36,720 nt of DNA from a bacterium (lineage in GTDB: Bacteria > Planctomycetota > Planctomycetia > Pirellulales > Pirellulaceae): positions 1-36,720 of the forward strand of contig JANSWS010000024.1 in assembly GCA_024743355.1 (NCBI GenBank). Reading direction: 5' to 3'. How positions within the stretch are numbered: position 1 is the stretch's first letter; each line of letters opens with the position of its first letter. Of the stretch, positions 1 through 36,720 are shown one piece after another. The notes under the pieces were generated by a model. It saw only the letters and a program-made list of their open reading frames with translations. It ran no database searches and had not been told where the DNA came from. Made by a program: the position numbers and the translations under genes.

Positions 1-1
1 G

Positions 2-3000
2 ACCTCGCTGGGGCAGGGTTCGGTTTCGTTCACAGCCAGACAAAGCCTGGGTGGAGACACCAGCGAAGAGTTAGCAGCTCTGAGTGTGATACTGGATCGG
101 ACAGCGCCCTCACAAATTGCGGCGGGAGTCGTTCCGACCAGTGTCGTTGTTGGTGATGCAGTCTCAATTGACCTCACAGTGCCTGGTGAGGGGCAGGGAT
201 TGGTCTACGCTCTCACCGCCGCGCCCGCCGGGATGACCATCAATGCTTCCACAGGTGAAATTGCCTGGACACCGACGACCGGACAATTGGGAACACAATC
301 TGTTGGAATTTCCATCACGGATATAGCTGGCAACACAACGGCCCAGGACTTTTCCATCCAGGTGACCGAGGAACCTTGGGTTGAGCTTGGAATCAATGTC
401 GTTGATGCGAATGGCCAGCCTCTATCAACAATTGGCGTTGGAGACACCTTTGTTGTACAAGTCACCGTCCAGGACTTGCGGGGCTTTCAAGCCACCGGTC
501 TTTTCGGCGCCTACATGGACTTGCTGTACAACGAATCGGTAATTCAGCTCACGTCCGAGCCGATCAGCCGTCCGGAGCCCTACACCAATGGTCCCAAGGG
601 CGGAACGACAACAGCAGGGCTGGTCGATGAATTGGGAGCCTTCTCATCCTCCAACTCTCCCTTGGGTGCAGGCTTGCGTGTGCTGGCTGAGCTTGAATTT
701 ACGGCGATCGCGGTCGGTGATGCGGGTCTGATGCTCGACCCCGCCGATGATGCCGGCAACGACGTCTTGCTGTACGGCATCAACGAAGCGATCTCCGTCA
801 ATCGTGTTCGGTATGGCACCAGCTCGTTCGCTGTCGGACTGGATTTCGAGCTCAACGATGACGTATTTAACTTTGACGAGGACAGCTCACAACAAACCCT
901 CAACGTACTCGACAACGATGTCATTTCGGGCAATTCGAACTTGACCATCGTGGGAGTAACCACGCCTGCTTCCGGGGCTCAAGTCGCGATCTCTTCGGAT
1001 GGAAAGTCCATTCTGTACACGCCGGCAGCCAATTTTACGGGAGCTGACGTGTTGGAATACACGGTACAAAATCAGAACTCCATTCAAGGCGTGGCGACCG
1101 TCACCATCCAGCTGGCGGATGTGAACGATCCGCCTCAGGCACTGAATGACAGCTTTACGGTGACGGAGAACAGCAGTAACAACGTCCTGGACGTGTTGGC
1201 CAACGACAACTCAGGCGATGACGACCCCAACAGTGAGACGCTGAGAATTCTCAACGTCGTGGCTGGCTCGATAGCCGGCACGGTGTCGGTTCGAGCTGAC
1301 CAGACTTTGAGCTACACCCCACCGGCGGACTTTATCGGCAGCGAGACTTTCTCTTACACACTGAGCGACGGACGGGGCGCGACCAGTGTTGCCACGGTTA
1401 CGGTCAATGTGGACGTGGCCAATCCGCCACCGGTGGCTCAAGACGACAATTTTTCGCTAACCGAGGATGACGGCCAGGCTTCCTTTGATGTCTTGGCGAA
1501 TGATTCCACCGATGATGCAACTGAAACCCTATCGGTTTCCGCCGTCGGCACATCCAGCAACGGCAGTGTGGTGCAGGTAGCGGCTGACGGGCAGAGCATT
1601 TTGTACAGGCCGGCTGCCAACTTCAACGGAACGGAGGTCATTACCTACACACTGCGAGACAGCGGTGGAGCCACCGCCACGGCTAACGCCACGTTTACGG
1701 TCGCGGCTGTGAACGATGCGCCCACTGCGGTGGACGACTCGGCTTCCGCGATCAGCCGTAACACGACCACTTCGCTGGATGTCTTAGCCAACGATCAGGA
1801 CGTGGATGGCGACGATCTGGAGATCATCGCCGTCACCCAACCCGCCGCGGGTAACGGCAGCGTTGCGATCGCGGCCGATGGAAAGAGCCTGATCTACACT
1901 CCGCCCGCAGTGGACTTTGAGGGCATGGTCTCGCTGACCTATACCGTGAGCGATGGCAACGGTGAGAGCGATACGGCCAGCGTGCAAATCGACGTGCGAG
2001 ACTTTATACCTCGCGACATCGCCGGAGACATTTACTACGCCACTTTCGACTTAAGTTCTTCGCTGCTGTCCAACCTAAACGTGACCTTGGAGGGAACCGA
2101 CTTCACGGGTAATTCCTTGTCCCGTCAGGCGGCCGTGCAAGGCGGACGTTTCCAGTTTTCGGATGTGGCCCCCGGAGAGTACACGCTTATCCGAGAACCG
2201 CTGCCGTTCTTGAATGACTCCGGCGAACGCATCGCGATCTCGGCGGCCATGGAAGATGGCGATCTGGAGCAGGCTCTGCGTGTTACCGGCAGTCTGCGTC
2301 CGCAGTTCTTCGGCATCCGCGATTTTTTGGGTTCCACCTTCGGCCACAACTTGCTGGTGGCCTTGAACGGCGATGGCACTCCCGCTTGGACGCTGGGCAA
2401 AGGGGCTTGGACCGAGCTGAATTCGATCGATGTCCAAGTCGATGAAAACGAAGTCTTGAAGATCGCTGCCGTGAACGGTTCATCCCAAAACGTCAGTGCC
2501 AGCCTGCCTCTTAACGACAACGCGACGCGGGCCTATCGGGTCGGCGAGCAAACGCCCTATCGTCTGCTGCGTTTGCGAGGAACGCCTGAAGATGTGGGTG
2601 TCGAACCACCGGCATCGAGCAGTGCCAGTACCGGCGAAGGCGAAGGGCAACTCTCGAGCAATCAGCCATCTAGCAGCTCGGCTTCGCTGATAGGCGAGGG
2701 CGAAGCCGCTCCCTTGCCAACCCCGGTGCCATCCGGCCTTGCTGGCTCTGGCCAAGTGAATGAATTGCCAAGGCCCAGCATTCAAGCCGTTCGTTCGACG
2801 AGCCTGGGGCAGGGCGGTGAGGCACAGAGCCAGTCCTCCAGGCTTTCGCTTCGGCGATCGACGCTGGCCTCTGGCAACAGCCTGACCCTTTCTGAGGCCG
2901 CGGTGGACGAGGCGATGAAGTCTGTGCTTCCCAAGTTGGAAATTGGCCTGTCAGCCGGTCTGGAGTCCGACTTGACAGGCGACAACCAGTCCGAGCAGGA

Positions 3001-3031
3001 AGCCCATGATCAGGCCTTGCAAAGTGTCTAG
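2..3031 (+). CDS. Large surface protein with Ig-like, cohesin-like and tandem cadherin-like repeats (5' end outside window)
   Basis: The reading frame is open from base 2, so the true start and any signal peptide lie upstream. Counting residues from the GTG at 86, a putative Ig domain of the He_PIG type spans about 30-95 (GLVYAL...PAGMTIN then GEIAWTP). A cohesin-like beta domain follows at about 97-250. Four cadherin-like 'tandem-95' repeats cover about 253-640, each with an LDVLAND-type start, an (I/L)xYTPxxxFxG core and a TYTxSDG-type end. Next is a carboxypeptidase-regulatory/SdrD-B-like stretch (GRFQFSDVAPGEYTL, about 690-710). A roughly 230-residue low-complexity tail has two Ser-rich segments, each followed by GEGE. 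I see no dockerin, LPxTG or PEP-CTERM signal. Such architecture is known from very large secreted or cell-surface adhesion proteins, and a structural or adhesive role is inferred. The repeats are clear; the cohesin-like call is tentative. Confidence 0.85.
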   Translation, partial: TSLGQGSVSFTARQSLGGDTSEELAALSVILDRTAPSQIAAGVVPTSVVVGDAVSIDLTVPGEGQGLVYALTAAPAGMTINASTGEIAWTPTTGQLGTQSVGISITDIAGNTTAQDFSIQVTEEPWVELGINVVDANGQPLSTIGVGDTFVVQVTVQDLRGFQATGLFGAYMDLLYNESVIQLTSEPISRPEPYTNGPKGGTTTAGLVDELGAFSSSNSPLGAGLRVLAELEFTAIAVGDAGLMLDPADDAGNDVLLYGINEAISVNRVRYGTSSFAVGLDFELNDDVFNFDEDSSQQTLNVLDNDVISGNSNLTIVGVTTPASGAQVAISSDGKSILYTPAANFTGADVLEYTVQNQNSIQGVATVTIQLADVNDPPQALNDSFTVTENSSNNVLDVLANDNSGDDDPNSETLRILNVVAGSIAGTVSVRADQTLSYTPPADFIGSETFSYTLSDGRGATSVATVTVNVDVANPPPVAQDDNFSLTEDDGQASFDVLANDSTDDATETLSVSAVGTSSNGSVVQVAADGQSILYRPAANFNGTEVITYTLRDSGGATATANATFTVAAVNDAPTAVDDSASAISRNTTTSLDVLANDQDVDGDDLEIIAVTQPAAGNGSVAIAADGKSLIYTPPAVDFEGMVSLTYTVSDGNGESDTASVQIDVRDFIPRDIAGDIYYATFDLSSSLLSNLNVTLEGTDFTGNSLSRQAAVQGGRFQFSDVAPGEYTLIREPLPFLNDSGERIAISAAMEDGDLEQALRVTGSLRPQFFGIRDFLGSTFGHNLLVALNGDGTPAWTLGKGAWTELNSIDVQVDENEVLKIAAVNGSSQNVSASLPLNDNATRAYRVGEQTPYRLLRLRGTPEDVGVEPPASSSASTGEGEGQLSSNQPSSSSASLIGEGEAAPLPTPVPSGLAGSGQVNELPRPSIQAVRSTSLGQGGEAQSQSSRLSLRRSTLASGNSLTLSEAAVDEAMKSVLPKLEIGLSAGLESDLTGDNQSEQEAHDQALQSV

Positions 3032-3061
3032 TGAGAGCCAATTACGGTCATGCAATGCGCT

Positions 3062-3081
3062 GCCCTGGCCAGTCCCAGGGC
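3062..3081 (+). terminator. Possible terminator hairpin after the surface-protein gene
   Basis: A perfect 7-bp inverted repeat, GCCCTGG and CCAGGGC, with a 6-base loop begins 30 bases after the stop codon at 3031. No T-run follows, so it is either a weak intrinsic terminator or a 3'-end stabilising hairpin. The position fits the end of this transcript; function is inferred. Confidence 0.35.
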
Positions 3082-3136
3082 CGGAGGTTCGACTTGCCGA
3101 ACAGGCAACTCAAGGGTAGCCGCACCCATTTTCCAT

Positions 3137-3166
3137 GCGTTTTTTGGCGAAAAACCCCAAAAACGC
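3137..3166. promoter_or_regulatory. A/T-rich hairpin in the HU leader
   Basis: GCGTTTTTTGG pairs with CCAAAAACGC around a 9-base loop. This gives a 10-bp stem with one bulged T, ending about 115 bases before the HU start codon. It could be a bidirectional termination signal separating the surface-protein gene from HU, or a regulatory element in the HU leader. Only the inverted repeat is directly visible. The rest of 3032-3282 shows no gene and no convincing sigma-70 pair. Confidence 0.3.
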
Positions 3167-3282
3167 TGGAAAAAACACAAGTTTTGGGCCATCTACCAGT
3201 TGAAATTTAGCGAACCTAGTCGTTAAATCGTCTCCTCAAGTCTACCTCGAGCACACAGTTCATTTTGAAAGGGATTGTACGT

Positions 3283-3606
3283 ATGGCGAAAGCCGCAGCC
3301 AAAAAGAAGGCCGCTACGAAAACAGAGATTTTCAACAGCATGGCCGAACGCACTGGATTGACCAAGAAGCAGGTCGCCGAGTTCTTTGATGCACTCAGCG
3401 ACGAAATCGCAGAAAACATCGGCAAGAAGGGACCGCGTGTCTTCCAGATCCCCAATTTGTGCAAGATTGTAGCTGTCGACAAGCCAGCTCTCCCCAAGCG
3501 CCAGGTTCGTAATCCTGCCACCGGCGAGATGATCTGGGCTCCGCCCAAACCTGCCTCCGTGCAGGTTAAGGTGCGACCGCTGAAGAAGCTGAAGGAAATG
3601 GCCTAA
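3283..3606 (+). CDS. HU/IHF-family DNA-binding protein
   Basis: A 107-residue basic protein of the HU/IHF family, which bends DNA and organises the nucleoid. The N-terminus is an Ala/Lys-rich arm (MAKAAAKKKAATK), longer than in classical 90-residue HU. It leads into the helical dimerisation part (TGLTKKQVAEFFDALSDEI), the turn GKKGPRVFQIPNLCKI, and the DNA-binding beta arm with the family signature RNPATGE. The end is Lys-rich (LKKLKEMA). The ATG at 3283 was chosen over the TTG at 3265 because GAAAGGG lies about 9 bases upstream and the peptide then starts with the usual MAK. It is apparently monocistronic, with a hairpin terminator downstream. Lys-rich HU extensions are seen in several planctomycetes and actinobacteria. 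Whether this is the main nucleoid protein or one of several paralogues cannot be told here. Confidence 0.92.
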   Translation: MAKAAAKKKAATKTEIFNSMAERTGLTKKQVAEFFDALSDEIAENIGKKGPRVFQIPNLCKIVAVDKPALPKRQVRNPATGEMIWAPPKPASVQVKVRPLKKLKEMA

Positions 3607-3642
3607 TCGCCGCTTTGAAGACCGACGGCTGACGCGTTCATT

Positions 3643-3678
3643 GAAGGCGAGATTCCCCGCAGGAGCTTCGCCTTCTTT
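3643..3678 (+). terminator. Likely rho-independent terminator of the HU gene
   Basis: GAAGGCGA (3643-3650) and TCGCCTTC (3668-3675) form a perfect 8-bp stem with a 17-base loop, followed by TTTGCGTTT. It sits 36 bases after the HU stop codon. The T-run is interrupted, so efficiency may be moderate. Confidence 0.55.
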
Positions 3679-3800
3679 GCGTTTGGCCGGCACCAGTGAC
3701 TGGGATCGGAAGCCTCTCAGTGCTGCTAGTGTAAACAGCTGTTTCACAGCCGCGTGAAGCACACAAGCCAAGTCACGCGCGAGCTTGGCCGGCGATCGGA

Positions 3801-3860
3801 TTGATCGACTGAATCGTGCTTTGATCGACTGAATCGTGCTTTGATCGACTGAATGGTGCT
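3801..3860. repeat. Three-copy 20-bp tandem direct repeat
   Basis: The unit TTGATCGACTGAATCGTGCT occurs three times head to tail with no spacer (3801-3820, 3821-3840, 3841-3860). The third copy differs by one base (GAATGGTGCT instead of GAATCGTGCT). The array ends 5 bases before the stop codon of the minus-strand HAD gene, so it lies in that gene's 3' untranslated region and in the convergent gap with HU. There are no spacers, so it is not a CRISPR. Otherwise 3607-3865 holds only the HU terminator hairpin. Confidence 0.9.
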
Positions 3861-3865
3861 GTTGT

Positions 3866-4552
3866 CTAATCGACCTGGCCGGCCAGTAAATGTCGGATGC
3901 GTGGATCCGCCAAGGAATCCGCAATGAAATGAACGCCTGCAAAGTCATGCTCGCGACTATGCTCGCCAGGCACGGCGACGGTGCAGGCGCCCGAGGCGAT
4001 GCCCGCTCGCGACCCGTGATGGCTATCTTCCAGTACTAGCATCTCGCCAATCTCGACTTGCAATCTCCGGGCTGCTTCGAGATAGATGTCCGGAGCTGGC
4101 TTGCCTTGAGCCACGTCGCTGGCAGTAATGACGAATTCAACTCGGGATTCCAGCCCGGTCAAGCTCAAGACGGTTGCCGCGAATTCAGGCGTACTGCTGG
4201 TAGCGACGCAGCGCGGCAACTGCAATTGGTCGATGTAATCCAGCAAATCCAATAGTCCGGGCAAGACCTGCAGTTGCTCCGTTAGAATCGACGCAAACTC
4301 AGCACGCGACTCTTCGGCCAGTTGTTCCGTAGAATCCGACAGCCCTTCATGTTCGATCATTACCTGAAACGCCTGTGCAGACGGCAATCCCATCATCCGG
4401 TTCTTCAGTACCTGGGTGAATCTCCGCCCCCGGCGTCTTAGAATAGCATCACCCACTTGCGTGTAGAGAGTTTCAGTATTGACCATCAAGCCATCCATAT
4501 CGAAGGCCACGCCGCGAATCGAATGCATCCAGAAATGAGTGGTGTTTTGCAT
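3866..4552 (-). CDS. HAD-superfamily phosphatase/phosphomutase, beta-phosphoglucomutase-like
   Basis: A 228-residue soluble HAD hydrolase. Motif I is FDMDGLMVNTE, with the nucleophile Asp18 and acid/base Asp20. Motif II is CVATSST, motif III is the lysine of GKPAPDIY, and motif IV is VLEDSHHG. The region between motifs I and II has the helical cap of subclass I enzymes, and the length is usual for beta-phosphoglucomutase-like and CbbY/GS1-type phosphatases. These act on small phosphorylated sugars or nucleotides in the cytoplasm; the substrate cannot be read from sequence. The start at 4552 is an ATG, with AGGA about 14 bases upstream; an in-frame ATG eight codons later (4528) is possible. 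It is divergent from the membrane-protein gene starting at 4613, so both promoters must fit in about 60 bases. Confidence 0.88.
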   Translation of the reverse strand: MQNTTHFWMHSIRGVAFDMDGLMVNTETLYTQVGDAILRRRGRRFTQVLKNRMMGLPSAQAFQVMIEHEGLSDSTEQLAEESRAEFASILTEQLQVLPGLLDLLDYIDQLQLPRCVATSSTPEFAATVLSLTGLESRVEFVITASDVAQGKPAPDIYLEAARRLQVEIGEMLVLEDSHHGSRAGIASGACTVAVPGEHSREHDFAGVHFIADSLADPRIRHLLAGQVD

Positions 4553-4612
4553 TTAGGGTAACGAATCCTGCTCTCTAGATAGATTGCCCTCAAACTGGGA
4601 TAGCCGTCGACA

Positions 4613-5833
4613 ATGCTGCACTTGGATGGTGAATCGATTATCGAACAAATGGCGGACCACAGGGAGAACTACATCCCCCTGCACAGCACCGACGTGGTCG
4701 ATTACCTAACCCAATACTTGAGTCTGGACCAGACGGATCAGTCTGTGTTTCGCGAGGTATCGGCTCTCATTCTCTCGCTGCTGCATCACTTGTACAGACA
4801 GCGTCACGAACAAATCACCTATGTCTACACGGCTCTCGATCCAGACCGTGACCGGGTTCTGCGGGCTGTGCCAACCAACGCTTACCGCCACGAGCTGGCC
4901 CAGGAACTGTTGGAGCGTACACAGGACACTCTGCACCGAGCCAACTATCACCTATTGGACGAAGAAGATATTCAACAGGCACTTCGGGCCGCCAGCCAAT
5001 GGGGCGTCAACATGAGGGTGGACTTCGGGATGTTTGACATTCTGGAAATCCATGCTCGAGGTTACGTGGTCGGCCGCCGACAGTTCCGACACTGGAAGCG
5101 TTTTTTTCGACCGGAGATGGTCAGTGTCCCGCTGTACCAAAGACTTGTCATCATCTTTCGCATCACCGAAAACCAGAGTTCCGATCAATTCGATCCACGC
5201 AAAGTATATTTGCGAATGTTCAAGAACGTCCCTCGCGAAGACATCGACATGATGCTGCCAGCAACCGGCTTTCAGTTGACCTGGCTCGACCATTCCAAGA
5301 TCGTGGTGCCGAGTTTGTACGCAACGGGTATCGCGCTGTGGCGTTTTTTACGCAACGTCTTGCTGCTGACTTTCTTCGGCGTGTTCAAGACGATCGGACT
5401 TTTCGTACTGGTAGTTCTTGCCATCGGCTTTGGTGTCAAGTCGATGTTTACCTATCGTAGCAACACGCAACGTCGTTACATGCTCAACATGACCCAGAGC
5501 CTGTATTACCAGAATCTAGATAACAACGCCGGTGTGTTGTTCCGTTTGCTGGAAGAAGGTGAGCAACAGGAGGCTTGCGAAGCCATCCTGGCCTACTACG
5601 TCGCCGCGATCCACTTCGGGGATCGATCAGCTACCTCGGAGGAGATCGATGCGGAGTGCGAGAAGATCATCCTGGAAGCCACCGGACTGCATGTCGACTT
5701 CGACGTGCAGTCAACGCTTAAAGTGCTAGCTCAGATGGGATTGATCCGCGCTCACCAAGACGGCTGGAAAGCGCTTCCGCTGCGGAAAGCAAAGTCCCAG
5801 CTCGATGCGACCTGGGACAATTGGTTTAGCTAA
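4613..5833 (+). CDS. DUF3754/TMEM143-like membrane protein
   Basis: A 406-residue protein with no signal peptide. The N-terminal half (about 1-230) is soluble-looking and includes a conserved-looking MFDILEIHARG...RR segment and a run of basic residues (RRQFRHWKRFFRP, about 155-167). A hydrophobic region at about 247-277 could form one long or two short transmembrane helices. After it comes the stretch LNMTQSLYYQNLDNNAGVLFRLL (written here in two parts: LNMTQSLYYQ and NLDNNAGVLFRLL), then EACEAILAYY and an acidic C-terminal region. This order resembles the DUF3754 family, which includes the mitochondrial protein TMEM143 and is of unknown function. The family call is from memory of its pattern and is moderately secure. 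It shares a 60-bp divergent intergenic region with the HAD gene. Confidence 0.65.
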   Translation: MLHLDGESIIEQMADHRENYIPLHSTDVVDYLTQYLSLDQTDQSVFREVSALILSLLHHLYRQRHEQITYVYTALDPDRDRVLRAVPTNAYRHELAQELLERTQDTLHRANYHLLDEEDIQQALRAASQWGVNMRVDFGMFDILEIHARGYVVGRRQFRHWKRFFRPEMVSVPLYQRLVIIFRITENQSSDQFDPRKVYLRMFKNVPREDIDMMLPATGFQLTWLDHSKIVVPSLYATGIALWRFLRNVLLLTFFGVFKTIGLFVLVVLAIGFGVKSMFTYRSNTQRRYMLNMTQSLYYQNLDNNAGVLFRLLEEGEQQEACEAILAYYVAAIHFGDRSATSEEIDAECEKIILEATGLHVDFDVQSTLKVLAQMGLIRAHQDGWKALPLRKAKSQLDATWDNWFS

Positions 5834-5870
5834 ACGCGATCGAAAGCCGCGATCTTCAAAGACCGATGCT

Positions 5871-6110
5871 TTACTGTTGCTGATTCAAGATGGCTTCCGC
5901 TCTTGCCTTATTGATAGCCGCAGTCTCGTTGGCCAGCTTATTTTCTGGTCCAGCGGGAAAATACTGCACATCATCGTAGAGATAGTAAGGGCTGGGCAGT
6001 GTCTGGCCGGCAACGGAGACTTGGCATCCAGTCGCAGGTGCAATGCCGCCTGCGAGCAGCAGTCCCAGGAAGGCATACTTCCAAGCTTGGGATCGCTTGG
6101 TCTGACTCAT
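5871..6110 (-). CDS. Small putative lipoprotein with LPSPYYL segment
   Basis: A 79-residue protein. Basic residues (KRSQAWK) and a hydrophobic core (YAFLGLLLAGGI) lead to PATGC, a plausible though non-canonical lipobox, so the mature lipoprotein would be only about 51 residues. It contains QTLPSPYYLYDDVQYFPAGPE followed by a Lys/Ala-rich helix (NETAAINKARAEAIL). I recall short planctomycete proteins with a similar LPSPYYL-DDVQYF stretch, but no function is known to me. A good ribosome site (GAGGAG, 8 bases before the ATG) supports the start. It converges on the DUF3754-like gene, with 37 bases between stops. An envelope-associated location is inferred. Confidence 0.72.
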   Translation of the reverse strand: MSQTKRSQAWKYAFLGLLLAGGIAPATGCQVSVAGQTLPSPYYLYDDVQYFPAGPENKLANETAAINKARAEAILNQQQ

Positions 6111-6532
6111 GAGTAATCTCCTCAGCGTCCATTAAAATCCATAAGCGGCACACTGCCGCGGAACCCAGGCGCCGATGCCTGAAGGCAATAGCAGTAAAGC
6201 TGTACGGATTCTATCGGTTCTGACCGGCACGGAGATTCACCGATTCCGGACCAAATATCCACCAATCGAAGCGATTCTTTCGCAGGCTGGAGTCAAAAGA
6301 TGGTCGGCAGCCCCGATCGCTAGCATTTACAATACATAGAGCCTCTCGTCTGGCGGGGCCTTTTTGAAACCAATGGAATGGAATCGCGAATCCCGGGACT
6401 TGCTAGTTGACATTCTGTTATCGCTGAGCGCAGGCAGGGGCATCTGACTGGCGGCGCCCGGCCTTCAGGTTGAATGCCATCCCGAAAGTTTCCAAACCAA
6501 CGATTTTCGAGTTTCCAAGCATCGAGCAAACC
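6111..6532. other. Intergenic region between lipoprotein (-) and CHAT-like gene (+)
   Basis: This divergent gap of about 420 bases should hold the promoters of both neighbours. A TTGACA hexamer at 6407-6412 is a possible -35 box for the plus-strand gene, but no convincing -10 follows at the right distance. A 54-codon plus-strand frame (6175-6339) has only a weak ribosome site and no recognisable product, so I do not call it a gene. No repeat or RNA gene is visible. Confidence 0.4.
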
Positions 6533-9500
6533 ATGACCTTTGCTAGCTTTTTTCCCCGAGCATGCTGGGTAAGCGCGTGTTGGCTATCCGTCGCATGCAT
6601 GACGAGCCAGCTGCCCGGTCAACTGGTAAGCGAACTGCCACGTCCCGAGTACTATGTGGCCAAGGAAGTTTTTGGAGATGGCCGCATCGCTGATGCTGCA
6701 GACGGTTTCGAAACCGTTCTAGAACGTGCGCGGAGACTGGGCGACAATCGCTGGATTGACAGTATTCCGGCATTGGTCATGCTCGGCGAGTGTTACTATC
6801 AGCAGGGCAACCTGCAAATGGCATTGGAGAGCTATGATGCCGCTTTGATGCTGGCGCTGGCCTATCCGGAATGGGTCAACCGCATCCAAGTTCCGGCCGA
6901 GCAGCTACCAGCTCTGGAAAACATCCCCAAGGGCATCGATTGGTTCCCCAAGAGCTCTTCCTCCAGGCCGGTAGTGATTCCGGAGGCAGTTCAGCTTACG
7001 GTTGACCTGGCTTTGGGAGCAGCTGACAACCAGTCGCCACAGGCAGCCACAGCGATAGGAGTTGCCACGCGGCTGGATGCCACGGAAGTAATCCGCACGC
7101 TGGGTCTGGCATTGCTTCGCCGCTACCAGACACTCGGCCCTTTGGCCGCCCACTCGCCATTGGTTGCCCCCCTGGATCAATACTTTTCCAGACCACCCTC
7201 GGCCCCGGCTGCCTGGCTGCAGTCCTCCTGGTCCGTACTGCGCGGACTCAACCAATTAGCGATGGGATCGGATGACGCAGTTCGACTTCTGCGAACCGGC
7301 AGGCTACTTGGCAATCAATTCGAGTACTTTTTGACCCCCATGTCGATGCTCAGTCTGGCGGAGGTTGAATCCCGGCAGGGCAACTATCAAGCGGCAATTT
7401 CCTTATTGCAGGAAGCATCCCTGGTCTCCGCCTATTTTGGGCAGGATTTTGAGTTGGCTATGTCTTTGCAGGATCTGGCCGCCAATGCTTGTGCGTCCCG
7501 TCGCACTGAATTGTTACCAGCAGTGCAACAAGCGGCGACGTGGTGCACCAAAAAGAGCGGACTGGCATTTGTGGCCGCCAGCATTGGTGCCGCCGAGATG
7601 GCTGTATACTCCGCGCAGCTTGGGCAGGCTGACAGACTTTTGAAGCAAGCCAATACCGTCCTGCGAATGCGTGATATCGTCCTGCCGCGATTCAATGCCC
7701 ATGCGAGCTATGTCAATGCCTTGCTGGCATTCTCCCAGAACCGCGCTGCACTTGGCATCCCGAATCTTGACAGCGCACTGCGTTTGCGACGCGGCAATGC
7801 CCAGACAGGCCCAACGTCCGAGCGGGCCTTCCAGGCACAAATGACTTTAAACCTACTGGCTGAGAATGCGATATCCGCAATGACCGCCGAAGCCTTATTG
7901 GACAACATTCTGGCGGAACCGTCTGCGATAGACTGGGAGCTCAATCCATTGGGCGCGTTGGCGACGATCACCACTGCCAGCCTTCCTGCCTACGAGCGTC
8001 ATTTGGAACTGGCTGTCCAGCAAGCCGTCGATCAGCGTGCGGTGAAAGAAATTGTACGGCGAGTTGATCGCCTGCAACGGGAGAGGCTCTATGAGGCCTT
8101 GCCGCTTGGAGGCCGCCTGTTGGCCTGGCGACATGTGATCGCAGCCACCGCCCCTGGCAGCCTGCCCCAGCCGCTCGCGGACCATGTGCGGGGCGTGCAG
8201 CAGTCTTCTGCTCAATTAAGGACCGAGTCTCAGCAGATTGCTGCGTTGGTTGACGCCTTGAGAGCGGGCCCCCTTCCATTGGATGAGCGTCAGATTCCAG
8301 CGTCTGCAAAACGACAATATGCCGAGTTGGAAGAGCTGGCTACCGCTCACGAAAGCCAGTTGACGCTGCGAGCGATCTCGAGAATCCCACTTGAGCGGTT
8401 GTTGCCAGTATGGCCCGCCATGGTCGATCCCGAGTTCGCATACTTAGAACCCTCGGACGCCCTGCTGGCGTTCGCCACCACGGGCCAATCAGTATTTGGT
8501 ATCTGCGTGCAGGGGCAACAGGTGCAATACTGGCAAGTCGACCAGCGAGCCAACATCGACAAACTACTCGGCCAACTCTTGCTGGATATTGGGCTGAAGG
8601 ACGATTCCCCCAGACCCGATCCATCCGCCATCACCAAAGCGGATGCTGCTTGGCGTGCCACCTCGCTTCAATTAAGAGACCTGTTGATTCCACAAGAGAT
8701 TCAGCAAGCGATCGATTCTGCCGAACGTCTAATTGTGGTCCCCAATGGCAAACTGTGGTATCTCCCCTTCGAATTACTGCCCGATGCAGGGAACCGCAAT
8801 TCTCCCTGGCTCGCCAGAAAAGCAATTACCTATGTGCCAACTCTCGGCTCAGCCTTCACAGCCTTTCGACGGCAGGCTGCACTTCAACCAACGGTTGGTC
8901 TGATGGGTAAATTCTTCTCACTAGATGCAACCACCAACCAACAACTGGCGGACGCCTTGGCCTTGACTACTGCCGACTCTTCGAGCGTTTCACTCACGCA
9001 GAAAATAACCGTTCCCTCAGCGGATTGGCTAAGAATTAGCAGTCGACAAATGTGGATTGCCGCTCGGGTGCCCATTTTGAGCAAGCCTCTTGAAAGCGTG
9101 TTATTGCCACTTGGGCCTGGCAAGCAATCCACACTTGGAAGTTGGCTGGAATCCCCCTTGGCATCTCCCAAAAACGTATTTTTGGCGGGCATGCGGACTT
9201 CCGCCGGAAGCCCGCAGCTCGCCAATGGCGATGATCTGTTACTACCGGCCTGCGGACTGTTGTTCAGCGGTAGTGATGCGGCTGTACTGAGTCGCTGGCC
9301 AGCGGGCGGCAGAAGTACAGCCCATATCATGACGCGTTTCTTTGAAGAGCGGCAACAAGAGCCACACTCCAATTCACTCCGAAGAGCCCTGCTGGCAGAA
9401 TGGCCGAGGGACTACCTGGTCGCTGAAGAGCCGGTGCTACTGCCAACAGCCCGAGACTCGGAACCGCTCACGCTCGGTGCGCATCCCTTGTTATGGGCGG

Positions 9501-9553
9501 GATACATGAGTTTAGGTGATACACGAATCCCGTCAGCCAACGCTCAACCATGA
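6533..9553 (+). CDS. Secreted TPR protein with degenerate CHAT-like C-terminal domain
   Basis: A 1006-residue protein. The ATG at 6533 is preferred over the TTG at 6470 because it opens directly into a signal-peptide-like stretch (FFPRACWVSACWLSVACM). The N-terminal 600 residues are helical with TPR-like repeats (ALVMLGECYYQQGNLQMALESY; later AEVESRQGNYQAAISLLQEA). The C-terminal roughly 300 residues follow the CHAT layout: LIVVPNGKLWYLPFELLP (about 730-750), the later SRWPAGG (about 920) and HPLLWAGYMSLGD at the end. In active CHAT proteases a His (ATHG-type) and a Cys (LSACETG-type) form the dyad. The equivalent stretches here read WIAARVP (about 840) and FLAGMRTSAG (about 882), so both appear lost. 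A scaffold or binding role is therefore inferred. It is convergent with the FG-GAP gene, 45 bases apart. Confidence 0.8.
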   Translation: MTFASFFPRACWVSACWLSVACMTSQLPGQLVSELPRPEYYVAKEVFGDGRIADAADGFETVLERARRLGDNRWIDSIPALVMLGECYYQQGNLQMALESYDAALMLALAYPEWVNRIQVPAEQLPALENIPKGIDWFPKSSSSRPVVIPEAVQLTVDLALGAADNQSPQAATAIGVATRLDATEVIRTLGLALLRRYQTLGPLAAHSPLVAPLDQYFSRPPSAPAAWLQSSWSVLRGLNQLAMGSDDAVRLLRTGRLLGNQFEYFLTPMSMLSLAEVESRQGNYQAAISLLQEASLVSAYFGQDFELAMSLQDLAANACASRRTELLPAVQQAATWCTKKSGLAFVAASIGAAEMAVYSAQLGQADRLLKQANTVLRMRDIVLPRFNAHASYVNALLAFSQNRAALGIPNLDSALRLRRGNAQTGPTSERAFQAQMTLNLLAENAISAMTAEALLDNILAEPSAIDWELNPLGALATITTASLPAYERHLELAVQQAVDQRAVKEIVRRVDRLQRERLYEALPLGGRLLAWRHVIAATAPGSLPQPLADHVRGVQQSSAQLRTESQQIAALVDALRAGPLPLDERQIPASAKRQYAELEELATAHESQLTLRAISRIPLERLLPVWPAMVDPEFAYLEPSDALLAFATTGQSVFGICVQGQQVQYWQVDQRANIDKLLGQLLLDIGLKDDSPRPDPSAITKADAAWRATSLQLRDLLIPQEIQQAIDSAERLIVVPNGKLWYLPFELLPDAGNRNSPWLARKAITYVPTLGSAFTAFRRQAALQPTVGLMGKFFSLDATTNQQLADALALTTADSSSVSLTQKITVPSADWLRISSRQMWIAARVPILSKPLESVLLPLGPGKQSTLGSWLESPLASPKNVFLAGMRTSAGSPQLANGDDLLLPACGLLFSGSDAAVLSRWPAGGRSTAHIMTRFFEERQQEPHSNSLRRALLAEWPRDYLVAEEPVLLPTARDSEPLTLGAHPLLWAGYMSLGDTRIPSANAQP

Positions 9554-9598
9554 CCCATTCGCACGAACGACTCGATCAAACTTGTCCAACTGCCCGGT

Positions 9599-11452
9599 TT
9601 ACAGCGAAACACCCTCGCCCTCGACGATCAGATGCTGACGGTCGATTTCGACGTCGAAGGCTTCGCTGTGTCCGCTCGGCCACCGCACCTCAACTCGCTC
9701 TATCGCTTGTGCGTCGCCCAGTCCAAAGGTGAGTTCGGGTTCGGATTGACTCAAGTAACTCCTCGTCGAAGTGTGCCAACGTGTCATCGAGGCTGCGTTT
9801 GTTCGGACGCGGACACGTGCCCCGAACGCATCTCGGTTGGAGGCATCGCCTCCTTGAAGCTTTAACCTCAACCAATGGTGACCGAGTGACTGGTCGTTGC
9901 GAAGCACTCGCGGCAGCCCGCCGTTAGCCACCAGAATCATATCCAGATCGCCATCTTGATCCAAATCGCCATAGGCGGCTCCACGCCCCACCATGGGTTG
10001 CAGCGCATCACTACCGACTTCTAACTCACCCAGTAATACGAACTCACTGGACTGGCCCGCCCCCGCGTTCCAAAAGAACTGTGGTGGCTGAGCATAGCGT
10101 TGCGTTGTTTGCACTTTGGAGATTTCTTCCTCCAAATGCCCGTTGGAACAGAACAAATCCTGCCTGCCGTCTAGATCCAAATCCGCGAAGCACATGCCAA
10201 AAGTAAGATTCAGTCGGCTGAGCGGCCCCAAACCGGTGACCATCGCCTGATCGGTGAAAGATGGCAGAGCCCCGCGTGTCATGTAGAGCGAAGATTGCTC
10301 ATTGGCAAAGTTACCAATGGCAATCGCTAGTGAATCGTCGTTTCGCAGGAAAGCACAGTCGATTCCCATAGCCCCGGTCGCATTGCCGCTTCGATCAAAG
10401 GCCACCCCCATGGAAACACCCAATTCCTCAAACCTCTGCCCCTCCATGTTCATGAAGAGAAAATTCTGGACGGTGTCATTGGCCACGATTAGATCTTGCC
10501 AACCATCTTGGTCGGCATCGATGGCCATGACTGCCAGGCCTTTGCCAACCGGGACAGCCGTGTTCTCATTCAGAACGTGGATTCCCATTTCCTGCGAAAC
10601 ATCGCGAAACTTTCCACCTCCCTCATTATGAAACAAGCTCGATTGGGAGCCGGTAAACAGCGTTGGCTGTCCGTAGGCTCGGCCAACCCCTGTGAGTTTG
10701 AATCCGAGCGATAGATCCAATTCGCGGCTCCAAAGCACGTAATCGCAAACGAACAGATCCAGCAGGCCATCATTGTCATAGTCAAACCATGTTGCGCCCG
10801 TGCTCCAAGCACTCGGCTTCCCCGACAATCCGGAGTCGGTTGTTTGCTCGACAAATTTCCCCTGCTGATTGCGGTAGAATCGATTGCTGCCTACCGCGGA
10901 CACGAACAAGTCCGGCCAACCATCATTGTCGACATCGCCAACGGCTGGTCCCATGGCGTAAAAATTCGCTTGCAGCCCCGCCTCGGCAGTTACATCTCGA
11001 AACTGCCAGTCACCTTCATTAGCGAACAAGCACAGCGACCGGGGATTGGCCTCGGGCTTCTTGGACCACTCCCAGGTCGTGCCTCCGACGAACAGCAGGT
11101 CTGCGTCTCCGTCCCGATCGTAGTCGAATACGGCCACGCCGCCGCCCATAGTTTCCGGCAGCAGCTTTTCACCCTCCATTCCGTTGACATGACGCCAATC
11201 GATGCCCGCCTGCCGCGTTAAGTCTTGAAGAGGAATGGTTGGTAACTTTTCCTGCGCGACTTCCCGCTCCTGGGGAAGACTGATGTCAGTCCGAGTCTCC
11301 TCCTGGGGAGCGGGCCGCAACAATGCCTGCACCAAGAATCCTGCCGCGACTAGAACAGCGATCGCTGCCAGCACCATCAGCGATCGCCCAAGCGCGCGAC
11401 CGATCACCTCATCGTCCTGAATCTCTTCACTGCGATTGTCTTCTGGAGCCAT
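9599..11452 (-). CDS. Membrane-anchored FG-GAP/VCBS repeat protein with ASPIC/UnbV domain (CRTAC-like)
   Basis: A 617-residue protein. A transmembrane anchor at about 24-46 follows an acidic cytoplasmic N-terminus, with a short linker to about 75. FG-GAP/VCBS beta-propeller repeats run from about 100 to 515. They carry calcium-type DxDxDG loops at D110-D112-D114, D173-D175-D177, D224-D226-D228, D312-D314-D316, D424-D426-D428 and D496-D498-D500. The C-terminal ASPIC/UnbV domain (about 525-610) shows HHWLRLKLQG, DAFGARVRV, and the YLSQSEPELTFGLGD to VEVRWPSG signature. The gene starts 4 bases after the cytochrome stop codon, so the two are almost certainly cotranscribed and possibly translationally coupled (AGGT about 8 bases upstream lies at the cytochrome gene's end). 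FG-GAP/ASPIC proteins are extracellular or periplasmic, and their biochemical role is mostly unknown. Confidence 0.9.
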   Translation of the reverse strand: MAPEDNRSEEIQDDEVIGRALGRSLMVLAAIAVLVAAGFLVQALLRPAPQEETRTDISLPQEREVAQEKLPTIPLQDLTRQAGIDWRHVNGMEGEKLLPETMGGGVAVFDYDRDGDADLLFVGGTTWEWSKKPEANPRSLCLFANEGDWQFRDVTAEAGLQANFYAMGPAVGDVDNDGWPDLFVSAVGSNRFYRNQQGKFVEQTTDSGLSGKPSAWSTGATWFDYDNDGLLDLFVCDYVLWSRELDLSLGFKLTGVGRAYGQPTLFTGSQSSLFHNEGGGKFRDVSQEMGIHVLNENTAVPVGKGLAVMAIDADQDGWQDLIVANDTVQNFLFMNMEGQRFEELGVSMGVAFDRSGNATGAMGIDCAFLRNDDSLAIAIGNFANEQSSLYMTRGALPSFTDQAMVTGLGPLSRLNLTFGMCFADLDLDGRQDLFCSNGHLEEEISKVQTTQRYAQPPQFFWNAGAGQSSEFVLLGELEVGSDALQPMVGRGAAYGDLDQDGDLDMILVANGGLPRVLRNDQSLGHHWLRLKLQGGDASNRDAFGARVRVRTNAASMTRWHTSTRSYLSQSEPELTFGLGDAQAIERVEVRWPSGHSEAFDVEIDRQHLIVEGEGVSL

Positions 11453-11456
11453 TTAT

Positions 11457-14402
11457 TTACCTATCACTTGTCTGAGAGTCGCTGTTCACGGCCACTTGCT
11501 CACGTTGTAGCGTCGGGTCTTCCCTTGCTTCGCTGTCAGGCAAACCAGGTGCCCCTTGACGATGCAACCAATAGATCACCAGGGATTCTGCGGCGTGGTC
11601 AGCCGCCGGATATTTCCTTCGGGCTATGGGGCGAGCCACATCCCCCGCGTTATCGTCCATCTTGTAACGCAGTTGCAATTCCTCGTGATACTGAGCCTTT
11701 TCGTCCTGTTTCCATCTCCGGTAAATGGCAGCTAGATTGGCATGCGCGGTTACGTCTTCCGAATCAACTTCCAGAACACGTTCGAATTCCTGGAGTGCTT
11801 CGCGCATCAGCTGCTGTGCTGAGTCCTGCTGCCCGCGTGCTTCAGCAATGTCGGACAAATCCAAGAGTGTCATGCCTAAGGAGTTACGCACGCGAAAATC
11901 CAAACTGAAGTCAAACCCGCGTTGCCGTCGCTCCTGAGTATCATCCTCGAGTACGCTTCGGAAGCTCTTGGCGGCATCTTCCAGGTACCCCTGTTGGCGG
12001 CTTACCTCACCACTTAGCCAAGCCAGCGTCCAAGCCGGTGGTGGCGGATCCATTTGGGCGGCCCGTCCTAGAGATGCTGTGGCGCTATCGAGGTTTCCTT
12101 CTGCAAACTGGACTCGCGCCAGGTTAAGTGGACCATCAAAGCGGCCCAGTTTCTCGACCTCCGCAAAGGCTTCGGCGGCTTGCCGCAACTGGGATTTCCC
12201 AGCCAGTAGCAACCCAATTCCGTAATCGTTCCACCGCTGCCACAAGGGTGGAATAGATCGCTGCTCGTTTTTCTCAGCCAGGACTGTCTGGCCTTGCGAG
12301 GTACGGACATCGAATACCACCCGATCCGATGCCATGACCACAACGGGCAACTCATTGGGAGTACCCTCCGGACCGCGTCCACGGAAGTCGTGGTCACCTT
12401 CGCGAAACGACCGATTTATGAAATCCAGGTAACCCTGGTCGAACTTGCGATACTTGAGTTCGACCGTGACCTCGATGGGTGCATCCACATCTTCCGGCAC
12501 TTGCAGGCCATAGTGCACGGTTTGCCCCGCCCCAGGCGGAATCTGATTGTTGTATAGCGGAACAAAAATGTCCTCCGCATTTCTCTCCGCAACTCGATTG
12601 CCATCTCGGTCGAGCATGAACACATTGACAAAATGGGACCACGGATCGACTTCACCACTCTCCGACATACCTCCGCTGACACCGATGATCCGGTCACCGC
12701 TGCTGGCTTTTATCTCTAACCAAAGTTCATTGGAATCAACGGTGCCTTGGGTCAAGTGGTGCCCTAACTTTGTGGTGCGTATCACCGTCTCCAGCAAATA
12801 GGTCTTTCCCGCTTCCAATTGCGGATACTCGGGGCCCAACGGAGCAATCAACTTACCTTCGATCGTTCCGCCTTCGCGCAAGCCGAAAAGATCGACGCGA
12901 GTCACATCGATTAGCAACTGTTTCGCGTGCTCCACCCAATCGTCTTCACCTCGCCAGTAGGGCAGCGCCGTATTGGCTCCGGGAAAGAAATGATCGTGTA
13001 CCGCCAGCGTCCCTAGTTTTTCCGAAAACCGGGCCCCGAAATCCGTCGAAGCAACCTGTGGCATGTGGCACTCGTTACAGTTCGACTCGGCTTTCTCGGG
13101 ATAGTAGAAACTCGACGCACCGTGCCCGGAAACACCACTTAACAAATAACTGTCGTAATGATTCTGCCCTCGCAGAAAATCCTTGTAAGCGGTCAGTTCG
13201 CGAGGCAGGTGCACTTTGTGGCAGGTGCTGCAGAACTCGGCCGACTTGTGCAGGGGCTTTAGAAACGTCTTCTTGTGGAAGCTCGGTTTCGCCTTGACCA
13301 ACAGTTCATTCACCATCTGCAACGCTGCATTGTCGCTGAAGGTGAATGGATATTGGATCGGCTCTTCAATCACATAGTCACCGTTGCCGCGATTGCTATT
13401 CACGTGGGTAATCGCATGGCAAACCGTACATGTAATGCCCGCCTGGCTCGTCGGATGATTCACATCGTCGTAGTCCTCCTCGTCGAAGGCACCGGAGAAA
13501 AAGGGCACCGGGTCGTGACATCCCGCGCACCAACGCGAGGCTTGAATGCTTCCATCGCGTTCTTTAACCTTCTTCCGCGTTTGTCGGACCGAATACAGAT
13601 AGGCGGGATTGTTGAAGGAACTAAAACGATGCGCGCTGTGAAACCAATTCTCGTAAATATCTTGGTGACATTTCTGGCAATACTCGTCGTTCTGCAACGA
13701 CTTGGCCGGAATAAAGTTGCCCGAAGCGGTTCGGGCTAATGAAGGCTCAAAGTACTTGGCGCCCTCGACGGGTCCCGACCGATTCCACGCTCGCGGGTCC
13801 TGCATCTGTGCAACAATCATCAGCCCAACACAGACCACGGTGGCCAAAGCGATGCGACGGCCGACATACCACTTGATGCGGGGACCCACCAAGCGATGCA
13901 GCCAGTAGAGCCAAATAGCAACCAAAGGTGCCAAGATGTGACACCAGTAGACCGTATTCCGTAACGCCGGCTGCTTCAGGTCAAAACCGAAGCTTCGCGT
14001 TAACAAGATGCCCGAAAGCAGAACCAGGATTGCAATGACGAACAGTGCATAGCCGATCTTTACAGCTCTCCGGTTGCGGCGTTTTCTCGCCGCTAGCATG
14101 TGCACCGTTCCAAAGACGACCACGGGAACCACCAGCAACAGTCCCAGCAGCAAATGCCCGAGGAACATGAACTGGTAAAAAAGATCCTCGTAAACCTCGC
14201 CCGTGAATTTCTGCAGCCAGGTGATCGAGGCCAGATAGATTCCATTGGCCATCAAAAGTGAGAACAATGCCAAAACGGCGATTAACAGGATCCTCAGCCG
14301 CGGACCAATGACCCGTTTCACGGGTTTGGCCATCGCCACAGGCCCCCCTGAATTTCCTGCGCCCATTTGCGGAGCCCCACTAGAGCCACTATCGGATGTC
14401 AT
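11457..14402 (-). CDS. Membrane pentaheme cytochrome c with C-terminal TPR region
   Basis: A 981-residue protein when started at the ATG at 14402; the frame extends up to a TTG at 14489, but that leader has no coding character. About five transmembrane helices lie at roughly 37-59, 75-101, 115-135, 149-173 and 183-200. Five CxxCH heme c sites follow in the exported part: CQKCH (242), CAGCH (292), CTVCH (325), CSTCH (391) and CNECH (442). Extra His residues nearby could be axial ligands. A beta-rich domain (TTKLGHHLTQGTVDSNELWLEI onward, about 540-680; here broken as TTKLGHHLTQG, TVDSNELWLEI) resembles those C-terminal to heme clusters in multiheme cytochromes. A TPR-rich tail runs from about 720 to 920. 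The role is probably electron transfer from the membrane to a periplasmic partner; donor and acceptor are unknown. It is coupled with the FG-GAP/ASPIC gene 4 bases downstream. Confidence 0.9.
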   Translation of the reverse strand: MTSDSGSSGAPQMGAGNSGGPVAMAKPVKRVIGPRLRILLIAVLALFSLLMANGIYLASITWLQKFTGEVYEDLFYQFMFLGHLLLGLLLVVPVVVFGTVHMLAARKRRNRRAVKIGYALFVIAILVLLSGILLTRSFGFDLKQPALRNTVYWCHILAPLVAIWLYWLHRLVGPRIKWYVGRRIALATVVCVGLMIVAQMQDPRAWNRSGPVEGAKYFEPSLARTASGNFIPAKSLQNDEYCQKCHQDIYENWFHSAHRFSSFNNPAYLYSVRQTRKKVKERDGSIQASRWCAGCHDPVPFFSGAFDEEDYDDVNHPTSQAGITCTVCHAITHVNSNRGNGDYVIEEPIQYPFTFSDNAALQMVNELLVKAKPSFHKKTFLKPLHKSAEFCSTCHKVHLPRELTAYKDFLRGQNHYDSYLLSGVSGHGASSFYYPEKAESNCNECHMPQVASTDFGARFSEKLGTLAVHDHFFPGANTALPYWRGEDDWVEHAKQLLIDVTRVDLFGLREGGTIEGKLIAPLGPEYPQLEAGKTYLLETVIRTTKLGHHLTQGTVDSNELWLEIKASSGDRIIGVSGGMSESGEVDPWSHFVNVFMLDRDGNRVAERNAEDIFVPLYNNQIPPGAGQTVHYGLQVPEDVDAPIEVTVELKYRKFDQGYLDFINRSFREGDHDFRGRGPEGTPNELPVVVMASDRVVFDVRTSQGQTVLAEKNEQRSIPPLWQRWNDYGIGLLLAGKSQLRQAAEAFAEVEKLGRFDGPLNLARVQFAEGNLDSATASLGRAAQMDPPPPAWTLAWLSGEVSRQQGYLEDAAKSFRSVLEDDTQERRQRGFDFSLDFRVRNSLGMTLLDLSDIAEARGQQDSAQQLMREALQEFERVLEVDSEDVTAHANLAAIYRRWKQDEKAQYHEELQLRYKMDDNAGDVARPIARRKYPAADHAAESLVIYWLHRQGAPGLPDSEAREDPTLQREQVAVNSDSQTSDR

Positions 14403-14518
14403 AAGAAAAGTATCCCAGTTTGCGTTAATTGCGATCGAGGCGGACGAATTCGAGCATCCACGGTCGTGGACAGCTAAGGCCTTGGGCAAGTCAGCATCGC
14501 AAAGACTGCCTACGGAAA

Positions 14519-14627
14519 CTGATCCACACGCCCTCGCAGGCAGGGATCAGCATCGAAAGACTTCGAACCGCGTTCTTCAGGTTCGAGATCAAGCAGAAAG
14601 ACATGGAGGTCTGAATGGACCTCCATG
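14519..14627 (-). terminator. Cluster of three inverted repeats between the small secreted gene and the cytochrome gene
   Basis: Read on the minus strand, three hairpins occur in order. The first is a perfect 10-bp stem (CATGGAGGTC/GACCTCCATG, 14602-14627, loop 6) inside the last codons of the 157-residue gene, followed by TCTTTCTGCTT. The second has a 7-bp stem (TCGAACC/GGTTCGA, 14563-14586) beginning 3 bases past the stop codon. The third has a 7-bp stem (CTGATCC/GGATCAG, 14519-14550). A short TCCACG-GT-CGTGGA palindrome (14457-14470) follows nearer the cytochrome start. They could terminate or attenuate transcription, or mark an mRNA processing site. The repeats are seen directly; the role is inferred. 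Confidence 0.55.
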
Positions 14628-15062
14628 AATGGGATCGACCAAGAGAAGCTGGGAGTGCCCAGGCGCGGCCGCGCTTTGGTTTTCGAAACCCAAAGCCTGC
14701 ACGTTCGCAGTCATGTCGACGGTCAAGCGATGGCCATCATTGGCCGCTGGCGGTGACACCGCAGCGTCTTTTCTGGAAGGACGACAGTTCGGTCCATCAC
14801 AGGGCTGACCGTTATTGGGAGCCTGATAGTAGTGAAACTGCCCACCTTCGTAGACGCGAATCAGGGGCCCGGTAGACCATAGATAAATCTGGGCGAAACG
14901 GCCCTGCTCTCCGCCCTCGAAAACCTGAGGCGAGCCTTGGACATAATGGCAACCGGCGGCGTCTGCTTTGCCATTCCAAGCAACGAACAGACTCACAAAC
15001 GCCGCGAACTGCAGCATTGTCAGCACTGTGCGATACAAAGGTTGCTTGCGAAAATCTGCCAT
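14589..15062 (-). CDS. Small secreted protein of unknown function
   Basis: A 157-residue protein I do not recognise. The N-terminus has basic residues (FRKQPLYR) and a hydrophobic stretch (VLTMLQFAAFVSLFVAW), then a plausible signal-peptidase site near KADAAG. The mature part has four Cys (GCHY, PCDGPNC and one near the C-terminus), suggesting disulfides. It also has aromatic-rich beta-like segments (IYLWSTGPLIRVYEGGQFHYYQAP) and a Pro/Gly-rich tail. The ATG at 15062 has no clear ribosome site. It lies 37 bases downstream of the large FG-GAP gene and upstream of the cytochrome gene, so it may belong to the same periplasmic system. Its last codons form one arm-pair of a strong hairpin. Confidence 0.6.
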   Translation of the reverse strand: MADFRKQPLYRTVLTMLQFAAFVSLFVAWNGKADAAGCHYVQGSPQVFEGGEQGRFAQIYLWSTGPLIRVYEGGQFHYYQAPNNGQPCDGPNCRPSRKDAAVSPPAANDGHRLTVDMTANVQALGFENQSAAAPGHSQLLLVDPIHGGPFRPPCLSA

Positions 15063-15099
15063 TGTTGACCCGGCGTAGTCGTCGTTCTACCGTTTCATC

Positions 15100-18000
15100 C
15101 TATTCCGATTGTCGCGAATCGTCAACGAAGCCGACTCGGTCTGGAAACCGCGTGAGTTGCTCCTGATTCAAGGCCCTTACGCGATCGGAGATCTCCGATT
15201 GCTCGGGAGGCGGCGGATAACTGGCCTGTTGAGTGAAGGGGAGCGGTAGCGAGCCCTGTCCACAAATCGTGTTCAAGTCGGCGTCCTTGTCCCAACCAAC
15301 GCAATGCAGTACGAAATCGCGGACCCAACCGTTCGGCATCTGTTTCTCAGGCACTTCGAATCTGAGCCGGATTTCGTCTCCTGGACTCATAACAACCATC
15401 CGATCGTCATCGGACACAAGCAGAGCACTGACATCACCGTATCGGGAAAACGGCCCCTCCAAGCCAGGCCACTTCGGCGTCTTCGAAACGGATTGATAGT
15501 CGTACCAATGGGGCTGGTCTGGAGCAACCTTGGATAACCGGCTAAAGCCTCGAAAATGTAACTCGGCAGTTTGCAGAGTCAGCTCTGATTGCTCGATTGG
15601 GACCGGTTTCGAATCGTAGGCTATAAAGGCTTCGTCCCAATAAATCTGCTGACTGGATGCAATTCGTATACGATGATCATCACTGCGGAAAATGCCCTGC
15701 AAATCCACCACAATCGATTTGGGCTTGCCACCTGGGAATCCCATAAATGGCAACGCACACTGCCAATCCCCCTGACCGTCCACCACCCACAGTGACGGGG
15801 GCTGCGGCGGACTCTGCTGTGGATTCTGAGATATGCCAATGTTCAGCGACGTATCGGTGGGATGCATCCAGCCTGTCAAAAAAAGTCTCAAATCGCGTTG
15901 GGTATCCAATTGGCCAAAATCGAGCTCCAAGAAATGCGGCTCGGCCAGTCCCTGGCACAGCAGGCGGTCGAAGCCCTGCGCGTAGACTTGGTCCCCATTG
16001 CTAACTTCCGAGCGTTTGTCTCTTCCATAAGTATCTCTCGCTCGCTGCGGGTACTGGGCCTGGCTGACCAAAAACAATTGATGTTCAGCCAGATGCGGCG
16101 GCCCCACTTTCTCATTGGTAAAGAGTCGCGTTCCAGCGGGATGGTCCACGGCCGTTAACTGGATGTGATCGAAATAGGCCACTTCCCATAACTCTTCGGT
16201 TACCCGCAGTTCGTAGCCGTCACCCTTGGGCTGCATCAAGCCTCCGGGCAACAACAAATTTTCCCAGCGACGATCCGGCATCAATTCCCCGCGGGATAGT
16301 TGTAGACCTAAAGGCGCATTCCACAGCAAGTCGGTAATCAGCTCAAATCTCTCACCGTTCCAACCGTAGACAAAGGGGCAGGAGCCCTTCAATTCCTGGC
16401 GTTCTTCGACCAGCGTATTGACTGGCGGATCCAGGAGATTTTGAGTCAGGCCATTGGTAAAAACTACCCGCAAATTCTCGGGCCTCTGGTCACCCAAACC
16501 AAAGTGGGTTGTAGCCGCATCAATGAAGCGGCGTTGCTGCCGACCGCCACTCCAAAGCTCAATCGTGGAACCAACCGAAAAATGATTAATGCGACCGCCG
16601 CCATTGACGTCGTTGATTCCACGAACACGGGCTGACAAATACATTTCGTCCGTGGGCACTCCCAACAGAACTTTGGCTCGACCACCCTCCACCAGGGCGA
16701 TATCCAGGGCACCGTCCTGGTTGCAATCCATGGCTACTAACTGCGTGACTTCTTGATTGCTTCCATCGATTTGTTGCAGGTCGCTCCAACCGACGGCCGT
16801 ACCACGCAAAGCTCGAACACCCTCTCGGGTCCCCAGAACAACATCCAGATAGGAATCATTGTTGAAGTCGCCGATTTGAATTCTCTGGGCTGAGGCATCC
16901 AGATTTAGATTGGTCATCGGCAGTAGCTCACCCGGCTTTGGCGTGCGGGTAGTCGCCAAAACGAGCTGTGTAGAATCGCATATCGCCAAGTCCCACGACG
17001 AGTTCCCATCGATCTCGGCAACCGCCAGATCACGGGTTTCCGAATAGACCGGCCAGCCCTCGCCGCTAAGAAAGCGTAAGCGAAACTGTCCGTGCAAGAT
17101 ATTTTCGAAGAAGACGGGCTGGTTCCCCTGGGAAGCAACTCCAACCACATCCTGGTCCAAGTCGTTATCCAAATCGCAGGCGATCAGCCGATGGAAACTA
17201 CCCAGCTTCTGGTTCGGATCGGGCGCACCCACCATGCTGTATTGCGTGACATCCTCGAAGGTCCGATTGCCATTATTCTGAAAAACCTTGATCTCGCCGG
17301 CAGCAGCCAGCACGAGATCCAAATCGCCGTCAGACTCCATATCCAGGGCCACAGCTGCTTCAATTGACGGCTGATCTTCCAAGCCACTTTCCGCCTGCAT
17401 TTCGGCGAGTTGCAAGCCGGCTGCGGCGTCGTTCCGCACTTGAATGAAAGTCAGACCATCCGGCCCCCAGGCCAATAGTTCCTGGTAGGTATCATGCCGG
17501 CTCGACTTCGATGCATCGTCCATTGACTCTGTGGAGAACCCCGCCTGTTGTGCGGCATCCTCGACGGTTTCAGGCAAGCGATTTCGGTCGGGATCGTCCA
17601 CTCCAAAAAACTCGGCCACCAGCATGCCGGTGACCCGGACACCAAGTTCCAATTCCTGGACTGGCGATGACTGCAGTACCCCTTCATCGATCTCAAACAG
17701 CTGAAGGCGATTACCGTCGACGCTCACAAGTTCAAAATCCAGATCCAGGTCATAGTCAAACCACGCAACAATCGAGGAAGCTGGGTTGAGGGCGGCCGAT
17801 TCAAAGTCGAGCGGAGACGCGTCGGACAGCTCTCCCTTCGACGCTTGCTGCGACAAATCATTCAGGAAGGAGGTGTCTAGCAAAGCCATAATGTCGGGTT
17901 TTACCAAGCGGTAATCGGAACGAAAGGCGGAGCTCATGCCCTTGATTACGTTGACCCACAACGGCAGCCTGCGAACATCGCGGCTCGTCCAATCCCCAGC

Positions 18001-18942
18001 TTCAATGGCCTGCTGGACCCGGGGCAGAAACTCCTCTGGCTTCAGACTATCGATGGAGCGGGCTACTTCGCTCCATAGGGGCCGAGTCACCTCGAGCGAA
18101 GGCTCCAAGAGTTCCGCTAATCGCGGATCCTGAGTGCCCCACAAGGTTTCCATGGCCCGCGTCAGCAACAACAGATTCCGGGGACGAGCCTTCCAGGAGG
18201 CGTAGAGGGCTTCCACATTCTGTTGTATCAACTGCTCATCTTCCGGTGGCAGAGTCTGGACCAGATCATCCAACTTACAGGCCAAAATCGGCTGAGCCCG
18301 ATCCGTTTCTAAAGCGCTTGCCAGGATCTTCGCAGCATCCTTTCGAAACTGTTCGTCCTGAGGGTATTCGGCTCGCAGCGCCTTGGCTTCCAGCAACGCA
18401 GCCTGTAACAAAGCCGCGCGTTCTTCGCCTTGATCTACCTCCGTCAGACGCTGGATAATCGCATCCGCGGTGGCATAGGCTTCCTCCAATTCGGATTCCA
18501 GCTTCGCGCGTTCCGCAGCGTCCTCCATCGTCCCGCCGGCAAGACGGTTGTTCGTCTCGTCGATCCACTTCAAAACAGTGACAGCTTCGTTGATCTTGTA
18601 TACGGAGTCATCGGGAAAATTGCGAACCAGGGTACGCCAACCGTCGAGAGCAACTTCGTAGTCGGCATCTTCGGCATTGGAAACCGTCTTTACCGCCAAC
18701 TCCAGAGCTTCGGCCGGGCTCAGCTTTTGCCCGTCGGACGCGTCGCTCGCCGACTGCCCGGAGTCACTGCCCGCTGCCTGTTCAGCATTCTCAACTTCCC
18801 CAGGCTTCTGTGCGTTCTGAACGGAGAAGAACACAAGCATCCCAGCCAGCAGAACCAGCCCAGCGAGTATTACCACGAGCTTTGACTTGCCATGCCTTGA
18901 GGGCAAGCCATGCATCGGTACGAGAGGGTCTCTGGATTTCAC
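15100..18942 (-). CDS. Large membrane-anchored FG-GAP/ASPIC protein with uncharacterised C-terminal module
   Basis: A 1280-residue protein. The GTG at 18942 is supported by GGGAG about 9 bases upstream; an in-frame ATG at 18915 is an alternative. A single transmembrane anchor lies at about 21-41. An acidic linker and a helical, TPR-like region (about 75-340) follow. Scattered FG-GAP/VCBS units lie at about 390-420, 530-565, 588-620, 640-660, 688-715 and 736-762 (DMESDGDLDLVLA, DLDNDLDQDVVGV, DFNNDSYLDVVLG, DCNQDGALDIALV). An ASPIC/UnbV domain covers about 765-848 (GSTIELWSGG, HFGLGDQRPENLRVVFTNG). The last 430 residues open with CPFVYGWNGERFELITDLLWNAPLG (split: CPFVYGWNGERF, ELITDLLWNAPLG) and look beta-rich. 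I have seen similar starts after ASPIC domains but know no function. It is probably the first gene of the cytochrome cluster. Confidence 0.85.
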   Translation of the reverse strand: MKSRDPLVPMHGLPSRHGKSKLVVILAGLVLLAGMLVFFSVQNAQKPGEVENAEQAAGSDSGQSASDASDGQKLSPAEALELAVKTVSNAEDADYEVALDGWRTLVRNFPDDSVYKINEAVTVLKWIDETNNRLAGGTMEDAAERAKLESELEEAYATADAIIQRLTEVDQGEERAALLQAALLEAKALRAEYPQDEQFRKDAAKILASALETDRAQPILACKLDDLVQTLPPEDEQLIQQNVEALYASWKARPRNLLLLTRAMETLWGTQDPRLAELLEPSLEVTRPLWSEVARSIDSLKPEEFLPRVQQAIEAGDWTSRDVRRLPLWVNVIKGMSSAFRSDYRLVKPDIMALLDTSFLNDLSQQASKGELSDASPLDFESAALNPASSIVAWFDYDLDLDFELVSVDGNRLQLFEIDEGVLQSSPVQELELGVRVTGMLVAEFFGVDDPDRNRLPETVEDAAQQAGFSTESMDDASKSSRHDTYQELLAWGPDGLTFIQVRNDAAAGLQLAEMQAESGLEDQPSIEAAVALDMESDGDLDLVLAAAGEIKVFQNNGNRTFEDVTQYSMVGAPDPNQKLGSFHRLIACDLDNDLDQDVVGVASQGNQPVFFENILHGQFRLRFLSGEGWPVYSETRDLAVAEIDGNSSWDLAICDSTQLVLATTRTPKPGELLPMTNLNLDASAQRIQIGDFNNDSYLDVVLGTREGVRALRGTAVGWSDLQQIDGSNQEVTQLVAMDCNQDGALDIALVEGGRAKVLLGVPTDEMYLSARVRGINDVNGGGRINHFSVGSTIELWSGGRQQRRFIDAATTHFGLGDQRPENLRVVFTNGLTQNLLDPPVNTLVEERQELKGSCPFVYGWNGERFELITDLLWNAPLGLQLSRGELMPDRRWENLLLPGGLMQPKGDGYELRVTEELWEVAYFDHIQLTAVDHPAGTRLFTNEKVGPPHLAEHQLFLVSQAQYPQRARDTYGRDKRSEVSNGDQVYAQGFDRLLCQGLAEPHFLELDFGQLDTQRDLRLFLTGWMHPTDTSLNIGISQNPQQSPPQPPSLWVVDGQGDWQCALPFMGFPGGKPKSIVVDLQGIFRSDDHRIRIASSQQIYWDEAFIAYDSKPVPIEQSELTLQTAELHFRGFSRLSKVAPDQPHWYDYQSVSKTPKWPGLEGPFSRYGDVSALLVSDDDRMVVMSPGDEIRLRFEVPEKQMPNGWVRDFVLHCVGWDKDADLNTICGQGSLPLPFTQQASYPPPPEQSEISDRVRALNQEQLTRFPDRVGFVDDSRQSE

Positions 18943-19163
18943 AGCTTATCGCTCCCTGAGTTCTAACCGCGCGGATCGGTAACCGACCAGCATTCAATGT
19001 AGCAGCTTTCGATGTAGCCGCAGAACTCTCCGCAGGCGGAGCCAAGCTGTGAATTGGCCGCATGCGATTGCCGCCAACGACTTCACGGCAGCCTTGCCCA
19101 GTGAGCAAACTGCGTCCAACCTATGGAACGCGATCGAAAGCGTGGCGGCGATCGTTGAACAGC
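18943..19163. other. Gap between aconitase end and the FG-GAP/cytochrome cluster
   Basis: About 220 bases with no gene. It contains a perfect 6-bp palindrome with a 2-base loop (CTCCGC-AG-GCGGAG, 19028-19041) and a short imperfect direct repeat (ATGTAGCAGC and ATGTAGCCGC, about 18998-19024). These could be an aconitase terminator (no T-run), a regulatory site for the cluster, or part of a dispersed repeat family. The promoter of the cluster should lie here, but I see no convincing -35/-10 pair. Confidence 0.35.
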
Positions 19164-21872
19164 TTAGCTCTTCGCCAGGTTGCGAAGCACTGTCGGGAGG
19201 ATGCCGCCGTTGTTGTAGTAGTCCAATTCAACTTGAGTATCGATGCGGACGGCCACGCGAAATTCGGTAGTAGAACCGGAAGCATGGCTGGCCCGCACCA
19301 ACAATTCGCCACGAGGTTGAATATCGCCTTCGATGTCAAAACTTTCTTCGCCGGTCAGCCCCAAACTTTGCCACGTTTCGCCCGCCTGGAACTGCAGTGG
19401 AAGCACACCCATGCCCACCAAGTTACTGCGGTGAATGCGCTCATAGCTGGCGGCAATGACCGCGCGGACACCTAACAACAAGGTGCCCTTGGCGGCCCAA
19501 TCGCGGCTGCTGCCGGTTCCGTATTCGGCCCCTGCCAGAACCACCAACGGCACGGCTTGTTCGCGGTACTTCATGGCGGCATCGTAAATGCTCATCTGCT
19601 CACCGCTGGGAATATGCCGTGTGTAGCCGCCTTCGACGCCGGGAACCAGCTGATTGCGGATTCGAATGTTGGCAAAGGTCCCACGCGTCATGACGCGATC
19701 ATTACCCCGTCGTGAACCATAGCTATTGAAGTCCCGGCGTTCGACGCCATGCTCGCGGAGGTAGGCGCCCGCGGGGCTGTCGTTGGCAATCGCTCCAGCG
19801 GGCGAGATGTGATCGGTCGTGACCGAATCTCCCAGCAATGCGAGACATCGTGCGGCTCGAATCGGTTGCGGAGGTTCAACTTGCGGGGTAATCCCTTCCA
19901 GAAATGGCGGTCGCTGAATGTAAGTGCTCTGCTCGTTCCATTCGTAAAGATCGCCTTCCGTGATGCTAATCGCGTTCCACTGCGGGTTGGATTCAAAGGC
20001 TCCCGCGTACTGCCGCTCAAACATCTCGGGCACGACACAAGCCTCAATCGTGGAAGCAATCTCTTCTGAGGTGGGCCAAATATCGCGGAGGTAAACCGCT
20101 TCACCAGTGGGGGACTCACCAATTGGCTCCGCTTCAAAGTCGATGTCCATCCGGCCCGCCAAAGCATAAGCCACTACCAAGGGTGGACTTGCCAGATAGT
20201 TCGCCCGCGTCTGCGGATTGACCCGGCCTTCAAAGTTACGATTGCCGCTCAACACCGCAGCTGCCACCAGATCGCCTTCGACGATGGCCTTGGACACGGG
20301 TTCGGGTAGCGGGCCACTATTGCCAATGCATGTCGTGCAACCGTAGCCCACCGTGTAGAAACCCAGCTGGTCCAGCGATTCGCTCAAGCCTGCTTTATCC
20401 AAATAGTCCGTGACCACTCGCGAACCTGGGGCCAGCGAGGTTTTAACATAAGGCTTGACCTTGAGCCCTTTATCCGCCGCCTTCTTGGCAAGCAGTCCCG
20501 CCCCGACCATGACCGATGGATTGGAGGTATTGGTACAGCTGGTAATCGCGGCAATAACCACGGAACCATGGCCTATTTGAGTTGTGCTCCCGTTGTGGAC
20601 TAATGCCGTGCGGGATAGATCTTCATCCTTCAAACCGAAACCACGCTTCTCAACCGGCGCTACCAGGCTGCTCTGGAACGACTCCTTCATGACCCGCAGC
20701 GGCACTCGGTCCTGGGGCCGCTTCGGTCCCGCCAGCGCAGGTTCGACTTCCGCCAAATCCAGCTTTACAACCTTGGTGTAATTGAGCGTTGGCGAATTGT
20801 CTTCGCGGAACAGCCCCTGAGCACGCATGTAGGTTTCCACCAATCGCACGACTTCAGGACTGCGTCCGGTGCGCTCCAGATAGCGGACCGTCTCGGCATC
20901 AACGGGAAAATAGCCCATGGTGGCCCCGTACTCGGGAGCCATATTGGCAATGGTGGCCCGATCCGCCAACGACATGCTCGAGACGCCGGGACCGTAGAAT
21001 TCCACGAATTTGCCTACCACACCTTCAGCACGCAAGATCTCGGTAACTCTCAAAACCAGGTCGGTAGCAGTCGCTCCCGCCGGTAGCGCCCCCGTGACTT
21101 CGAAACCAACTACCTCGGGCAAGAGCATGTACAAGGGTTGTCCCAACATCCCCGCTTCAGCCTCGATGCCGCCAACGCCCCAGCCGAGTACGCCTAAGCC
21201 ATTGATCATCGTCGTATGGCTATCGGTCCCAACGAGCGTATCCGGCAAAGCCACACGGCCTTGTTGGTCATCGCGGATAAAGACTCCCTGAGCCAAATAC
21301 TCCAAATTGACCTGGTGGATGATTCCCGTATTGGGCGGAACCACGCGGAAGTTGTCAAATGCCTGCTGACCCCAACGCAAGAACTCATAGCGTTCCCGGT
21401 TGCGTTCAAACTCGATTTGCACATTTCGGCTGAGAGCATCCGCGGAACCAAACAAGTCCACTTGGACGGAATGGTCAACCACCAAGTCGACAGGAATTAA
21501 TGGATTGATTTTCTTGGGATCGCCGCCAAGTGCCTTCATACCGTCGCGCATCGCAGCCAGATCGACCACGCAGGGAACCCCAGTAAAATCCTGCAGCACG
21601 ACCCGCGCGGGCATGAATGGAATCTCAACCGCAGCCGGATTCTTGGCGTCCCAGGCAGCCAGGTTGCGAACATCCTCTTCACGCACGATGTAGCCATCGC
21701 AGTTTCGCAACACGGACTCGAGTAGCACCCGGATCGAGAAAGGCAGCTTTGATATCTGTCCCAGACCGTCTTCCTCGAGTTGCTGCAAGCGATAGTAGCT
21801 GACCCCTTCAGGGCCGCCCACCAAGGGAGTTCTCGCGTTGAACGGATCATGTTGCTGGCTGGTCTTGCTCAT
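19164..21872 (-). CDS. acnA: Aconitate hydratase A
   Basis: A 902-residue protein, usual length for aconitase A/IRP1-type enzymes, which interconvert citrate and isocitrate in the TCA cycle in the cytoplasm. The three [4Fe-4S] ligands are visible as Cys446 in [13 protein letters not shown] and Cys512/Cys515 in [12 protein letters not shown], with the 66- and 3-residue spacing typical of AcnA. Other family segments are [57 protein letters not shown] (partial quotes: [21 protein letters not shown]), SGNRNFEGR, and the swivel-domain [13 protein letters not shown] and [16 protein letters not shown]. All catalytic segments look intact. The ATG at 21872 has only a purine-rich GAGA tract upstream. 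It appears monocistronic. No IRE-like or Fur-like element was recognised upstream. Confidence 0.98.
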
Positions 21873-22246
21873 CTCGTCTCGTCTCTTCTCTGCTCAAGAA
21901 AATCGCCACCTCGGTACCCTCCGCACGGGTGGCCCACATCCGGCTGGGAGGGAGCTTCAACCATCTTCTCTGGTCAAGATGGATCTGCCGAATATCGTCG
22001 TCGAATTGTAGCCGAGCCTTCTCTGATTGTCTTGATGGCGCTCAAACTCTGACTGGGAGTGACAATTCCGCCGGGAAAGCAGCCTGGAGCCCGCCTGGAA
22101 GATAGGAAGACTAGGGTGTTTTTTGCGCATGTGCGGAAAGTTCTGCAAATTCCGTCCCTAACGGTTCGATCAACTATTTCGGCTAAGTCGCTGAAGGCTG
22201 CGACGTGCTGCCTTCATACTTCGATGCTGGACGGAGCCTAGAGCCC
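21873..22246. other. Divergent intergenic region between acnA and the Cys-rich gene
   Basis: About 370 bases without a convincing gene. It must hold both promoters. A T6 run followed by the palindromic GCGCATGTGC lies at about 22118-22133. I recognise no riboswitch, operator or RNA gene, and no good sigma-70 pair for either side. Confidence 0.3.
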
Positions 22247-24031
22247 ATGAACCGACATTCGTTTTACCTCACTTTCGCCCTGACCATCGCTGCCGCGTGG
22301 GCCTCGGGTAGTCAGACGCTCGCTTGCGATCACTGCGGCCAGCATGGCACATCCCCAAGTTGTGACAGTTGTGCCGCGGGTTCGATGCTTTGCGATGACA
22401 GCGGTATCCTGGATCACTCCGCCCGGCTCTTGGGTTCACTGGGTAAGCACTCCAAGAAGCTGTTTCAGAAGTCGAGGCAAAATTCATGCGACAGTTGCGA
22501 ACAACCCGTTTGTGGCTGTGAGTCGCAAACATGCGATGCATTTGGAAAAGAAAATTTATTTGATCGGCTACTCGCGAAGAAGACCGCCAAGACCTGCGAC
22601 GCGTCCCCGAACTGTGGTTGCGAGCAATGCGATCCTACTCCGATCACCGATGCATGCGATGAAGGTGCAAGCTCCTGCGGCGGATTGCTGGGGCAGCTGC
22701 TGAAGAAGAAAAATTCCGGATGCGACACCTGCCAAGAGGCCACGTGCGGCGTTGCCCAAGCACCCGAGTGCGGGTGTGAAAGCAACAGCGGACATACAAG
22801 CTCCGGTTGCGGCGGGCTTCTGGGCAAGTTGCTGTCCAAGAAGAATTCCGCGACGTGCGACCAGGGCTGCACCCAATGCAGTGATTGCTCCGTCCCCGAA
22901 GCGGATTGTGGAGTCGAACAGATTTCAGCCTGTGATAGCACATGTCGAACGGAATCTGCGGGCTGTGGAGGATTACTGGAGAAATTCCTCTCCAAACGTG
23001 CTTCCTCGAGCTGCCAAGAAGGATGTAGCTCGTGTGGCGGCGCCGAATCCTCGCTGGCCACCTGCGGTGTGGAAACCGTCCCCAGCTGTGGGTGTGAGCC
23101 CGCCTGCGATGACGCCGGCAAGTCCTGCGGCGGCCTCTTGGGAAAATTGAAAGCACGCCGGGCTGCGGCTGCCTGCGACCGAGGTTGCGAAGGCGGATGC
23201 GGCGATCGATGCGGCACCAAGTCGGTTGCTTTTGCAAGATTGTTCCGGCCTAGCTGCGAACCGCCAAAACCGAACTTGTTTGAACGCATGCTTCGAAGCC
23301 ATGGCGTTGCTTGCTGCGACTCGGGCCCCGCCCGCGGTTGCGATACCCAGACAAACGCTGTTTGGAGCAACGAATTGCACCCGATTGAGATGGAACATGC
23401 GGCACCGCCGCAGATAGCCCCCGGCCCGCAGACTTCCATTCCGATGATGACAGCACCCAGCGTTCGGAAGCCCAAATCGTCCGCTCCGATCACCGAACAA
23501 CCCAAGTTGATTCGTGAACAACCAGTGGCACCCCAAGCCCCACTCACAGATCCCAAGCTTGAATCGCAGCCTGCACCAGCTCCGATTCCTCCCACTACAA
23601 CGCCGCCCAGCTTGAAAACTCCCGCACAACCGCTGCAAACGCCAGCCAAGGCGGAAAGTGAGATCAATCCCTTTCGAGACGACGCAGCCACACGCATCCG
23701 CAAGACGCCGGCAGAGCCGATCCGTTATCAGAAGAGTGGCGACCGCAGACCTACCGCGGAACCGCCCGCGCCTCCTTATGGCAACGCTTTTGATTCACAG
23801 GCCGGCGTCGACTCGCAGACCAGAGATGTTCGCGTGCAGCTCAGCGATTTTGTGCAGGGCGAACCCCAACGCATCGACGCGGAAGAAACTCGAGCCCTGC
23901 CGCTAACACGAGCATGGAGCCACACCGACAGCTCCCGGCTGGTACCCGCATCAACGGACTCGGTCCGCTCGCTACCGGCGAAAGTACAGCAAGCCGAACG
24001 CTTGGACCGAGGCTTGCGTCTGCGGGAATAA
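22247..24031 (+). CDS. Secreted Cys-rich modular protein with CGGLLGKLL repeats
   Basis: A 594-residue protein when started at the ATG at 22247, which is preceded by GGAG and opens a signal peptide (MNRHSFYLTFALTIAAAWASG); the CTG at 22205 is unlikely. About 45 Cys lie in the first 360 residues, mostly as CDxC, CGC and CxxC. Four modules of about 40-55 residues share an (S/G)CGGLL(G/E)(Q/K)(L/F)L core followed by a Lys/Arg-rich patch and a Cys cluster. Weaker relatives occur at both ends (NLFDRLLAKK, NLFERMLRSHG). The C-terminal third is Pro-rich (PAPIPPTTTPP), poor in Cys, and has an INPFRDD motif. I do not recognise the family. A disulfide-linked or metal-binding envelope protein is possible, with the amphipathic GLLxKLLxKK segments perhaps contacting membranes; this is inference. 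A strong terminator follows. Confidence 0.78.
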   Translation: MNRHSFYLTFALTIAAAWASGSQTLACDHCGQHGTSPSCDSCAAGSMLCDDSGILDHSARLLGSLGKHSKKLFQKSRQNSCDSCEQPVCGCESQTCDAFGKENLFDRLLAKKTAKTCDASPNCGCEQCDPTPITDACDEGASSCGGLLGQLLKKKNSGCDTCQEATCGVAQAPECGCESNSGHTSSGCGGLLGKLLSKKNSATCDQGCTQCSDCSVPEADCGVEQISACDSTCRTESAGCGGLLEKFLSKRASSSCQEGCSSCGGAESSLATCGVETVPSCGCEPACDDAGKSCGGLLGKLKARRAAAACDRGCEGGCGDRCGTKSVAFARLFRPSCEPPKPNLFERMLRSHGVACCDSGPARGCDTQTNAVWSNELHPIEMEHAAPPQIAPGPQTSIPMMTAPSVRKPKSSAPITEQPKLIREQPVAPQAPLTDPKLESQPAPAPIPPTTTPPSLKTPAQPLQTPAKAESEINPFRDDAATRIRKTPAEPIRYQKSGDRRPTAEPPAPPYGNAFDSQAGVDSQTRDVRVQLSDFVQGEPQRIDAEETRALPLTRAWSHTDSSRLVPASTDSVRSLPAKVQQAERLDRGLRLRE

Positions 24032-24152
24032 AACACGCCGAATGCTATCGAGCGTCCCGCTCCGGAACACGCTTCCATAGTTCAAGCAGTCCCATCTCGC
24101 ATCCTGGAAACTCCTGCGGCGAACAGGCCAAACCACACCTGTTTTCCCGCTT

Positions 24153-24192
24153 AGGCACCGAAGAGTTCCCGCACTCTTCGGTGCCTTTTTTT
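24153..24192 (+). terminator. Rho-independent terminator of the Cys-rich gene
   Basis: AGGCACCGAAGAG (24153-24165) and CTCTTCGGTGCCT (24174-24186) form a perfect 13-bp stem with an 8-base loop, followed directly by seven T. It begins 121 bases after the stop codon. On the minus strand there is no T-run, so it acts for the plus-strand transcript. The rest of 24032-24333 shows no gene. Confidence 0.93.
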
Positions 24193-24333
24193 GCACCCTG
24201 TGCCCACGTCTGCCCAGGCAGAATACCAATGCGGTCTAAACCCAGTCCGGTCAGAATCCAATCCAGTCAGAAAACCAGTCGAGGCACCGGCAATGCAACA
24301 AGGCAAATCCGTTCCAGGCCGCTGTCGGGACGA

Positions 24334-26934
24334 TCAACCACGAAGTTCCGTCTGCCATTGCTCCAACAACTGCAAGGCCTGCAGCGGCGTCATACCCGAG
24401 ATTTCCACGGACTTGATTTTCTCAATGAGTGGATGGTCGCTGAACTCGAACAAGGTCAATTGAATCGGTGAGTCCTGTTTGCGTCGCGGAGGGGTAATCT
24501 TGGAATCCCCGCGAGTATTCAGATGGTCCGACTCCAATTGCACCAGAATATCCTTAGCTCGTTCGTTCACTTTGGAAGGAATGCCCGCAAGTCTCGCGAC
24601 ATGAATACCGTAGCTTTTGTCCGCTCCTCCGGGAACGATGCGATGCAGAAATACGATATTCTCATCCCATTCCTTAACAGCGACGTTGAAGTTGTGCACT
24701 CCGGGCAAGGATTTTTCAAGCTGAGTCAGTTCGTGATAGTGAGTTGCAAATAGAGTTCTGGCCGCAACCGCATCGTGCAAGTGTTCGACGATCGCCCAGG
24801 CTAGACTCAGACCGTCAAAGGTACTGGTACCTCTTCCGATTTCGTCCAAGATCACCAGACTGCGAGCCGTTGCGGTATTCAGAATGCGAGCCGTCTCCAC
24901 CATTTCCACCATAAAGGTACTCTGACCGCGTGACAGTTCATCGCTGGCGCCCACTCGGGCAAAGATGCGGTCGGCTACGCCGATGCGTGCGCGGGTGGCC
25001 GGCACAAAGCTTCCTAGTTGAGCCATCAGCGTGATCAGAGCGACCTGCCGAATGTAAGTGCTCTTACCGGCCATATTGGGGCCGGTTATCAACATCACAC
25101 AGCCGTATCTGCCGCCCACGGAACAATCGTTGGGTACGAAAGTTCCTTTAGCGGCCTGCGCATCCAGCACCGGATGCCGACCTTCCACGATTTCAATCTC
25201 GGTGCTGTCAATGATTTCCGGACACACATAAGCATGCTGCTTAGCCAATTCCGCCAACCCGCCATACACGTCGATCTCGGCGATGGAGGCAGCGATATCT
25301 TGCAGCTGCTCGAGGTAGTCTGCCACTCGCTGCCGAAGTCCCTGGAACAGTTCAAGCTCGAGAGCGCTCGCCTGTTCGTCAGCAGCAATGACTTTGGTCT
25401 CGTATTGCTTCAATTCGTCGGTTATGTACCTTTCCGCATTCTTCAATGTCTGCTTGCGAATAAAGGACGCTGGAATCTTATCCTTATGGGCATTGGTAAC
25501 TTCCAGATAGTAGCCAAACACCTTATTGAAGCCGATCTTAAGACTCGGAATCCCCGATTCTTCTATCTGTTTAGCCTGGTATTCGGCAATCCACTTCTTG
25601 CCTCCCCGCGCCAGCTCACGCAATTCGTCGAGCGCATGGCTGTAACCATCCCGAATAAAGCCTCCATCGCGCAAGTGCAACGGGCAATTCTCGCTCAGGG
25701 CGGCGAGCAATTCGTCGCGCAATTCCGGGCATAGAACAAGCCGCTGTTCCAAGTTTCTCAGTCGATTGCTGTGACATGACTGCAGCAGACTTTTCAATTG
25801 CGGCAAGCCAGCCAGAGTCGTCCCAACTTGGAGCAAGTCCCTGGGACTAGCACGACCGGTAGCCACCCGCCCCAGCAGACGTTCGAGATCGTAAATCTCA
25901 TTTAACCTGCTTCGCAGAGAATTTCGCAGCTTGGTGTCTTCAGCGATTTCCGCCACAGCCGACTGTCGCTGCTGGATTTCAGCGATATTGGTGAGCGGAG
26001 AAGCTAACCAGGCGGACACCAAGCGGGAGCCCATCGATGTGCAGGTCTGATCCAAGACCTCGAGCAACGATCCGCTTCTCTGGCGATCACGCATGGTGTG
26101 CGTCAGTTCCAGACTTCGACGAGTGGCCGCATCGATCTCCAATGCGTTCCCCTGACGATAAGGCAATACCTGACGCAAGTGCCCCAACGAGGTCTTCTGG
26201 GTTTCCTGCAAGTACGCCAAGATCGCGCCGGCTGCAGCAATCGCCGGCTTGTCAACGTCCGTGTTCCAGCCCATGCCTTCCAGGCTCTTTACCCCAAAGT
26301 GCTGACACAACTGTCTTTCCGACTCTTGAGGTGCGAATTGCCACGCCGGCCGAAGGGTGACCGTCCAGTCCTCATTTCCAGCCGATACCAGGCTGTCATC
26401 GTCCCGTATCAAAACTTCGGCCGGTTCCAGCCGGGCCAGTTCATCTTGGATTTGCGAGGCGGAAAACAGGCCTGCTTCGAATCTTCCCGTGGACAGATCG
26501 GCCCAAGCCAATCCGACCTGGGTGTCGGTTTTACCTGGAGTGGCTGAATACACGGCCACCAACAAATTCGGCTGAAGAGGATCGAGCAGGGCATCATCGG
26601 TCAGAGTTCCCGCGGATACGATGCGAGTCACTTCGCGGCGAACGATGCCTTTGGCCTCACGCGGATCCTCGACTTGATCACAGACGGCCACGCGATAGCC
26701 GTGGCGGATAAGTTTCGCCAGATAGCCTTCCAGCTGATGGTAGGGGAAACCCGCCATGGGAATCGGGTTCTCGTTCTTGTCCCGGCTGGTGAGCGTTAAG
26801 CCCAAAACCTTGGCACAGATCTTGGCATCTTCATGAAAAAGCTCGTAGAAGTCTCCCATTCGAAAAAGGAGCAATGCGTCACCACAGGCAGCCTTTGCCT
26901 CTTCGTACTGACGCATCATCGGGGAAACTGTCAT
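24334..26934 (-). CDS. mutS: DNA mismatch repair protein MutS
   Basis: An 867-residue protein of usual MutS length. It recognises base mismatches and small loops and starts methyl-independent or MutL-dependent repair. The mismatch-binding motif is in GDFYELF near residue 30 (Phe-x-Glu variant). Next come the connector, the lever/clamp region (GYYLEVTNAHKDKIPASFIRKQT, partial: GYYLEVTNAHKDKIP), and the C-terminal ATPase. In the ATPase, Walker A is GPNMAGKSTYIRQ at about 620, the signature is DELSRGQSTFMVEM, Walker B is LVILDEIGRGTSTFDG near 697, and ATHYHEL follows. The ATG at 26934 gives the usual MTVSPMMRQYEEAK start. The frame continues upstream to 27078 but encodes a repeat-derived VGVLGVGVLG peptide that is not part of MutS. 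No good ribosome site is visible. It probably follows the pterin synthase gene. Confidence 0.97.
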   Translation of the reverse strand: MTVSPMMRQYEEAKAACGDALLLFRMGDFYELFHEDAKICAKVLGLTLTSRDKNENPIPMAGFPYHQLEGYLAKLIRHGYRVAVCDQVEDPREAKGIVRREVTRIVSAGTLTDDALLDPLQPNLLVAVYSATPGKTDTQVGLAWADLSTGRFEAGLFSASQIQDELARLEPAEVLIRDDDSLVSAGNEDWTVTLRPAWQFAPQESERQLCQHFGVKSLEGMGWNTDVDKPAIAAAGAILAYLQETQKTSLGHLRQVLPYRQGNALEIDAATRRSLELTHTMRDRQRSGSLLEVLDQTCTSMGSRLVSAWLASPLTNIAEIQQRQSAVAEIAEDTKLRNSLRSRLNEIYDLERLLGRVATGRASPRDLLQVGTTLAGLPQLKSLLQSCHSNRLRNLEQRLVLCPELRDELLAALSENCPLHLRDGGFIRDGYSHALDELRELARGGKKWIAEYQAKQIEESGIPSLKIGFNKVFGYYLEVTNAHKDKIPASFIRKQTLKNAERYITDELKQYETKVIAADEQASALELELFQGLRQRVADYLEQLQDIAASIAEIDVYGGLAELAKQHAYVCPEIIDSTEIEIVEGRHPVLDAQAAKGTFVPNDCSVGGRYGCVMLITGPNMAGKSTYIRQVALITLMAQLGSFVPATRARIGVADRIFARVGASDELSRGQSTFMVEMVETARILNTATARSLVILDEIGRGTSTFDGLSLAWAIVEHLHDAVAARTLFATHYHELTQLEKSLPGVHNFNVAVKEWDENIVFLHRIVPGGADKSYGIHVARLAGIPSKVNERAKDILVQLESDHLNTRGDSKITPPRRKQDSPIQLTLFEFSDHPLIEKIKSVEISGMTPLQALQLLEQWQTELRG

Positions 26935-27028
26935 CGATCTGTTTGCCGGACAAGGTGAAACGAATGGGATGGCTGTGAGTATCCAGCAAAGTCGCTCATA
27001 ATCAAGCGGTGGGATCGTGCTCCTGAAG

Positions 27029-27073
27029 CCCAGCACGCCGACTCCCAGCACGCCGACTCCCAGCACGCCGACA
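27029..27073. repeat. Three-copy 15-bp tandem repeat upstream of mutS
   Basis: CCCAGCACGCCGACT is repeated three times without spacers (27029-27043, 27044-27058, 27059-27073), the last copy ending in A. It lies 95-140 bases before the mutS start and 65 bases after the pterin synthase stop, so it is in the mutS leader or promoter region. Because the unit is a multiple of three, it stays open in the mutS frame. Confidence 0.9.
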
Positions 27074-27137
27074 ATCAATCAGCTGGCCCGCCCCCGGAAT
27101 GACACCCGCCCCAAACATCGCAGCTGTTACCCGACAG

Positions 27138-27704
27138 CTACCAATCAATTTTGCAAATACCCCACTGTCCGTTGTTTTCGTCCACGGCAACTTCGAGAGT
27201 CTCCAAAGCGTCTCCGACAGCCGGCTTCATCGCCTCTCGCAATCGATGGGCAATCCACCACGCAATCTTCTCAGCGGTTGTATTGGCAATGGGCAGCAGG
27301 ATACAGTCTTCCGCAGGGAACACCCATCGTTTCTTGCCAAAGGTCGTCAGAACCTCGTCCTCCCCAGCCTCAACATGAATCAGAGGATGGGAAGTCGGCA
27401 ACAGCACGTGGTGATCGAGTTCCTTGACAATCTTGTCCAGATTATCGCGAAAAGCGATAAAATCCACGACGTAGCTATTTTCATCCAGAGGTCCGGTGAC
27501 CTCCGCTTTCACTCCATAGTTATGGCCATGCAGACACTCACAAATGTCGCCTGCGAAGGTAATAAAATGGGCTGCACTGAACACCAGCTGCTCTTTCTGC
27601 AGCAAGACACGGTAGTTTCCCTGTGTAGTTTCCAAGATCGTTTTCCCTGGTTCGAAGTGAATTCGGCAATAGGCCAGCGGGGCACGGGAGCGATGTTCCA
27701 ACAT
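27138..27704 (-). CDS. 6-pyruvoyl-tetrahydropterin synthase / 6-carboxytetrahydropterin synthase (QueD) homologue
   Basis: A 188-residue cytoplasmic enzyme of the PTPS/QueD family, which converts dihydroneopterin triphosphate to 6-pyruvoyl- or 6-carboxy-tetrahydropterin. The zinc ligands are His46 (FSAAHF), His59 and His61 (CLHGHNYGV). The candidate catalytic Cys55 is four residues before the HGH, as in QueD. The Asp/His pair is in ELDHHVLL (D97-H98). An N-terminal extension of about 35 residues and an insert of about 30 residues (HPLIHVEAGEDEVLTTFGKK to PAEDC) make it longer than the 120-residue bacterial QueD. Queuosine biosynthesis or pterin cofactor synthesis are both possible, and no other que gene is in the window. 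The ATG at 27704 is divergent from the PH-domain operon. Confidence 0.88.
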   Translation of the reverse strand: MLEHRSRAPLAYCRIHFEPGKTILETTQGNYRVLLQKEQLVFSAAHFITFAGDICECLHGHNYGVKAEVTGPLDENSYVVDFIAFRDNLDKIVKELDHHVLLPTSHPLIHVEAGEDEVLTTFGKKRWVFPAEDCILLPIANTTAEKIAWWIAHRLREAMKPAVGDALETLEVAVDENNGQWGICKIDW

Positions 27705-27790
27705 GGACCCTTTGCCTATTCTAGTAGCTTGTCACGCTTAGCCTCATCGCTCCGCGGCACGAGCCCAACTGAAACAGTAAAGGAATTTGC

Positions 27791-28384
27791 GTGAACGGTT
27801 CGGACGAAGAATCGGTCATCAGCAATACGCAGCCGGTGGCGGGAGAATCTCAGGCAACCGAGACGTCCCAATTCGAAAACATAACGGATTGCGACTACCA
27901 GTACCTGTCGCCTCGTTACGTTAGCTTCGATCGGCGAACAAGCTATGTTTCAGCCTGCGTTATCGGCGTATTGCTTGTCGCGGCCTCGTCGCCAGTCATC
28001 GTCTACTGCCTGGCGACACAGCGTCCTTGGCTGTCGATTCTAGTCGTGGTTGGCTGGCTCATTGTGGGGCTACTGCTCGGGGCTGCGGCTCATGCTTGGC
28101 CACCGATAAAATACCGCCACACGACTTGGCGACTGAATTCATTGGGTATGGAAATTCGTCGCGGCGTGTATTGGCGGCACCGCATTTCAGTACCCGTGGC
28201 CAGGGTGCAGCACGTGGATGTTTCACAGGGGCCCATTCAGCGGATGTTCGACCTTGGTACGCTCACCATTCACACAGCGGGCACGAAGAATTCTGCGGTC
28301 GAGTTGGAAGGCCTGCATCACGAAGTCGCGTTGCAGGTCCGCGATCGATTGATTTCGCAAAAGGAATCGCTCGATGTCACCTGA
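27791..28384 (+). CDS. Bacterial PH-domain (bPH2) membrane protein, YdbS-like
   Basis: A 197-residue protein. The GTG at 27791 is supported by AAAGGA 7 bases upstream. After a polar N-terminus, two transmembrane helices lie at about 52-73 and 80-102. A single bPH2 (DUF304) domain follows, with WRLNSLGMEIRRGVYWRHRISVPVARVQHVDVSQG (split: LGMEIRRGVYW, PVARVQHVDVSQGP) and the DLGTLTIHTAG end. The stop codon overlaps the start of the next gene by 11 bases, so the two are translationally coupled. This two-gene arrangement is that of Bacillus subtilis ydbS-ydbT, which belongs to the SigW envelope-stress regulon and contributes to resistance against antimicrobial compounds. A similar envelope role here is inferred. 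Confidence 0.85.
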   Translation: MNGSDEESVISNTQPVAGESQATETSQFENITDCDYQYLSPRYVSFDRRTSYVSACVIGVLLVAASSPVIVYCLATQRPWLSILVVVGWLIVGLLLGAAAHAWPPIKYRHTTWRLNSLGMEIRRGVYWRHRISVPVARVQHVDVSQGPIQRMFDLGTLTIHTAGTKNSAVELEGLHHEVALQVRDRLISQKESLDVT

Positions 28385-30161
28385 CTCCGAAGCCCGCCCC
28401 GAAGCGGATGACGTCGCTGCTTGTGATGCGGAGAAAAACCAAATTGCGGCCGCGGCTGAACAGCTTCACGGAGTTGATCTGAGTCTGCCGCAGCGGCTGC
28501 ACGTCTCTTCACTCATCTTCGAAATCATTTCCAACATTCGCCGCTACATTGTTCCAGCAGTAGTGGGAATTGTAGGGGCAGCCCGCGGGGCAAATTGGGG
28601 TGCTGGTATCGCCATCTTCGTTTTCGCGATCTCTCTGTTGGCAACGCTCGTGCGTTACTTCACGCTCCGCTACCGAATTTCCGGCACGGACCTGGTCATT
28701 TCCGAAGGCCTGTTGTTTCGTCGATTGCGTTCGGTACCCATCAGAAGAATACAAAATGTTGACCTGACCCAGAATCCACTGCACCGACTGTTCGGGGTTG
28801 CGGAGGTCAGGATCGAAACCGCCTCTGGAACCGAACCGGAAGCTACTCTCCGCGTATTGACCGGCAGCCAAATCGAGGAACTAAGGGCGGCGATTTTCCG
28901 CGGCGTCGCTGCCAGCCCAGGACACCCACTTACAGAGGATGCCAACGCTGCCCCGATACCTGCCGCCTCGCACCCGTGGAATGCACCTACAACGACCCAT
29001 ACCTTTCCTACGCATGCGGCGAGCCCAGAAAAGCAGATTCCAGAGCAGCAGATCGCCGAAGCGCAGGAAAAGCCCCATGTTGCGATTCCTCGCTTGGTCT
29101 ACAAAATCAGTCTCAAAGAACTCGTGCTTGCCGGCATGGCCAGTAATCGCGGCATGGTCTTGTTGGGTATCGCCTTGGGCTTTTTCTTTCAAGGAGATTT
29201 TGAAGATCGCATTGATATCGAAGCTTGGGAAGGCGTTGTACCCGCCACTCAAGGTCCTGGACAATTGGCGCTGCTCATTGCATTGGCTTTTGTGGCGTTG
29301 ATGCTCCTGCTGCGACTTCTTGGAATCGGTTGGTACATCCTGAGATTCTTTGGCTATCAGCTGACAGAGCAGGGTGATGACCTGCGCATTTCTTGTGGTT
29401 TGTTCACCAAAGTCAGCGCGACCGTGCCCCGCAAACGAATCCAGCTGATCAGTATCCATCGTTCGCTAATAATGCGTTGGCTTCATTTGGCCACCATTCG
29501 GATCGAGACGGCTGGCGGGGCCGGATCGGAAAACGAAAATGCGGCTGCAACCGTCTCACGGCGTTGGTTTCTGCCGGTTGTGCAAGAGGCCGAGATCGGG
29601 CGCGTGATCGAAGTCCTTCGCCCGGGTACTGCACTGGCGTTCGAATCATCGCAGCACGATGCCCAGCCAAGGTCGCTACCGAACAGCCCGCAAGCCGCCG
29701 CAACATCTGGCCTGCAGTGGCACGGGCTCGCGCCTCTTGCCGAAAGACGGCTGCTTCGACTCGGTGTCCTGTTTTCATTGCTGCTCAGCCTTGCTGGCTG
29801 GTTCGCCTGGCACGCTTGGGGACTGTTGGCCGGCCTACTGTTTCTGCCCCTGGCTATTCTTTTAGCCCGCAAAAAGGCCCGATCGCGGAAATTTGCACGA
29901 ACTGCCTGGGGTGTGGCCTACCAAAGTGGCTGGCTTACGCGGAAACTGAGTCTGTCGTTTTACGATCGCATGCAAACTCTAAGTGTTTCGCAGAGCCCCT
30001 TTGATCGACGCTGGAACATGGCCAGCTTAAGCATTGATACGGCTGCCGCCGGCCCGGCCGATCACGCGATCGACGTAAGCTACTTGGACGCCGATTTCGC
30101 ATTTCATCAATTCGAGGAATTACAACGCTTGGCGGCAAGCCACCGCCCCAAGTGGACCTAG
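28374..30161 (+). CDS. Membrane protein with three bPH2 domains, YdbT-like
   Basis: A 595-residue protein with three repeats of a hydrophobic hairpin followed by a bPH2 domain. Repeat 1 has helices at about 60-100, then LVISEGLLFRRLRSVPIRRIQNVDLTQNPLHRLFG (partial: VPIRRIQNVDLTQNP). Repeat 2, after a Pro-rich linker, has LLLRLLGIGWYIL, then ISCGLFTKVSATVPRKRIQLISI. Repeat 3 has LLFLPLAILLARKKARSRK, then YQSGWLTRKLSLSFYDRMQTLSVSQSP. This triple organisation is typical of YdbT. The ATG at 28374 lies inside the end of the YdbS-like gene. The zinc-ribbon gene follows after 16 bases. The first linker (about residues 180-235) is low complexity and probably disordered. Confidence 0.85.
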   Translation: MSPDSEARPEADDVAACDAEKNQIAAAAEQLHGVDLSLPQRLHVSSLIFEIISNIRRYIVPAVVGIVGAARGANWGAGIAIFVFAISLLATLVRYFTLRYRISGTDLVISEGLLFRRLRSVPIRRIQNVDLTQNPLHRLFGVAEVRIETASGTEPEATLRVLTGSQIEELRAAIFRGVAASPGHPLTEDANAAPIPAASHPWNAPTTTHTFPTHAASPEKQIPEQQIAEAQEKPHVAIPRLVYKISLKELVLAGMASNRGMVLLGIALGFFFQGDFEDRIDIEAWEGVVPATQGPGQLALLIALAFVALMLLLRLLGIGWYILRFFGYQLTEQGDDLRISCGLFTKVSATVPRKRIQLISIHRSLIMRWLHLATIRIETAGGAGSENENAAATVSRRWFLPVVQEAEIGRVIEVLRPGTALAFESSQHDAQPRSLPNSPQAAATSGLQWHGLAPLAERRLLRLGVLFSLLLSLAGWFAWHAWGLLAGLLFLPLAILLARKKARSRKFARTAWGVAYQSGWLTRKLSLSFYDRMQTLSVSQSPFDRRWNMASLSIDTAAAGPADHAIDVSYLDADFAFHQFEELQRLAASHRPKWT

Positions 30162-30177
30162 TGCCTATCCGAAGACT

Positions 30178-31326
30178 ATGATTCGACCCCACGCCCAGCA
30201 AGTAGCGGATCCTTCCGATGCGATCATCGATGCGACATTGGCCGGCGAGCCTGGATACACACAAGTCGGTCCGCCATGTAAGACGTGCGGCGCCCCGCGC
30301 GAAGGAACATCCCGATTCTGCGTCTCCTGCGGAGCACCACTGGAAACTCGGGACGCGCCCATAGCTGTTCCCGGCGAGAGCGGACGCTCGATGGCAACGC
30401 TTCCCGACCATACTTTCCAATGCGACAATTGCGGCAGCCAGGTTGCAACCAGCATTGATCAGAGGAGCTACATCTGCCCGTTTTGCGACTCGGCCTACGT
30501 GACCGAAATCCCCTTTGAACGCTCGGGGCGACAGCGACCGGAATTCGTCATTGGTTTTGCCGTCACCTCGGAACAAGCCAAAGAAAAATTCTTCAAGTGG
30601 ATCAAACGGAATTCTTGGTTCCGACCGGGCGACCTGGGGATGAAAGCCGTGTCGGAGAAGCAAAAAGGGGTTTACTTACCCTTCTGGCATTTTTCGATGT
30701 TCGCCGATAGCCGCTGGGCTGCCAATATCGGCGAATATTGGTACCGCACGGAAACTTATACCACGCGAGACTCGAAAGGCCGTACGGTGACCCGCACCCG
30801 ACAAGTGCGTGAAACGGAGTGGTTCCCTTTCAGCGGTGAGCACCAAAGGTATTACCACAGCTTTCTGGTTCCAGCCAGCAAGGGACTGACATCGGAAGAG
30901 GCCATGCAAATCCAACCCTTCCAGCTTTCCTCACTGGCCCGCTACCGACCGTACTTTCTGGCTGGATGGATGGCGGAAGAGTACTCGGTGGAAATGGACC
31001 ATGCCATTGCCAAAACGAAACAGGAGTTCCGCAAACGCGAGGAACAGGAGATCGCGAGATTTGTTCCTGGCGATACGTTTTCCTCCCTCCGCGTTCAAAC
31101 CGAGATCGAGGTTAACGGAAGCGATCTGATTCTGCTTCCAGTTCATGTGCTCAGCTATCGCTACCGAGACCAAGTTTTTCGCTTTCTGGTCAACGGTCAA
31201 ACTGGAAAAGTAGTTGGACAAAAACCCTATTCGAGAAAGCGGATTACTGCTTTTGTGATCTTTGTGGTGCTGGTGCTGCTAGCAATCATCTTTGGATTCA
31301 CCTTGCTCTCCCAGGCGAATTTATGA
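30178..31326 (+). CDS. Zinc-ribbon membrane protein
   Basis: A 382-residue protein. It has two treble Cys pairs of zinc-ribbon type: CKTCGAP...CVSCGAP (about 34-55) and CDNCGSQ...CPFCDSA (about 82-105). A soluble middle of about 230 residues contains EFVIGFAVTSEQAKEKFFKWI and VYLPFWHFSMFADSRW. One C-terminal transmembrane helix (about 354-375) sits just after a basic RKR, which predicts the bulk in the cytoplasm. I know similar proteins annotated only as zinc-ribbon or 'TFIIB-type zinc ribbon' proteins, with no firm function. It is the third gene of the bPH2 run, 16 bases after the YdbT-like gene, so it is probably cotranscribed and may act at the membrane with those proteins. Confidence 0.78.
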   Translation: MIRPHAQQVADPSDAIIDATLAGEPGYTQVGPPCKTCGAPREGTSRFCVSCGAPLETRDAPIAVPGESGRSMATLPDHTFQCDNCGSQVATSIDQRSYICPFCDSAYVTEIPFERSGRQRPEFVIGFAVTSEQAKEKFFKWIKRNSWFRPGDLGMKAVSEKQKGVYLPFWHFSMFADSRWAANIGEYWYRTETYTTRDSKGRTVTRTRQVRETEWFPFSGEHQRYYHSFLVPASKGLTSEEAMQIQPFQLSSLARYRPYFLAGWMAEEYSVEMDHAIAKTKQEFRKREEQEIARFVPGDTFSSLRVQTEIEVNGSDLILLPVHVLSYRYRDQVFRFLVNGQTGKVVGQKPYSRKRITAFVIFVVLVLLAIIFGFTLLSQANL

Positions 31327-31403
31327 TTCCCCGTAACCCGATTGGCTCAATAAGAGAGGGGACAAACTGCGATCTGGCAGACTGCGGGCATGCACAAGTC
31401 GAG

Positions 31404-31418
31404 CCACCTCTCAGGTGG
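31404..31418 (+). terminator. Possible hairpin between zinc-ribbon gene and methyltransferase
   Basis: CCACCT-CTC-AGGTGG is a perfect 6-bp stem with a 3-base loop, 78 bases past the zinc-ribbon stop. ATTCTCCATTTC follows, so the T-run is poor. It could end the bPH2 operon or lie in the methyltransferase leader. Confidence 0.3.
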
Positions 31419-31450
31419 ATTCTCCATTTCATTGATGACGGAGCTTGGAC

Positions 31451-32665
31451 GTGAAGGGCATGGTGCGTGACGGACGGGTGAGCAAAGTCCGTTTACGGAA
31501 AGACCTGACACGAGATATCAAGCGCGGTCACGCTTGGCTTTATTCGCATGCGGTCGACTCCGCACGCGCCTCCGCCGGCGATGTCGTAGAGGTTATGGAC
31601 CGGCGGGGTGAACGCGTGATTGCCAGCGGCATCTACCATCCAGACCACGCTTTGTCGGTTCGCATCTGCCGAACGCAGGCCCCGTTCCGATTGGATGACC
31701 AATGGCTGATCCAACAATTACAGCGTGCGATCCAACGACGCTTGGCTTTCTTTGATTCGCAGACCACGGGCTATCGCTTGGTGGCCGGAGAGGGTGACGG
31801 ACTGCCCGGTCTGATCGTCGACGTTTACGACAAAACCGCCGTCATCAAACTGGACGGCGGAGCGCCGGAAGCTTTCTATCAACCCCAAGCGATTGCCGCC
31901 TGGCTGGGGCAAAACCTGCAACTCACACGTGTTGTTTGCAGACCTCGCGAACGGGGCAAGCTGGGACAGCTGGTGTGGAGTTCTGCCGGCGACGAGCCTG
32001 AGGATATTCACAATGGCCCGGTCGAATTCCTGGAAAACGGTCTGCGTTTCACGGCGGATGTCTGGCGCGGTCAAAAGACAGGATTCTTTCTGGATCAACG
32101 CGACAATCGCCATTTGATTCGCAGACTGTCGGCGGACTGTTCCGTGCTCAATCTATTTTCATTCAACGGTGGATTTTCCATCGCAGCCGGTGTTGGTGGA
32201 TCCGACCGTGTCACCTCGGTCGACATCGCGGCGCCCGCAATCGAGGCGGCAGAGAATCACTGGATGCAAAACGAACTGCCCGTTAGCCAACATGAGGCCG
32301 TCGTCGCGGATTGCTTCGAGTTCCTGGAATCAGCGGTTGCTGAGAGACGCCAGTGGAAAATCGTAATATGCGACCCACCCTCGTTCGCACCCAGCGAGAA
32401 AGCCATTCCCAATGCCGTGGCAGCCTACACTCGGCTTGCCCATTTGGCCGCCCGCGTCACGAGTAGCGGCGGACTGCTGGCCTTGGCGTCCTGCTCCAGT
32501 CACATCGATCATGCCAACTTCCTGCAAATCAACGTCGAAGCCCTAGGGCGTGCCCGCCGCAAAGCCAACCTGATTGCGGACCGCGGCCTTCCCGTCGATC
32601 ATCCGGCCCCCCTGGCCATGCCGGAACTGCGTTACCTGAAGTTTTTACTCCTGCAATTGGATTAA
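31451..32665 (+). CDS. Class I SAM-dependent RNA methyltransferase, RlmI/RlmK-like family
   Basis: A protein of about 404 residues. An N-terminal PUA-like domain (RLRKDLTRDIKRGHAWLYSHAV, split: RLRKDLTRDIKRG, HAWLYSHAV) is followed by the EEHUD-type middle (GYRLVAGEGDGLPGLIVDVYD). The Rossmann methyltransferase comes next, with GQKTGFFLDQRDNR, motif I VLNLFSFNGGFSIAAG, SVDIAAPAIEAA, and the catalytic-loop CDPPSFA. The end has LALASCSSHID. This order is that of the RlmI family, which makes 5-methylcytosine in 23S rRNA (C1962 in E. coli). The exact target is not certain. The GTG at 31451 was chosen because GGAG lies 7 bases upstream; the ATG at 31460 is the alternative. The FAD-oxidoreductase gene follows after 7 bases. 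Confidence 0.9.
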   Translation: MKGMVRDGRVSKVRLRKDLTRDIKRGHAWLYSHAVDSARASAGDVVEVMDRRGERVIASGIYHPDHALSVRICRTQAPFRLDDQWLIQQLQRAIQRRLAFFDSQTTGYRLVAGEGDGLPGLIVDVYDKTAVIKLDGGAPEAFYQPQAIAAWLGQNLQLTRVVCRPRERGKLGQLVWSSAGDEPEDIHNGPVEFLENGLRFTADVWRGQKTGFFLDQRDNRHLIRRLSADCSVLNLFSFNGGFSIAAGVGGSDRVTSVDIAAPAIEAAENHWMQNELPVSQHEAVVADCFEFLESAVAERRQWKIVICDPPSFAPSEKAIPNAVAAYTRLAHLAARVTSSGGLLALASCSSHIDHANFLQINVEALGRARRKANLIADRGLPVDHPAPLAMPELRYLKFLLLQLD

Positions 32666-32672
32666 GTCGTCC

Positions 32673-34025
32673 ATGCCCCCCTCTGAGTCTGCACACGAAT
32701 CTTCAAACTCACTCCATCAGACGTCTCTGCCATGCGATTGGGAAACGGAAGTGGATCCGCCTGCCGGTATCGCTGTCATCGGTGGTGGGGCAACGGGCAT
32801 TGAAGCGGCACTTTATGCTCGATTTCTAGGTTATGAAGTTTCCGTGTTCGAGCGTTTTCGCGTCGGCAACAGTCTGCAGCGCTGGGGAGATCTACCTCTG
32901 CATGCCACTTGGCGGCAACTAGCATCAACACTTGGACTGGCGGCTCTTGAAGCTCAGGGAACACTGACCATCACCGACTTGGACCAGGTTCCCAGTTGCG
33001 CTGAATTTTTAGAGCAATACCTGCTTCCCGTTGCGAAAACCGATTTGCTCTATCACAACATTCACATCCAGTCGGAGGTTCAGTCCCTGAGTCGCTTGGG
33101 GCTTTTCGCGGACGCTTCCGTTCCTGCCGCCGACAAGGCCGAGCTTGAGTTTCGTTTACTCATCCAGTCCAAGCAACGCGGACCTTATTCGCAAATTGTC
33201 GACCTGGTTCTTGATTGCAGCGGCTTGGCTGGCCGCCGCGGAATGGCGCCGGGTGGGGGACATGCCGCCGGCGAGATGCAAATGCTGCAACGCGATCCTC
33301 AAGAGGCGGAGAGACGTTGGTCCAGTGGCAAGCTCAAGTCGAAAGAGCTGAATGCGCTCGGAGGACAGCATGCCGTGCTCTACGGCAGTGGATTGGAAGC
33401 TTGTCAAAACGCCTGGAATTGGCGGCAAGCCCACGGGAATTCAGCGGACTCCAAACTCACCTGGCTCTTTCCTCGTCGACGGGGAATTCCAGCCGCACAA
33501 AAATTGCCGTGGCAATTACTAAGGGAACTCGGACTACCCGCAGACTTCGATCTCGAAGCCCCCTCGACCCCCATTTCCGATTCGCTGGCACAACAACTTG
33601 GTACTTGGGACTCACAGCTGCGGCAACTTCGCGAAGGTCAGGATCGATCGCTGGTCATGATGGAAGTTTGGGGTCTTGAATCCATCCGCTCATTGGAAAC
33701 TGGAAGCTGGCAGATCGAAGTTCAATCGCAGCTGGCGGAAACGCTGGCGCTGGAGTGCGACCACATCATCAATACAGCTCCCAGATGCTCCGATTGGAGT
33801 TTTGCGTCGCCCATTGCAGTCAACGCCGCGTCCGTTGAAGGTTTTACGTCGGAACCACACTATTACGTGCTGGGCAGCAAAACCCAGTCGCTGTTTCCCA
33901 GCGCTGCGGCTTCCATGGGAGAACAGATCCAAAACGGACGTGAGCAAATTCGCCTTGCCCTGGCCGCTATTGGCGGCAGAAGTGAGCTGAATTTGTATGA
34001 CACGGTGCGACCGCAGAGCTACTGA
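32673..34025 (+). CDS. FAD/NAD(P)-dependent oxidoreductase, monooxygenase-like
   Basis: A 450-residue protein. A polar N-terminus of 30 residues precedes a Rossmann beta-alpha-beta motif, GIAVIGGGATGIEAALYA (GxGxxG at about 37-42), and the end of the second strand with an acidic residue (VSVFERF), as in FAD-binding proteins. A second motif of NAD(P)-binding type may be HAVLYGSGLEACQNA (about 230-245). VVDLVLDCSG-like and DHIINTAP segments are typical of flavoprotein folds. The C-terminal YYVLGSKTQSLFPSAAASMGEQI (split: YYVLGSKTQ, SAAASMGEQI) resembles the closing FAD-binding part. No substrate can be assigned. It lies 7 bases after the methyltransferase gene, so it is probably cotranscribed, although no functional link is obvious. 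There is no signal peptide. Confidence 0.75.
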   Translation: MPPSESAHESSNSLHQTSLPCDWETEVDPPAGIAVIGGGATGIEAALYARFLGYEVSVFERFRVGNSLQRWGDLPLHATWRQLASTLGLAALEAQGTLTITDLDQVPSCAEFLEQYLLPVAKTDLLYHNIHIQSEVQSLSRLGLFADASVPAADKAELEFRLLIQSKQRGPYSQIVDLVLDCSGLAGRRGMAPGGGHAAGEMQMLQRDPQEAERRWSSGKLKSKELNALGGQHAVLYGSGLEACQNAWNWRQAHGNSADSKLTWLFPRRRGIPAAQKLPWQLLRELGLPADFDLEAPSTPISDSLAQQLGTWDSQLRQLREGQDRSLVMMEVWGLESIRSLETGSWQIEVQSQLAETLALECDHIINTAPRCSDWSFASPIAVNAASVEGFTSEPHYYVLGSKTQSLFPSAAASMGEQIQNGREQIRLALAAIGGRSELNLYDTVRPQSY

Positions 34026-34103
34026 TTCTGTCCTGCCGCCGCGAGCCACCGGCGAGCTACCTGCCAACATGGCCTTTCGTCGCAGAGACTATCGCTGCAG
34101 CAG

Positions 34104-36479
34104 TTACTCGCGTTCCACTTTGCCCACAAACTTCTGTGGTTTGGGTTCATTGAGAAGTTCGCCATAGCCAGCCAACTTCAACAGGCGATGCGATTCTTCC
34201 AGTGCAAAGTCAACATCCATGAAGGGCTCATAACTGATATCCTGCCACAGCACGTGACCATCAGGATCGATGAGAAAGGTTCCGTGCAATGGCTGACCTT
34301 CGAAGTCATCAAAACAGCGGAAAGACTTGAATGCGGTTAGCTCCGGATCGGCATGCAAAGGAATATCCAAGGGCTTACTGTAGGAAGCCAGGCCGGTATT
34401 CAAGGATTCCAAGTCTTCGGTGCTGATCGCCAGCAAATCAATTCCCGATGCTCGGAACTGCTCGGCTCTTGGCGAAAACGCATGCAACTGCTCGACACAG
34501 TGCAAGCAGCCGAATCCCAGATAGAAGATGACCAGGCTTGGCTTCCCGGACAGATTCTTCAGGTGCAGCTGGCTACCTTGGGTATTTTCAACGCTAAAGT
34601 CGGGGGCCAGATAGGGATGCCAGCGAAATGGCCCCAGGTTATTCAGATCGGGTCGCTGACCAATATCGGATGCCGGAACATAGGCGGCTTTCCAATCCTC
34701 AGCCATGCCCAATTCCTTGGCCAGCGGCTGGAGCCTGGCCAGCAGGGGTGTGTTGAGGTCCGCTTGCGAAGCCAGTACCCGAGCCTCTTCAAGAACAGGT
34801 TGTGCGGCATCCGCGCCGGAGGATTGATAGACTACGTGTGCCTTGACCGCCAGAGGCAACAGCTGTCCCGGCCGATCTTCAATTTCTTGATCCAGCAACT
34901 TGAGACTGTCCTCAATTCTTCCATCCGCCAACATCCACTCTGCCTTCAGCAGGTTGTCGTCTAGATTCGAATCTTCCCATCCTTTGAGAGCCTCGTCCCA
35001 GTTCCCTTTTGCTGCAGCAACAGCGACCTGAACAGCTTGCAACGATTCTTGCAATTGCTTCTGTAGATCCTCCAAGGACTTCTTCTGTTCTTTACGTTTT
35101 TTCTCTCGTCGCTTGCGATTCGCGGCAGCCTTTTGCTCGTCTTCGGTGGCATTCTCGCTTGACTTCTGGGTAGCCGCGTCGGCCTCACTCTGCTGGGTCA
35201 AATCATTGAGTTGTTTGTCGATCGACTCCAATTCTGAGCTTAAAGCCTGTGCGATTTCGTCGGACTGTGCCACTTGGTCTGTCAACGCATAGGCGACTCC
35301 CAGATCACGTTGACGTTCAATCTGTAGTTCTTGTTTATCTGTCGGCTGCAAGTAAATGGATTCTGAAAACTCAATCAACTCGGGCCACAGTCGATAACTC
35401 TTGAGCACCAATTGCAGACGTTCCCGACCATATTTGGTGCTGCCCTTTTCTAGCGTGTTGTACTGCGGATGTCTGGGCAATTCCAACATATTCTTGGCCA
35501 GATCAAGAGCATCATTGACCCGCCCAATCTTGACCAGATTGCGAATCAGCCATTCATTATTGTGGGCAAAGTTATGAATCTGATCCGGCATCACACGGTC
35601 GCGCATCATATGGGCGTGGTCGACTCTAGCAGATGCCTCCTGTTGCCAGACAGCATCATGGTAGCGATGCAATTTGTCGTAAATATGTCCGGGCATGTGC
35701 CACATGTGAGCCACGCCTGGCAGACTGGGCCCACACTCTGCAGCGCTCTTTAGAGCCCGCTCCGGCTTATGGCGATCCCATAAGTGAATGCGGTAGTGGT
35801 GGGCCGGGTGCATGGGATTGCTATCGAAGACATCTTGTATCAGTGAATCAACAGCGACATGACTGACGATCGGCAGATCGGCTCTTTCATTCATCCACAG
35901 CTGGACGGCCAAGAATGCCTTGGCTTCGATGTCCTGGGGAAAATCTTCAACAATCTTTTCCAGATCTCTCGTAAAACGCTGGGCTCGATCCTTCTTGCCA
36001 ATGTCCTCGCCGCGATCGTCTTTCTCAAGGCAGAACTGTTCGTAGGCCTTGATGTACAACTGCTCGCGAGGGGAACAGCTATCGATGCGTTCCACCGCTT
36101 TTTCAATCAGCCCGCGGGCGCGCTTGCGATTCTCGATATTGGCCATCGCCATGCCCCAATAGGCGATCGCGCAATCCGGATCCAACACGGCGGCTTGCCG
36201 AAAAGACCGTTCTGCTTCGTAGTACCAGAAGCCGTGCAGTTGTGCGACTCCCTGATTGATGAACTGCTGTGCGAGTTGGTTTTCGGTCGATGCCGGGAAC
36301 TGCACGTTGCCCATACCATCCATCAAATAGGCGGCCTGACGCGGCCCTTCATTAAAGGCTTCACCATGATAGGAATGCCCGGCCAGTACATCCGAGGCGT
36401 TTTCCTGGGCAATCGCGTGACCGAGTGCGGGAACCAAAGCACACAGAGACATGACGAATTGCAGCGGTCTGCGAAGCAT
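34104..36479 (-). CDS. Exported TPR protein fused to a C-terminal redoxin (AhpC/TSA-type) domain
   Basis: A 791-residue protein. The ATG at 36479 has AGGA about 10 bases upstream and opens a signal peptide (RRPLQFVMSLCALVPALGHAIAQ, split: RRPLQFVMSLC, ALVPALGHAIAQ). TPR-like repeats fill about 65-400 and 485-600. A His-rich belt at about 223-305 (HPAHHYRIHLWD, HMWHMPGHIYDKLHRYHD, DHAHMM, IHNFAHNN) is a feature I recall from one TPR family and could bind metal. A charged coiled coil (about 412-490, Lys/Arg/Glu-rich) separates the TPR blocks. The C-terminal thioredoxin-fold domain (about 620-775) has YLGFGCLHCVEQL, with a CLHC redox pair at 658/661 in the peroxiredoxin/redoxin layout. It is probably a periplasmic thiol-redox protein; the substrate is unknown. 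Confidence 0.82.
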   Translation of the reverse strand: MLRRPLQFVMSLCALVPALGHAIAQENASDVLAGHSYHGEAFNEGPRQAAYLMDGMGNVQFPASTENQLAQQFINQGVAQLHGFWYYEAERSFRQAAVLDPDCAIAYWGMAMANIENRKRARGLIEKAVERIDSCSPREQLYIKAYEQFCLEKDDRGEDIGKKDRAQRFTRDLEKIVEDFPQDIEAKAFLAVQLWMNERADLPIVSHVAVDSLIQDVFDSNPMHPAHHYRIHLWDRHKPERALKSAAECGPSLPGVAHMWHMPGHIYDKLHRYHDAVWQQEASARVDHAHMMRDRVMPDQIHNFAHNNEWLIRNLVKIGRVNDALDLAKNMLELPRHPQYNTLEKGSTKYGRERLQLVLKSYRLWPELIEFSESIYLQPTDKQELQIERQRDLGVAYALTDQVAQSDEIAQALSSELESIDKQLNDLTQQSEADAATQKSSENATEDEQKAAANRKRREKKRKEQKKSLEDLQKQLQESLQAVQVAVAAAKGNWDEALKGWEDSNLDDNLLKAEWMLADGRIEDSLKLLDQEIEDRPGQLLPLAVKAHVVYQSSGADAAQPVLEEARVLASQADLNTPLLARLQPLAKELGMAEDWKAAYVPASDIGQRPDLNNLGPFRWHPYLAPDFSVENTQGSQLHLKNLSGKPSLVIFYLGFGCLHCVEQLHAFSPRAEQFRASGIDLLAISTEDLESLNTGLASYSKPLDIPLHADPELTAFKSFRCFDDFEGQPLHGTFLIDPDGHVLWQDISYEPFMDVDFALEESHRLLKLAGYGELLNEPKPQKFVGKVERE

Positions 36480-36587
36480 AGCAGCGTCCTGAACTTAGGA
36501 AGGGAGGGCGGCAAAAGGGAAGGCGGGATTTCTGCGATCTCCTAGGATATCATCCCATGCAATACTTTTGGCGGATTCCCCAGAAGT

Positions 36588-36719
36588 TTATGCTAGGTAG
36601 TCAGATCCTTCAAACGCTCTCGGTGAAAAAGCCAGATTGCTACCGCAGACCAAGGCCAGGTCAAAGGACGACTTGCAAGATTCCCGCCCCAGTCTCGCGT
36701 AGTCGATCGCTGCGATTCC
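36588..36719 (-). CDS. Possible 3' end of a further minus-strand gene
   Basis: Reading in from the right edge on the minus strand, a frame of 43 codons is open to a TAA at 36588-36590. It encodes a plausible protein tail (GIAAIDYARLGRE...FEGSDYLA), about 110 bases upstream of the redoxin gene and in the same direction. I recognise no family. A plus-strand frame from an ATG at 36557 is also open to the window edge but has a poor composition. This could be chance. The remaining 36480-36587 shows only the redoxin gene's ribosome site. Confidence 0.28.
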   Translation of the reverse strand, partial: GIAAIDYARLGRESCKSSFDLALVCGSNLAFSPRAFEGSDYLA

Positions 36720-36720
36720 A

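Follow-up and report, generated by a model that had tools for sequence, protein, structure and literature searches.

The Cbc and CbcL complexes of Geobacter are membrane b/c quinol dehydrogenases in which a diheme b transmembrane module is coupled to multiheme c-type domains. To our knowledge these complexes presumably differ from the protein described here in transmembrane arrangement and c domain, and they have no propeller partners. Another comparable group is the PHC family, which includes cytochrome c552 from T. tepidum (5ze8), ExtKL and Gsu2801 from Geobacter, and the sPHC and lPHC proteins of cable bacteria. These proteins contain five CXXCH hemes followed by a beta domain. The cable-bacteria PHCs are predicted to be soluble and extracytoplasmic, and their models contain at least one pentacoordinate heme, according to the sections of PMC11976967 that describe them.

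Murine CRTAC1 (9etn) and the bacterial UnbV/ASPIC proteins contain an FG-GAP propeller and an ASPIC region. FG-GAP/ASPIC proteins were thought by the initial annotation of this DNA to be common in planctomycetes, and in our scan six genomes had between 5 and 17 UnbV_ASPIC matches apiece, whereas 14 control genomes had none. We know of no settled role for these proteins in planctomycetes. In the parts of PMC3174227 and PMC3909097 that mention it, ASPIC/UnbV appears in tables or domain lists. In HZS-like alpha/betagamma clusters, a CRTAC1-type FG-GAP gene sits next to genes for multiheme proteins, which in clade I contain c554 domains, as outlined in the relevant part of PMC12758564.

A planctomycete locus with a cytochrome and two propeller proteins

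We analyzed a 36,720-nucleotide stretch of DNA (the window) from a member of the Pirellulaceae. The four minus-strand genes that had been annotated in it were all recovered as open reading frames, with the same coordinates and order. The genes and their parts are:

9599..11452, minus strand: CRTAC protein, 617 aa, with an N-terminal anchor, FG-GAP beta-propeller repeats and a C-terminal UnbV/ASPIC domain
11457..14402, minus strand: cytochrome gene, 981 aa from the ATG at 14402 (ORF, motifs, predicted structure)
13806..14303, minus strand: membrane module of the cytochrome, five predicted helices with four invariant His, predicted N-in/C-out
12312..13709, minus strand: pentaheme c and beta domain of the cytochrome, residues 232-697, five CXXCH, match to T. 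tepidum pentaheme c552
11592..12245, minus strand: C-terminal TPR-like solenoid of the cytochrome, residues 720-937 (predicted structure, TPR alignments)
14589..15062, minus strand: small secreted Cys protein, 157 aa, with a signal peptide, an early Cys and then PCxGPxC
14602..14627, minus strand: terminator-like hairpin at the 3' end of the small gene, 10 pairs and a loop of 6
15100..18942, minus strand: 1280-aa propeller protein (Big), with an N-terminal anchor, a CRTAC-like propeller and ASPIC region, and an extra C-terminal domain
16396..17802, minus strand: CRTAC1-like part of Big, residues 381-849 (model mf3a6e7339ed2 compared with murine CRTAC1, 9etn)
15133..16395, minus strand: beta-rich C-terminal part of Big, residues 850-1270, conserved

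As reported before, 4 bases separate the cytochrome gene from the CRTAC gene. We used the ATG at 14402 as the cytochrome start; the TTG at 14489 chosen in the initial annotation adds 29 aa, and clear conservation begins only near residue 33, leaving the start codon uncertain. The immediate neighbors of the four-gene set are a CHAT-TPR gene and an aconitase gene.

The cytochrome is predicted to carry a diheme b module

The cytochrome had been annotated with five transmembrane segments. Its predicted structure (pLDDT 85.9, pTM 0.82) contains five long N-terminal helices at residues 34-67, 74-105, 111-135, 145-171 and 178-199, but a plain hydropathy scan flagged only four segments, with helix 145-171 below the threshold. 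Loop charges follow the positive-inside pattern for a predicted topology with the N-terminus in and the C-terminus out. Four His residues in two of these helices (H83, H101, H155, H169) are invariant in 107/107 aligned rows, which represent 95 distinct sequences since some genomes are present twice, and they are also kept in 21/21 rows down to 30% identity. Judged by helix ends and topology, these residues pair by depth as H83/H155 and H101/H169. Because the four membrane His are invariant and lie at matching depths, they are predicted to hold two b hemes.

The membrane module is followed by the pentaheme region. Five CXXCH motifs are present, at residues 242, 292, 325, 391 and 442, in agreement with the earlier assignment. 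Exactly five were found in 110/110 cytochrome loci, in the window copy and in 20 further distant copies. The protein has a match to the Pfam family Cytochrome_C554 (25.3 bits; cut-off 20.8), and its match to NF040886 (ExtKL), at 23.4 bits, is far under the cut-off of 250. Residues 232-697 of the model match 5ze8 (VIA Z 15.3, rmsd 3.7 over 340 residues, 18% identity), including the Ig-like/beta C-terminal domain of the PHC family. Among the best 50 VIA matches listed, 5ze8 is the only heme protein, and most entries with a comparable Z are TPR proteins whose alignments fall largely on the C-terminal repeats; that list carries no information on the transmembrane part. At the sequence level, phmmer gave E=7.1e-4 to 5ze8 for the whole protein and 2.1e-4 for the domain, spanning the first three CXXCH only, and a profile search gave E=0.0014. 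In its predicted fold, the pentaheme region is like that of T. tepidum cytochrome c552 (PHC/ExtKL type). It differs from the soluble cable-bacteria PHCs in being fused to five predicted transmembrane helices and a TPR-like solenoid. The Sec/Cys of ExtKL has no counterpart in it, and no Cys outside the CXXCH motifs is invariant or nearly invariant among cytochrome orthologues. Taken together, these features lead us to predict a seven-heme (b2c5) membrane protein.

TPRs had also been annotated in the cytochrome. The Pfam TPR matches, including those of the TPR_19 type, all fall below their cut-offs, but the C-terminal helical repeat in the model aligns with TPR structures, and TPR proteins dominate the best 50 matches listed when the whole model is compared with the PDB using Foldseek.

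In the heme and beta region, just four non-CXXCH His (258, 376, 471 and 548) are invariant across all sequences examined. Because these are only four for five hemes, one c heme may be open, that is, without a distal His. However, the fifth heme could have Met, Lys or a lineage-specific His as its sixth ligand. Candidates for the latter are H415 (106/107), H469 (107/107) and H427 (102/107), which are near-invariant in the main family. Distant members with all five CXXCH have other residues at these three positions.

Two anchored propeller proteins and a small cysteine-containing protein

The 617-aa protein contains FG-GAP_3 (E=2.6e-32, 111.6 bits; cut-off 26.9) and UnbV_ASPIC (E=8.4e-20, 70.9 bits; cut-off 23.4) domains and one N-terminal hydrophobic segment, consistent with its previous description as an anchored FG-GAP/ASPIC protein. 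It matches cartilage acidic protein 1 (9etn) at E=6.8e-15. No Cys is conserved in more than 90% of its orthologues.

Big had been described in the same terms. FG-GAP_3 is detected (E=2e-17). UnbV_ASPIC scores 18.2 bits, under the 23.4 cut-off (a second scan gave 22.7, or 25.3 with neighbors), but in the predicted structure residues 381-849 align with murine CRTAC1 at Z 32.2 (rmsd 2.9, 410 residues). Unlike CRTAC1, both window propellers are membrane-anchored and tied to a cytochrome, and Big carries an additional C-terminal stretch (residues 850-1270, about 420 aa) that has no Pfam or NCBIfam family match and on which the CRTAC1 fold comparison carries no information.

The small protein, first noted as secreted and Cys-containing, has a signal peptide and an early Cys in the context GC or SCGD[YW] followed by PCxGPxC; neither Pfam nor NCBIfam gives a match for it at E<=0.1. 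A small Cys ORF lies upstream of the cytochrome in 46 of 75 database loci, 41 with CxGPxC; in the control, CxGPxC occurred in 1 ORF in 1.87 million strand-bases. The small protein belongs to a recurrent family.

The cytochrome co-occurs with both propeller proteins

We surveyed 392 planctomycete genomes besides the window's own, of which 106 contain the cytochrome and 286 lack it, counting as full a match over about 480 bits. The CRTAC protein is present in 102/106 genomes with the cytochrome and 14/286 without it, and Big in 105/106 genomes with the full cytochrome and 57/286 without it; the Fisher test applied to this co-occurrence treats related genomes as independent. Within the window's own family, all three proteins occur in 11 sampled genomes and none of them in 9. 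By contrast, a control consisting of a single neighboring gene, nearly confined to the window's own order, showed no association (14/106 versus 23/286 overall; 10/11 versus 8/9 within the family).

Conservation of the cytochrome-CRTAC pair across the phylum had been suggested as a check on the annotation, with absence of the pair from related genomes as a refuting result. The pair is conserved and not a fortuitous arrangement: the two genes are adjacent in 90/106 genomes. The other 16 have no above-threshold CRTAC gene beside the cytochrome, and 4 of these have none anywhere; in two of the four (G289, G371) a weaker CRTAC match lies right beside the cytochrome. We also examined database loci, including Rhodopirellula, Stieleria and Roseimaritima, taken as the best 80 of 586 matches. 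CRTAC adjoins the cytochrome in 70 of the 76 with at least 600 bp downstream (L070, L083, L091 and L106, short of downstream DNA, were excluded). The 70 include L062 and L077, where tblastn revealed a CRTAC gene masked by antisense ORFs. The median gap in these 70 loci is 18 nt, and 11 have a 4-nt ATGA overlap. Among distant cytochrome paralogues, a CRTAC gene (E<=1e-100) lies directly downstream in 8/19 genomes; the paired paralogues are 35-37% identical over the matched part, and the 4 examined keep all four transmembrane His.

Elsewhere in the window's genome, a paralogous cytochrome with five CXXCH (contig C732) has no adjoining ORF with FG-GAP-type calcium motifs. Five other CRTAC genes (contigs C68, C347, C629, C739 and C108, four of them shorter than 7 kb) have no neighboring ORF with more than one CXXCH, so the link to a cytochrome seems specific to the window's CRTAC subfamily. 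A candidate Rosetta-stone fusion of the two proteins in G361 (a 1700-aa frame; 1697-aa ORF in L144) was rejected: the CRTAC match is read in a different frame, and what looked like an N-terminal extension comes from translating GC-rich DNA out of frame. Long open frames of 2101 and 2104 aa are present in G414 and G321; the one in G414 (L142) covers separate genes with stops between them.

Transcription units

In 51 genomes checked, out of the 105 with Big, the Big gene lies within 4 kb of the cytochrome gene and on its strand in 12 but not in the remaining 39. In the window, the terminator-like hairpin at 14627-14602 adjoins the end of the small gene and may split transcription into big-small and cytochrome-CRTAC units. 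The region has 19 such hairpin sites versus 10.1 +/- 3.4 in shuffles, making a hairpin weak evidence when taken alone. A promoter scan of the region gave fewer sites than in shuffles. A single four-gene operon is unlikely as a rule because of this hairpin and the distance of Big in 39/51 genomes.

Discussion

The initial annotation had proposed that these genes form one system. The conserved pair and the near-identical presence and absence of all three proteins uphold this for the cytochrome together with the two FG-GAP/ASPIC proteins; transcription of all four genes as a single operon is doubtful. A shared function of the three is strongly supported by these genomic patterns, because the patterns nearly match even though the Big gene is usually elsewhere. 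Features beyond those annotated earlier are the predicted diheme b module, the c552-type pentaheme domain, the possible open heme, the CRTAC1-like fold of Big and the recurrence of the small protein.

We consider it moderately probable that the locus encodes a b2c5 membrane cytochrome linked to quinone, which works together with two anchored propellers of the CRTAC type. The genomic data show co-occurrence, adjacency and invariant residues, and heme b, topology and fold are deduced from sequence and predicted structure. In such a periplasmic oxidoreductase module, the His in helices 2 and 4 would bind two b hemes located toward opposite faces of the membrane, and electrons would move through these between the quinone pool and a periplasmic pentaheme relay of the c552/ExtKL (PHC) type. 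For the direction, we favor quinol to periplasm. One c heme, probably without a distal His, may reduce a small acceptor or dock a partner. The CRTAC protein and Big, both anchored and facing the periplasm, would be dedicated beta-propeller partners of the cytochrome, and the TPR solenoid probably holds them as docking or substrate-presenting subunits.

It is possible, but less likely, that the system serves electron transfer only, with all c hemes six-coordinate, a quinol dehydrogenase feeding a soluble or outer-membrane carrier, propellers that act as scaffold and no active site in the cytochrome. The near-invariance of H415, H469 and H427 in the main family fits this, since lineage-specific distal ligands are therefore possible, as does the proposed role of ExtKL in extracellular electron transport and the link that others have drawn between the T. 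tepidum relative and an archaeal cytochrome nanowire (PMC11976967, in part). However, these His are replaced in the distant five-CXXCH members, and the cable-bacteria PHCs, with their pentacoordinate heme, are classed as potentially catalytic in the same part of that source. Shared regulation or habitat without contact, where the TPR and FG-GAP proteins build a scaffold in the envelope and the cytochrome forms a respiratory module of its own in the same genomes, appears improbable to us. It would accommodate the distance of Big from the cytochrome, the 57/286 genomes with Big and no full cytochrome, and the hairpin that parts big-small from cytochrome-CRTAC, but not readily the short median gap and ATGA overlaps of the cytochrome-CRTAC pair or the recurrence of this pairing in paralogues of such low identity.

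The locus might also be related to the planctomycete HZS-alpha/betagamma homologues found next to a CRTAC gene, as a variant that acts on nitrogen compounds; as noted, those clusters, in the part of PMC12758564 that covers them, pair CRTAC1-type FG-GAP genes with proteins that carry c554-type heme domains in clade I. The gene set in the window is different, as are the membrane anchor and TPR of the cytochrome, and none of the four proteins has an HZS-alpha or MauG/CCP-type (MauG-like betagamma) match in Pfam or NCBIfam; we regard this reading as very improbable. Pfam does include an HZS-alpha model.

We found no description of the cytochrome-CRTAC pair outside HZS-like clusters in full-text literature (CC-licensed PMC papers), nor, in the literature searched, of the cytochrome itself as a fusion of a diheme b anchor, a pentaheme domain and a TPR arm. 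The three-gene set looks like an undescribed electron-transfer machine. A further proposal, which we advance tentatively and regard as doubtful, is that the b2c5 cytochrome with an open catalytic heme and two obligate CRTAC-type propellers binding and presenting substrate could constitute a new class of membrane respiratory complex across Planctomycetota. If true, bacterial CRTAC1/ASPIC proteins would have a defined biochemical role for the first time.

Two CRTAC-type proteins are present or absent in almost the same genomes as a single cytochrome, and therefore the question of their role becomes testable. The bacterial relatives of animal CRTAC1 thus gain a testable job, and the cytochrome, which 106 of the 392 other planctomycete genomes sampled encode, may represent a branch of their respiratory chain that has been overlooked.

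Genes for a pentaheme cytochrome and its neighbors

The initial annotation grouped four minus-strand genes of the window into one candidate periplasmic redox system, and all four are present:

9599-11452, minus strand: CRTAC, 617 aa, with FG-GAP repeats, a clear UnbV/ASPIC domain and one N-terminal hydrophobic segment
11457-14489, minus strand: cytochrome ORF with five CXXCH motifs, a Cytochrome_C554 match and weak TPR matches
14589-15062, minus strand: small protein, 157 aa
14627-14602, minus strand: terminator-like hairpin of 10 pairs at the small gene's 3' end
15100-18942, minus strand: a propeller protein that we call Big, 1280 aa, with FG-GAP repeats and an ASPIC match below threshold

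The cytochrome was read from the ATG at 14402, which gives 981 residues; clear conservation starts only near residue 33 and this start is provisional. A single N-terminal hydrophobic segment is found in 61 of 65 complete CRTAC orthologues. Big was modelled from residue 381 onward (pLDDT 85.2) and its model matched murine CRTAC1 (Z 32.2, rmsd 2.9, 410 residues; next rows at about Z 26). Its conserved C-terminal residues 850-1270 had no family match. Elsewhere on the plus strand, the window encodes a DUF3754 protein (4613-5833, E=7e-23) and a 981-aa protein with tandem Big_9/cadherin-like repeats (tandem-95 repeat; 86-3031) that is probably a surface protein.

The small protein has no Pfam or NCBIfam match at E<=0.1. 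Of 75 database loci with sufficient DNA, 46 have a small secreted ORF with an early Cys (GC or SCGD[YW]) and PCxGPxC ahead of the cytochrome gene. CxGPxC, the one motif that our control covered, is present in 41 of these, against a background of one ORF per 1.87 million strand-bases in other DNA of these and related loci. Big takes the place of this ORF in 20 of the 29 loci that lack it. That the three recurrent Cys fit a metal or thiol function is speculation. Calls of terminator-like sites here exceed those in shuffled sequence (19 versus 10.1 +/- 3.4), so the hairpin is only a hint that big-small and cytochrome-CRTAC may be separate transcription units.

CRTAC is encoded next to the cytochrome

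A contig scan of genomes retained the best 80 of 586 loci, picked by similarity. Among these 80, CRTAC is directly downstream of the cytochrome on the same strand in 70 of the 76 loci whose DNA continues for at least 600 bp past this gene, the exceptions being L041, L079, L101, L105, L107 and L108. The gap has a median of 18 nt, with a 4-nt ATGA overlap in 11 of the 70 loci, and Big is upstream in 22 of the 57 loci that have 4 kb or more on that side. The CHAT and aconitase genes flanking the window's set were each found at 3/80 loci (one aconitase match was weak and many loci are short). An apparent fusion of the cytochrome with CRTAC proved to be an artefact. L101 and L107, with a cytochrome 56% identical to the window's and no CRTAC directly beside it, come from MAG records labelled Candidatus Kuenenia stuttgartiensis, a label that looks doubtful.

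Because the 80 loci had been selected by similarity, we used an even sample of 393 Planctomycetota genomes, 392 besides the window's own, with the same set for each gene (full-length cytochrome above ~480 bits, CRTAC at E<=1e-100, Big at E<=1e-15). The full-length cytochrome is present in 106 of the 392. A same-strand CRTAC gene lies within 1.5 kb of it in 90 of these (downstream in 89), and 16 lack an adjacent CRTAC over threshold. The cytochrome/CRTAC gene pair is conserved.

Distant paralogues of the cytochrome had no adjacent CRTAC over threshold in 11 of 19 genomes. One such group (L158-L161, 30-34% identity) keeps all four transmembrane His and the five CXXCH; CRTAC is directly downstream in G090 and G126, with none over threshold in G133 and G144. 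In the available DNA, no multiheme gene neighbors any of the other five ASPIC genes that the window's genome carries. At two of these loci (L169 on contig C68 and L170 on contig C347), an ORF of ~540 aa without a heme motif comes after the CRTAC gene on its strand, touching it in L169 and ~70 nt away in L170, perhaps a different recurrent CRTAC pairing.

The cytochrome, CRTAC and Big co-occur across the phylum

CRTAC is present in 102/106 genomes with the full cytochrome versus 14/286 without it. Ten of these 14 have only a distant cytochrome paralogue and four have neither (G067, G109, G273, G393). Two of the four cytochrome genomes without any CRTAC over threshold, G289 and G371, have a weaker CRTAC, 37% identical, beside the cytochrome. 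Big is present in 105/106 versus 57/286 genomes, although just 12 of 51 genomes checked had it within 4 kb of the cytochrome and on its strand. The Fisher values (9e-73 for CRTAC, 6e-52 for Big) count related genomes as independent and indicate no more than a very strong association. Cleaner evidence comes from co-variation within a single family and genus: all three genes are present in 11 sampled genomes of the window's own family and none in nine, and one genus contains both states (G249 and G363 versus G186, G245, G290 and G370). The adjacent CHAT-TPR gene, a single control that hardly occurs outside the order of the window, showed no association over the same genomes (14/106 versus 23/286; 10/11 versus 8/9 in the family). 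It encodes a 1027-aa protein (6470-9553, plus strand; CHAT E=9.8e-18) convergent with the CRTAC gene, and its relatives (~26-31% identity) are mostly in the same order and independent of the cytochrome. We conclude that the cytochrome, CRTAC and Big very probably share a function; that they form a physical complex is rather probable. Counting against this reading are the 16 genomes with no adjacent CRTAC over threshold, the 57 with Big but not the full cytochrome, the 11 whose distant paralogue has no such CRTAC beside it, and the five ASPIC genes that have no multiheme neighbor.

The cytochrome has a predicted diheme b module

An AlphaFold2 model of the cytochrome (54 aligned sequences; pLDDT 85.9, pTM 0.82) has five N-terminal helices (34-67, 74-105, 111-135, 145-171, 178-199); a hydropathy scan alone flagged four membrane segments. 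The heme domain and a beta domain (~500-700) come next, then a solenoid of helical repeats (720-937), for which TPR structures gave alignments. The family-average net charges of the N-terminus and successive loops are +4.2, -1.2, +5.1, +0.9 and +3.5. By the positive-inside rule, this suggests a cytoplasmic N-terminus and a periplasmic heme domain.

Helix 2 contains H83 and H101, and helix 4 contains H155 and H169. All four are invariant in 107/107 aligned rows (95 distinct sequences) and are also found in 21/21 sequences reaching down to 30% identity. Both helices would run from periplasm to cytoplasm, so that H83/H155 would sit close to the outer face and H101/H169 close to the inner one. Paired transmembrane His near both faces are the arrangement of diheme b modules in quinone oxidoreductases, and spacings of 14 and 18 residues are also known from FdnI and NarI. 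On the strength of this likeness we predict a cytochrome with two b and five c hemes (b2c5), in which the membrane module is likely to bind the two b hemes.

The pentaheme domain resembles cytochrome c552

The pentaheme and beta domains (232-697) matched cytochrome c552 of Thermochromatium tepidum (5ze8; Z 15.3, rmsd 3.7, 340 residues, 18% identity; phmmer E=7.1e-4 for the cytochrome). The pentaheme (PHC) family comprises cable-bacteria pentaheme cytochromes, ExtKL and Gsu2801; its small members are reported to be structurally homologous to T. tepidum c552, the cable-bacteria proteins are considered potentially catalytic because of pentacoordinate hemes in their class, and others' suggestion of a connection to an archaeal cytochrome nanowire is mentioned (PMC11976967). 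In the heme/beta region of our cytochrome, the only non-CXXCH His invariant in everything examined are H258, H376, H471 and H548. Four such His for five hemes suggest that one c heme may be open; that it is the catalytic site is slightly less likely than not. H415, H427 and H469, nearly invariant in the main cytochrome family, could be ligands there, as could residues of other types, which argues against an open heme. Preliminary data link ExtKL to selenite reduction in Geobacter (PMC5877670), making small oxyanions a reasonable first substrate screen.

Discussion

In our proposed mechanism, the b hemes and the pentaheme relay would provide an electron path linking the quinone pool with the periplasm, and the TPR arm with the two membrane-anchored propellers, CRTAC and Big, would form a periplasmic docking platform. 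We lean slightly toward the direction from quinol to periplasm. The membrane multiheme oxidoreductase is known as a kind. Our searches of CC-licensed PMC full text found no description of the CRTAC and Big partner pair or of this gene set, and no interaction or expression data for its members. The nearest printed association found was that of CRTAC1-type FG-GAP genes in planctomycete clusters resembling hydrazine synthase (HZS), whose clade I betagamma homologues also bear c554 domains (PMC12758564). The occurrence of two distinct pairings of this type, each joining CRTAC proteins with c554-like multiheme proteins, suggests that some of the CRTAC family may generally act as partners of multiheme proteins.
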